From positions 1-41,872 of the IMG/VR virus record IMGVR_UViG_3300050033_000199: DNA of 41,872 nucleotides; one strand, written 5' to 3'. The stretch comes from a virus. Every line of letters begins with the position of its first letter. Within the stretch, counting starts at the first letter, position 1. Positions 1 to 41,872 of the stretch are shown here, piece by piece. The position numbers were made by a program, and so were the translations under genes. The notes under the pieces were generated by a model that saw only the letters and a program-made list of their open reading frames with translations, had not been told where the DNA came from and did not search any database.

Positions 1-571
1 TCCTACGACTTCGCGCGGCCCGCTGGCGCAGACCGCTTCACGTTCGACGAAACCACACCAGCCGGAATTGACAAGGTGTTCCCATACCTGTCCGGTTACA
101 GCGCGGGCACCGGCGACACGATTACGGTCGGCAACGCGCCGATTCTCGTCGTGGATTTGAACGGCAATTCGCCCGGCAGTTCTTTTGATGACCCCGGCCA
201 GCTTCCACTTGAGGACGGGGTTCATCATCCGGTGGATTACATTGAGACTTGGGGACCGGGGGGCAGCGCAGTCCTTCCTACAATAAGTTCCGGCGATGTG
301 TGGGGCGGTCAATCCGTTGGCGGATTTTACCATGTGACCAGACTTTCTGACACCACCGCCTTGCTCGGCACAAAGATTTACGGCGTACCCACCGGCTGGT
401 CGTGTCCATCGGGCGACATGGCCACCGCGTTTGGCCGGCTGCGATTCCCGGCCTGCCCCGGCATCCTTGGGCGCGTGGCCATCAGCGCCGTAACCAACGC
501 CTCACCCTGTCATCTGACCCTTGATTCCTCACCGTATCTGGCCATGGACATCACCGCCTCTCCGCCGTCGA
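1..571. repeat. Left copy of terminal direct repeat
   Basis: Pairs with 41287-41872. The outer parts are identical, but the interior (about 190-430) differs at many positions and the right copy carries a 15-bp tandem duplication that is absent here. This most likely marks the overlap of a circular or terminally redundant molecule assembled from two strain variants. Confidence 0.85.
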
Positions 572-1461
572 GCGAACTGGTGGACTTGTGCGCTGCGGAT
601 ATGACCGTTCTCGCATCAAACGTGGCCGTGACGCGCGTGAGCGATACAGATTTCACCGTTCCAAACTCCGGTTCGACTGCCTACGCGACGATTGCGGCGG
701 CAAAGTTCGTTATCGTTCATGGCGCTCCGGCATACTACTGGGACGATACGATGCCAAAGGGAAATCTGCTCGCGCTTGAATTTACTTTCAACTATCGGAT
801 GAAAGCCGAGACGCAGCGCATCAACGACCTCATCACCGCGTGCGGTGACCCGACCGATCACCCGGAATTTACCGACTGCGATTGTTCGCCACTCGGCTCG
901 GCGCAGACCGTGCCATTCAGTGTGTACAGCGATTTCACTCAGACGCAACTGTGCGTGCCGTGGACCCAGTGCGGCCCGCGTGTAGCGCCCGTGGCTGACT
1001 TCCCCGGTTCATTCCCGATGGACTCACAATACGGATCCCGCTGGCAAGCCTGCGTCGTCAGTGCCATCCAGGATTTGCTCTGGCAAAAACCGCATGTGCC
1101 ACCCTCGTTTGTGGATTCCGTTTCCGAAGATGTGGTGACAACTTTCGCGTGGTTAGAAGATGACGGGACTTGCCAAATTAGCACAGAAACACCGCCGGTT
1201 AATTATTACGCGCACGCGCCGATGGTCGAAGCGTTCACCTACATGCCCGTTGCTGGAATGTCCGGCACGGAAGCCGCCCCAGCCGTTCCAGCGGGAATTA
1301 CGGTTGGGTTCACCAGTCCGGTGACCAATGGCGATTCTGAAACGCTCTACGCGCCGGGTCCGGGCGGCTGGACGCCGTGGGGTCTGCATCAGAATCTGTG
1401 CGGCTGCGTTGGTAGCGGGCGGTTCGGTGGAGACTACGCCGTGTTCACTTTGGACTGTTGA
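1..1461 (+). CDS. Tail/virion structural protein, C-terminal part (5' end lies at the right end of the window)
   Basis: The frame is open from base 1, so no start codon is visible. Bases 1-571 repeat the right end of the window, so this is the 3' part of the gene that begins at 39574; joined, the gene would be about 1057 residues. The product is rich in Gly, Pro, Thr and Asp. It is unusually rich in cysteine, with CxC (DCDC, CGC) and CP pairs spread over the last 350 residues, ending in CGCVG and LDC. No signal peptide or membrane segment is seen. It follows the tape measure and distal tail genes, so a tail-tip or baseplate role is inferred from position. I do not recognise a family. Confidence 0.75.
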   Translation, partial: SYDFARPAGADRFTFDETTPAGIDKVFPYLSGYSAGTGDTITVGNAPILVVDLNGNSPGSSFDDPGQLPLEDGVHHPVDYIETWGPGGSAVLPTISSGDVWGGQSVGGFYHVTRLSDTTALLGTKIYGVPTGWSCPSGDMATAFGRLRFPACPGILGRVAISAVTNASPCHLTLDSSPYLAMDITASPPSSELVDLCAADMTVLASNVAVTRVSDTDFTVPNSGSTAYATIAAAKFVIVHGAPAYYWDDTMPKGNLLALEFTFNYRMKAETQRINDLITACGDPTDHPEFTDCDCSPLGSAQTVPFSVYSDFTQTQLCVPWTQCGPRVAPVADFPGSFPMDSQYGSRWQACVVSAIQDLLWQKPHVPPSFVDSVSEDVVTTFAWLEDDGTCQISTETPPVNYYAHAPMVEAFTYMPVAGMSGTEAAPAVPAGITVGFTSPVTNGDSETLYAPGPGGWTPWGLHQNLCGCVGSGRFGGDYAVFTLDC

Positions 1462-1730
1462 TGCGAACTCCGTTTTTCAATCAGCACCGCGGCGTTGCGG
1501 AATCTCCGCCTTACCAGCCACCGAAGCCGAGACAGTGGCCGGCTTGGGCGTTGCCGCTGAAACTGTTCGCGCAGTCGGGGGATCGGGGGCTGGGCGATAT
1601 TGTGGCGCGGAAGATAGGGCTGGCACGCGGCGCGGCGTTCAAGGCGTGGTTCAAGGAAAAGTTCAACCGAGATTGCGGCTGCTCCGACCGCCAGATTTGG
1701 CTCAACCAGATGTTCCCCCTATCCGCATGA
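1461..1730 (+). CDS. Small cysteine-containing phage protein
   Basis: 89 residues from the ATG at 1461, which overlaps the TGA of the tail gene by one base; a TTG at 1458 would add one residue. The second half has the pattern GLGD...A...G.....FK.WF......CGCSDRQ.WLN..FP. I recall this layout from many small phage proteins of unknown function: a GLGD motif, a Cys-x-Cys knuckle, then a WLN-x-x-FP tail. It is coupled to the tail gene and precedes the large secreted-type protein. It may be a virion or assembly accessory; its function is unknown. Confidence 0.7.
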   Translation: MRTPFFNQHRGVAESPPYQPPKPRQWPAWALPLKLFAQSGDRGLGDIVARKIGLARGAAFKAWFKEKFNRDCGCSDRQIWLNQMFPLSA

Positions 1731-1752
1731 ACATTGACTCTACCCCATTATT

Positions 1753-4700
1753 ATGAATTGCAATTCATTTCACCGCAACTTCTGCGGACTTTTCGCGCTG
1801 GCCGCGCTTTTTCTGGCGCGTCCAGCGCATTCTCAATTTAACGCGACATGGTCTTTCCTTGACACGTTTGGTAATCAACTGCCGATTACGACGATGGAGA
1901 TTGATTCTTTGCTGGCCTATACTGTCAACGGAACAAACATCGTGCTTGGCGACAATCATGTTTATCCCGTCAGCAATGCGACCCTGACCGTGAACGGGAT
2001 GTACCCGGGCCAATATCGAACGATTTATTCGGGTGAATTTCTGACGATCACTTTCACGAATTCATTTCCTTTGGGGACAACCGGCAGTGTCTCGGCGTCA
2101 GGCTTTGTCGTCAATTCTCTTGTGCCGCCCATTCCTGTTACCAACGCCAGCTTCGGGCCGGGAGTGTTCTTTCGGGTCACAACCAACTCGTCTGTTTCGT
2201 GGACTGGGAATGTTGACACAAATGGTTTTCTTGCGTGGTTGACAAACCTTTTTGCTCCCGTTGGTTCCGGCGGCAACCCGAACGCGGTGACGAACAACGA
2301 CACGCGGGCGCTTGATTTAACCAACGCCGGAAACGTCTTTGCGGGGAACTTTATCGGAAATCTTATCACCGGAACGAACCTGATACCGGATGGAGCGACT
2401 TATATTGGCACATCTTACGCCCTGGTAAATTTACTGCTGCCAGAAACCACCTATCAGATAACATTTGGGAACAACGAAACCAACCTATACAGCAATGGTC
2501 TTGGCGCAGTCCCATTCGGAATAATACCAGCGGTGGGGACTGTTGTTTTTACAACTGGAAATCCGATGGATGTTGTGGCTCTTCACGGGCCGGATGGAGT
2601 TCCCGTCACCGCTACCATCTATGCCGTCTGGACAAGCCCTGGACCGTTCAACGCGACGAACCTTTACGGCGTAGTTCCAACCAACAATCTGCCCATGTCG
2701 CAACTCGGTGGCGGCAGTGGCACCTACAATTACAACCTTCTCAGCAACACGCCCACACTTGGAAACGCGGCCAGCGCGAACACGAACACAATGAAAGTCT
2801 TTGGTGCGACCAACGCCGACAACGCAACCACGGCGACGAACGCTCCTAATGGTTTTCCCTTGGTTTCAAACCCTTTTATTTACCAACAAGGGGGTTCCCC
2901 CTTACTATTGGACTTACAGGCAAGTGCGCCGATGGCTTTGAATGGTCAGTCTTGGGGCGCGACTGGACGAAAGCCGATTTTGATGATTTACACCGGGCAG
3001 GCTCATGGCGCGACCTTGAGTCCCTACGCCGATTTCAACAACGAAACCAACACGCTCACCATCCTTTCTAATTGGACAACCAATGGATTGCTGGGCGCGT
3101 TCACCAACGATGGGGGACGGGTTTATTTCTTCCACGAAACCGGATGGGACAATCTCAGAAACACCAACTGGCCCTATATGGTGTCAAATATCACGTCTCT
3201 GGTATGGGACACCAATCGTTTCTCTCACGGAATCCCGTGGATTAATCAGGTCTGTTTAAGCAATAACATCGGCTCTGTTTGGATGATATACTCCCTGACG
3301 AACATCGTGCCCACTGGCGCGAGCGAGTGGATTATTTCATGGGATGCTTCTAATCCTATCCTTTATACCAATGGGGTTGGGCCTGTCCCCACAAATGGCT
3401 TCGGCCACTACGAAACGGTGTCAACCCCGGCGGACATACAACACGACCTTGACGGGATGCTCTGGTGGGGTTGCGCGGGAGTTTGCACCGCTGATGACCC
3501 GGCTGTCGTTCAAAGCCTGTTTCAAATTTCTTACGATTGGGGAAAAGCCGCATTGTGTGTTTACCTTCCGTTTGGATTTAACCAGTCGTATCCAGCCGCC
3601 GCGTATCCGGGGAACACCGCCGCTATGGCTTTGGTCTTTACCAACCAGTATCCGCAGCCGTATCCCTCCACCTTCGCATTTGGAGTTCCGACTCCAATCA
3701 TAATCTCCTACGAAAGTTTCCCCGACCAGTACCGGACTGTTGGAGCACCCACCACACCGAATCATACGGCGGTTTATTATGACAACGGAGGCGAGGGAGT
3801 AGGCAATGTTGGCGTGTTGGCCTGCCTGCGGGATTTTCCAACCACAACCAAAGCATGGCAGGGAAGCTATATTGTGGATTTTCTTCCGGACGATGTTTCA
3901 ACGGCGACGGCGGTGAAGATTGCGCTTCTGCATCAGTGGCCGATGCTGCCTCCAGATAACTACCCGATAAGCTGGAACCACGGCATGTTTAAAAGCGCAA
4001 CCAACTTTCTGCTGAATGCCGCGTGGCGGAAAATCTGGCTGGATGATGAACAGAACTGGCCCAAACCGCTCTGGCCCGGCAACACCAACACGTTTATTGA
4101 ACAAATTGTCGCAGGTAATTGGGTGGTTGGTTATTTTAATAAGTATGGTTCGACTGTTTCAACCCAGTCGGTCAACTGGTCTAACTTCCACTGGCTAACA
4201 AACACCATTGTTGACGTGAAGGAAATTTATCCCCTAAACATTGATTACGGCACCAACAGCATCTCATACACCAATATTATAGCAGCCGGTGATAGCCAAC
4301 TGTTCGAGTTTGATTCTTATGGTGCAACTTATATTGCGGGGCCAAGTTCAATTTCCGCGCCAACAAATCTGCTGAATACTGTCGCTTGGTGGGTGACTTC
4401 CGACACCGCGACCAACGCAGGACTGGAGTCTGTTTCCAACCGGGTGACAGCGAATAACTGGCCGCTCCAGAGTTCGGCTACCGCCTCATACTGGCCTACC
4501 AATGGCGTAACAACGCTGAACGGCTCAAACGTGCTTACCTTCTCATCCCTTTCGACAGGCTACTGCTTCCTGACTAACTTGAATTTCACTTTATCTCCGC
4601 CGTATGAGGTCACAATCATTTACAAAGTTAACAATGCCGCGCCTCGGAACGGAATCGCCTATGTCCTGGGAGACATGGCGGGCAACCTGGCTATTAGAAT

Positions 4701-5046
4701 TATCTCTGACCAGTCAAGTTACACAAATCTCCAGTTGTCGGCAGACGCATTTACTTCCTTCGCCTATGTGTCAAACGGCATAAGTGTGGGCAAGTGGAGG
4801 ATGGACACGCTTGCCGATTCGGGGACATCTTGTGCTTACTACACCAATGGAGTCTTGATGACCAATTGGACATCAACCGTTGCATCGCCGTCAGGTTTTG
4901 TGCTGTCTGGTTATCCCGGAGCCCTTTATTGGCCAACGCCAATGAGTGTTGCCGAGGTGTTTGTTTATTCCAACGTCAACAGCGCATTCAACCGGAACCT
5001 GATTTGGAATTACTGCACCAACAAATATAGCAGCGCAAACTTTTAA
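1753..5046 (+). CDS. Large secreted-type tail fibre or adhesin-like protein with C-terminal LamG-like domain
   Basis: 1097 residues. The N-terminus is a convincing Sec signal peptide: a hydrophobic core around residues 13-22 and AHS before Q28 as the likely cleavage site. The body is Thr/Asn/Gly-rich with many TNG, NTN and TNW motifs, typical of beta-rich extracellular proteins. The last 220 residues (AWW...D..., GVTTLNGSNVLTF, GVLMTNW) look like a concanavalin/LamG-type carbohydrate-binding fold. The position after the tail genes suggests a receptor-binding fibre, but a Sec signal is unexpected for a cytoplasm-assembled virion part. Alternatives are a secreted depolymerase or a superinfection or adhesion factor. 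The start is the first ATG, 19 nt after an ATTGACT motif. Confidence 0.7.
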   Translation: MNCNSFHRNFCGLFALAALFLARPAHSQFNATWSFLDTFGNQLPITTMEIDSLLAYTVNGTNIVLGDNHVYPVSNATLTVNGMYPGQYRTIYSGEFLTITFTNSFPLGTTGSVSASGFVVNSLVPPIPVTNASFGPGVFFRVTTNSSVSWTGNVDTNGFLAWLTNLFAPVGSGGNPNAVTNNDTRALDLTNAGNVFAGNFIGNLITGTNLIPDGATYIGTSYALVNLLLPETTYQITFGNNETNLYSNGLGAVPFGIIPAVGTVVFTTGNPMDVVALHGPDGVPVTATIYAVWTSPGPFNATNLYGVVPTNNLPMSQLGGGSGTYNYNLLSNTPTLGNAASANTNTMKVFGATNADNATTATNAPNGFPLVSNPFIYQQGGSPLLLDLQASAPMALNGQSWGATGRKPILMIYTGQAHGATLSPYADFNNETNTLTILSNWTTNGLLGAFTNDGGRVYFFHETGWDNLRNTNWPYMVSNITSLVWDTNRFSHGIPWINQVCLSNNIGSVWMIYSLTNIVPTGASEWIISWDASNPILYTNGVGPVPTNGFGHYETVSTPADIQHDLDGMLWWGCAGVCTADDPAVVQSLFQISYDWGKAALCVYLPFGFNQSYPAAAYPGNTAAMALVFTNQYPQPYPSTFAFGVPTPIIISYESFPDQYRTVGAPTTPNHTAVYYDNGGEGVGNVGVLACLRDFPTTTKAWQGSYIVDFLPDDVSTATAVKIALLHQWPMLPPDNYPISWNHGMFKSATNFLLNAAWRKIWLDDEQNWPKPLWPGNTNTFIEQIVAGNWVVGYFNKYGSTVSTQSVNWSNFHWLTNTIVDVKEIYPLNIDYGTNSISYTNIIAAGDSQLFEFDSYGATYIAGPSSISAPTNLLNTVAWWVTSDTATNAGLESVSNRVTANNWPLQSSATASYWPTNGVTTLNGSNVLTFSSLSTGYCFLTNLNFTLSPPYEVTIIYKVNNAAPRNGIAYVLGDMAGNLAIRIISDQSSYTNLQLSADAFTSFAYVSNGISVGKWRMDTLADSGTSCAYYTNGVLMTNWTSTVASPSGFVLSGYPGALYWPTPMSVAEVFVYSNVNSAFNRNLIWNYCTNKYSSANF

Positions 5047-5091
5047 TGACCCCGCCCCGCACCAAACCAATGAAAGTGAGCAACGAAATAA

Positions 5092-5328
5092 ATGAGTGAA
5101 CAAACATCATCTATCTGGAAATCAATCGCCTACGGGCTTGGGGCTTTGTCCCAGGCTTTCATTATGTTATTACTGTGGATGATTTTTTCCCACCTTGATA
5201 AAATTGACGACAAGGTCGGAGTCCTTGCTGTTCAGCAGGCCAGGATGGAGGGGGTTATGTCCACCATAAACATCAATAACCCAGCTGAGCCGGTGAACAA
5301 ACATAAGGTAGGAGAACTGGAACAATAA
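5092..5328 (+). CDS. Small membrane protein, holin- or antiholin-like
   Basis: 78 residues with one strong transmembrane segment (about 12-31, ending in LLLWMIF), then a charged coiled-coil-like stretch (HLDKIDDKVG) and a hydrophilic tail. It sits directly before a two-helix membrane protein and enzymes that look lytic. One-helix membrane proteins in this position are often holins, antiholins or spanin partners. The assignment rests on topology and context only. Confidence 0.65.
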   Translation: MSEQTSSIWKSIAYGLGALSQAFIMLLLWMIFSHLDKIDDKVGVLAVQQARMEGVMSTININNPAEPVNKHKVGELEQ

Positions 5329-5332
5329 ACTT

Positions 5333-5656
5333 ATGTTTCAACGACTCATAGCAAACTGGAAAACCACATCGGCAGGAGTTATAATGATTGTTGGGGCAAT
5401 AGTTCATTTGTATTTTAACCGACCACTTACCGAGCCGATGCTGATGATGGGTGTGACGGCTATTGTTGGAGGTCTTGGTCTGTTGTTCGCGGGCGATGCA
5501 AACGTAAGCTCAGTGGCTTCGGATAAAAACGCCGTCGCAGTTGACCGAATCAATACGTTCGGCCCAGACCCTGAGGCAGAAAAATTATCGGTGACTCCCA
5601 AGCCATTAGAGCCACCGGCAGAAACAAGACCACCGCCGACTGCCTCGGCGAAATGA
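5333..5656 (+). CDS. Two-helix membrane protein, holin candidate
   Basis: 107 residues. Two hydrophobic segments (about 13-28 and 36-53, GGLGLLFAGD) are followed by a Pro-rich polar tail (LEPPAETRPPPTASAK). It starts 5 nt after the previous gene and overlaps the start of the next by 4 bases (ATGA), so these genes are translated together. Topology, size and adjacency to peptidases fit a class II holin; no family-specific motif is visible. Confidence 0.65.
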   Translation: MFQRLIANWKTTSAGVIMIVGAIVHLYFNRPLTEPMLMMGVTAIVGGLGLLFAGDANVSSVASDKNAVAVDRINTFGPDPEAEKLSVTPKPLEPPAETRPPPTASAK

Positions 5657-7476
5657 ATAAAGACTACATTGACTTTGTTGCTCTTGGTGATATTCACGCC
5701 GGTAGCAAGGCGGCTGTTTGTGTTCCCGACATGGAGTTGTGCGGCGGCGGCTCATTCCGATACTCAGCCGCCCAGCGCGGCCTTTACGACGCATGGTGCA
5801 GACTGGCACAGGAGTGGGCAAATCCCGACGTGCTACTGGTCAACGGTGACGCCATCGAGGGGCAGGCGAGAAAAGAATCCGGCGTGCCCTGCTGGTCAAC
5901 CGACTTGGACGACCAGTTGCATTGCGCCGAGTTGTTGGTGAAGATGTTCGGAGCCAAGAAAACTTACGTCATCAACGGAACTGGTTATCACGTTGACGCC
6001 GGAGGAAAGAGCCTGGAATGTCATTTGGGCGACAGGCTTGGGGCTGAGAAGATTGGAATAGCTGGCGCACGGTCGGCAGAGGAGATCTTTCTAAATGTCG
6101 GCGGACTCACGTTCCACGCCGCGCATCACATCAGCATCGGGACAGGTTGGTATAAAACCACCCCGCTCGCTCGTGAACTGGTGTTTGCCTTGCTGAACGA
6201 GTCGGACTTTCACAAGACTGACGTTGTGCTGAGATGTCTTTCAGATGACACCGAAATCTTGACCCGTCGGGGGTGGAAAAACTATTTGCAGATTCTTGAC
6301 TCTGACGAGGTTGTTACGTTGAATCGAGAGAGTGAAGTTTTGGAGTGGAAAAGGATTAACGCCTTTACTTGGAACCGGGACTATTCGGAGATGGTTCGTT
6401 TTGAGGGCAAGGGTGTTGATATTCTTGTCACGCCCGATCATTCAATGGTTTATCGCCCGACATCGTTGGGGCCAGTTAGAACTCGTCCAGCCAAAGATTT
6501 TCTCAAATTAAACACATGGCTTCTTCCGGTTTCTGGAAAACTACCGAGGATTGGGGTTCGCGTACCCGATTCGGAAATCAAGTTGCTGGCTTGGGTGATC
6601 GCGGAGGGAAGCATGGCGGCAGGAAACAAAAGCAAGGGCTATCTAAAAAAGAACCAAGTGCGACTTTTTCAAAGACGCAGCAAGGCGCACTTAATTCGTG
6701 CCATCCTTGAAGAAGTTGGATTTGAATTTACCGAACACGAACGGAAAGACTGCGGTAAAAAACTTTTGGATTCCGGTGTTGAGTATCAGACCAACGAAAA
6801 CACTGTGGCTTTTTATTTGAAGCAGCCGTATTCATCCAAGATTATTGAACTTTTGAACGGAGAAAAGAACATCCCTGATTGGCTTATGGAAATGGACGGT
6901 AGACAGTTTGATTTGTTCTTTCGTGAATATGTCGAGGGTGATGGCCACTGTGAAACGGGACACCCGGAAAAGAATGGCAAGATTTTTACAGCCAACCGAG
7001 ATTTGGCAGACCGCTTGAACATTTTATTTTGCACGCACGGATTCAAATCTCAGGTTTCAGAAAGAGAGAAGTGGGGTAAAAAGAACTGGGCCGTGACCTA
7101 TGTAAGAAAACAGGAGGTTCACATGGTCAGGCCGTGCGCCACGCTGGTTCCTTATTCCGGGATTACTTGGTGCGTCAACACAAATAACGGGACGCTTTTA
7201 ACCCGCCGCAATGGGAAGGTGGCAATTGTTGGGAATAGCCACGTCCATTACTTTTGCGGCGTGGAATTTCACCGGCAACACGGCTACACGCTTCCCTGTT
7301 GGCAGCTTCGCACCCGTTACATGATGAAGAAGTCCGCCTTTGGCATGACGCCATCAATCGGGGCGATTCGATTCAGGATTTATCCCGGCGGCGAACTTCG
7401 GATAGACAAGCGGCTATTCAAAGTGGCCGAAGCAAAACCAAAGCTGTTCAAATATGAAGTCACAGAAACGGACTGA
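5653..7476 (+). CDS. Calcineurin-like metallophosphoesterase interrupted by an intein
   Basis: 607 residues, of which 195-528 are an intein. The spliced host protein would be 273 residues with metallophosphoesterase motifs in order: GDIHAGS (about 12-18), NGDAIEG, NGTGYH and, after the intein, SHVHYF, the GHxH-type metal ligand block. The intein sits exactly in front of SHVH, inside the last active-site motif, a usual choice because imprecise loss kills the enzyme. The family hydrolyses phosphoesters with two metal ions; the phage substrate is unknown. It overlaps its neighbours on both sides (ATGA upstream, 23 bases downstream), so it belongs to the same operon as the membrane proteins. Confidence 0.85.
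   Translation: MNKDYIDFVALGDIHAGSKAAVCVPDMELCGGGSFRYSAAQRGLYDAWCRLAQEWANPDVLLVNGDAIEGQARKESGVPCWSTDLDDQLHCAELLVKMFGAKKTYVINGTGYHVDAGGKSLECHLGDRLGAEKIGIAGARSAEEIFLNVGGLTFHAAHHISIGTGWYKTTPLARELVFALLNESDFHKTDVVLRCLSDDTEILTRRGWKNYLQILDSDEVVTLNRESEVLEWKRINAFTWNRDYSEMVRFEGKGVDILVTPDHSMVYRPTSLGPVRTRPAKDFLKLNTWLLPVSGKLPRIGVRVPDSEIKLLAWVIAEGSMAAGNKSKGYLKKNQVRLFQRRSKAHLIRAILEEVGFEFTEHERKDCGKKLLDSGVEYQTNENTVAFYLKQPYSSKIIELLNGEKNIPDWLMEMDGRQFDLFFREYVEGDGHCETGHPEKNGKIFTANRDLADRLNILFCTHGFKSQVSEREKWGKKNWAVTYVRKQEVHMVRPCATLVPYSGITWCVNTNNGTLLTRRNGKVAIVGNSHVHYFCGVEFHRQHGYTLPCWQLRTRYMMKKSAFGMTPSIGAIRFRIYPGGELRIDKRLFKVAEAKPKLFKYEVTETD
6235..7236 (+). other. Intein with LAGLIDADG homing endonuclease domain
   Basis: 334 residues inside the phosphoesterase. 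The N-terminal splice block starts C195-LSDDTEIL. Block B has T260-P-D-H263. The two LAGLIDADG helices are LLAWVIAEGS (311-320) and FFREYVEGDG (422-431), with the acidic metal ligands present. The C-terminal block starts near C507 and ends RRNGKVAIVGN528, followed by Ser as the +1 residue. The penultimate residue is Gly instead of the usual His; I know this variation from other phage inteins, so splicing is still expected. Both endonuclease motifs look intact, so the element may still be mobile. Confidence 0.9.
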
Positions 7477-7744
7477 CTCGACGGTTACAACTGAAATAAA
7501 AATACCAAGGAACTGGGATATGGGAAAATCAATGAAGGAATTAGTAAAAGAGGCTTTCATACCCAAGCCGGACAAAGTGCCCAAAGGATTCAAGCCGGCC
7601 GCGCAGTGGGCGAAGGAACTCGGCATTGGTCTGCGCTCATGTCAAATCGCCCTGCGTCAGTTGGTGGACGACGGGAAAGTCGAAGAACAAAAATTTCGGT
7701 TGCCGGGTCGTACTGCACGCACTCCACATTACAAGGAAAAATGA
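7454..7744 (+). CDS. Small protein with probable winged-helix fold
   Basis: 96 residues, overlapping the phosphoesterase end by 23 bases. Residues about 45-85 read PAAQWAKELGIGLRSCQIALRQLVDDGKVE, which looks like a helix-turn-helix followed by a wing (KFRLPGR). A DNA-binding role is therefore possible, although the surrounding genes are lysis or structural. The first ATG is used; a shorter form could start at the Met near residue 23. No family name can be given. Confidence 0.6.
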   Translation: MKSQKRTDSTVTTEIKIPRNWDMGKSMKELVKEAFIPKPDKVPKGFKPAAQWAKELGIGLRSCQIALRQLVDDGKVEEQKFRLPGRTARTPHYKEK

Positions 7745-7983
7745 CACAGCCGCTTTTCGATAAACCCGGCCAGCCGGTGATTGGGCATTACGAAAACCGA
7801 CCATCCGACCGGGAGAAGTTTGAATCAATGATGAAATTCCTTGGCTATTCGATTGTTGACGTAACGGCCAAACAAAAAAAGCCGACCAAAAAGAAGTTGA
7901 CAAAATCAAGGAAACGGGCAAGATTCAAACGCTGCACCGACAGTAAACAAACCGGAAAACTGAAAGGAAAATTATGTTGCTAA
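7741..7983 (+). CDS. Small basic protein of unknown function
   Basis: 80 residues from the ATG that overlaps the previous stop (ATGA). The N-terminal half is mixed (FDKPGQPVIGHYENRPSDREKF). The C-terminal 35 residues are very Lys/Arg-rich and end in LCC, so nucleic-acid or membrane-phospholipid contact is possible. It ends inside the start of the next small membrane gene, showing tight coupling. Confidence 0.5.
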   Translation: MTQPLFDKPGQPVIGHYENRPSDREKFESMMKFLGYSIVDVTAKQKKPTKKKLTKSRKRARFKRCTDSKQTGKLKGKLCC

Positions 7984-8135
7984 ATGTTCTCTATTGGGTG
8001 TTCCTCGTACTGGCTCTCGTTGGGATCTACTTTGACGAACCGGCCAATCCTCGCGGGCGATACGCTGCTCGTGGGTTTTGGGTGATATTGTTCATCATCA
8101 TTGGATTTCGCGCCTTCAAAATGTCGCTCGAGTAA
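7974..8135 (+). CDS. 53-residue two-helix membrane protein
   Basis: ATG at 7974 with an AAAGGA-type ribosome site just upstream and TAA at 8135. The product has two hydrophobic stretches (residues 3-20 and 35-45) separated by a short polar loop, DEPANPRGRYAARG, and a basic end. It overlaps the upstream gene by 10 bases and ends 4 bases before the peptidase gene. This is a typical arrangement for a lysis-cassette membrane component, perhaps a second holin or a pinholin. Function is inferred from topology only. Confidence 0.65.
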   Translation: MLLNVLYWVFLVLALVGIYFDEPANPRGRYAARGFWVILFIIIGFRAFKMSLE

Positions 8136-8139
8136 AGCC

Positions 8140-8898
8140 ATGAGAACCTTCAAGCTCGGCAAACTTCCCAAGCGCGAGGACAGACTAAAACGCACGCTGA
8201 AACTTTCGGCTGTCCTTCCCGTTCTTCCGCCCTTGCCGGCGGTTATTGATTGGACGGGCAAGGTTCCAGATTGGAAAATGCTCTGTAACGATTTGGTGGG
8301 CTGTTGCACATGTTCCGCCTCCGGCCATGCCGAAATGCTCTGGACTTCACAAGCCTCACAAGAATTCATCCCGACCGATGCTGACATTTTAACGGCCTAT
8401 GAAGCAGTGTCCGGCTACGACCCAAGCAAGACGGACGCGGACGGAAACAACCCGACCGACACGGGGGCGGACATGCTGACGGTGCAGAATTATTGGCGCA
8501 ATACAGGAATTGCCGGGCGCAAAATCGGGGCTTACGCCGCGTTGAACGTGGCCAAGCTGGACGATTTCAGGGCTTCGGTTTATCTCTTTGGCACGGCGAA
8601 CATCGGCATTCGGATGCCTCAATCGGCAATGGACGCAACCAATTCGGGCGCGATTTGGACTGAACTTGGCGACGGCGACATCATCGGTGGGCACGACATC
8701 ATTCTTGTGGCCTACGACGCCAACGGATTTTGGAGCATCACATGGGGTCAGAAGCAGTATATGACAAACGAATGGCTTCTGGGCTATGTGGATGAGGCAT
8801 ACTGCCCCTTCTCGCAGGACTTTATCAACGGAACAACCGGCATTTCTCCAAGCGGTTTTGAACTGGGAAAACTTCAGGCATATTTGGCCGCGCTTTAA
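8140..8898 (+). CDS. Papain-like (C1-type) cysteine peptidase of phage type
   Basis: 252 residues from the ATG at 8140. The block NDLVGCCTCSASGH (residues 50-63) matches the ND-x-x-G-D-C motif I know from phage peptidases of this type, with Cys56 as the likely nucleophile (GCC in place of GDC). The His motif is GGHDIILVAYD (His185), followed by a WSITWG block as expected for the papain fold. There is no signal peptide or cell-wall binding domain. It lies among membrane proteins and a second papain-like enzyme, so a role in lysis or in maturing a virion protein is plausible. The gene is followed by a strong terminator. Confidence 0.7.
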   Translation: MRTFKLGKLPKREDRLKRTLKLSAVLPVLPPLPAVIDWTGKVPDWKMLCNDLVGCCTCSASGHAEMLWTSQASQEFIPTDADILTAYEAVSGYDPSKTDADGNNPTDTGADMLTVQNYWRNTGIAGRKIGAYAALNVAKLDDFRASVYLFGTANIGIRMPQSAMDATNSGAIWTELGDGDIIGGHDIILVAYDANGFWSITWGQKQYMTNEWLLGYVDEAYCPFSQDFINGTTGISPSGFELGKLQAYLAAL

Positions 8899-8942
8899 TT
8901 ATTATGGAATTGGAATTTATCAAAATTTAGTCATGGTTCCAC

Positions 8943-8985
8943 GCCGGGCCAACCGACTTCCAATCGGAAGGCCCGGCTCTTTTTC
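8943..8985 (+). terminator. Rho-independent terminator
   Basis: The 8-bp stem GCCGGGCC (8943-8950) / GGCCCGGC (8970-8977) contains an inner CCGA/TCGG stem and is followed at once by TCTTTTTC. It closes the transcript that ends with the peptidase gene. Confidence 0.9.
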
Positions 8986-8987
8986 TG

Positions 8988-9016
8988 TTGACAACCCGCC
9001 CGTTCCGGCGTAAAAC
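8988..9016 (+). promoter_or_regulatory. Candidate sigma70-type promoter
   Basis: TTGACA at 8988-8993, a 17-nt spacer, and TAAAAC at 9011-9016. It lies immediately after the terminator and 37 bases before the lipoprotein start, so it would restart transcription for the lipoprotein and YiiX-like genes. Confidence 0.55.
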
Positions 9017-9052
9017 TCCCTCACTGTTAGATAACCAAATCAAATCAAAACT

Positions 9053-9532
9053 ATGAAATTCCAAACACTCATCGGCATCGCGGTCTGCGGACTGGCGATG
9101 ATATTCGCCACCGGCTGCTCGACCCCTGGCGGCGGCACGGCTGTAAACACACCGGCCATCACGCAGCAGGGCGTTACGCTCTTGGTTCAGGGCGGGCTGA
9201 TGGCGTATCCTCAATATACGCCAGCGGTGCAGGCAGCCGGGGCTGTAATCTGCATTGCCGCCGGCAGCACAAACACTACTCCGACTCAAATCACCGCCGC
9301 GCTTTCTGGCATTTCCACTAACGCGCAGGTTGGCTTGATTATTAACGGCGTCATGCTGCTCTACGAAACGGCTTTCAACAGTCTGGTTTCTACGAATCAG
9401 CAAGCCGCCGCGCAACCTTATTTGCAGGCCGTGTGCAACGGCATAAACGCTGCTGTTCCGTCACCTGTATTGGGAGCGAAAAGATTGTCAGCGGTCAAAG
9501 GAGACTGGTCGCAAGTCCCTTTCAAGCGTTAA
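9053..9532 (+). CDS. Phage-encoded lipoprotein
   Basis: 159 residues. The signal sequence has a basic start, a hydrophobic core (residues 5-19) and the lipobox ATGC with Cys22 as lipidation site, followed by STPGGGT. The mature part is Ala/Thr/Gly/Val-rich with several predicted amphipathic or hydrophobic segments. It is preceded by its own promoter-like site, has no clear Shine-Dalgarno sequence, and is followed 8 bases later by a YiiX-like enzyme. Possible roles are an outer-membrane spanin-like lysis protein or superinfection exclusion; neither is proven by sequence. Confidence 0.75.
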   Translation: MKFQTLIGIAVCGLAMIFATGCSTPGGGTAVNTPAITQQGVTLLVQGGLMAYPQYTPAVQAAGAVICIAAGSTNTTPTQITAALSGISTNAQVGLIINGVMLLYETAFNSLVSTNQQAAAQPYLQAVCNGINAAVPSPVLGAKRLSAVKGDWSQVPFKR

Positions 9533-9540
9533 TCCGCACG

Positions 9541-10074
9541 GTGAAATTTCAGCCTGACTGGGATGGACTCAGGGCCGGTGATACCCTGCTCTACGGCGGG
9601 TGGGCCATTGAGGACATCATAGTTTGGCTCAAGACTTTTAGTTTCGCTACCCACATCGAGGTATTCGTGGGTGGTGGTCAATCAATGGCATCCCGACCGG
9701 GAACGGGGTGCCGCCTTTACCCGCTTCGTAAACAGGGCATCCGCTACGTTCTGCGACCGACCGGGCCGCTTGATCTTGAAAACGGTATGGCGAACTTCCA
9801 CGCTAACATGGAGGGATTACCCTATGGCGTTTCCGATCTCACCCAGTTCTATCCGGCTCTTGCATGGTGTCTGCGGCATGTTGGATTCAAGGTCAAAGGA
9901 ATAATCTGCTCAGAAGCTGGCGACAAGTTTTATCAGGGCTGCGGATTCTCCTGTTTCAACACCAATTACCCCGCCGGTCTGGTTGTGCCGAGGGATTATC
10001 TGGTTGTGGGCGGATGTTATTTTGAGCTTGTGTGGAGTTACAAGGGGCCGGGGTTTGAGCAACTGCACAGATGA
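9541..10074 (+). CDS. YiiX/NlpC-P60-type permuted papain-fold hydrolase
   Basis: 177 residues from a GTG at 9541, 8 bases after the lipoprotein stop. An upstream in-frame extension inside the lipoprotein gene was rejected because it has no homology-like features. Motifs follow the circularly permuted order of the YiiX/LRAT group: GDTLLYGG (residues 13-20), THIEVFVGGG with His38 first, then IICSEAG with Cys123 as the nucleophile. These enzymes cleave amide or ester bonds in peptidoglycan or lipids. Together with the lipoprotein and the small membrane peptide it forms a likely lysis unit. Confidence 0.7.
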   Translation: MKFQPDWDGLRAGDTLLYGGWAIEDIIVWLKTFSFATHIEVFVGGGQSMASRPGTGCRLYPLRKQGIRYVLRPTGPLDLENGMANFHANMEGLPYGVSDLTQFYPALAWCLRHVGFKVKGIICSEAGDKFYQGCGFSCFNTNYPAGLVVPRDYLVVGGCYFELVWSYKGPGFEQLHR

Positions 10075-10154
10075 TTTCCTGCGCCTTAATCGTGTTCCTG
10101 TTCAGCGCGAGCTTTCTCTGCGTGGTTACGGCGGTGTTGAAGTTACGCCGTTAA
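10071..10154 (+). CDS. 27-residue membrane peptide
   Basis: ATG at 10071 overlaps the previous stop (ATGA). The product is almost entirely hydrophobic (ISCALIVFLFSASFLCVV), ending in KLRR. It may be a lysis-associated micropeptide. It ends where the convergent minus-strand array ends. Support is limited to coupling and composition. Confidence 0.35.
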   Translation: MISCALIVFLFSASFLCVVTAVLKLRR

Positions 10155-10501
10155 ATTGTAGAACCTACTGCTCCATCTGCTAGGCGGCAATCTCGTGGTC
10201 TAAATATCACGTTAGCCGCGTTCCACTTTTCGGCGGCTTGTTGTTTTGACGGTTGCCATGCGTCGCGCTTTGGGGACTGCCAGTAGGTTTCGCAGTCCTC
10301 GTTTGGGCAGATGTAGCAAAATAGTTTGCGGCCCTCATCGAGGGTGGTCTCTTGGCGCACTGGCGAGAAGCCGCACGACCAACATTTGCAGACTTCCGGT
10401 CCCCATTTCTGACGCCCCACCAAGCATGAGGCGACGCGGCTAACAAATCGCTGATCCGCGACGCCGGGAACGCCCTCCAGTTTCAAAGTTTCTGTCCGCA
10501 T
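10151..10501 (-). CDS. Lar-like zinc-ribbon protein (restriction-alleviation type), last gene of the minus-strand array
   Basis: 116 residues from the ATG at 10501, which lies in the loop of an attC-like repeat. The first 25 residues (EGVPGVADQ, FVSR) are encoded by that repeat. The core has CKCWSCG, then FCYICPNEDC, then AAEKWN, the order seen in Lar/restriction-alleviation zinc ribbons (paired Cys knuckles followed by A...WN). In those families the protein protects phage or plasmid DNA from restriction; here the role is inferred. Its C-terminus runs into a GTTAGCC-type core at 10211. Confidence 0.6.
   Translation of the reverse strand: MRTETLKLEGVPGVADQRFVSRVASCLVGRQKWGPEVCKCWSCGFSPVRQETTLDEGRKLFCYICPNEDCETYWQSPKRDAWQPSKQQAAEKWNAANVIFRPRDCRLADGAVGSTI
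10205..10217. repeat. Possible attC right-hand core (half site)
   Basis: The sequence ATCACGTTAGCCG resembles the right end of the nearby attC-like sites and lies at the outer end of the Lar-like cassette. No matching left arm was found, so it may be a decayed site or chance. Confidence 0.35.
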
Positions 10502-10548
10502 ATTACGTTTTGGGATTTGCGCCGGCGCGGGATAGCTCCACGATGGCC
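10438..10548. repeat. attC-like site 1
   Basis: Left core GGCTAAC followed by AA; left arm GCTGATCCGCGACGCC. The right arm GGCGCGGGATAGC pairs imperfectly with it; the right core has decayed to GATGGCC. The loop holds the stop of the 48-residue gene and the start of the Lar-like gene. Confidence 0.65.
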
Positions 10549-10649
10549 AGAGGTTGCGGCAGGCCATGTTCCGCACCAAAGAATTTAGGACGGCCACGAA
10601 TAAAACGGATTTCACCCTTCATCATATCTTTGGATGGGCGTGATTTCAT
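10503..10649 (-). CDS. 48-residue protein of unknown function
   Basis: ATG at 10649 is preceded by an excellent ribosome site (AAAGGAGA) and overlaps the upstream stop. The product is basic, with IRFIRGRPKFFGAEHGLPQP. Its last 14 residues (AIVELSRAGANPKT) are encoded by the right arm and loop of attC-like site 1, and it stops 1 base before the Lar-like start. Function unknown. Confidence 0.6.
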   Translation of the reverse strand: MKSRPSKDMMKGEIRFIRGRPKFFGAEHGLPQPLAIVELSRAGANPKT

Positions 10650-10966
10650 TGTTTGTTCTCCTTTACTGCGTCTATGGCGAGACTGTGTTTACATTTCCCC
10701 CAAGAACATCCGCAGATTTCACAAAGCAGTTGAACACTTCCTTTTGGAAAGATTGGCTCGCTTGTATGTTCTTTCTTAAACTGTCTCAACTCCTTCAACT
10801 CGTCCTCAAGTGTGGCGGCGTATTCGGTAAGGGCTTGTTTAAAACAAGCAAGTAATCCAATTTGGTCTTTAGTATCAACAAATGTATCTGGACTTTCAGA
10901 TTCACTATGCAACCATTCGTTAAAATACCTCTCCGCAATCGCTTGTTTTGTTTCGGTGGGGGTCAT
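10646..10966 (-). CDS. Small acidic/coiled-coil protein with Cys-rich tail
   Basis: 106 residues from the ATG at 10966, preceded by AAAGGAGA. The middle (about 45-72: LTEYAATLEDELKELRQFKKE) is predicted coiled coil. The tail has LCEICGCSWGKCKH, a Cys/His cluster that could bind zinc. It overlaps the start of the next small gene and follows the coiled-coil gene directly. Unknown early phage accessory protein. Confidence 0.6.
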   Translation of the reverse strand: MTPTETKQAIAERYFNEWLHSESESPDTFVDTKDQIGLLACFKQALTEYAATLEDELKELRQFKKEHTSEPIFPKGSVQLLCEICGCSWGKCKHSLAIDAVKENKQ

Positions 10967-10967
10967 G

Positions 10968-11234
10968 TCATTCTCCTTTCGATAGTTGGTTGAAGTGGGC
11001 GAGGGCTTCACAGTCTTTATGTAAAAGTCCAGTAGAAGTCCACGCGGCATTAAGTGTTTTTGCCAACCCCTCCGCGCATTGCTTCCATTGGTCACGTTCA
11101 GTATAAATTTGGTTGAGATAATCGCTGCAACCCATAAAAACATGACTACTCAAACAATCTTGATGAACAACGGTAATATGTTTTGCTTTCGCCTCACTCA
11201 ACTCTCTTTTCAATTTTTCAAGTTCTGTTTCCAT
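10968..11234 (-). CDS. Small coiled-coil protein
   Basis: 88 residues. The N-terminal METELEKLKRELSEAKAK is a clear coiled coil, followed by a mixed segment with HVFMGCSDYL and a second helical stretch around ERDQWKQCAEGLAKTLNAAW. No family is recognised. It starts inside the end of the HTH gene and ends 1 base before the next ATG, consistent with an operon. Confidence 0.6.
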   Translation of the reverse strand: METELEKLKRELSEAKAKHITVVHQDCLSSHVFMGCSDYLNQIYTERDQWKQCAEGLAKTLNAAWTSTGLLHKDCEALAHFNQLSKGE

Positions 11235-11328
11235 TGTTCCTCACTTTCTTTTTCCAGTAGCAAATTACAGGGCTACTAACGCCAATGGCTTTTGCCATTT
11301 TTGAAATGCTAACTCCGCCGGCAATCAT
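11218..11328 (-). CDS. Minimal helix-turn-helix protein
   Basis: 36 residues from ATG 11328, with GGA 7 nt upstream. It contains a compact HTH: GVSISKMAKAIGVSSPVICYWKK. It overlaps the end of the VRR-NUC gene by 20 bases in another frame. The frame stays open further upstream, so a longer form is possible. It may act as a regulator or as a DNA-binding partner of the nuclease. Confidence 0.45.
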   Translation of the reverse strand: MIAGGVSISKMAKAIGVSSPVICYWKKKVRNNGNRT

Positions 11329-11623
11329 TTGCAAGTCCAATTTGTTCGGGGCGAAGTTTTCCGGCTTTGCTTTTGGCTTCAATGAAAAATACGCGACCTT
11401 TATCAGCCAAAATTGTGAAATCAGGCTCACCAATTGTTCTCATGGCGCGATGAACCATAGACCCGTGAAACGCCAACCACCCGCGCTTCTTGCTCTCGGC
11501 TATTATTGAAGCATGAAGCGAGGATTCACGGTCAACCGCGCACAGCGTTCTATTTTCTGGTGGAAGTTTGGGTGCAACCCTCGCCTGCATCTCGGCGAAT
11601 TGGGCTGGGGTTATTGTGCTCAT
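11309..11623 (-). CDS. VRR-NUC domain nuclease
   Basis: 104 residues. The block ESSLHASIIAESKKRGWLAFH, then GEPDFTILADKGRVFFIEAKSKAGKL and RPEQ fits the VRR-NUC fold (PD-(D/E)XK superfamily): Glu in the first helix, Asp of PDF, and E-x-K (IEAK) as metal and catalytic residues. Phage VRR-NUC proteins act as Holliday-junction resolvases or structure-specific nucleases. It begins with an ATG that overlaps the upstream stop by 4 bases, and is part of the early minus-strand operon. Confidence 0.8.
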   Translation of the reverse strand: MSTITPAQFAEMQARVAPKLPPENRTLCAVDRESSLHASIIAESKKRGWLAFHGSMVHRAMRTIGEPDFTILADKGRVFFIEAKSKAGKLRPEQIGLANDCRRS

Positions 11624-11820
11624 AATTCTGTTGAATAATTTATATCAAATTGCGCCTGTCCCATTTCAATCATGTTTCCAGATGGCATTTTTACCAAAAC
11701 ACGATTGAACAGATTTCGATTCACAATCTCTACCGTAAACCCGTGCAGCCGATGACGCCAAATAGCGCGGGGTTGTTTGGCTTCAACTTTCGCAATCAGT
11801 TTTAAGGCTTCGGGAGTCAT
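11620..11820 (-). CDS. 66-residue protein of unknown function
   Basis: ATG at 11820 overlaps the methylase-like gene by 38 bases, next to an attC-like right half-site. The product is basic and beta-rich (RLHGFTVEIVNRNLFNRVLVKMPSG). No family is recognised. Confidence 0.5.
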   Translation of the reverse strand: MTPEALKLIAKVEAKQPRAIWRHRLHGFTVEIVNRNLFNRVLVKMPSGNMIEMGQAQFDINYSTEL

Positions 11821-12541
11821 TGCCGTCGCGGGATAGCTCGTCGTTAGGGCGCGTTGCGCGAGTCCACTGGTCGGCCATAGCTTCAGCTATTCCGGTGTAG
11901 GTTCGGCTTCGGTCTTTCGCCCGCGTTGCGGAAGGCGGCATTTTATGGATTCGCGCTTCCCGGCCTTCCGGTTCGGGCAGCGCAAACAGATCGTCGCGGC
12001 GATGAGTCGGTTCGAGTTCTGGCAGTCCGCGCAGCCAGAGGCAGGTTTGTTTGCATTCGCCGTGGCCGAACATCCACGGCTGGATTACCTGCGTCCACTC
12101 GCCCATGATTTCCCTGGCCTTGATGTAGGGAAGCGGATTTTCCCCGGCGCGATGCGGGATTTTATCGAAGTCGAGCAGTCGGCGAAATTTGTTGGCCATG
12201 TCTTTCATGGCGACTCGGCGTTCCTCCATGTAGAGACATTTGGGATTTGGATTCATCGGTCTTTGATACAGCCATCGTGCGCCGGAGCGAGTCGCAAAGG
12301 TGCAGGGCCAAAAGAAAAGCAGGATGTCCCAATCTTCGTCGAGATGTTTGAACACATCATCCTGGATATGGTTGCCATCCCGCTCGCTGGGTTCCAGGTC
12401 ACACGACCACGCATCCCACCCGCGAGCAGCGAAGGCGTCACGGACTATTCCAGAAAATTCGCACGCCACCAAAACGCGCCCTAACAACCGCATGGAGCCA
12501 ACGGCGGTTGCGCCTGGCAGTGAGATTTCAGCAGTGTTCAT
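11783..12541 (-). CDS. DNA cytosine methylase-like protein (phage type)
   Basis: 252 residues from ATG 12541, in the loop of attC-like site 2. The usual family start (RVLVACEFSGIVRDAF) would fit an internal ATG at 12493, where the attC core itself encodes MRLLGRV. Family features: RVLVACEFSG (cofactor-binding loop), D-L-E-PSER, WPCTFAT (a PC motif with Trp for the usual Pro), ENPLPY, IQPWMFGHGECKQTCLW, LPELEPTH, RTYTGIAEAMADQW. I know this set from phage cytosine-5 methylases or their inactive relatives. The C-terminal tail (RPNDELSRDGNDS) is encoded by the next attC-like half site. Probable role: masking phage DNA from restriction. Confidence 0.75.
   Translation of the reverse strand: MNTAEISLPGATAVGSMRLLGRVLVACEFSGIVRDAFAARGWDAWSCDLEPSERDGNHIQDDVFKHLDEDWDILLFFWPCTFATRSGARWLYQRPMNPNPKCLYMEERRVAMKDMANKFRRLLDFDKIPHRAGENPLPYIKAREIMGEWTQVIQPWMFGHGECKQTCLWLRGLPELEPTHRRDDLFALPEPEGREARIHKMPPSATRAKDRSRTYTGIAEAMADQWTRATRPNDELSRDGNDSRSLKTDCES
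11822..11849. repeat. attC-like right half-site
   Basis: GCCGTCGCGGGATAGC followed by a GTTAGGG core at 11843. It closely resembles the right half of attC-like site 1. No matching left arm with TAACAA was found within 250 bp, so the site seems truncated. The methylase-like gene reads through it. Confidence 0.5.
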
Positions 12542-12582
12542 GGTTTGCGTTATTCGCGCCGTGGTTCAGCTTTGCGTTAGCA
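12479..12582. repeat. attC-like site 2
   Basis: Left core CCCTAAC followed by AA, right core GTTAGCA. The arms (GGAGCCAACGGCG on the left, CGCCGTGGTTCAGC on the right) pair with a mismatch and unpaired bases in the left arm. The loop holds the stop of one gene (12528) and the ATG of the methylase-like gene (12541). Confidence 0.75.
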
Positions 12583-12872
12583 GGCTCGGCCACGGCTTCT
12601 GTTTCCTCGAAAGCATAAGCCTGTCGGAGTGTGTTGTAGCCGTTCAGGAGCATCGTCACGTTTCGGCTGGAGTAGTGCTTGAGATTGCTCCCATCGAAGA
12701 CATAGACCTTGCCGGTCACTGTGCCGTGTTCTTTGCATCCCCGCCGGCAGAGGTATGACTTGCCGGCAGTTGGCCGGAATGAGTTTTTGTGCCACCATGC
12801 CATTTCTGCGCCGGTGAGTTGGTTGAGTCGCTTTCCGTATCCAGTTGGTGTTTCGGTTGTGTTCATGTTCAT
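12528..12872 (-). CDS. Unknown protein in attC-flanked cassette
   Basis: 114 residues from ATG 12872; a second ATG two codons later is equally possible. The central part has WWHKNSFRPTAGKSYLCRRGCKEHG and VYVFDGSN, suggesting a small beta fold with a possible zinc knuckle (C-x3-C). The C-terminal 19 residues (ending NANHEHC) are encoded by the right arm and loop of attC-like site 2. It starts 7 bases after the 40-residue gene. No family recognised. Confidence 0.55.
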   Translation of the reverse strand: MNMNTTETPTGYGKRLNQLTGAEMAWWHKNSFRPTAGKSYLCRRGCKEHGTVTGKVYVFDGSNLKHYSSRNVTMLLNGYNTLRQAYAFEETEAVAEPANAKLNHGANNANHEHC

Positions 12873-12879
12873 TTTGCTT

Positions 12880-13002
12880 TCAGTATTTTGGTGCTTTTTC
12901 AAAGGCTTCACTAAACCAGCGATGTGTCGCCCAGTCCTCACGTTGCGCTTGTGCCAGTCCAAGCCACCACATCAGCAGTTCTCGTTTTGTGTATATGTGC
13001 AT
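12880..13002 (-). CDS. 40-residue aromatic-rich protein
   Basis: ATG at 13002, TGA at 12880. The composition is unusually Trp-rich (MWWLGLAQAQREDWATHRWF) and predicted helical, which is unlikely for random sequence. It starts 15 bases past the left core of attC-like site 3 and ends 7 bases before the next ATG. Function unknown. Confidence 0.5.
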   Translation of the reverse strand: MHIYTKRELLMWWLGLAQAQREDWATHRWFSEAFEKAPKY

Positions 13003-13016
13003 ATCGTTGATTCGCC

Positions 13017-13106
13017 TGCTAACAACCGCATGAAGCCAATGCGGGATAGCGTCTTTATTTCATTTGTGAGTCATCAGTCCCGCATGGCTTATGCGGAGCG
13101 TTAGAG
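13017..13106. repeat. attC-like site 3
   Basis: Left core TGCTAAC followed by AA, right core GTTAGAG. The left arm (13026-13046) and right arm (13078-13096) pair over 19 bp with no mismatch, leaving one G and one A unpaired in the left arm, 5 nt apart. The upstream gene stops in the loop at 13055. Confidence 0.88.
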
Positions 13107-13645
13107 GTCGTGACGAGCGCGTGATACATTTCGCAAGCAGGGCATGTGTGCTTTTCTCCAGGGCCACCACCACCGCAGGTGCAGCACGCTGTTACCGCAC
13201 GGGTGATGTCCATTTTCGAGTATCGCGGTTCACGATCTCTAACAACTCCCTGCACCGCGACGGCGGGAGTTCCTTCAGGTTGGTTGGTCGCTTTCCGCAT
13301 ATTATATTTTGGTTCATCGCCGCCGCGGGTGAGGTCGGCGTTAGACGGCTTGAGCACTATTGCCATTTTTTCACCGTGAACATTTTCTCCGCCGCCGTCT
13401 TTGCAGGCCACGAAATAGTTGCCATCGGCCACCGGGTAGCTTCCAACCACTTCGGCGCACATGAGGCCGGGATTGCCGACGACTCCCCCAATGCGCGACC
13501 GCACTATTTCCATTCCCGCCTTCAGACTTTTGACGGCCACGAGCATTACCTTTGGCCCGTAGAACCGTCTAACAAGTCGCTCCAGACGACGCTGATTGGC
13601 GTCTCCAGTTTGCCGGGAGCGTTTGAGGTTGATGGGTGGCTTCAT
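13055..13645 (-). CDS. Two-cassette in-frame fusion, C-terminal part a zinc-knuckle domain
   Basis: 196 residues from ATG 13645 in the loop of attC-like site 5, reading straight through attC-like site 4. The N-terminal leader (RRLERLV) is encoded by site 5. Domain one includes GGVVGNPGLMCAEVVGSYPVADG and NYFVACKDGG (unrecognised, beta-rich). The region PSNADLTRGGDEPKYN is site 4 sequence. A second start, MRKATNQPEGTPAVA, lies in site 4's loop (13299) and would give an 81-residue protein with CCTCGGGGPGEKHTCPAC, a likely zinc knuckle. The locus may therefore make both a fusion and an internally started protein. The opposite strand is also open, but its residues show no domain-like pattern. Confidence 0.5.
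   Translation of the reverse strand: MKPPINLKRSRQTGDANQRRLERLVRRFYGPKVMLVAVKSLKAGMEIVRSRIGGVVGNPGLMCAEVVGSYPVADGNYFVACKDGGGENVHGEKMAIVLKPSNADLTRGGDEPKYNMRKATNQPEGTPAVAVQGVVRDREPRYSKMDITRAVTACCTCGGGGPGEKHTCPACEMYHALVTTSNAPHKPCGTDDSQMK
13237..13346. repeat. attC-like site 4
   Basis: Left core CTCTAAC followed by AA, right core GTTAGAC. The arms CTGCACCGCGACGGCGG and CGCCGCCGCGGGTGAGG pair with a G and an A extra on the left and a small bulge on the right. The loop has an in-frame ATG (minus strand, 13299). Confidence 0.75.
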
Positions 13646-13671
13646 AGGCGCGTCTGAGCTAATCGTTAGCC
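13567..13671. repeat. attC-like site 5
   Basis: Left core GTCTAAC followed by AA, right core GTTAGCC. The arms GCTCCAGACGACGC (13579-13592) and GCGTCTGAGC (13650-13659) pair with unpaired C and A in the left arm. A minus-strand ATG (13645) lies at the loop edge. Confidence 0.87.
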
Positions 13672-13992
13672 CCGCCAAGCATCACCACGAGCGATGGACT
13701 TTATTGATTCCCAGCAGGCGACCAGTGATTGTCCGTCGGTTGGTTCATTGTCCATTGAGCCGTTGATGGTGCTTTGTGTGGCTGTGTCATTTTCGGCTGT
13801 CTTGATAATTTGTTCGATTTCTTTGGTATCGTAGTTCCCATCCAGCGACAGGGCTACACGCATGTGCTCTCGGAACGTTCGGGCAGGGCTAACAACGCGC
13901 TGGAGGCAATCGGGACTACCCGCTCCGATTTCCAATCCTTCTTCGGCCTTCGCTCGTTCCATGAGCCATTTCCTTGGTATGCGGTATTTCAT
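13666..13992 (-). CDS. Unknown helical protein in attC-flanked cassette
   Basis: 108 residues from ATG 13992 in the loop of attC-like site 6; a second Met at residue 11 is possible. Residues encoded by the site's left arm read CLQRVVSP. The rest is acidic and helical (SLDGNYDTKEIEQIIKTAEND, VACWESIKSIARG), and the stop is inside the right core of site 5. No family recognised. Confidence 0.5.
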   Translation of the reverse strand: MKYRIPRKWLMERAKAEEGLEIGAGSPDCLQRVVSPARTFREHMRVALSLDGNYDTKEIEQIIKTAENDTATQSTINGSMDNEPTDGQSLVACWESIKSIARGDAWRG

Positions 13993-14022
13993 CGTCCCGA
14001 TGCCTCAGCTTGGTCGTTAAGA
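13887..14022. repeat. attC-like site 6
   Basis: Left core GGCTAAC followed by AA, right core GTTAAGA. The left arm GCTGGAGGCAATCGGGA (13899-13915) and right arm TCCCGATGCCTCAGC (13995-14009) pair over 15 bp with no mismatch, with unpaired G and A in the left arm. This is the longest loop of the set. Confidence 0.9.
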
Positions 14023-14241
14023 TGCGGCAGCACGTTCCCACGCCCTTTTCCTTGTTGAACCGCCGCCGATGCAGAGGTCGATTTTTGTGCCGGTGAAGAT
14101 ACACCAGACATCCACGATTCTTTTCGCGTAGGCAGTTGGAAGTCTTGCGAGCACGTTTGCCTTTGCCGCGGGCCGCATCTTAACAACTCCATGCAGGCGA
14201 CGTGAGGAACGCTTTCCAGTTTTCGATTGCCTTGATTTCAT
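14017..14241 (-). CDS. Small basic protein in attC-flanked cassette
   Basis: 74 residues from ATG 14241 in the loop of attC-like site 7. The leader MKSRQSKTGKRSSRRLHGVV resembles the leader of the gene at 15732 (MKSKSKTKKRNPGRLERLV), both encoded by attC left arms. The remainder includes LARLPTAYAKRIVDVWCIFTG and DLCIGGGSTRKRAWE. It stops in the right core of site 6. No family recognised. Confidence 0.5.
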   Translation of the reverse strand: MKSRQSKTGKRSSRRLHGVVKMRPAAKANVLARLPTAYAKRIVDVWCIFTGTKIDLCIGGGSTRKRAWERAAAS

Positions 14242-14298
14242 ATTTACGGTTTTCGTTGTGCCGAGTCAGGTGACACGCGCCTGATGTCGGCGTTGGGC
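14178..14298. repeat. attC-like site 7
   Basis: Left core TCTTAAC followed by AA, right core GTTGGGC, a perfect GTTRRRY. The arms ATGCAGGCGACGTG (14191-14204) and CACGCGCCTGAT (14274-14285) pair over 12 bp with no mismatch, with unpaired G and A on the left. Confidence 0.9.
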
Positions 14299-14585
14299 GG
14301 ATTGTGCATTGTCCGAAATTCACGGGCGGCTTTTATGACTTTCCGCATGTGTTCCTCGGCGGAGGCGCCTGATGCAAAAGCGGGTTTGCTACTCACTATC
14401 GGCCTGCCTTCTAGCGTCGTGATGAAGCCCGCATATTTTCCAGAATTATCCGGGCCAGCGTGTGTTACAGACATCGAGTCGCCCTCAGACCATTTAAGAT
14501 TGAGCACAGTGCCAAGCGTAAGACCGCCCAACAAATCCTTGGAGGCAATGGCGTCTGCCCATTGAGTTTCAGCATCATTTTTCAT
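14244..14585 (-). CDS. Unknown protein in attC-flanked cassette
   Basis: 113 residues from ATG 14585 in the loop of attC-like site 8. The left arm of the site encodes ASKDLLGG. The body contains LNLKWSEGDSMSVTHAGPDN and ITTLEGRPIVSSKPAF (probably a small beta domain), then a helical KVIKAAREFRTM. The last 15 residues come from the right arm of site 7. No family recognised. Confidence 0.55.
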   Translation of the reverse strand: MKNDAETQWADAIASKDLLGGLTLGTVLNLKWSEGDSMSVTHAGPDNSGKYAGFITTLEGRPIVSSKPAFASGASAEEHMRKVIKAAREFRTMHNPPNADIRRVSPDSAQRKP

Positions 14586-14647
14586 CGGTCATTTCCTTTG
14601 GTTGCGAGGCACGGTTTCCGACGCCATGCCTCAAGTCTGCGTTAGGT
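14526..14647. repeat. attC-like site 8
   Basis: Left core GCCCAAC (perfect RYYYAAC) followed by AA, right core GTTAGGT (perfect GTTRRRY). The left arm CTTGGAGGCAATGGCGTC (14538-14555) and right arm GACGCCATGCCTCAAG (14620-14635) pair over 16 bp with no mismatch, with unpaired G and A on the left. Confidence 0.93.
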
Positions 14648-14656
14648 GTCCTTGCA

Positions 14657-15484
14657 TCACAGTATCGGGAGCGGTTCGTCTTTCGCCCATTTCAGGACGC
14701 CAGGACGTGTTCCGTTATGGTATGACTTGAAAGCCTTGATGGTGATGCCGAACACATAGCCAGCATTGAGCTTGGATTTGTTGCCACGATTTGCGATAAG
14801 CCGATTCCGCAGATCGCCAGCGGCAGACGCACCACCTTCGAGATAGACTTTTTGCAGGAAGTCTTTCGCCTTTTCAAGATACCCATTTCGAGACGATGCC
14901 AGCGTGAAGATGGCCCCGCCGATGGAAAGGGGAAGCAGTTTGGTTTGACGATAGAGCGGATTCACAAAAGACGCAGCTTCGCCAAGCACGGCTTGGTTGC
15001 TGATACAGTAGTCAATCAGTTCGCACTGCGTCGGGAACTGATTCCCATTTCCCCGACTTTGCGCTTCGCTGCCGCAGCGGTCGGCGGGATATAACACGGA
15101 TGATTCGTAGGCTTGAACCCAATGCGCGATTGACGGGATTGATTTCGCAAACGGCATACCAATGAGGCCATCCGACACGGACCGGCGGAGTCCAGCGTCT
15201 ATCACCTTGTAGAGTTCTTCGTCGTTTGTTTCCATGACCAAGAATTGTTGAGGCTTGCCAGACAGCACGACGGCAGACAGCCGGTGCTGTCCGTTGGCGA
15301 GCTTGCCTTTGATCCTCAAGATTGCGTCAGGGCTGATTTTGAACCGGCCAGCATCCATGTCAGAAGCGAGACGCTTCACATGGGCGTTTCGGACGGTGCG
15401 TTGTAATTCCCAGCGGTCGGCGAGCCATTCGGTTGCGATTTCAGGAGTTATTTTTTGCAGTTCTGCGGTTGCGTTTGTTTTCAT
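14657..15484 (-). CDS. DGQHR/ParB-like phage protein
   Basis: 275 residues from ATG 15484; the frame is open upstream to 15643 but lacks protein-like sequence there. The N-terminal part (ITPEIATEWLADR, NAHVKRLASDMDAGRF, LANGQHRLSAVVLSG) matches the ParB/sulfiredoxin-like fold with its GQHR nucleotide-binding motif. VIDAGLRRSVSD follows, as in phage members of this group. These relate to DNA modification and DNA-binding enzymes, but the phage versions have no settled function. It shares a cassette (between sites 8 and 9) with the 72-residue gene upstream. Confidence 0.7.
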   Translation of the reverse strand: MKTNATAELQKITPEIATEWLADRWELQRTVRNAHVKRLASDMDAGRFKISPDAILRIKGKLANGQHRLSAVVLSGKPQQFLVMETNDEELYKVIDAGLRRSVSDGLIGMPFAKSIPSIAHWVQAYESSVLYPADRCGSEAQSRGNGNQFPTQCELIDYCISNQAVLGEAASFVNPLYRQTKLLPLSIGGAIFTLASSRNGYLEKAKDFLQKVYLEGGASAAGDLRNRLIANRGNKSKLNAGYVFGITIKAFKSYHNGTRPGVLKWAKDEPLPIL

Positions 15485-15513
15485 GTTTTTGGTCTTTCGT
15501 TTTTGTTGTTTAT

Positions 15514-15732
15514 CTATTTGCAAATTGACGGACACCTTGACTCTTTGAATACGAAGATTCGGTTTATTTTTGCATCCATATTCCTTTTGACCCATGTGTG
15601 GTCTTTTGCGGCGTGCTGTGCTTCCGATAGCACCTTGAGGCATACGGCCAGCAGCAGGCGTTCGGACGCACCGCTAACAAGTCGCTCAAGACGACCCGGA
15701 TTACGCTTTTTAGTTTTCGATTTGGATTTCAT
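15514..15732 (-). CDS. 72-residue protein with attC-encoded leader
   Basis: ATG 15732 lies in the loop of attC-like site 9 and the left arm encodes RNPGRLERLVSG. The body (ASERLLLAVCLKVLSEAQHAAKD, TWVKRNMDAKINRIFVF) is helical and basic. It is the promoter-proximal gene of the attC-punctuated block. No family recognised. Confidence 0.5.
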   Translation of the reverse strand: MKSKSKTKKRNPGRLERLVSGASERLLLAVCLKVLSEAQHAAKDHTWVKRNMDAKINRIFVFKESRCPSICK

Positions 15733-15779
15733 AAAATTTGTATGTCAATTGCCGGGCGTCTTAGCTCCGCACGTTCAAA
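15672..15779. repeat. attC-like site 9, upstream boundary of the array
   Basis: Left core CGCTAAC followed by AA. The left arm GCTCAAGACGACCCGG (15684-15699) and right arm CCGGGCGTCTTAGC (15752-15765) pair over 14 bp with no mismatch, with unpaired C and A on the left. The right core has decayed to GTTCAAA and lies 3 bases from the exonuclease stop. Confidence 0.87.
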
Positions 15780-15781
15780 AC

Positions 15782-16780
15782 TCAAGGCATCGGCACGTCA
15801 TTGTTTTCGGTCGGTTGTGGCGCGGGTTGATAGTCGTCTTTTGCCGTCAATGCGCCCTGTCCAGCCATCTGCCGATATGACCAAAGCGATTCCGGGCCTA
15901 TGAGTTGCATTGGGCCGAATGGCAGTCCGAATACGCGGTAAGATGGCCAGTGGTTAGTGGCCAAGCATTGCGCGTAATACGCGAGCGCGGACTGATATTT
16001 CAATCGGCCCCAAGTTAAAAACTCGGCGGTCATTGCGGGCATTGGTTTCGTAACATGCCAGGGTTCGGTGTTTTCAGAAAGAGGAAACACCCAGTCGGTG
16101 CGGTCTTGTTTAGTTGCTTCCTTGAACATATCCATTCCAAGCGCGGCCTGAATGTCGTAACCTTCATCATTAATCACGCGGCAGAAGGTTTCCGGGTCGC
16201 CGTTGCGGGCGGTTTTGCTGTCTGCCAGCGACTTTCCCCACGTCGGATGTTTCGAGTCCGGCACAAGGTCGAGCAGGCAACGAACGGGGATGTCCAGACT
16301 GCTGACTTTGAATTCGCCAGTGACCATCACTTGCTTTTTTGAGCACGCGATTAATTCGACGCGCGGGGCATAGGATTGCGCGGTTTTGGCGGCAGCTTCG
16401 GCTTCGAGTGCAACTTCCGGTTTGATAACAGTTTTGTCTTTCTGCGATTCAACCCAGTCCTTGCACCAAGACGAATTCAGGTTGAACGGCTTCGGCTCGC
16501 CCGTCTTTTTGTCGGGATAAGTTTCGGGACGAATGACAAAGAGGTCGTCGAATGTGCCGGGGGACATTTCCAGACATTCAAAAAGCCTGCCGAAGATGGT
16601 CGCTGGCGTGTCGGGAGAATTCTTGCTGGCCAGCCATTTTTCTGGATTAACAGCAAACGCGACAATTTCAGAGCGCGACATAATAAACGCGGGGTCGCCG
16701 CGTTTCACGCCGGGCACTTGGCGGGAATAAACTTCGTAGCTGATTCCATCGCCGATTACTTTGCAGTTGATGAAGCTCAT
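15782..16780 (-). CDS. PD-(D/E)XK exonuclease, RecE/exodeoxyribonuclease VIII-like
   Basis: 332 residues from ATG 16780; a TTG at 16789 overlapping the previous stop would add three. The N-terminal part has Y-S-R, MSRSEIVAFAVNPEKWLA and ATIFGRLFECLEMSPGTFDDLFV, as in RecE/YqaJ-type phage nucleases (GxxxHxxxL-like first helix). Later come VMVTGEFKVSSLDIPVRCLLDLVPD and LADSKTARNGDPETF, with D and D-x-K as the catalytic pair, then the YDIQAALGMDMF helix. It degrades double-stranded DNA ends for recombination. It sits next to a Sak4-like ATPase, forming a recombination module. Confidence 0.8.
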   Translation of the reverse strand: MSFINCKVIGDGISYEVYSRQVPGVKRGDPAFIMSRSEIVAFAVNPEKWLASKNSPDTPATIFGRLFECLEMSPGTFDDLFVIRPETYPDKKTGEPKPFNLNSSWCKDWVESQKDKTVIKPEVALEAEAAAKTAQSYAPRVELIACSKKQVMVTGEFKVSSLDIPVRCLLDLVPDSKHPTWGKSLADSKTARNGDPETFCRVINDEGYDIQAALGMDMFKEATKQDRTDWVFPLSENTEPWHVTKPMPAMTAEFLTWGRLKYQSALAYYAQCLATNHWPSYRVFGLPFGPMQLIGPESLWSYRQMAGQGALTAKDDYQPAPQPTENNDVPMP

Positions 16781-16785
16781 GGTTT

Positions 16786-17028
16786 TCAATCAGTAAAAAC
16801 GGCGACGATTGTGAGTCCGCTTTCATCTTGAGAGGTGACATGTATGGAATCGCCAACCCATTCGGTTTTTTTCTGACAATCGGGAAGCAGCGCCTCTTTG
16901 AAGCGATTGAAGGCGGAAGGTTTCACATGAAAATGATTAAAATCAATCGCGGTTATGTCGTTGTCAATATGAAGTGCGGTGACTTCAGCCAATTTGGTTT
17001 TGAACTGTTGAATCTGTTCTTTTGTCAT
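16786..17028 (-). CDS. Small protein between recombination genes
   Basis: 80 residues, starting 5 bases after the Sak4-like gene stop. It has a helical N-terminus (KEQIQQFKTKLAEVTALH) followed by a beta-rich domain (EWVGDSIHVTSQDESGLTIVAVF). No family recognised; a role in recombination or as a single-strand DNA-associated factor is only suggested by its neighbours. Confidence 0.6.
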   Translation of the reverse strand: MTKEQIQQFKTKLAEVTALHIDNDITAIDFNHFHVKPSAFNRFKEALLPDCQKKTEWVGDSIHVTSQDESGLTIVAVFTD

Positions 17029-17033
17029 AATTT

Positions 17034-18062
17034 TTATCGTTTGCTAGTTAAAACTTCCCGCGCCTTGGCAATCACTTCGCGGAATCGTTCGGTCGTTAGG
17101 TCGGGTGCGCGTTCGGCTGGCTCTTTAGCGGCGTCCAAGATTTCCTCGCGCCAAAGCCATTCGTTTGCCTTGTCCCACGTCTTGACGCCCGGCGTTCGGA
17201 CTGGCTTCAAAACCGTCCAAAGCTCGATTTCAAGCTCTTTTAGGGTTTTGGCATCCGATTTTACGCCCTGCATGCCCGTGGGCGCATTTTGATTGGACGG
17301 GCTAGTAGATGGAACGCTCCCACTGGCAATCGTGGCAGGCTGGCCAGCCTGGTTACACCACGCCCCAAGCAATTCGCCGTGGTGAACCGTAATCGGGGTG
17401 GTTTTGTCCTTGGGAAAACAATCACGCAAAGAGGGGTGCGAACACTTCGTCAGGATAATGGAATGATTTTGCAAGATTTCAAAGTGGCAGGTCGCCTCGA
17501 AAATGAAGTCGTCGGCCTGAATGGGTGAAGTTTTGTCGTCCTTTAAGATGACGGTTTTACCGTTTTCCTTGGTCTGCCGCGATTTGTATTTAGCCCGCAG
17601 ACAGACGATGAATGGAATTTTTGTCCGCTGCAATCGCTGAACAAACTTCGCGTGCTCGAACTTCGGTTGGCGCCAGCAATGCAGTCCTGTCTTGCCGCTT
17701 TTTGCTTCAATCTCCGTCGCCATGTCGAGGACGGAGCCTGGGCCGTCCCATTCGTGGCTTCCGCTGTCAATGATGCCGACCGCTGCGCCGGATGTCTCGA
17801 TTGTATCAATCGCCTCGACATAACGGGCGGGCGTGAATGGTGCGCACAGGTCAAAGGTTTCAAATCCGTCCGGCAACACGTCGGCGTAAAGGCTGGCGCG
17901 GCCTGACTCCGAATCGGCCACGACAATTTTGCCCTTTGGCCCGGCCAGTCCGCGCGCCAACAAAAGGCTGGAATAAGTTTTGCCGCAACCGCTTTCCGAA
18001 TATGCGACGATCAGCGGGCTAATGCCGCGCCGTGTCGCCTGTTGTATTTTGAATTCACTCAT
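17034..18062 (-). CDS. Sak4-like RecA-fold ATPase (AAA_24 type)
   Basis: 342 residues. Walker A reads SESGCGKT (22-29), with Ser in place of the first Gly. KIVVADSESGRA follows, then Walker B-like AAVGIIDSGSHEW and the sensor-like IPFIVCLRAKYKSRQ, the order seen in phage Sak4/AAA_24 recombination ATPases. The C-terminal third is low-complexity (TIASGSVPSTSPSNQNAP) and then helical. Such proteins promote single-strand annealing or exchange together with a phage nuclease, matching the PD-(D/E)XK exonuclease two genes downstream. Confidence 0.85.
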   Translation of the reverse strand: MSEFKIQQATRRGISPLIVAYSESGCGKTYSSLLLARGLAGPKGKIVVADSESGRASLYADVLPDGFETFDLCAPFTPARYVEAIDTIETSGAAVGIIDSGSHEWDGPGSVLDMATEIEAKSGKTGLHCWRQPKFEHAKFVQRLQRTKIPFIVCLRAKYKSRQTKENGKTVILKDDKTSPIQADDFIFEATCHFEILQNHSIILTKCSHPSLRDCFPKDKTTPITVHHGELLGAWCNQAGQPATIASGSVPSTSPSNQNAPTGMQGVKSDAKTLKELEIELWTVLKPVRTPGVKTWDKANEWLWREEILDAAKEPAERAPDLTTERFREVIAKAREVLTSKR

Positions 18063-18087
18063 AAAAGTATTTTGTGCAGAAACGGTA

Positions 18088-18267
18088 TCAGACTTTCAAT
18101 GCCTTGGTTAAAAGTTCGTTTTGTTTCGTCAGGCCATCGCAGAGGGTGAGAATCAGTTTTAGTTCGTCCGTCACGGCGTCACGGCGGACAGTGAATTCAT
18201 TTTTGGCCGCGAGTTTAATTCTTTCCTCAACGAAAGCGCGAATGGATGGGGTATTGTCAATAGTCAT
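18088..18267 (-). CDS. 59-residue helical protein
   Basis: ATG 18267 overlaps the previous stop (ATGA); the longer open frame upstream is not supported. The product is helical (IRAFVEERIKLAAKNEFT, LILTLCDGLTKQNELLTKAL) and probably a coiled-coil dimer. Function unknown. Confidence 0.6.
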   Translation of the reverse strand: MTIDNTPSIRAFVEERIKLAAKNEFTVRRDAVTDELKLILTLCDGLTKQNELLTKALKV

Positions 18268-18488
18268 CGTTTGGCCTTCGGTTGAAGTTTGCGGATGAAA
18301 ATGCACCTCTTGTCGTAACTGGCCACAGTCCCGTCCTTTAAAATGACCCACCTTCCCCTGATCGCACAAACGGCTCGCGTTATTTGGCCGTATTTGTCGT
18401 CAGAGTAAAACCACCAATCGCCAACCCGGAACTTTTCGCCGGGCTTCATCCTGCGCCAGCCCTTGGGAATTTTAACGCGCGTTTTCAT
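18264..18488 (-). CDS. Small phage protein with GE.F.VGDWW motif
   Basis: 74 residues. The pattern GWRRMKPGEKFRVGDWWFYSD is common in small early phage proteins of unknown function. It has a basic C-terminus (FIRKLQPKAKR) and overlaps the next gene start. Confidence 0.65.
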   Translation of the reverse strand: MKTRVKIPKGWRRMKPGEKFRVGDWWFYSDDKYGQITRAVCAIRGRWVILKDGTVASYDKRCIFIRKLQPKAKR

Positions 18489-18506
18489 GATTTTATTTCT
18501 TCCACT

Positions 18507-18704
18507 TTATTTCACCCTCGTGATTTCAAAGTGGCCCTTTTTGGTGGGGAGTTTGCGGATGCACAATTCGATGCCAAGCGGCTTCTGCAAATTGTAGGCC
18601 GCTTGGCGCAATTCACTATTAACGGAGTGGGAGATAGTTTCTCCCATGTTTAACATTCGCAAATCAGTGAGCAGCCGAGTGAATTTGGTGGTTGATTTCT
18701 TCAT
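18507..18704 (-). CDS. 65-residue basic protein
   Basis: Starts about 10 bases past a promoter-like TTGACA site, so its mRNA may be nearly leaderless. It is helical and basic (KFTRLLTDLRMLNMGETISHS, ELCIRKLPTKKG). No family recognised. Confidence 0.6.
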   Translation of the reverse strand: MKKSTTKFTRLLTDLRMLNMGETISHSVNSELRQAAYNLQKPLGIELCIRKLPTKKGHFEITRVK

Positions 18705-18713
18705 CGTGGATTC

Positions 18714-18742
18714 AGTTTCTCAGTTTTAATACATTGTGTCAA
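18714..18742 (-). promoter_or_regulatory. Candidate early promoter
   Basis: On the minus strand: TTGACA (18742-18737), a 17-nt spacer, GAAACT (18719-18714). It lies in a 122-bp AT-rich gap (18705-18826) that otherwise holds nothing recognisable. A start near 18707 would leave almost no leader before ATG 18704. Confidence 0.45.
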
Positions 18743-18826
18743 CATTTATTTTACAATTTGTGAAACTATTTTCGCATCAAAAAGGCCAACAAGGGTTATC
18801 ATATTTTCCTTTATTTTGCCGGTTGT

Positions 18827-19522
18827 TTATAGGTTGAAGTTCTCGGCCTCCAGTTTGGTTATGAAAAAGTGAATCCCGCTTGAACATTCATTGTTGTAAT
18901 CATCGTCGAATTTCTCTTTAGGCTTAACTGTTTTCCCCGCCTCATAGAAAAACTCGCAATCGTTTTGGCTGACGCCTTTTCTAGCGCCAACAACTTCGAG
19001 CACCTTTGCAAATTCGGCGCGACATTTCCGCCCAAAAGCGTGGCTGCGTTTTGCATTTGCCGGGATTAGAAGTTTTACCAAAACATTATCACGGCATTTT
19101 TTCCAGACAATCAAATCTCCTTCGGGCAATATGCGCGTTGAGGCGATTGCAAAATCGGCGTCTTTTGCGCCTGACAGGTTTGCGCCTGACAGGTTTGCGC
19201 CTGACAGGTTTGCGCGTGACAGGTCTGCGCGTGACAGGTCTGCGCCTGGCAGGTCTGCGCGTGACAGGTCTGCGCCTGGCAGGTCTGCGCATGACAGGTC
19301 TGCGCCTGACAGGTTTGCGCGTGACAGGTTTGCGCGTGACAGGTCTGCGCCTGACAGGTTTGCGCATGACAGGTCTGCGCCTGACAGGTTTGCGCGTGAC
19401 AGGTCTGCGCCTGACAGGTCTGCGCCTGACTTGACTGCCGCTTTTACTGCGTCGGCTAGTGATGAAAAATCGCCTTCAAACAGAATTGACCCGGCGATGG
19501 ATTTAATTTGGATTTTTGCCAT
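18827..19522 (-). CDS. Pentapeptide-repeat protein
   Basis: 231 residues. The N-terminal domain ([23 protein letters not shown]) precedes about 18 perfect A(D/N)LSx pentapeptides (residues about 33-120), then a non-repeat C-terminal domain ([36 protein letters not shown]). Pentapeptide repeats form a right-handed quadrilateral beta-helix; in gyrase-protecting members it mimics DNA. The layout of a short N-terminal domain, repeats and a C-terminal domain is common in phage early proteins of unknown function. The repeat DNA is almost identical from unit to unit, so copy number is likely to vary. Confidence 0.85.
19166..19433. repeat. 15-bp tandem repeat array coding for pentapeptides
   Basis: About 18 units of the form GCGCSTGRCAGGTYT with few differences, in frame with the pentapeptide gene on the minus strand. 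The long plus-strand frames through it are by-products of the repeat. Confidence 0.9.
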
Positions 19523-19561
19523 ATTTTTTTGGTTTAATTTTTGCGTTGGTTTTCGCGCTTG

Positions 19562-19807
19562 TCAGTTTTGGCCTTGTGTCCGGCATGGCGCGTTCTGCCG
19601 GATTATCTGCTGTCGCAATTCAGTTTCGATCACGAACTGGCGATTGTTTTGCGCTGCGTCGGCCAGCGCGTGTAAATCGCCGCACCCGTCATAAGCATAG
19701 CCGGTGAAAACGTCAAAGCTGAAAATCAATGCGTTGAGCCTTTGAACTTCCGGCGTGGTCGGAATGACGACTCGCGGCCATTGGAATTTTGTGGTTGTTG
19801 GTTTCAT
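19562..19807 (-). CDS. First gene of the early minus-strand operon, unknown
   Basis: 81 residues from ATG 19807, preceded by a GA-rich ribosome site. It contains VVIPTTPEVQRLNALIFSFD, YDGCGDLHALADAAQNN and a helical ETELRQQIIRQ. No family recognised. Being first behind the divergent regulatory region, it may be an early regulator or takeover protein. Confidence 0.6.
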   Translation of the reverse strand: MKPTTTKFQWPRVVIPTTPEVQRLNALIFSFDVFTGYAYDGCGDLHALADAAQNNRQFVIETELRQQIIRQNAPCRTQGQN

Positions 19808-20253
19808 AATTTTCTCTTTCTTTGTTGGTTTACCGTTACGCCTTTAGTTAAGCACAGGCCGTGCCAACATTTTCACGCTAAACCCCTTTGAATAAGGTGT
19901 ATATAAACAGGACGGTGTTTCAATTCGAGCACCAAAACTGTCCCGTGATTTTGCAGGACACGGGCAATTCAAACAGTTAACGATTTCGTATGTCCAATTA
20001 AAATACAGACTTTTTTTGCTCACTCTGGTCAAATATTGTGTCCCGTTTTACTGTCCAAGTATCTATTCAGTATATACTTATGATGTATAGAAAAATAGTT
20101 CCTGAAAAATAATTTCCGTCTGGGTATTGACAAGAGGGCGGGTGGGGGATAAATTTGCCTCTCTGAGTTGTTTATGGGGTGGCCGGAAAAGTGTTCGTAT
20201 TAAAATTCCGAGACGGGCAGTTAATGGCCTCATTAAACACCGGCCTTTTTATT
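19808..20253. promoter_or_regulatory. Divergent regulatory region between early minus and plus operons
   Basis: A 446-bp AT-rich stretch without a convincing gene. It holds a repeated TGTCCCGT (19940 and 20039), the first copy being half of the inverted repeat CCCGTG/CACGGG (19942-19947 and 19959-19964), and the inverted repeat AAGTAT/ATACTT (20057-20079). These are operator-like. A plus-strand promoter lies at 20127. No repressor gene of classical type is seen beside it. Confidence 0.6.
20127..20155 (+). promoter_or_regulatory. Candidate promoter of the plus-strand replication operon
   Basis: TTGACA at 20127-20132, a 17-nt G-rich spacer, TAAATT at 20150-20155. It lies upstream of the DUF551 gene, with a leader of about 90 bases. 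Confidence 0.5.
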
Positions 20254-20481
20254 ATGAGCAAGAAAACTATCAAGAAATCTGCGTGGCATAAATGTTCTGA
20301 AGAATTGCCGCAGGTTGTATACGCATCCGATGGCAGCGTTAATTCTGTTTTGATATACAAAAAGAACGGCTTTGAATGCGGGTCTGACATTCAAATATCA
20401 AACACAAAGTTCCTGAACGCGCACAAAAATTGGGTGACACATTGGATGGAACTGCCAGAGCCGCCTTCTGCCGCATTTTAG
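20254..20481 (+). CDS. DUF551-type small phage protein
   Basis: 75 residues from ATG 20254; an in-frame GTG at 20179 is less likely. It has the family pattern: AWHKCSEELPQ at the start, VLIYKKNG, and the final VTHWMELPEPP block. DUF551 proteins are common early phage proteins of unknown function. This is the first gene of the plus-strand early operon. Confidence 0.75.
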   Translation: MSKKTIKKSAWHKCSEELPQVVYASDGSVNSVLIYKKNGFECGSDIQISNTKFLNAHKNWVTHWMELPEPPSAAF

Positions 20482-20564
20482 GTCTGAAAATAGTTGAAGA
20501 TTTTTCTTGTGCTTGGATTGGGAGTGTGAGAGAGTGCGGGAAGTTAAGTAAATGGTGCTGTGAG

Positions 20565-20690
20565 ATGGCACCAGAAACGAAGTTAAAAATGCCCATCGAA
20601 ATTTCCAATCCGTTGCCGCTGGCGACCTGCCCAAAAGCTGAAAGGCTCTTCGACATCTCACCGCTAGTGGCAGCGGATTTGAGCTTTTGA
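20565..20690 (+). CDS. Possible 41-residue protein
   Basis: ATG 20565 to TGA 20690, filling the 212-bp gap before the winged-helix gene. It contains KMPIEISNPLPLATCPKAERLF. The frame is open further upstream (GTG 20526, TTG 20430), so the start is uncertain. Weak support. Confidence 0.3.
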   Translation: MAPETKLKMPIEISNPLPLATCPKAERLFDISPLVAADLSF

Positions 20691-20693
20691 ATT

Positions 20694-20933
20694 ATGAAAA
20701 CATCATTCCACCACGCACCGCTTAAATCCAACCGAATCTCCCTTCTTCTGAAATGGCTTAAATTGTTTCGCAATGATGGGCTTACAACACTGGAGATCGC
20801 AAAAAGCTGCAACACAACCCGTCCGGCGTCTGACGTGAGCGAGCTTCGGGCCTGCGGCGTCACTGTCAACTGCGACTACGAGGGGAAAACCCCAAATGGC
20901 CGAAAAGTGTATCGCTACCGGATTGAGGGCTGA
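20694..20933 (+). CDS. Winged-helix DNA-binding protein
   Basis: 79 residues. ISLLLKWLKLFRNDGLTTLEI and AKSCNTTRPASDVSELRACG form a helix-turn-helix, and the VNCDYEGKTPNGRKVYRYRI end looks like the wing. Such small winged-helix proteins in early phage operons may regulate transcription or load replication proteins. It is followed by the GIY-YIG gene after 3 bases. Confidence 0.65.
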   Translation: MKTSFHHAPLKSNRISLLLKWLKLFRNDGLTTLEIAKSCNTTRPASDVSELRACGVTVNCDYEGKTPNGRKVYRYRIEG

Positions 20934-20936
20934 TTT

Positions 20937-21269
20937 ATGGCATATTTTAACCCCCACTCTTGGCTGACTCCAAACACCTATAACGGGAATTTTGCCTATC
21001 CTTCTGGACGCGGCATTTATGTTTTGGCTGCTCGTAAAATTGATTACGAAAAAAAGAAGGTGAGGCACAAAATTCTTTATGTCGGGATGTCTTTGGATTT
21101 GAGGCGGCGATTAAGCGGCCATGCGGTTTTGCTAGAATTGAGGGATCGTTTTGGAGATGTGGTTATTTTCTTCCGAAATTACAAGTCCGACCTTCGTAAA
21201 TTAGAACGTCACTTTATCCACCTTTTCAATCCCCCCTACAACATCATTGGCAGGAGGCGTGGAATATGA
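20937..21269 (+). CDS. GIY-YIG nuclease
   Basis: 110 residues, a single catalytic domain: GIYVLAARK (about 23-31), ILYVGMSLDLRRRLSGH (YVG half plus the catalytic Arg) and a later Glu in DLRKLERHFI, then PPYNIIGRR. It has no DNA-binding extension, so it may be a free-standing homing-type or repair nuclease. It overlaps the replication gene by 4 bases (ATGA). Confidence 0.85.
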   Translation: MAYFNPHSWLTPNTYNGNFAYPSGRGIYVLAARKIDYEKKKVRHKILYVGMSLDLRRRLSGHAVLLELRDRFGDVVIFFRNYKSDLRKLERHFIHLFNPPYNIIGRRRGI

Positions 21270-21985
21270 ACGACCTCTACTTCATTGATTACGAACCAAA
21301 AATAATGCTCACCGATACGGTCGGAATGCGACCGGATACCGAGCTTGCTCACCGGAGGCTGTGCGATGTTCTTTGGTCACAAGGATGCCCACTCGTTCAC
21401 GACGACATTTCGCTTCAGGACATCTGCCGATCAAAAGACCATGATTGGGTGAGAATCAAGGGTGAACTCATGCAAAAGGGGTGGATGATTGAAAACGGAC
21501 AATTCACACATAAAGGCTGCATGAAAACGATGTTGCGATGCCACGAACGACACGAGAAAAAGATAGCCGCCGCAAATGCCGGAGCGGCCGGAAGATGGGG
21601 TAAAAAGTCATCAGAACCAACATGCGACCGCAATGCGACCGCAATGCCTACGGATATGCGACCGCAATGCCAATCACATTCACAATCACAATCACCTGTA
21701 GAGAGAGAGAGCAATTTGCCTGAAATTCCACCGATGAGTCGAAAAGACTTCGATGTGATGTCAGAAATGCGGGGTGTTCCAAAAGAGTGCGCGGAATGGT
21801 TTTGGAACGTGAATGACGGGCGTGGGTGGGTGGACAGCAAAAGCAATCCGATTGTCAAGGTTGAGCCGCTTCTTTTGAATGCCCTGAAGTCGTGGCGAAC
21901 AAAGCAGGCAAGGACAAGTGGCTCAAAATTTACACCGCCGAAACCAACCAATAAACAAATTCTTGATCAATGGGGGATAAAATGA
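21266..21985 (+). CDS. DUF1376/replisome-organiser-like replication protein
   Basis: 239 residues. The N-terminal part (MLTDTVGMRPDTELAHRRLCDVLWSQGCPL, here in two overlapping blocks) has the layout of phage replication initiators with an N-terminal winged domain: D-T, then a helix with Y/H-R-L-L, then pLp-D. A basic low-complexity linker (AAANAGAAGRWGKKS) follows, typical of this group. The C-terminal domain (MSRKDFDVMSEMRGVPKECA) is helical. The likely role is origin recognition or helicase loading. No phage helicase or polymerase is seen, so the host enzymes are presumably recruited. Confidence 0.65.
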   Translation: MNDLYFIDYEPKIMLTDTVGMRPDTELAHRRLCDVLWSQGCPLVHDDISLQDICRSKDHDWVRIKGELMQKGWMIENGQFTHKGCMKTMLRCHERHEKKIAAANAGAAGRWGKKSSEPTCDRNATAMPTDMRPQCQSHSQSQSPVERESNLPEIPPMSRKDFDVMSEMRGVPKECAEWFWNVNDGRGWVDSKSNPIVKVEPLLLNALKSWRTKQARTSGSKFTPPKPTNKQILDQWGIK

Positions 21986-22392
21986 GCGTCGTAAAACTAC
22001 CTTACAAATGCAAATTCTGTGGACAGCCAGGCTTCGTTGACTACGAGCACAATGGAATGCTTACCGAAGATCAGGTAAATCATTGGCTGAAATTCGTTGC
22101 CTGTAATCCTTGTGCTGATTACCAGCGCCAGAGCACGGACTTGTCGCGCCGACTTTTTAACATGGCCGGGAACTGGCACAACCTGATAACTTACAACCCC
22201 AAAGCTGCTGGGCCGCTTGAATCGGAAACGCGGGAAGCATTTGAGCGGACATTTCGACGCCTATGCACCGCCGTCGAAAAAAAGACGCATTGGGGCGGGC
22301 TATTCAATTCTGGAATGGTAGAGGACGCCATGAAATCCCCCAATCACGCCTATCGCGTCGTTAAATCGCTTTTGGAAAGGACGGCACAATGA
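21982..22392 (+). CDS. Zinc-finger protein following the replication initiator
   Basis: 136 residues from ATG 21982, which overlaps the previous stop and has GGGGGA upstream. Two Cys pairs, CKFCGQPG and ACNPCADY, form a probable zinc ribbon in residues 10-50; the rest is helical. The position suggests a replication accessory role such as helicase loading; the family is not recognised. Confidence 0.6.
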   Translation: MSVVKLPYKCKFCGQPGFVDYEHNGMLTEDQVNHWLKFVACNPCADYQRQSTDLSRRLFNMAGNWHNLITYNPKAAGPLESETREAFERTFRRLCTAVEKKTHWGGLFNSGMVEDAMKSPNHAYRVVKSLLERTAQ

Positions 22393-22646
22393 CAACTCTT
22401 CCCAAAATGGGCCGCCCCAGCCTGTCCGGTCTTTCTATCAAGGGACTTGGTTCGGCTGAATATAATCGCCAGTTGAGGAAAATTAAGAACGCAGGAAAGC
22501 CTCGTAAAAAACCATGGTCGGGAATTCCAAGCAGTAAAATAATTGGCCAAGCGGCGTATATGAAGGCTTGGCGCCGAATGCGAATCACCGAACGCTCTCA
22601 AATCCAATCCTCCGACATTCCCAAATCCCAAACTAACGACCCATGA
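22389..22646 (+). CDS. Small basic protein
   Basis: 85 residues, ATGA overlap with the upstream gene. Strongly basic and flexible (LRKIKNAGKPRKKPW, AAYMKAWRRMRITERSQ), so nucleic-acid binding is plausible. No family recognised. Confidence 0.55.
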   Translation: MTTLPKMGRPSLSGLSIKGLGSAEYNRQLRKIKNAGKPRKKPWSGIPSSKIIGQAAYMKAWRRMRITERSQIQSSDIPKSQTNDP

Positions 22647-22652
22647 AATGAA

Positions 22653-23207
22653 ATGAACAAAATGAAATTACCCATGAAAAAGTATTTGAGGCAATTTGCA
22701 TACGCCAGTTTCCCGCGTCCATTTGACGTAGCTGTTTTGGGATTGGGCAATGAGCTTGTCGGCGCTGAGGTTGGGGTGTTTGAAGGGATTCACGCAAGAC
22801 TACTTGTCAAAAACAACTCCGTGGCAAGGCTCTACTGCATTGACCCATACCGCATTTATGAAGATTTGAAATTAGACACAAACATGCCCAAGGCCAAAGC
22901 AAGGGCGATTGAAAGGCTAAAATTTTCAGGTAAAGTCGTTTGGATGTTTGAGAATTCGGTAGAGGCATCATTCCGTATATTTCACGAATTGGACTTTGTT
23001 TATATCGACGCCGCACACAACTATAAAAACGCCGTCGCAGACATCGACGCTTGGTGGCCGTTGGTCAAACCCGGAGGAATAATTGGCGGTCACGACTTTC
23101 ATCACACATGGCCGGGGGTTGTTAGGGCCGTGACGGAGTTCTCGGTCAAAAAAGGGTTGGACTTGTGTTGTGAAACCCCGGACTGGTGGGTGGTGAAACT
23201 TAAATGA
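22653..23207 (+). CDS. SAM-dependent methyltransferase (Methyltransf_24 type)
   Basis: 184 residues. GAEVGVFEGIHARLL is motif I (usual E-x-G-x-x-x-G), LYCIDPY is the acidic motif II, and DFVYIDAAHNYKNAVADIDAWW with LVKPGGIIGGHDF is the classic motif IV-V block of this class. The substrate is unknown; the group modifies sugars, nucleotides or small molecules. It starts a translationally coupled set with a 36-residue membrane peptide and a second methyltransferase. Confidence 0.8.
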   Translation: MNKMKLPMKKYLRQFAYASFPRPFDVAVLGLGNELVGAEVGVFEGIHARLLVKNNSVARLYCIDPYRIYEDLKLDTNMPKAKARAIERLKFSGKVVWMFENSVEASFRIFHELDFVYIDAAHNYKNAVADIDAWWPLVKPGGIIGGHDFHHTWPGVVRAVTEFSVKKGLDLCCETPDWWVVKLK

Positions 23208-23314
23208 ATATCATCATCGGAATCATCATCGGGTTTTTCACCGCCCTAATGGTGGCGATGGCTGCGCTCTGGCTCGTAGGAACATGCGCCGCTTTGGATA
23301 TTTTTAAAAGGTGA
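23204..23314 (+). CDS. 36-residue transmembrane peptide
   Basis: ATG overlaps the previous stop (ATGA) and the stop overlaps the next start (GTGA). One hydrophobic segment (IIIGIIIGFFTALMVAMAAL) with a short basic end (DIFKR). Coupling on both sides argues that it is translated. Confidence 0.6.
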   Translation: MNIIIGIIIGFFTALMVAMAALWLVGTCAALDIFKR

Positions 23315-23919
23315 TTCAATCTCTGATAACATTTTTTTGGCGCAGAGGAATCCTGGCTTGCGAATCTGAAGCGGAGCAAATTGCCTCGCATGTTACCGGC
23401 TGCCGGCGGGCAAACATCGGCGGTGGAATCAGGTCAAACCGCTGGCCTGACATTCCCAAATGTGACGCGAGAATTAACGGGCTTGATTTCAACACCCAGC
23501 GATTGCCTTATGCCGACAAAGAATACGACGTTGTAATCTGCGAGCAAGTCATCGAGCACCTGCACAATACGACTTGGTTTCTGTCGGAACTATGCCGCAT
23601 TTTAAAACCGGGCGGGAAACTGTTGCTGGCCACGGAGAATCTCAGTTCACTGCCAAACATCATTGCCCTGCTTATCGGCATTACGCCGTTCAGCACCCAG
23701 CCCTGCTGTGGGAAGTTTCGGGGCGGGTGGAAGCGGGGACCCGCCGAGCCGCATGGCCTGGCCTTGAACCATCCGTGTTATTCCGGCGTCAGTGGCCATG
23801 TGCGCGTGATGACAACGAATCAGTTGCGCGAATTGCTGGTTGAGGCTGGATTCGTCGTGCAAGCGGTTCATAGCTTTTCCTTCCGGCACTACATTTTATT
23901 CGACGCAACCAAATTTTAG
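23311..23919 (+). CDS. SAM-dependent methyltransferase (Methyltransf_11 type)
   Basis: 202 residues from a GTG that overlaps the previous stop. NIGGGIRSNRWPD is motif I, LPYADKEYDVVICEQVIEHL is the motif IV region, and LCRILKPGGKLLLATEN follows, as in Methyltransf_11/23. The C-terminal LRELLVEAGFVVQAVHSF is also typical. It may act on surface glycan or on nucleotides; there is no DNA-methylase (D/N)PPY motif. It is the last gene before a 350-bp gap. Confidence 0.75.
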   Translation: MIQSLITFFWRRGILACESEAEQIASHVTGCRRANIGGGIRSNRWPDIPKCDARINGLDFNTQRLPYADKEYDVVICEQVIEHLHNTTWFLSELCRILKPGGKLLLATENLSSLPNIIALLIGITPFSTQPCCGKFRGGWKRGPAEPHGLALNHPCYSGVSGHVRVMTTNQLRELLVEAGFVVQAVHSFSFRHYILFDATKF

Positions 23920-24271
23920 AAAAGGTTCTAGTATATACACCTCGTCGTCAGGTGACCGCGACCGCGCCTTTTGTGTGGACACAATAAAAACCAATGATTC
24001 AGATTCTTGAGCATAAGCGTCCCACCACAGATGGTGCTGGGCGTGTATTTGAACATAATCGCTTCCTGAATGGGGCCGGGGAAGGTCAGACGGTAAAACC
24101 GGCTTAGGCGATAACTTTGCGGTTCAATTGTTTTACGAGCCGCCGCAGACCATTTTAAAATGCTGTCGTCCCATGCTCGCGTCTGGTTTTGGGGCCAGCC
24201 GGTTTATGAAAAGAGGACAAAGTCAATTTTCTATTGACAGCTTGGCGACTTCAAAGCATATATTTTAAGGA
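23920..24271 (+). promoter_or_regulatory. 352-bp region before the late operon, with candidate promoter
   Basis: Holds a weak 37-codon frame (23994-24107), several short hairpins (CACC/GGTG near 24031) and, at its end, TTGACA (24234-24239) with TATATT at 24259-24264 (19-nt spacer) or CATATA at 17. The start codon at 24272 is only 7-9 bases past this, so the mRNA may be nearly leaderless. No tRNA could be folded here. Confidence 0.5.
23994..24107 (+). CDS. Possible 37-residue protein
   Basis: ATG to TAG within the gap between the methyltransferase and the late genes. The product is hydrophilic (HKRPTTDGAGRVFEHNRFLN) with no recognisable motif and no ribosome site. Weak support. Confidence 0.25.
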   Translation: MIQILEHKRPTTDGAGRVFEHNRFLNGAGEGQTVKPA

Positions 24272-24760
24272 ATGGACGAAGAAACGGCGGCATTTTGCAA
24301 TGGGCGAATCGAACCAAGCCAGGATTTCGACTGGGATGCAGTTGAAGAAAAGGAAAGGCCGGAGGTTGAGGTTGAGATTCGGCGGCAGTGCGCCATAACG
24401 CTCGCGAAATTCTCGGCAACGCTGTTGACGGTGGGCGGGCATGACCGGAGGAAATTCTTTCTGGCGGCAAACTGTCTCGCGTTCGCAAATCACATTCACC
24501 CGTCGCAGGAAACCAGCGGGGAAAAGATAGCGCGGGCGATTGGGATGCGAAAGGCGGCGTTCTTTCGTCGGGTAAACCAATGGCGCAACGTGCTTGGACT
24601 TCCGGCGATGGCTGGGGCATGGAGCGTTGACGCCAGAAAATCCATCAAGCGGGCAACCACAAAAGCACATGAGCAACGAAAAAATCACCACAACGGACAA
24701 AGCCAAAACTTCACTCAACGATTTAGCCGCTCGCATAGCGGTTCGGGAAAAGGAAATTGA
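24272..24760 (+). CDS. Helix-turn-helix protein, first gene of late operon
   Basis: 162 residues. An acidic N-terminus is followed by a helical domain (AITLAKFSATLLTVGGHDRR) and an HTH-like GEKIARAIGMRKAAFFRRVN. The last 35 residues are Lys/His/Ser-rich and overlap the DUF3102 gene by 92 bases in another frame, so the true end of folded protein is near residue 125. It may be a late-gene regulator or a packaging-site binder. Confidence 0.55.
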   Translation: MDEETAAFCNGRIEPSQDFDWDAVEEKERPEVEVEIRRQCAITLAKFSATLLTVGGHDRRKFFLAANCLAFANHIHPSQETSGEKIARAIGMRKAAFFRRVNQWRNVLGLPAMAGAWSVDARKSIKRATTKAHEQRKNHHNGQSQNFTQRFSRSHSGSGKGN

Positions 24761-25205
24761 CCGCGTTTGCGATGAAGCGGTCGGGACCATCGTCAAGGCT
24801 TTGGAGTTGGCATTTGAGCAAGGCGACGATTTAACATCAGCCAAGGAGGTGTGCCGGCCTGGTGACTGGGAATTGTGGGTTGAGTCCAATTTCAAAATGG
24901 GAATCCGCACGGCACAGCGGTACATGAAGCTGTCCGAAACTCCCAAAAACGACAGGCGTGACGTGTTCCTCAATTGCAAATCAATGACTTGCGCTTACAA
25001 AATGCTCGGAATCCTACCGGCAGAGGCGGAAACCAGCGTTGAAAATGGAGGCTCAATATCAATCCCACCCGTGATTCAACGGCTGACGTGGATAGCGGAA
25101 TGGATGGGTCGGAATCTGGACGACATCGGGACATGGGAACAGCCGCGCCGGGAGGAATTGAAACTGAAACTAAAACCAATTGTGGCGATTTACGAAAAGT
25201 TATGA
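24669..25205 (+). CDS. DUF3102-like phage protein
   Basis: 178 residues from ATG 24669; the open frame upstream is shadow. Features: SLNDLAARIAVREKEIDRV, ALELAFEQGDDLTSAKEV, DWELWVESNFKMGIRTAQRYMKLSE, the order seen in DUF3102 (long helix, G-x-x-L-x-x-AK, then helix-turn-helix). Such proteins often lie near terminase or replication genes; function unproven. Confidence 0.65.
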   Translation: MSNEKITTTDKAKTSLNDLAARIAVREKEIDRVCDEAVGTIVKALELAFEQGDDLTSAKEVCRPGDWELWVESNFKMGIRTAQRYMKLSETPKNDRRDVFLNCKSMTCAYKMLGILPAEAETSVENGGSISIPPVIQRLTWIAEWMGRNLDDIGTWEQPRREELKLKLKPIVAIYEKL

Positions 25206-25327
25206 CAGTGATTTTCTATAAATTCTGGAATGGATGGAAAATGGGAATTGTCCAAGGCAATCTCACGCTCTGGTTTTATACCGACATCCAAAAGTGTTTC
25301 CAGCTTAACCCGCATTTTCTGAAATGA
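25202..25327 (+). CDS. 41-residue protein coupled to terminase genes
   Basis: ATGA overlap with the previous stop and with the next start, which strongly suggests translation. Aromatic-rich (VIFYKFWNGWKMG, LTLWFYTDIQKCF). Function unknown. Confidence 0.6.
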   Translation: MTVIFYKFWNGWKMGIVQGNLTLWFYTDIQKCFQLNPHFLK

Positions 25328-25809
25328 ACGAACCACTTCCAGCAACGATTGATGGCCGGTCGCTGGCGAAGCTGACCGGCTACACCTGGCGCTGGATTCA
25401 GGAGCAAGCCGAGCGCGGCATTGTGAAGAAAACTGGACGCGGGGAATTTGATTTTGCTGGCAGCATCCAGGGAATAATCAATTTCCTAAAACAGAAAGAT
25501 GAGCCAGCGCGCGAGCGATTGACCAAGGCGCAGGCCAGCCGGGAGGAAAGAATAGACCGGGCCGAGGCCGGCGAGGAAATAAAACTGGAAGTGGCAAAAT
25601 CAGATTGGTCAAATGTCGTGCTGATGTTTCGCCAGCGAATGATTTCAGTCGGGAATAATGTGGAATCAAAGTGTGGCCTAACCGAAGCGCAGCGGAAATC
25701 AATCGAACAGGAAATATCCGACGGGCTGCGGGAGCTTGAAAAGAAAATGACCTGCAAGGCGGAAGAAATCGAGCAGGAAGAAAATGAACGCGCGAGCCAA
25801 ACTGCATAA
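25324..25809 (+). CDS. terS: Terminase small subunit
   Basis: 161 residues. The N-terminal winged HTH (DGRSLAKLTGYTWRWIQEQA, then ERGIVKKTGRGEFD) is as in Nu1/DUF1441-type small terminases. A long charged helical oligomerisation region (ARERLTKAQASREERIDRAE) and a final helix follow. It binds the packaging site and hands DNA to the large subunit. It overlaps the large terminase by 26 bases. Confidence 0.8.
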   Translation: MNEPLPATIDGRSLAKLTGYTWRWIQEQAERGIVKKTGRGEFDFAGSIQGIINFLKQKDEPARERLTKAQASREERIDRAEAGEEIKLEVAKSDWSNVVLMFRQRMISVGNNVESKCGLTEAQRKSIEQEISDGLRELEKKMTCKAEEIEQEENERASQTA

Positions 25810-27802
25810 GTTCATAGCGGCCCTGCTTCCACCGCCTGACCCGCTGCTGATTTCGGAGTGGGCCGAAAAATTTGCTTACCTGCCCGCCGAAGGAAACGCG
25901 GAGCCTGGGAAATTCCACAATGCGCGAATGCCTTATGAGATTGCGATGCTGGACGACCCACTTGACCCGACAGTTTCAGAAATTTATTGGATGATCGGGA
26001 GCCAACTTGGGAAAACCTTGTGCATCATTTTAATAATTGAGTTCTACATTGACCACGCGCCGACCTCGATTTTGGCCGTTTACCCGACGATTGATTCCAC
26101 GCGGGCTTGGATGCGCGACAAATTCGTGCCGACCGTGAAGGAAACTCCGCGCCTTGTTGGGAAATTGAAGGAGCCAAGAGCGCGGGATTCAGAGTCCACG
26201 GCCTTGAATCGCAAGTTTCCAGGCGGCGGGCTGACGTGTGTTGGTGCGAATTCTCCATCAGGACTTCGCCAGCGGTCAAAGAAGGTTGTCATTTGCGATG
26301 AGATTGACGCAATGGAGACGACGAGTGAGGGCGACCCGCTCATGCTGGCTGATAAGCGCGCCGAAACATTTTTTGACGCGGTGAAATTGAAATCTTCCAC
26401 CCCGACGCTCAAGGGCAGTTCACGGATTGAGGATGGCATTGAGCGGAGCGACAAACAGCGATATTTTTTGCCATGCCACGCTTGCGGCGAAATGCAATGG
26501 CTGAAATGGTCACAGATAAAATTCTCATTCGACAAGGATGAGTTGTCAAGATTAGACAATCCAAACTTCAGGCCAGATGATTTCAAAGATTGGAAGCTGG
26601 CAATTTTTCCAGACAAACGGTGCGAGCAATCGTTTTACGTTTGCGAACAGTGCGGGGTTGGCTGGTCGGACCAGCAGCGGCTGGCAGCGATTGCGTCGGG
26701 GCACAAAGATAACCCGCCGATTGTCGTGAACGGGATTGAGTTACGCGCCGAATGGCGGGCTACGGCGCCGTTCAAGGGCATCCGGGGCAGGATTCTTTCC
26801 GGCCTTTACCAGACCATCGGAAAGAAACGCGCGTTCAAATCCTACCTTCACCAATTCGCGGAGAACTTTTTGACCGCAAAGCACGGCGGGAAAGAGACGT
26901 TACAGGTCTGGACGAATACATTTTTGAGTGAAACTTTCGAGGTCGAGGCGGAACAAGTCGAATGGAGTCCACTGCTTGAACGGGTTGAAGATTATGAGGG
27001 GGAGTTGCCGATGGAAGTATGCCTTTTGATTCTAAGCGGAGATATTCACCCCGACCGAATTGAAATGGAGGTTGTCGGGTGGGGAGATGAAGAGGAAACG
27101 TGGGGCATTCAAAAATATGTCGTTTGGGGGGACTTCGATTTGCCGGAAACCCAAATGAAGGTTGACGATTTCACGAATAAAAAATGGAAACACCCTTCCG
27201 GGGTTGAGATTGGTATAACCGCTGCCGCTTTCGACTCAGGCCACAAAGCGAAAGCGGTGTATCGCTTCTGCAAGGCGCGAGCAGCCAAAAGATTTTACGC
27301 AGTCAAGGGAAGTTCAACACCACACTCCCCGCTCGTCACGCCAAACCGGAACAAGCATTACGGAATCTGGCTTTACAACGTCGGAACGGACACGGCGAAG
27401 GATTCAATTTTCTCCCGCCTCAAGCTGGACGATCCCGGTGCGCGTTACTGCCATTTCCCAAAAGGGCAGGGTTACACGGAAAAATACTTCAAACAACTTT
27501 GTTCTGAAAAATTGCAGACCTACATGGAGCGCGGGGTTGTGAAACGGAAATGGGTGAAACAGTTTGAGCGGAACGAATCACTGGACTTGAGGGTTTACAA
27601 CTTGGCGGCCTACGACATTTTGAAACCGAACATGCTGCGGGTGCGGGCGGCGGTCATTCCGAAATCCGAAGTGACCATGCAGGAAAGAACCGATTACGTT
27701 TTGAAGCCCACAGCCGCCACGCCCAAAGTTTCAGCCGAAAAACCCGCGCCGGTTAAATTTCGACAGAACAGTTTCGTCGGGCAGCACAAAGGATGGCTTT
27801 GA
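25784..27802 (+). CDS. terL: Terminase large subunit, lambda GpA type
   Basis: 672 residues, full length for the family. The N-terminal ATPase has GSQLGKT (72-78) as Walker A-like and VVICDE (168-173) as Walker B. A zinc-like CHACGEMQW (about 230) and CEQCGVGW follow, with the C-terminal nuclease domain behind (LILSGDIHPDRIEMEVVGWG; TAAAFDSGHKAKAVYRFC carries an acidic residue). It packages DNA into the prohead and cuts it. GpA-type enzymes usually act at cos sites, suggesting cohesive-end or unit-length packaging; the window does not show a cos site. Confidence 0.9.
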   Translation: MNARAKLHKFIAALLPPPDPLLISEWAEKFAYLPAEGNAEPGKFHNARMPYEIAMLDDPLDPTVSEIYWMIGSQLGKTLCIILIIEFYIDHAPTSILAVYPTIDSTRAWMRDKFVPTVKETPRLVGKLKEPRARDSESTALNRKFPGGGLTCVGANSPSGLRQRSKKVVICDEIDAMETTSEGDPLMLADKRAETFFDAVKLKSSTPTLKGSSRIEDGIERSDKQRYFLPCHACGEMQWLKWSQIKFSFDKDELSRLDNPNFRPDDFKDWKLAIFPDKRCEQSFYVCEQCGVGWSDQQRLAAIASGHKDNPPIVVNGIELRAEWRATAPFKGIRGRILSGLYQTIGKKRAFKSYLHQFAENFLTAKHGGKETLQVWTNTFLSETFEVEAEQVEWSPLLERVEDYEGELPMEVCLLILSGDIHPDRIEMEVVGWGDEEETWGIQKYVVWGDFDLPETQMKVDDFTNKKWKHPSGVEIGITAAAFDSGHKAKAVYRFCKARAAKRFYAVKGSSTPHSPLVTPNRNKHYGIWLYNVGTDTAKDSIFSRLKLDDPGARYCHFPKGQGYTEKYFKQLCSEKLQTYMERGVVKRKWVKQFERNESLDLRVYNLAAYDILKPNMLRVRAAVIPKSEVTMQERTDYVLKPTAATPKVSAEKPAPVKFRQNSFVGQHKGWL

Positions 27803-27904
27803 ATTGACTTCAAAGACTAATATGAAGAGCTAGTCTGCCTGATTCCGTCGTGTTTTGGGCCGACTTAATCGGCTGGCAAAGCTGAGTAGGCGATTCAAAA
27901 GTTA
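27803..27904. promoter_or_regulatory. Gap after terminase with ATTGACT motif and small hairpin
   Basis: Contains ATTGACT (27803-27809), shared with other late intergenic regions, and a short GCCGA/TCGGC hairpin (27859-27873) without a T-tract. No gene seen. Confidence 0.3.
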
Positions 27905-28534
27905 ATGCTGACACCTCGAAATTACGAGCCGACTGAAATCACGGCGGGCGACACGCTAACCTTTCAGCGTTCCATTGGAAAATACCCTGCATCCGCCGGC
28001 TGGCAGCTAACCTATGAGCTTCGCGGTCGCGCTCAAGCCATCGAATTCACCTCCGTCGCAAGTGGAGACTCTCACGTTATAACTGTTCCAGCGGCAACAA
28101 CGGCTTCGTGGCTTCCCGGAGCGTATGAGCTTGAGGGCTACGCTGGAAACATTGCAACAGGCGAGCGCGAGCGAATCTTCATCAACAACCTCACCATCAA
28201 CCGAAATCTTGAAGGCGCGGCGGGTGATATTTCGGTAACGACTCACGCGCAGCGGATGATTGCTCTAATTGAGGCCGTTCAGGAGGGCAAGGCCACCCAT
28301 GATTTACTCGAAAGCGAAGTCGAGGGCACACGAATTAAAAGGCTTTCTCCCAAAGAACTGCGCGAAGAATACAATTACTGGAAACAAATGCGGCAGAATG
28401 AGGTTCGCGCGGCTGATTCGCTGGCCGGTCGAAGCAGTGGACGGAATCGTTTCGCGGTATTTACAGATCCGAACGGGGCCAGCATCGGCCAGTTTGGAGC
28501 GTTGCCTCCGATATTTCCCGGTGAACATTTATGA
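27905..28534 (+). CDS. gpW-like head-tail joining protein with N-terminal beta domain
   Basis: 209 residues. Residues 1-100 are a beta-rich domain (EITAGDTLTFQRSIG, AYELEGYAG). From about 110 the pattern AQRMIALIEAVQEGKATHD and the IKRLSPKELREEYNYWKQM helix matches the small W-like joining proteins encoded between terminase and portal. Fusion with an extra beta domain is unusual but is seen with lambda-type gene order. It overlaps the portal start (ATGA). Confidence 0.6.
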   Translation: MLTPRNYEPTEITAGDTLTFQRSIGKYPASAGWQLTYELRGRAQAIEFTSVASGDSHVITVPAATTASWLPGAYELEGYAGNIATGERERIFINNLTINRNLEGAAGDISVTTHAQRMIALIEAVQEGKATHDLLESEVEGTRIKRLSPKELREEYNYWKQMRQNEVRAADSLAGRSSGRNRFAVFTDPNGASIGQFGALPPIFPGEHL

Positions 28535-30189
28535 AAATAGCCGGAACAAACATTGACGACCCGTCAACGGCGCGCCGGTCAAAGAAAATGGAGGTTGCGA
28601 TTGTCAAGCCGCCTGTAATTGAAGCGGAACTTGTTGCCGGCGGGTTGGAATGGAACCAACGCCGCACGGTCAAGAGCGATGGGCAGCGCATGTTTGCCGC
28701 CGCGATGACTTCCCGTCTGACTGGAGACTGGCCAATTTCAATTTCATCCGCCAACGCCGAGATTCTTGTTTCCGCAATCGCCACCCGGTCCCGCCTGCGC
28801 CAATTGGAGCGTGACGACGATTACATGCGCCGGATGTTGAGGCTGTTTCAAAACAACGTCATCGGCCATCAGGGGATTCAGTTGCAAATGAAAATCCGCG
28901 AGCCAGCGCCCGCGTTGAAACCACAGCCCGCAGACCCGGCCAATCCGAATCAAAAAGTTTCCAACAAGCCGCGATTCCAATTCGACACGGAAGCAAATCA
29001 GATGGTGCAATCGGCGTGGAAAGATTATCTCAAGCCCGAAAATTGCACGGTCATGCGGAACATGTCTGGGGTGAGCCTGCAACGGCTGATTGTGCGCGCA
29101 TGGAAACGCGACGGCGCAATAATGGTTCGGAAATATCGTGGATTTCAAAATGATTTTGGGTTTGCGGTCAAGCCGATGGAAATTGATTTCCTGAATTTTT
29201 GGAATTGTGGTCAAGCGCCCGTCACTGGCAATCTGATTCAGTTTGGGATTGAATACGACAATTTTGATTGCCCGATTGCCTACTGGATCTTATCGCGTCA
29301 CCCCGGAGAAGTTTTTCAGAACGACATCCAAAAGGTTTTTCAAACGCGCGTGCCAGCGGAAGACATTTACATGATTTTCGATGTTGACCGGGCAAATCAG
29401 CTTGTCGGAATGCCGGACTTTTGCAGCGTGGCGACACGCCTCAACGCATTGCATCGTTACGAGGAAGCGGAATCAGTTGCCGCGCGCGTGGCCGCGTGCA
29501 AGGGAGGATTCATTTCAAAAACTTTGCCGACAGAATATGACGGCCCTAAGGACGGGAAAGGAAATTCCCTTGAAGAAATGTCGCCCGGGATGGTTGAACA
29601 GGGCAATCCCGGCGAGGAATGGCATGACATTGACCCGAAACATCCGATGGAGGCTTACGGGAATTTCGTCAAAGGCCAGTTGCGCGGCGGATCGGCGGGC
29701 GCGGGGCTGGCATATAACACCGTTGCGAACGATTTGGAGGGTGTGAATTATTCCAGCTTCAAGGCCGGACGGCTTGAGGATACGGCACAATATCAATACG
29801 ACCAGCAACACGTCATTGACCAGTTAATGCAGCCGTGGTTTGAAGATTGGCTTGTGTTTGCGTTGCTCAAAGGGAAAATAAAAATGCCAGCAGCCAAGGC
29901 GGACAAGATTCTTTCTGGCGTTAACTGGCAGCCGAGGGTTTGGGCCAGCGTTGAGCCAGCGAAGGAAGTTCAAGCAGATATTCTTGAAGTTGAGGCCGGT
30001 TTTGCCACTCGCCGGGAGAAAATTGCCGAGCGCGGAAACAGCATTGACGATGTTGACGAGGAACGCGAGGAAGACCAACTTAGCGAAAAGGCGCACAACA
30101 TACAACCCGCCCCAATTTCCTTGCCGACGATAAAAAAGGGGGCAGTCACGGAGCAGGGTGCGCCAGCAGCGCAAGCGGCAGAGACTTAA
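28531..30189 (+). CDS. Portal protein, lambda GpB type
   Basis: 552 residues. The N-terminal region RMLRLFQNNVIGHQGIQLQM and VMRNMSGVSLQRLIVRAWKRDG, then RHPGEVF, VPAEDIYMIFDVDRANQLVG, GMPDFCSVATRLN and the conserved GVNYSSFKAGRL block all fit lambda-family portals. It forms the dodecameric ring at the capsid vertex through which the terminase pumps DNA. The basic/acidic C-terminal tail (about 510-552) is variable. Followed directly by the protease-capsid fusion. Confidence 0.9.
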   Translation: MKIAGTNIDDPSTARRSKKMEVAIVKPPVIEAELVAGGLEWNQRRTVKSDGQRMFAAAMTSRLTGDWPISISSANAEILVSAIATRSRLRQLERDDDYMRRMLRLFQNNVIGHQGIQLQMKIREPAPALKPQPADPANPNQKVSNKPRFQFDTEANQMVQSAWKDYLKPENCTVMRNMSGVSLQRLIVRAWKRDGAIMVRKYRGFQNDFGFAVKPMEIDFLNFWNCGQAPVTGNLIQFGIEYDNFDCPIAYWILSRHPGEVFQNDIQKVFQTRVPAEDIYMIFDVDRANQLVGMPDFCSVATRLNALHRYEEAESVAARVAACKGGFISKTLPTEYDGPKDGKGNSLEEMSPGMVEQGNPGEEWHDIDPKHPMEAYGNFVKGQLRGGSAGAGLAYNTVANDLEGVNYSSFKAGRLEDTAQYQYDQQHVIDQLMQPWFEDWLVFALLKGKIKMPAAKADKILSGVNWQPRVWASVEPAKEVQADILEVEAGFATRREKIAERGNSIDDVDEEREEDQLSEKAHNIQPAPISLPTIKKGAVTEQGAPAAQAAET

Positions 30190-30215
30190 AATTGACTTTC
30201 CTGCCATTTTTGTAA

Positions 30216-32150
30216 ATGGCAAAGCATGATTTAGAAACTGGCTTTCGTTACTGCGAGCTTGAACTGACCAAGATTGACCGCGCTGCGCGGACGATTCCTA
30301 TTTCATTTTCTTCCGAATGGCCAGCTTTGCAAAAGGCAACTCCCGGAATTGCAAAAATGACCGGGCTGACTGAAGGTCAGGTGTTCGTTGAAGTTCTCGA
30401 CCACGCTCTTGAAAGCGTTGACCTGTCCATCATCAACAATCGCGGGGCGTTTCTGGATGAACATGATGAAAAAGACCAGCTTGGCGTAATTGAAAAGGCC
30501 GAAATAACCGGGGAAAAGCGCGGGCTGGCGCTGGTAAAAATCGGGAAAGACGAGCACGCCGAAAAGCGTTTCGCGCAAATGGAAGGCGGCATACGCACCC
30601 ACATTTCATCCGGTTATCGCCGCACAAAATTTCTCGGCAAAGAAAAACTTCCAAACGGACGGGACGCCTATCGCTTCGCATGGAAGCCGACCGAAATTAG
30701 CTCGGTGGCAGTTCCCGCCGATCCCACCGTCGGGGTTGGAATGGGGGTTGCCCGCGCCTATCAAGACCTGCCGGAAATTGACTCTCCAAAAATAGTAGAA
30801 ACAAAAGTTTCACCTGAACCAAAAATAATTATGGACGAAAATATTGCTGAACCAACCGAAGCGCAGCGCAAAATCATTGCCGACGGCGCATTGAAATCTG
30901 ACCTGGCCCGCCGCTCTGCAATTCGCACTGCCGCGGACAAGGTTATCGAAAAATCTCCCACCATGAAGGACGCCATCCGCAAGATCGCGGAAGATTGCGA
31001 TCTGGCCGGTGAAACCGTTGGCGATTTTAGCACAAAAGCGTTGGAAGCCTTTGGTGCCCGAAAGCTCGACCACACCGAGGCGCATATCGGCATGGAACAG
31101 AAGGAAATCGAGTCCTTTTCCATCACCCGCGCCATTCAATCCTGCATGAATTCCAAGACGGGCAAGATTGAGAAGGATTGCCCGGAATTCGAATACAACG
31201 AGGAGTGCGAGAAGCGTTACGGCAAGCGCAGTTCATCGTTCTGGATTCCAGCCGATGTGGTTGTCAACCGCAAGGGCGCGGACCGTGAAAAAGGCCGGCG
31301 CGATATGCAGGTCAACATTTTTGGACAGGGTGGCGCGTTTGTGCCGACTCTTTTGGAGCCGAATCCAATTGAATTGCTCCGCAATAAGATGGTTTTGGCG
31401 CAGCTTGGCATCCGTATCATGGGCGGTTTGACTGGCAACGTGGCCATTCCCCGGCAGACCGGCGCGGCCACGGCTTACAGCCTTTCGGAAATCGCGCAAG
31501 CCGCCGTTTCCAACCAGGTAATTGACCAGATTTTATTGACACCCCACCGCGTTTCTGCCGTCGGGATTTACTCAAAACAGCTTTTGATTCAGTCGGCCAT
31601 TGCGATTGAAAACTTCATGCGCGACGATTTGATGACTGTCAACGCCCTGCGCCTGGATTATCTGGGCTGGAACGGCGCGGGCGGCTCATCGGAGCCGCTG
31701 GGCATCATCAATACCCCCGCCGTCGGGTCTGTGACTTTCGGCGCCGCCGCAACTTATGCAAAATTGGTTGCGTTTGAAACCGCCATCAACGTCGCCAACT
31801 CGACGGGCGGCTCGCGCGCTTATGTGACGACCCCGACCGCGAAGGGCGTCTTAAAATCTGCTGCGAAATTGCTTGTCGGAGCGACAACGGTTGCTGCCGT
31901 TGCTCTTTGGGAGGACGATGAAATCAACGGCTACCGGGCTGAGGACACAAATCAAATCCTCAACAACGGGATGATTTTCGGCAACTTCAATTCGCTGATC
32001 ATGGCCCTGTTTGGGGGTCTGGACATCGTGGTTGACCCTTACACTCTGGCTGATAAGGCAGAAGTGAAAATCACCATCAACAACTTTGTGGACTTTGCCC
32101 TTCGTCATCCGCAGGAATTCGTTGTAAGCGCGGACGCCGCAAACCAATAA
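30216..32150 (+). CDS. Prohead protease-major capsid protein fusion (HK97-like)
   Basis: 644 residues in one frame. Residues 1-190 are a U35-type prohead protease: FLDEHDEKDQ with His83 and THISSGYRR with catalytic Ser near 131-132, followed by a conserved ISSVAVPADP end. A helical scaffold-like linker (about 205-330) leads into an HK97-fold capsid protein (FVPTLLEPNPIELLRNKMVL, GNVAIPRQTGAATA, SSEPLGIINTP, AKLVAFETAI, FGNFNSLIMALFGGLDIVVD). In HK97-like phages protease and capsid are usually separate genes; here they must be made 1:1 and separated by autoproteolysis. It is preceded by an ATTGACT motif. Confidence 0.9.
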   Translation: MAKHDLETGFRYCELELTKIDRAARTIPISFSSEWPALQKATPGIAKMTGLTEGQVFVEVLDHALESVDLSIINNRGAFLDEHDEKDQLGVIEKAEITGEKRGLALVKIGKDEHAEKRFAQMEGGIRTHISSGYRRTKFLGKEKLPNGRDAYRFAWKPTEISSVAVPADPTVGVGMGVARAYQDLPEIDSPKIVETKVSPEPKIIMDENIAEPTEAQRKIIADGALKSDLARRSAIRTAADKVIEKSPTMKDAIRKIAEDCDLAGETVGDFSTKALEAFGARKLDHTEAHIGMEQKEIESFSITRAIQSCMNSKTGKIEKDCPEFEYNEECEKRYGKRSSSFWIPADVVVNRKGADREKGRRDMQVNIFGQGGAFVPTLLEPNPIELLRNKMVLAQLGIRIMGGLTGNVAIPRQTGAATAYSLSEIAQAAVSNQVIDQILLTPHRVSAVGIYSKQLLIQSAIAIENFMRDDLMTVNALRLDYLGWNGAGGSSEPLGIINTPAVGSVTFGAAATYAKLVAFETAINVANSTGGSRAYVTTPTAKGVLKSAAKLLVGATTVAAVALWEDDEINGYRAEDTNQILNNGMIFGNFNSLIMALFGGLDIVVDPYTLADKAEVKITINNFVDFALRHPQEFVVSADAANQ

Positions 32151-32188
32151 CCGACAACTGACAAAACACAATCAACGAAAAAATGACA

Positions 32189-32806
32189 ATGAAAACTGTA
32201 AAATTAAGTTTGATGTTTCTGGCAGTTGCCAGTCTTTCACTCACGGCCTTCGCGCAGCGCGGCATTGACATGTTCGGCGCACCTCGCAGCATCGTGCTGG
32301 CGTCACCCGCCCTGTTGTCGAATGCAACGCCAATAGCAACCAACGGCCCGATTGACACGCATGGATTCGACGGCATTGCCGTTGTGGACATTCAGACGTT
32401 GACCAACGGCACCGGGGCAAACACATTGACCGCTCAACTGTTCACGTCTCCCGACCAAACCAACTTGACGGCCCTGGCCAATTATGCGAATGCGGTTTCT
32501 GCTTCCAAATCTATCACAAATAGCATGTATGGCGGAACAACAAATTTGATTGCCACACAGACCGAGCTTTCGCCCGGAACGGTTACAACCCCAACGGCGG
32601 CCACTGCTGGCTGGGCCACCCCTTATCTGGTGCCCGCACAGTTCACCAACACAGGGGCAATCACTGTTACGACCAAGGGATATTACAGGGTTGCCTACAA
32701 CGTGGCGGACGCGGCGAGATATTTGTATATCGTTTGGACGGACGCGGGCGGAACAGTAACCAATGCGACTTACAGCGCATTGTTCACAGGTTACAAAGCA
32801 CAATAA
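32189..32806 (+). CDS. Secreted-type protein after capsid gene, decoration candidate
   Basis: 205 residues from ATG 32189; an ATG two codons upstream is possible. The N-terminus is a strong Sec signal peptide with AFA before Q as cleavage site. The mature part is Thr/Asn/Ala-rich (TNGTGANTLTAQLFTSPDQT, VTTKGYYRVAYNVADAARYL). Position directly after the capsid gene is where decoration or head-completion proteins lie, but the signal peptide would send it out of the cytoplasm. It may not be a virion protein, or the host may tolerate an uncleaved leader. Confidence 0.7.
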   Translation: MKTVKLSLMFLAVASLSLTAFAQRGIDMFGAPRSIVLASPALLSNATPIATNGPIDTHGFDGIAVVDIQTLTNGTGANTLTAQLFTSPDQTNLTALANYANAVSASKSITNSMYGGTTNLIATQTELSPGTVTTPTAATAGWATPYLVPAQFTNTGAITVTTKGYYRVAYNVADAARYLYIVWTDAGGTVTNATYSALFTGYKAQ

Positions 32807-32819
32807 ACTAAAAAATCAT

Positions 32820-33194
32820 ATGAAATTCAAAGCAGCCAGTGATTTTCGAAACACGGAAAAGTTCAAAATTGACGGTCGGAAAGAGGGCGACCCGCATATC
32901 GCAAAGGGTGACACCTTTGATGCGGACGTGACTGACAACAGGGCCGCAGAGGTCATTGCGATTCTCGGATTTTCCGGGCGCATCATTGATGTGGAGAACC
33001 AGCCCGCCGCTTCCAAGAGGATTGACGCCGAGGTTGCCGCTGAAAAGCTGAAGCTCGATGAAAGCTTGCCAGTTTACACTTACGACGAGGAAGTCGAAAA
33101 AAGGCGCAAACTTGCCGAATCGGAAAAGCCGTTTAACGCCGAGGATTTCGCCGAAAAGCGGAGGCTCGCTAAACTGGCGTCACAGGTGAAATAA
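32820..33194 (+). CDS. Small acidic head-region protein
   Basis: 124 residues from ATG 32820. The N-terminal part (GDPHIAKGDTFDADVTDNRAA, EVIAILGFSGRI) is a small beta fold as seen in some phage head or neck proteins; the C-terminal half is charged helix (EEVEKRRKLAESEKPF). Followed by a strong terminator. Function unknown. Confidence 0.6.
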   Translation: MKFKAASDFRNTEKFKIDGRKEGDPHIAKGDTFDADVTDNRAAEVIAILGFSGRIIDVENQPAASKRIDAEVAAEKLKLDESLPVYTYDEEVEKRRKLAESEKPFNAEDFAEKRRLAKLASQVK

Positions 33195-33215
33195 TTTGTT
33201 TGTTGTGCCTCAATC

Positions 33216-33257
33216 CCCGGCTGGCGTTTTGGGTTTCGCCAGCCGGGATTTTAGTTT
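33216..33257 (+). terminator. Rho-independent terminator
   Basis: The 11-bp perfect stem CCCGGCTGGCG / CGCCAGCCGGG with a 10-nt loop is followed by ATTTTAGTTT. It may reduce transcription into the neck and tail genes, setting capsid protein levels. Confidence 0.85.
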
Positions 33258-33260
33258 GCC

Positions 33261-33596
33261 ATGAGTGTTTACGATGTCCATGCCGCCAGTCTCGCCCAAC
33301 TTCAAGGAGAACTTGGGGCTGATTGCCCGCAGATGTTTTGGAATGGGAGCCTCTGGCCGGTCCTGCCAGGCGGAACGCGATTGGCAAAAGACCTGTCAGT
33401 CGGCGGATTTACCCTTGATTCAGACCTTCAACTGACCGTTTTGCTGGCTCAGTTTGGAGCGAATTTACCAGCCAGCCCTCAAACATTCAATTATCCCGGC
33501 CAGACTGGGAAACTTTACCGCATTGTCAGTACGACGCCCGCGCCGGAACAGCTACAAATGCGAATCAACGCGAATGACGCCGAGCAATCTCTATAA
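33261..33596 (+). CDS. Neck/head-tail connector candidate
   Basis: 111 residues: MFWNGSLWPVLPGG, a short beta-rich middle and FNYPGQTGKLYRIVSTTPAP. Size and position between head genes and tail completion genes suggest a stopper or adaptor. No certain family assignment. Confidence 0.5.
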   Translation: MSVYDVHAASLAQLQGELGADCPQMFWNGSLWPVLPGGTRLAKDLSVGGFTLDSDLQLTVLLAQFGANLPASPQTFNYPGQTGKLYRIVSTTPAPEQLQMRINANDAEQSL

Positions 33597-33598
33597 AT

Positions 33599-33642
33599 GC
33601 CGCCCTGCAATGCGCTGCGTAACGCAGGACGGGCTTTTAACC
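33599..33642 (+). terminator. Possible terminator
   Basis: CTGCG/CGCAG hairpin with TAA loop inside a GCCC/GGGC outer stem, followed by TTTTAA. Weaker than the one at 33216. Confidence 0.4.
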
Positions 33643-33687
33643 GTTTCAGGCCACTAGACAGCGGAATTGACTCAATTCCTATATTTG

Positions 33688-34413
33688 ATGGCCTCAAACT
33701 GGGATCAACGCAAATTCGACGTCGCGCTAAATGCTTGTTTGGCCAACACCGGCCGCACGGCGGCGAATGTGATAAATGGCCACGCGCTGGCGATTGCTTT
33801 CGGCGCTCAGAGAAACACCCCGAAGGCCGACAAGATTTCAATTGGAAAAAGTCTTTCTGAACTGATTTACGATTTCAAGACGACCAAAAAAGGAGCGTCC
33901 CGAAGGTTAAAAATGCGGACAGTTTTCACTGGGGCCGGCGGGGCAACTGCGCTTGCTCCAATCGTGGCGCTGTTGATTAACAAGGCGCGCGGGGCAAAGG
34001 GACAGCCGGGGCTTTACGGAAGCGAAATGGCGGCGGCGATCCGTAAACTAATCGCCAAGCGTCAAAGCACAGTTGCCTTTCTGAAATCAGGTTGGACGCC
34101 AGCCATCAAACAACTACTTCCGTTGGTCCCGTCAAAATATCGCACCAAATCCGGTTATATTGAAAAGGTCATGGGCGAACCAAAGGGTGGGGTGTTTCCG
34201 GCTACCCCAGAACAGAATTCCCCGACGTGCAGGATTTTCAACGCCATTGGAACGGCGGGCACAAATTCAGCATCGCACAATGCCGCTTTGGAGAGATACG
34301 GCAGACCGGCTTTGGAAATGGCTTTTGAAACCGAGACGGCCAGCATGGTCGAGCACCTGAGACAAAAACTGAGCGAGGAAGCCTTCGCCGAATTCAACCG
34401 AATGGCCGCATGA
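33688..34413 (+). CDS. Tail-completion-like protein, unknown
   Basis: 241 residues from ATG 33688, 21 bases after an ATTGACT motif. A helical N-terminus (QRKFDVALNACLANTGRTAA) and a basic middle (KTTKKGASRRLKM), then IKQLLPLVPSKYRTKSG. The basic character and position next to the tail terminator candidate fit a tail completion or HK97 gp10-like role, but I see no diagnostic motif. Confidence 0.5.
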   Translation: MASNWDQRKFDVALNACLANTGRTAANVINGHALAIAFGAQRNTPKADKISIGKSLSELIYDFKTTKKGASRRLKMRTVFTGAGGATALAPIVALLINKARGAKGQPGLYGSEMAAAIRKLIAKRQSTVAFLKSGWTPAIKQLLPLVPSKYRTKSGYIEKVMGEPKGGVFPATPEQNSPTCRIFNAIGTAGTNSASHNAALERYGRPALEMAFETETASMVEHLRQKLSEEAFAEFNRMAA

Positions 34414-34922
34414 CCTACCACAATTTACTTTCCAAGACCGGGCGCGCGTGCGTGGCTTACATCGTGGCAATGGCGGCGCAGAACAGCCTTGCGAACGTGC
34501 AGGCCGCAAACATTTACCCGACCAAGGGCGTTGCCGATAAAGTCATTGGCGCGGGCATGGTGATTTGCGATGCAGAGCGATGGAGGTCTGACGATGGGAA
34601 TCCCGGCTGTTACATCGTTGAAACTCGAATTGTCGTCAAGACTCCCGGTACAAATCTTTTGGCGAGTGAGCAATTTGTGTCGCAGGTTTTCGACCTGTTC
34701 TTTGCCGGCGTGGTTGATCAGGACAACACCGCCGTTGCCGACGCTATCACCACGGCTGGGCAAGCTCTGGCTACGTCTGACGCTGTCAACAATGGCGACA
34801 TGGCGCAGTTTAAATGTGACGAGGTTTTCTTTGACGGCGGTTCGGTCGGAGAAACGGAAAACTTTTGGGAGGACGTTTTGAACCTGACATTACGCGTCCG
34901 CGCCGTCTCGGGAACAGGATAA
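34410..34922 (+). CDS. Tail terminator-like protein
   Basis: 170 residues, ATGA overlap with the upstream gene. The pattern ETRIVVKTPGTNLLASEQFV and a final EDVLNLTLRVRAVSG strand pair fits small ring proteins that cap siphovirus tail tubes. Family not certain. Confidence 0.45.
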   Translation: MTYHNLLSKTGRACVAYIVAMAAQNSLANVQAANIYPTKGVADKVIGAGMVICDAERWRSDDGNPGCYIVETRIVVKTPGTNLLASEQFVSQVFDLFFAGVVDQDNTAVADAITTAGQALATSDAVNNGDMAQFKCDEVFFDGGSVGETENFWEDVLNLTLRVRAVSGTG

Positions 34923-34937
34923 CAAAAAGGAAAAATT

Positions 34938-35237
34938 ATGTGGAGCATCAATGCGTTAATTGGACATCGTTCGGAAGTGGTTTCTGAAATCAAAGCGATG
35001 GATGAAGTGCCCGAACCGTGGAAGTCGGCTATAATCGCCGGACTGAAATCGTTCGCGCCCGATTGGAATGGTGTCCGGGTAGACGCGCATGGCCATGAAA
35101 TGCAGACGGAAACACCACTATCTCCTGCCGAGGTGCTGAAATTGAAAGACCCGAAAGCGCCGACCAACAAAGTGTCCGGGGTCATGGCCAACTATCACAT
35201 TTCGTTCAAGGCCGTGCGATTGAGCGGCGGAAATTGA
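34938..35237 (+). CDS. Small tail-region protein
   Basis: 99 residues: SINALIGHRSEVVSEIKAM, PEPWKSAIIAGLKSFAPDWNG. It ends in the TGA contained in an AATTGACT motif. No family recognised. Confidence 0.5.
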   Translation: MWSINALIGHRSEVVSEIKAMDEVPEPWKSAIIAGLKSFAPDWNGVRVDAHGHEMQTETPLSPAEVLKLKDPKAPTNKVSGVMANYHISFKAVRLSGGN

Positions 35238-35256
35238 CTCTTAACCATTTTTATAC

Positions 35257-35430
35257 ATGACTGACGGGAATCCATTTGAATCTGCCGATGAAAATCCGGT
35301 CACGCCGGAACAAATCAAGACGGAACTGGCTGAGTTTCAAAAGCTGCACAAATACTCCGACCGGAAAAAGTACTGGCAGGAACATGCTGCAATCAAACAC
35401 ATCGTCAGCGAGGTAAATTTCCACGCATAA
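35257..35430 (+). CDS. 57-residue charged protein
   Basis: ATG 35257, TAA 35430, preceded by an ATTGACT motif 23 bases upstream. Helical and charged (TELAEFQKLHKYSDRKKYWQ). It lies just before the probable tail tube gene. Function unknown. Confidence 0.55.
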   Translation: MTDGNPFESADENPVTPEQIKTELAEFQKLHKYSDRKKYWQEHAAIKHIVSEVNFHA

Positions 35431-35433
35431 AAT

Positions 35434-35880
35434 ATGGCTCTCCCCGAAATCCAGACCGGCACGGCGAAATTGGTTGGAATAACCAACGACGGAACTCAGA
35501 TTGCCATTTCCGCCTTTGCAACCTTTGTCGCCCAGGCGATTGATCTGGCTGACAATACCAGAATAAAAGAGGAGCAGGATGAAACTGATTTTGATGTCAC
35601 TCTGATTGCCTCGAATCAAAACATCGAAGGCCGATTGACGATTGAACCGTCCGGCGCAACGCGGGCGGCAGCGGCGGCGGCGGCAGTTTTCCTGACCCCG
35701 TTGGCGGCTGTCCAACTCTCCCATTTCAAGCTGGCCGCGTTGAACAGCAATTATTGGATTTACATGGGCAAGCAGAGAATCATGCTGAACAACAAAGACT
35801 CGGCAAAAATTGAGTTGCCAATTCGACTTTACACAAATGCTGCGCAAGCGGCGGCCCTCTCAACCACGGTCAGCGGCTAA
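35434..35880 (+). CDS. Probable tail tube protein
   Basis: 148 residues: IQTGTAKLVGITNDGTQIAI, IKEEQDETDFDVTLIASNQN, EGRLTIEPSG and a Lys/Tyr-containing end (WIYMGKQRIMLNN). This is the beta-rich layout and size of a small major tail protein. The position before the assembly-chaperone-like and tape-measure genes supports this. Confidence 0.6.
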   Translation: MALPEIQTGTAKLVGITNDGTQIAISAFATFVAQAIDLADNTRIKEEQDETDFDVTLIASNQNIEGRLTIEPSGATRAAAAAAAVFLTPLAAVQLSHFKLAALNSNYWIYMGKQRIMLNNKDSAKIELPIRLYTNAAQAAALSTTVSG

Positions 35881-35884
35881 AAAT

Positions 35885-36313
35885 ATGAAGAAACTTTTTA
35901 CAGCGGTTTTAATTTTCGCCTCATGTGTTTTGAGTCAGGCGCAGACCATCGGCAGTGCTTCCAACATCACCGGCACGAATTATTATCCGGTGCTGGTTTC
36001 CGCCGGAATTTATCAGACAAATCAGCCTTTTCATGGAGGCGCTTACAAAACCATCACGCTTGGGAACATCACCAGCACAAACGAAACTGTGACCGGCTAC
36101 TATGTGGTAAATCCAACCAACGGGCTTGTTCCGGCTCCGGGACTGCCTGGTTATTACATTATCGGAAGTTTCACGAATTCCTTTGCCTCCGGCACGAATG
36201 GAGGTTCATGGTCAACCACTTTCAGTGGGAATGGGATATCAGTTCCAGAGCCGCTTTATCTTGGGCTGGCCATCACCGGCGGCGCTTTTACAAATACGGC
36301 CTACGCCCCTTAG
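35885..36313 (+). CDS. Secreted-type small protein in tail module
   Basis: 142 residues from ATG 35885, 5 bases after the tail tube gene. It has a Sec signal peptide (LFTAVLIFASCVL, then SQA before Q). The mature part is Thr/Asn/Gly-rich (TGTNYYPVLVSAGIYQTNQP), similar in style to the proteins at 1753 and 32189. Possibly a surface or tail decoration protein; the signal peptide is unexpected. Confidence 0.65.
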   Translation: MKKLFTAVLIFASCVLSQAQTIGSASNITGTNYYPVLVSAGIYQTNQPFHGGAYKTITLGNITSTNETVTGYYVVNPTNGLVPAPGLPGYYIIGSFTNSFASGTNGGSWSTTFSGNGISVPEPLYLGLAITGGAFTNTAYAP

Positions 36314-36321
36314 ATTTTTGA

Positions 36322-36921
36322 GTGTACGAAAAACTCTTGGCGCAAGCGGTCCTGCCCGCTCCGGTGCAGGTGTGCGGAATAGCCCTTCGGCCTTATTCCT
36401 TGGGACATGAATTGTGGCTGATTCGGCGGGATAACCCGCTCGCTCTGTTTTCCTTTTCTGCTGAAGTTCAAATTCTCGGCAAGCATCTGTTGGAGGCGGT
36501 TCTGTTTTGTTCCCAGCCATTCGGCGAAATCACTGACAAGGAAATTCCAGACAAGGAGATTGACCTGCCAGCCGAGTTCAAGACGTTCCGAGAATATCAA
36601 TTGGCCGGTTCTCTGGAATTGCCCTGCCAGTTGCCCGCGTCAAGGCCCGATGATCAACCCTCGCGTTATCTTGGCGCGCCGTTCCTGCTGAGGCTGCACC
36701 TTTTCCTTGTGAAAGAAATGAACCTGACAGATGAAGCCGCGTGGAATCATCCTCTCGGTTTCGCAAAGATGCGTTATGCGGCATGGATGGAAGAAAATCA
36801 GCGCATGGAAATAAAGAACGAACAGGACATGCAGGTGGACGCCGACCGCGCGAAATGGATGGCAGAACACCCCGGCGACGGTATTGAGATTCTGGAAACA
36901 AAGGAGGCTTCCGATGCCTAG
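36322..36921 (+). CDS. Tail assembly chaperone-like protein
   Basis: 199 residues from GTG 36322. The gene directly before the tape measure is usually the assembly chaperone, and helical blocks such as FLLRLHLFLVKEMNLTDEAA and MRYAAWMEENQRME fit. The next gene starts inside its last codons. No slippery heptamer for a programmed frameshift was found at its end. Confidence 0.55.
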   Translation: MYEKLLAQAVLPAPVQVCGIALRPYSLGHELWLIRRDNPLALFSFSAEVQILGKHLLEAVLFCSQPFGEITDKEIPDKEIDLPAEFKTFREYQLAGSLELPCQLPASRPDDQPSRYLGAPFLLRLHLFLVKEMNLTDEAAWNHPLGFAKMRYAAWMEENQRMEIKNEQDMQVDADRAKWMAEHPGDGIEILETKEASDA

Positions 36922-38188
36922 TTTGATGGCCACTTTGGGACTCGACCGGAGCCAGTTCAACGCGAGCGTGGCGGCGGCGAAAGGCGAAGCATATTCAGCG
37001 GGTTCGGCTATTGGCGGGGCACTATCATCAGCCCTAGGAAGCGCATTGAGCATAGGTGCGCTTGGAATGGCGTTCAACGCCATACTTCAAAAAGTTGCGG
37101 ATATAAAAAGCGAGGCGATTCAGACGGGGTTTGACACCGATTCGATTCAGAAGTTCAATTTTGCCTTGGGTCAGATGAACATTGAAGTCCAGTCCGGAAA
37201 GGTCGGGCTGGGCATAATGAACAAACTCATTGGCGAGGCGTCGGAAGGGGAAAAACACGCCGTGGAAATTTTCAGCCGGTGGGGAATTTCAACCAGCGGA
37301 AAGAGCAACGCCGAGATATTTGAGGAAATACGAAGTGCTATTTCAGCCATGCCTGACCCAGCAAATCGAGTGGCTATGGCCATGGAAATCTTCGGGCGCG
37401 GAGGTCGGGAGTTGCTGCCATATCTGACGGCCAGTAAGGAAATGCTTGACGAAATGGCCGCGCACGCCCCGATTATTTCAAAGGAGGACATTGACAGCAT
37501 AGACCAAGCGAAACAAAGATTGGAAGAAGTCAAAAACCTTTTACTGACTCTCGGCGCAAAAGCAATCGGCAAGGTGGCGGAAGCGGGAACCACCATTGGT
37601 CAAGCTGCGGGTGCTCCATCTCTTGAGGGGGACAATCCATTATCGTTTTTACATCGGAAAGTGGTTCTGAGCCAGCATGGTATTCCAACTCTTAGCGCCC
37701 CCGCAGGAGAGCAAAGCATTAAAGAAGCCGCTCCGTCAGTAAAAGAAATGACGGACTTAAAAAAGAAGCATGCCAAAGAAAAGGCGGCACTGGCGTCAAA
37801 GGCTTATGATGCTTACTTGGGGATGGATCAGGGGAATCCTTTAATAGCTCCCGGAAAATTTCTTGGGCCAAAACCGGCACTATCTAAAAAAGATGAACTA
37901 TTGAAAAACATTGGCCCTTCAGGAACAGAATCGCTTACGGCCATGATGGCCATGAGCGTGAAAGTGGGAAAGGATATTCCAGAGAAAAAAGAAAAGGAAT
38001 CTCCCGGAGAATCGCACAGAATCGGGCGCATGATGGAAACAAATTCAATGCAGAAAATCGGCGCTTATGCCGCGCAGCCGCCGGGCTACATGGAAATGGT
38101 CAAGGCGTCACTCTCAACAGAAAAACATCTGGCCAGCATTGACAAAAAGATTATCGCCAGCAGCGGCCAGCCAACCCGATTTGGATAA
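36914..38188 (+). CDS. Tape measure protein, short
   Basis: 424 residues from ATG 36914. The start MATLGLDRSQFNASV and the Ala/Gly/Ser-rich amphipathic stretch (AYSAGSAIGGALSSALGSAL) are typical of tape-measure N-termini; NRVAMAMEIFGRGG is typical of the inner tape-measure region. The tail would be short for a siphovirus, since tail length scales with this protein. The C-terminal half is Lys-rich and helical. Confidence 0.65.
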   Translation: MPSLMATLGLDRSQFNASVAAAKGEAYSAGSAIGGALSSALGSALSIGALGMAFNAILQKVADIKSEAIQTGFDTDSIQKFNFALGQMNIEVQSGKVGLGIMNKLIGEASEGEKHAVEIFSRWGISTSGKSNAEIFEEIRSAISAMPDPANRVAMAMEIFGRGGRELLPYLTASKEMLDEMAAHAPIISKEDIDSIDQAKQRLEEVKNLLLTLGAKAIGKVAEAGTTIGQAAGAPSLEGDNPLSFLHRKVVLSQHGIPTLSAPAGEQSIKEAAPSVKEMTDLKKKHAKEKAALASKAYDAYLGMDQGNPLIAPGKFLGPKPALSKKDELLKNIGPSGTESLTAMMAMSVKVGKDIPEKKEKESPGESHRIGRMMETNSMQKIGAYAAQPPGYMEMVKASLSTEKHLASIDKKIIASSGQPTRFG

Positions 38189-38191
38189 ACC

Positions 38192-39049
38192 ATGCCTATA
38201 AATCCAACAGTCGTAAAAAAGACCGGCACACTGGGGCCGATTACAAAGCCGTTCACGGTTAGGTTTGACCCGCGTTCCGGCCAGACAATTCATCTAAAAA
38301 ACACGGGAGATTTAAATACACTGTTGTCGGCTTTCGCGCTTGCTCAGGCACAGGGCGCGTCCGGTGAACTGATTGTCAGCCCGGTTCTCTCGGAACTTTC
38401 GACCGAGACTCCAATTGGCGGCATTGTCATCAACGGAGAATTTTTTGCCGACTACGTTTTCGACCAATGGGAAATTGAAACCAACGAGGGAAGTGAATCG
38501 GTTTTTGGATGCCCGCTGGTGCAGTATTACATTAGCCCGAATGACCGGGCGGTGATTTCCAGGGCCATTGCGGACGGCACTTCTCTAGCGGCTGCGGTTT
38601 CGGCCTGCCAAGCTGACTTGGGTTCAAACTTTAATGGCGGCCCTTTTACTTTTACAGCCCCAACAGCGGCAAACTCGCTGCAACTTTACAAGGAAATGAT
38701 AAAGATGCAGGATTCGTGGGGGCCGTTCACCTACGTCTTGCGCCACACGTCAAATGTGAGCGCGCAGAGCACCTACAATTCGGCAGATTACAATGTTAAC
38801 CGGCTTTACACCCCGGCCCAGTTAATCAGCGAATGCACGTCAGGCTGGACATATCCGTTGCCACAACGGTTGATTGCAAAGATTTTCAACATCCCCTATC
38901 AATATGCGTCCACCGACGAGGCTGGTTTTTATCTTTGGAGTTGGAAAAAGAGCGCAAGCCGGGAACAGATCAACGCTCAGTTCCGGGTGGACATCGTGAC
39001 GGAATATGTCTTGGCGTTGTGGTCAACCATTCGTTACCAGCCGCGATGA
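38192..39049 (+). CDS. Distal tail protein, unknown family
   Basis: 285 residues: beta-rich N-terminus (TKPFTVRFDPRSGQTIHLKN) and a central TPIGGIVINGEFFADYVFDQ. It lies immediately after the tape measure, where distal tail or baseplate hub proteins are usual. Not recognised by sequence. Confidence 0.5.
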   Translation: MPINPTVVKKTGTLGPITKPFTVRFDPRSGQTIHLKNTGDLNTLLSAFALAQAQGASGELIVSPVLSELSTETPIGGIVINGEFFADYVFDQWEIETNEGSESVFGCPLVQYYISPNDRAVISRAIADGTSLAAAVSACQADLGSNFNGGPFTFTAPTAANSLQLYKEMIKMQDSWGPFTYVLRHTSNVSAQSTYNSADYNVNRLYTPAQLISECTSGWTYPLPQRLIAKIFNIPYQYASTDEAGFYLWSWKKSASREQINAQFRVDIVTEYVLALWSTIRYQPR

Positions 39050-39570
39050 GAAGCACGACGTCACCGACACCGACAGGAACGCAGAAGGAAACGACCTTCA
39101 TGCAGGGCGTTTCCAAGAAGCTGAAATCCGAGTTGCAGTTTTACGATTCGACAACGGTCAAGGTTGAGCAGACTACGCGCGGCGTTAGGTTTCATGCGTC
39201 GAGGGGTGGGGCGAAACCGATTGATGGCTGGCGGTTTGCCAAGCCTATTCTTTATGACAAGACCAAGTCCTATTCGTTTCAGGAAATTGTTTATGTCGCG
39301 TCGGATAACCCACTAGTGACGGCGGGAACGATTGATCCGGACACGGGGCAGACGGTTTTTGCTTTCGCTGGGAAATATGTGGCTTTGCAGGCCGTCGCGC
39401 CGGTCGTGAATCCGACGGGATTGACCGCCGGAACTTATTATCACATCCCGCAACTTCCGCTTCCGACTCCGGGCGACCCGGACAATGCCGCCCCGGATTC
39501 GACAGCCTATGGCACCGGCGAGGCTCAAAACTATTGGGACATTGTTACGCAGGATGCGCAATGCTATTGA
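39046..39570 (+). CDS. Distal tail protein, unknown family
   Basis: 174 residues from ATG 39046 (ATGA overlap). VSKKLKSELQFYDSTTVKVE, RGVRFHASRGGAKPIDGWRF and a Pro-rich segment (PQLPLPTPGDPDNAAPD). Likely part of the tail tip, between the hub-like gene and the large tail gene. Confidence 0.5.
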   Translation: MRSTTSPTPTGTQKETTFMQGVSKKLKSELQFYDSTTVKVEQTTRGVRFHASRGGAKPIDGWRFAKPILYDKTKSYSFQEIVYVASDNPLVTAGTIDPDTGQTVFAFAGKYVALQAVAPVVNPTGLTAGTYYHIPQLPLPTPGDPDNAAPDSTAYGTGEAQNYWDIVTQDAQCY

Positions 39571-39573
39571 ACC

Positions 39574-41872
39574 ATGAGTGGCGGACTACATAAACCATTT
39601 CAGTTGCCGTGTCCCGGAACGGTTATCTGTGGCACGGGGCCGAAATATGCCCAAAAGAAATCCGGCGAAGGCCCGGTAGCGGCGTTTCACGAAACAACAC
39701 TGGTCAATGGGATAGCCCCAACAGGACTGGCGGCAGTCTTGGTGTGCAATACTGCGTCAGGCCATCCCGTAGCCTACGACGGCACCAACAACGGTGCATC
39801 TCCATCTCCTCACGGCCCTTGGGTGAATGGAGCCGCACCCGTACCGCCGGTGAACACCTTCGCGCAGGCGGGCACAGTTGACCTGTCCCTCTGCCGCAAG
39901 CGCGGGTTCAAGAGCGTGCAGGCAAAACGATACTGGCATGGGACGCCGCCTTGGACGTGCGGACTGGGGGCCAGCGAAGGACAGTTGCCCTCCAGCGCGT
40001 GGCCCGGTTCGGCGGGACCAGCCTTCGCACCATTCCGGTCGGCAGTGAACGACACGAAATATACGACCGTCACCTACGACGTACATTTCGACTGGCAACA
40101 AAATAATGAAGCCGTGTCGCATTCCACCTCCACTGCCAGCGGCAGCATATCCGTTGACCCGCTAACGGGAGTCTTAACCACTTCGCTCACCACCTCGCAG
40201 GATGCCTATTACGATTCCGGGTTTTCTTACACGGGACAGATTTATCACGCTTCGGGGGGGGCTGGCTGGACGTACTCGGTAGCGGGCGGCCATACGGATT
40301 ACACACACGGAATGGCAACCGACGTAGATGGGATGTTGGCAGATTTGCACGTCGGGAATCTGCCGATAGTTCAAGGAACTGGCGGCTTTATTTTTGAAGG
40401 CGCATTGACGCCTCAAGGTTTGATGGACGCCATTACGCAATGGAACTTTGTCGCAGCAGGCGTTGGGGGGACCATTCTGCCGCAAATGACCGACTTCAAC
40501 AATTATTCCGCTTCAGGGGCAATCCTTTTCGACGGCGTCGGTTTTCCGGGGTTGGGAGGACAACCTTACAAATCAATCGTAATATCGTTTTCGAGAACTG
40601 GTTCGGTCGTCTCTTGGGATGTTACACAGACAACGAACATCGCGGTTTATGACGCCGGTTTGGGTACGAACGTCCTCGACCCGAATCCCGTCTACTGCCA
40701 CGCCTACGGCAGCATGACCCTTTCCGGTTCCAACCCCGGCTCCGCTGTTTATGCAGATTTGCTCGCGCTGAAAGATTTGTGGGACTTGAACGACGATATT
40801 CTTTACCCGTGGCGCACCGATGGCAATGTCGGCATCGCGCCGCTTGTCTCGCGCAATGAAGTGCCAACCCACGTCTCGCCCGTCACCGGGCAATTCCATA
40901 TCAACAGCGATGGCTCGACGTGGGTTGATGGCAACGCCGCGCTTTACGACGGCTCAATCCTCGGCGCACCCAAGCCCGCCGGTTACGGTTACAATGCGGA
41001 CGGCAGCAAGCAGGGGATCTTCGATTTCCGGCATGAGGTCGACGACTGGTGTTTCCCTGATGACTACCCAGACTCACCGGCGTATTTTGACACGTTCAAC
41101 TACGGCGCTCGCACACCCGATTTTCTGCCGCAAAACTGTCCGCAATGGACGGAAGACATTAACGCTCCCAACTTCCCGGCGGGAAAGTTTTTGCTGTTTA
41201 ACGGTAAAATAGACATCGGGTGGACTCCACTGTCGGTTGACGTGTTGTTTGTGCAGGATTGGATTCAGACTGAGGAAAACTGGCCGTCCTACGACTTCGC
41301 GCGGCCCGCTGGCGCAGACCGCTTCACGTTCGACGAAACCACACCAGCCGGAATTGACAAGGTGTTCCCATACCTGTCCGGTTACAGCGCGGGCACCGGC
41401 GACACGGGCACCGGCGACACGATTACGGTCGGCAACGCGCCGATTCTCGTCGTGGATTTGAACGGCAATTCGCCCGGCAGTTCTTTTGATGATCCCGGCC
41501 AGCTTCCTCTTGAAGACGGTGTTCATCACCCGGTGGATTACATTGAAACCTTTGGCCCCGGTGGAAGTCCAACCCTGCCGACAATAAGTTCCGGTGACGT
41601 TTGGGGCGGTCAATGCGTTGGCGGATTTTATCACGTGACGAGGCTTTCCGATTCAACCGTCTTGCTCGGCGCGAAAGTTTTCAACCTGCCCACCGGCTGG
41701 ACGTGTCCATCCAGCGACGAGACACTGGCGTTCGGGCGGCTGCGCTTCCCGGCCTGCCCCGGCATCCTTGGGCGCGTGGCCATCAGCGCCGTAACCAACG
41801 CCTCACCCTGTCATCTGACCCTTGATTCCTCACCGTATCTGGCCATGGACATCACCGCCTCTCCGCCGTCGA
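39574..41872 (+). CDS. Large tail/virion structural protein, N-terminal part (continues at base 1)
   Basis: 766 codons open to the window end with no stop. The last 586 bases repeat bases 1-571, so the gene continues as the 1-1461 frame and would be about 1057 residues. It is Gly/Tyr/Asp/Thr-rich with many aromatic and Pro residues, like tail-tip adhesins (GTGGFIFEGALTPQGLMD, VSRNEVPTHVSPVTGQF). No signal peptide. A variable 5-residue repeat (GTGDT, twice) distinguishes this copy from the left copy. Confidence 0.7.
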   Translation, partial: MSGGLHKPFQLPCPGTVICGTGPKYAQKKSGEGPVAAFHETTLVNGIAPTGLAAVLVCNTASGHPVAYDGTNNGASPSPHGPWVNGAAPVPPVNTFAQAGTVDLSLCRKRGFKSVQAKRYWHGTPPWTCGLGASEGQLPSSAWPGSAGPAFAPFRSAVNDTKYTTVTYDVHFDWQQNNEAVSHSTSTASGSISVDPLTGVLTTSLTTSQDAYYDSGFSYTGQIYHASGGAGWTYSVAGGHTDYTHGMATDVDGMLADLHVGNLPIVQGTGGFIFEGALTPQGLMDAITQWNFVAAGVGGTILPQMTDFNNYSASGAILFDGVGFPGLGGQPYKSIVISFSRTGSVVSWDVTQTTNIAVYDAGLGTNVLDPNPVYCHAYGSMTLSGSNPGSAVYADLLALKDLWDLNDDILYPWRTDGNVGIAPLVSRNEVPTHVSPVTGQFHINSDGSTWVDGNAALYDGSILGAPKPAGYGYNADGSKQGIFDFRHEVDDWCFPDDYPDSPAYFDTFNYGARTPDFLPQNCPQWTEDINAPNFPAGKFLLFNGKIDIGWTPLSVDVLFVQDWIQTEENWPSYDFARPAGADRFTFDETTPAGIDKVFPYLSGYSAGTGDTGTGDTITVGNAPILVVDLNGNSPGSSFDDPGQLPLEDGVHHPVDYIETFGPGGSPTLPTISSGDVWGGQCVGGFYHVTRLSDSTVLLGAKVFNLPTGWTCPSSDETLAFGRLRFPACPGILGRVAISAVTNASPCHLTLDSSPYLAMDITASPPS
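41287..41872. repeat. Right copy of terminal direct repeat (diverged)
   Basis: Aligns with 1-571 throughout. It has one extra 15-bp tandem copy (GGGCACCGGCGACAC near 41400) and many, mostly third-position, differences between about 41490 and 41735; both flanks are identical to the left copy. Confidence 0.85.

Follow-up and report, generated by a model that had tools for sequence, protein, structure and literature searches.

An attC cassette array with reversed genes in the early operon of a tailed phage

Introduction

Integrons are regarded as bacterial devices, and their cassettes as reliant on the promoter of the integron. An array of nine attC-like recombination sites inside the early operon of a phage, as proposed in a preliminary description of the DNA studied here, raises the question whether these are genuine attC sites, which genes they accompany, and how such genes could be acquired and expressed in a phage. 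The window, that is, the whole stretch of DNA analysed, is a single linear IMG/VR virus record of 41,872 bases which may be incomplete, and the sequences of the phage group are metagenomic contigs throughout.

Results

The window belongs to a tailed phage. The attC region is embedded in a leftward (minus-strand) early operon, which is listed here together with the hallmark genes of the window:

15782-16789, minus: exonuclease VIII-like gene of the early operon
17034-18062, minus: AAA ATPase gene of the early operon
25784-27802: terminase large subunit, hallmark gene
28531-30189: portal, hallmark gene
30216-32150: HK97-type capsid, hallmark gene

A gene for an integron integrase (intI) is absent from this 41,872-base contig. 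Among nine related contigs the AAA ATPase query found no match, and a query with the phrog_5931 gene of the array (see below) found none in the viral_contigs collection.

For the identification of attC sites a covariance model was built from 18 attCs (class 1 integron, Vibrio, Acidobacteriota, Planctomycetota and phage TJE1), to which this phage group contributed none, and the whole window was scanned on both strands with filters off. The nine sites of the preliminary description proved to be the nine top matches in the window, all on the plus strand. Eight of them scored far above background, with E-values, which are rough, between 1.2e-7 and 0.014, and the best match outside the nine sites reached 8.4 bits, which is background. 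The sites and one orphan half-site are as follows:

10438..10548, plus: attC 1, 23.3 bits, E 0.0013; R' core lost
11822..11849, plus: orphan right attC half (L'-R'), with an 18-nt repeat shared with 10521-10538
12479..12582, plus: attC 2, 9.7 bits, E 3.1 (background level); chimeric, weak
13017..13106, plus: attC 3, 25.2 bits, E 4e-4
13237..13346, plus: attC 4, 32.2 bits, E 8e-6
13567..13671, plus: attC 5, 39.5 bits, E 1.2e-7
13887..14022, plus: attC 6, 19.1 bits, E 0.014
14178..14298, plus: attC 7, 28.4 bits, E 7e-5
14526..14647, plus: attC 8, 27.0 bits, E 1.5e-4
15672..15779, plus: attC 9, 23.1 bits, E 0.0014 (15676-15775); right end of the array

Paired cores and complementary arms had been claimed for every site. 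Most sites do have both cores, but the GTTRRRY (R') core is missing at 10438 and degenerate at 15672 (GTTCAAA at 15773). At 12479 the halves pair poorly; this site is apparently chimeric, combining two attC types, with a left half that resembles 13017 and a right half that resembles a site at 27794 of the phage contig G004. With three of nine sites damaged in this manner (10438, 12479, 15672), the array may in part have become immobile. Apart from 12479 and the lost or poor R' of 10438 and 15672, the sites have R''/R' and L''/L' arms, RYYYAAC and GTTRRRY cores and a strand-specific fold, the bottom strand of attC 3 (13017), for example, folding at -23 kcal/mol. The single unpaired bases of the left arm were likewise observed: one or two of them lengthen the R''-L'' arm in the top sites on the plus strand, and this placement corresponds to the canonical attC polarity.

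A second, hand-made scanner, which scores cores, arm pairing and the extra bases of the left arm, gave values of 23.7-29.6 for six window sites, compared to 26.8-32.1 for attCs of class 1 integrons and about 21-26 for Vibrio attCs; dinucleotide-shuffled versions of the window yielded about 0.25 matches of at least 23 per window. A search of the window against Rfam, which to our knowledge contains no attC model, gave no matches, and a strict consensus pattern matched two bacterial genomes and no viral contig.

The genes of the array, all of them on the minus strand, and its left boundary are:

10211..10217, plus: crossover core (GTTAGCC) which bounds the array on the left, 11 nt being exactly reverse-complementary to the beginning of attC 1 at 10438
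10151..10501, minus: cassette 1 gene, ORF of 116 aa, Cys-rich, ATG at 10501 within attC 1
11783..12541, minus: cassette 2 gene, DNA methyltransferase (phrog_757, E 8e-50)
12528..12872, minus: cassette 3 gene, ORF of 114 aa, gene end in attC 2
13055..13645, minus: joint frame of cassettes 5 and 4, ORF of 196 aa, open through attC 4
13666..13992, minus: cassette 6 gene, ORF of 108 aa, start in the attC 6 loop
14017..14241, minus: cassette 7 gene, ORF of 74 aa, start in the attC 7 loop
14244..14585, minus: cassette 8 gene, ORF of 113 aa, start in the attC 8 loop
14657..15484, minus: ORF between attC 8 and attC 9, phrog_5931, function unknown
15514..15732, minus: small ORF of 72 aa, start within attC 9

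The left boundary at 10211, about which cassette 1 begins (10211-10212), has no attC and may be a secondary or attI-like boundary. Cassette 2 (11843-12582) begins with the GTT at 11843 in the orphan half-site, and both candidate ATGs of its methyltransferase (12541 or 12493) lie within attC 2. The joint frame of cassettes 5 and 4 has its ATG at 13645 in attC 5 and a second ATG at 13300 in attC 4. The TAA stop codons of cassettes 6 and 7 are provided by the R' cores of attC 5 and attC 6, respectively. Altogether, starts within attC sites were found at 10501, 12541, 13300, 13645, 13992, 14241, 14585 and 15732. A longer version of the phrog_5931 ORF (14657-15643) matches this family with an E-value of 9e-34, and the 72-aa ORF shares 53% identity (E 4e-17) with an ORF of another phage contig, L081. 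The product of cassette 1 had no Pfam match and no family was identified for it; a reading of it as a restriction-alleviation (Lar) protein found no support in Pfam.

The recognisable cassette genes are thus oriented against the polarity of their attCs, and the canonical layout, with the gene upstream of its attC and in the same polarity, was not found in the window. This orientation of the genes, and their starts inside the attC sites, had been overlooked in the preliminary description. As the longest-ORF method often tied in short cassettes it was superseded by a codon score trained per contig, which is weak for the shortest cassettes. With this score six window cassettes were inverted, none was canonical and two were undecided. 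In seven phage contigs 28 cassettes were inverted and one was canonical, compared to three inverted and 49 canonical ones in the controls (class 1 plasmid, Vibrio phage, Acidobacteriota and Planctomycetota, i.e., few bacterial phyla; Fisher P about 3e-17). An ATG within the attC opened the gene-side frame at 47 of 57 phage sites versus 11 of 74 control sites. Ribosome-binding motifs before these internal starts were few and not convincing. In the literature covered, with preprints and most subscription journals outside its scope, neither reversed cassettes nor attC-internal starts are reported, and inverted, attC-embedded cassettes seem to be a new variant.

In a free circular cassette its own start completes the attC, and the cassette start is therefore complementary to the attC start. 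Along the window this complementarity amounts to 11, 13, 10, 7, 9, 8, 13 and 9 nt, and only the last pair falls short with 5 nt. The 13-nt values belong to the start in the orphan half-site paired with 12479 and to attC 7; the 10-nt value is that of the cassette 3 start and 13017. Over seven phage contigs, complementarity of at least 7 nt was found in 39 of 50 neighbouring pairs versus 16 of 518 other pairs (Fisher P about 2e-37). Starts complementary to their own attC, and not to those of others, match what is expected if the units were once circular.

The preliminary description had proposed that related phages be searched for the same sites with different cargo between them, and similar sites do flank different cargo in related contigs. 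The methyltransferase of cassette 2 is also present in two other phage contigs, L250 and L081; the viruses which share it are largely unrelated to the window phage. From exactly G|TT onwards the window (11843) and L250 (10699) are identical in 61 of 61 nt, whereas the upstream DNA is unrelated, cassette 2 being preceded in L250 by the probable right half of another attC. In L081 the homology begins at the same base (93% over 76 nt). This base is exactly the IntI crossover point, and cassette 2 is thereby a case of cassette movement with its junctions at the core. Among the copies the middle of the gene has diverged, whereas both ends are nearly identical. A second case is given by G002 and G003, whose large terminase subunits (TerL) are 92% identical: next to terL, G003 alone carries a cassette for an N6/N4 methyltransferase, the ends of which are complementary over 12 nt, and in G002 the gap from terL to the neighbouring gene amounts to only about 110 bp. 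Furthermore, G004 and L183 share a 123-bp attC (96% identical) with the homology ending at both cores, and the methyltransferases joined to it are unrelated. Such near-identical attC bodies on unrelated genes bear on how genes acquire attC sites.

Recognisable cargo consists mostly of methyltransferases of unrelated families, namely phrog_757 in the window, N6_N4 and Dam in G004, and N6_N4 in G003 and L179, with weak matches to Dam-like (L180) and C5-like (L179, L183) enzymes; G004 also encodes a DnaJ-domain protein.

G003, the TerL of which is 66% identical to that of the window, encodes an integron integrase (10179-11225, minus strand; TIGR02249, E 7e-68), with a score of 229 bits that lies under the curated cut-off of 265. 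Its nearest solved structure is IntI4 (PDB 2a3v, E 2e-40), and its catalytic residues R, K, H, R, H and Y align with their bacterial counterparts. The first cassette begins at 11254 and adjoins the integrase in the usual geometry of intI and array, and the cassette genes read towards intI. As a first query with this intI retrieved itself alone, an IntI alignment was used as query, which gave 80 viral contigs. According to the attC model, arrays adjoin intI in many of these, most of them inverted and a minority canonical. Ratios of inverted to canonical cassettes were 6:0 in L305, 4:0 in both L280 and L290, and 3:0 in each of L313, L317, L292, L297 and L329. Normal cassettes downstream of a co-directional intI were found in L254 and Virus Rctr41k. 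In a check for hallmark genes, which covered a minority of the viral intI contigs, terminase and portal genes surrounded intI in L317 and L271, and tail genes were present in L305 and L297; the IntIs of these four contigs exceed the TIGR02249 cut-off. In a tree with limited bacterial sampling the phage intIs formed several virus-only groups. This tree gives no support to the view that the inverted phage integrons all arose only once.

Discussion

We consider it roughly 87% probable that the region is an integron cassette cluster with attC sites, i.e., an array which lies within a tailed-phage early operon and lacks an integrase of its own, the genes of which are reversed and the units of which would be exchanged by IntI, probably in trans. 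Support for a cassette array inside a phage early operon, as initially proposed, thus comes from the sites, from the cassette ends and from the relatives. Each unit would consist of one attC and a short gene, which compared to a normal cassette occupies the other strand. Along the direction of transcription a unit would begin with its attC, the loop of which contains the start codon, followed by the gene and a stop codon often placed in the next attC. Units could then be gained, lost and passed between phages by means of an integron integrase which uses the folded strand of the attC as its substrate; for the window this enzyme would probably be supplied by the host or by an intI-carrying phage. 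Through the reversal each inserted gene would be co-oriented with the phage operon and translated from its own start, so that no integron promoter would be needed. In one-way phage operons selection would be expected to favour intI and cargo being co-directional. From the genomic data we infer present-day activity of the array, an integrase acting in trans and expression of the cassettes from the operon.

The alternative which survives best, though we regard it as unlikely, is that these are genuine former cassettes which are now fixed, their hairpins persisting because they serve translation or supply homology for ordinary phage recombination, after exchange by an integrase has ended in this lineage. 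The lack of intI in the window contig, the chimeric and half sites and the frame open through attC 4 would all fit such a state. Yet six window sites have retained good stems and cores, cassette 2 is common to other phages with full identity over the 61 nt near its start, and G003 differs from its close relative by one whole cassette.

Considerably less probable is an ordinary chromosomal integron array of a host, which the phage acquired or to which its sequence was linked during assembly, and which is now decaying. Damaged attCs and the missing intI are compatible with this origin, as are pieces of host integrons in temperate phages, described by Qi et al. (2023; PMC9892861). However, gene orientation is the reverse of that in bacterial arrays, among them those beside intI of Planctomycetota and Acidobacteriota, the reversed design recurs in other phages within operons near terminase and portal genes, and the phage intIs form virus-only groups, as far as the limited bacterial sampling goes. 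Very improbable are convergent, non-recombining hairpins which resemble attC and serve as translation or transcription signals: starts in loops, stops often adjoining starts as in translational coupling, and the ability of such hairpins to fold in mRNA would suit them, but they leave unexplained why the start of a cassette pairs with no attC except its own, why homology between phages breaks off precisely at G|TT and why integron integrases adjoin such arrays.

A wider proposal can be made, to which we give slightly better than even odds: tailed phages own a class of integron in which a 5' attC serves as recombination site and gene start (sometimes also as stop of the previous gene), with intI at the end of the operon and a pool of cassettes, largely DNA methyltransferases which would counter host restriction, exchanged among unrelated phages. 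Anti-restriction would presumably be the main use of the cassette methyltransferases, and the same role is proposed by Qi et al. (PMC9892861) for the phages they studied. The phages analysed here show an integron layout fitted to a one-way operon, with mobile sites within reading frames, and would have at hand a site-specific trade in anti-restriction genes. Such sites, if truly of this kind, would be a natural case of an attC under the demands of folding, cutting and coding together.

The preliminary description considered a cassette array unusual for a phage. It is not unprecedented, as attC clusters in phages have already been published and phage attC arrays as such are known: Qi et al. (2023; PMC9892861) give 17 attC clusters and four integron/integrase cases for the 10,705 phage genomes examined there, and IntI1 recombined five of the six phage attCs that were tested. 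Like the integrase-free attC clusters (CALINs) described there for the virulent phages TJE1, P12002L, PH101 and ctTUS972, the window has an attC array and methyltransferases with no integrase nearby. TJE1, however, has the normal order of gene and then attC, whereas the genes of the window run the other way, with their starts within the attC. By the codon score of this analysis ctTUS972 (L186) also appears reversed, of which the sections consulted of Qi et al. (PMC9892861) make no mention. The temperate phages Vibrio Va_90-11-286_p16 and Shewanella M16-3 carry complete, host-derived integrons according to the same source (PMC9892861), and gene orientation in Va_90-11-286_p16 is mostly normal. 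The phage contig Virus Rctr41k (KX853513) has intI, six attCs and methyltransferases with all genes co-directional with intI; there, this is achieved by normal cassettes in an array downstream of intI, in which it differs from the inverted arrays. With the bacterial integrons compared (class 1, Vibrio, Acidobacteriota and Planctomycetota) the phage arrays share the structure and polarity of their attCs, complementary cassette ends, single-gene cassettes and an intI facing the array. Bacterial cassette genes, however, follow the attC polarity and read away from intI, whereas the phage genes take the opposite direction and read towards it.

The methyltransferase cassette of the window, which also occurs in two other viral contigs (L250 and L081), is a mosaic. 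Its copies are near-identical between the phages at both ends and diverged in the middle, which looks as if it had been swapped or diversified.

Copies of the methyltransferase cassette
window, 11843-12582
L250, 10699-11451
L081, about 7951-8663

Unrelated methyltransferases were found joined to near-identical attC bodies, both between the viral contigs L165 and L183 and within L179, with the core sites being the limits of homology. These shared bodies bear on the question of how genes acquire attC sites.

Near-identical attC bodies
pair 1: L165, 9508-9636
pair 1: L183, about 3024-3146
pair 2: L179, 3746-3850
pair 2: L179, 6954-7058

Two cassettes of the window (13055-13645) form one 196-aa protein through an open frame across attC 4. 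The early operon also encodes a pentapeptide-repeat protein with a DUF5758 C-terminus (18827-19522), and a 607-aa ORF at 5653-7476, with a weak LAGLIDADG match, resembles a phosphoesterase into which an intein has been inserted.

In viral contigs L317 (2632-11891) and L271 (8887-14122) an integron integrase lies inside the phage packaging operon, either between the terminase and portal genes or immediately upstream of terminase. In Virus Rctr41k (KX853513; 4680-10101) intI and six attC sites all point one way, a co-directional layout with normal cassettes, and its deposited annotation describes the integrase only as xerD integrase-like.
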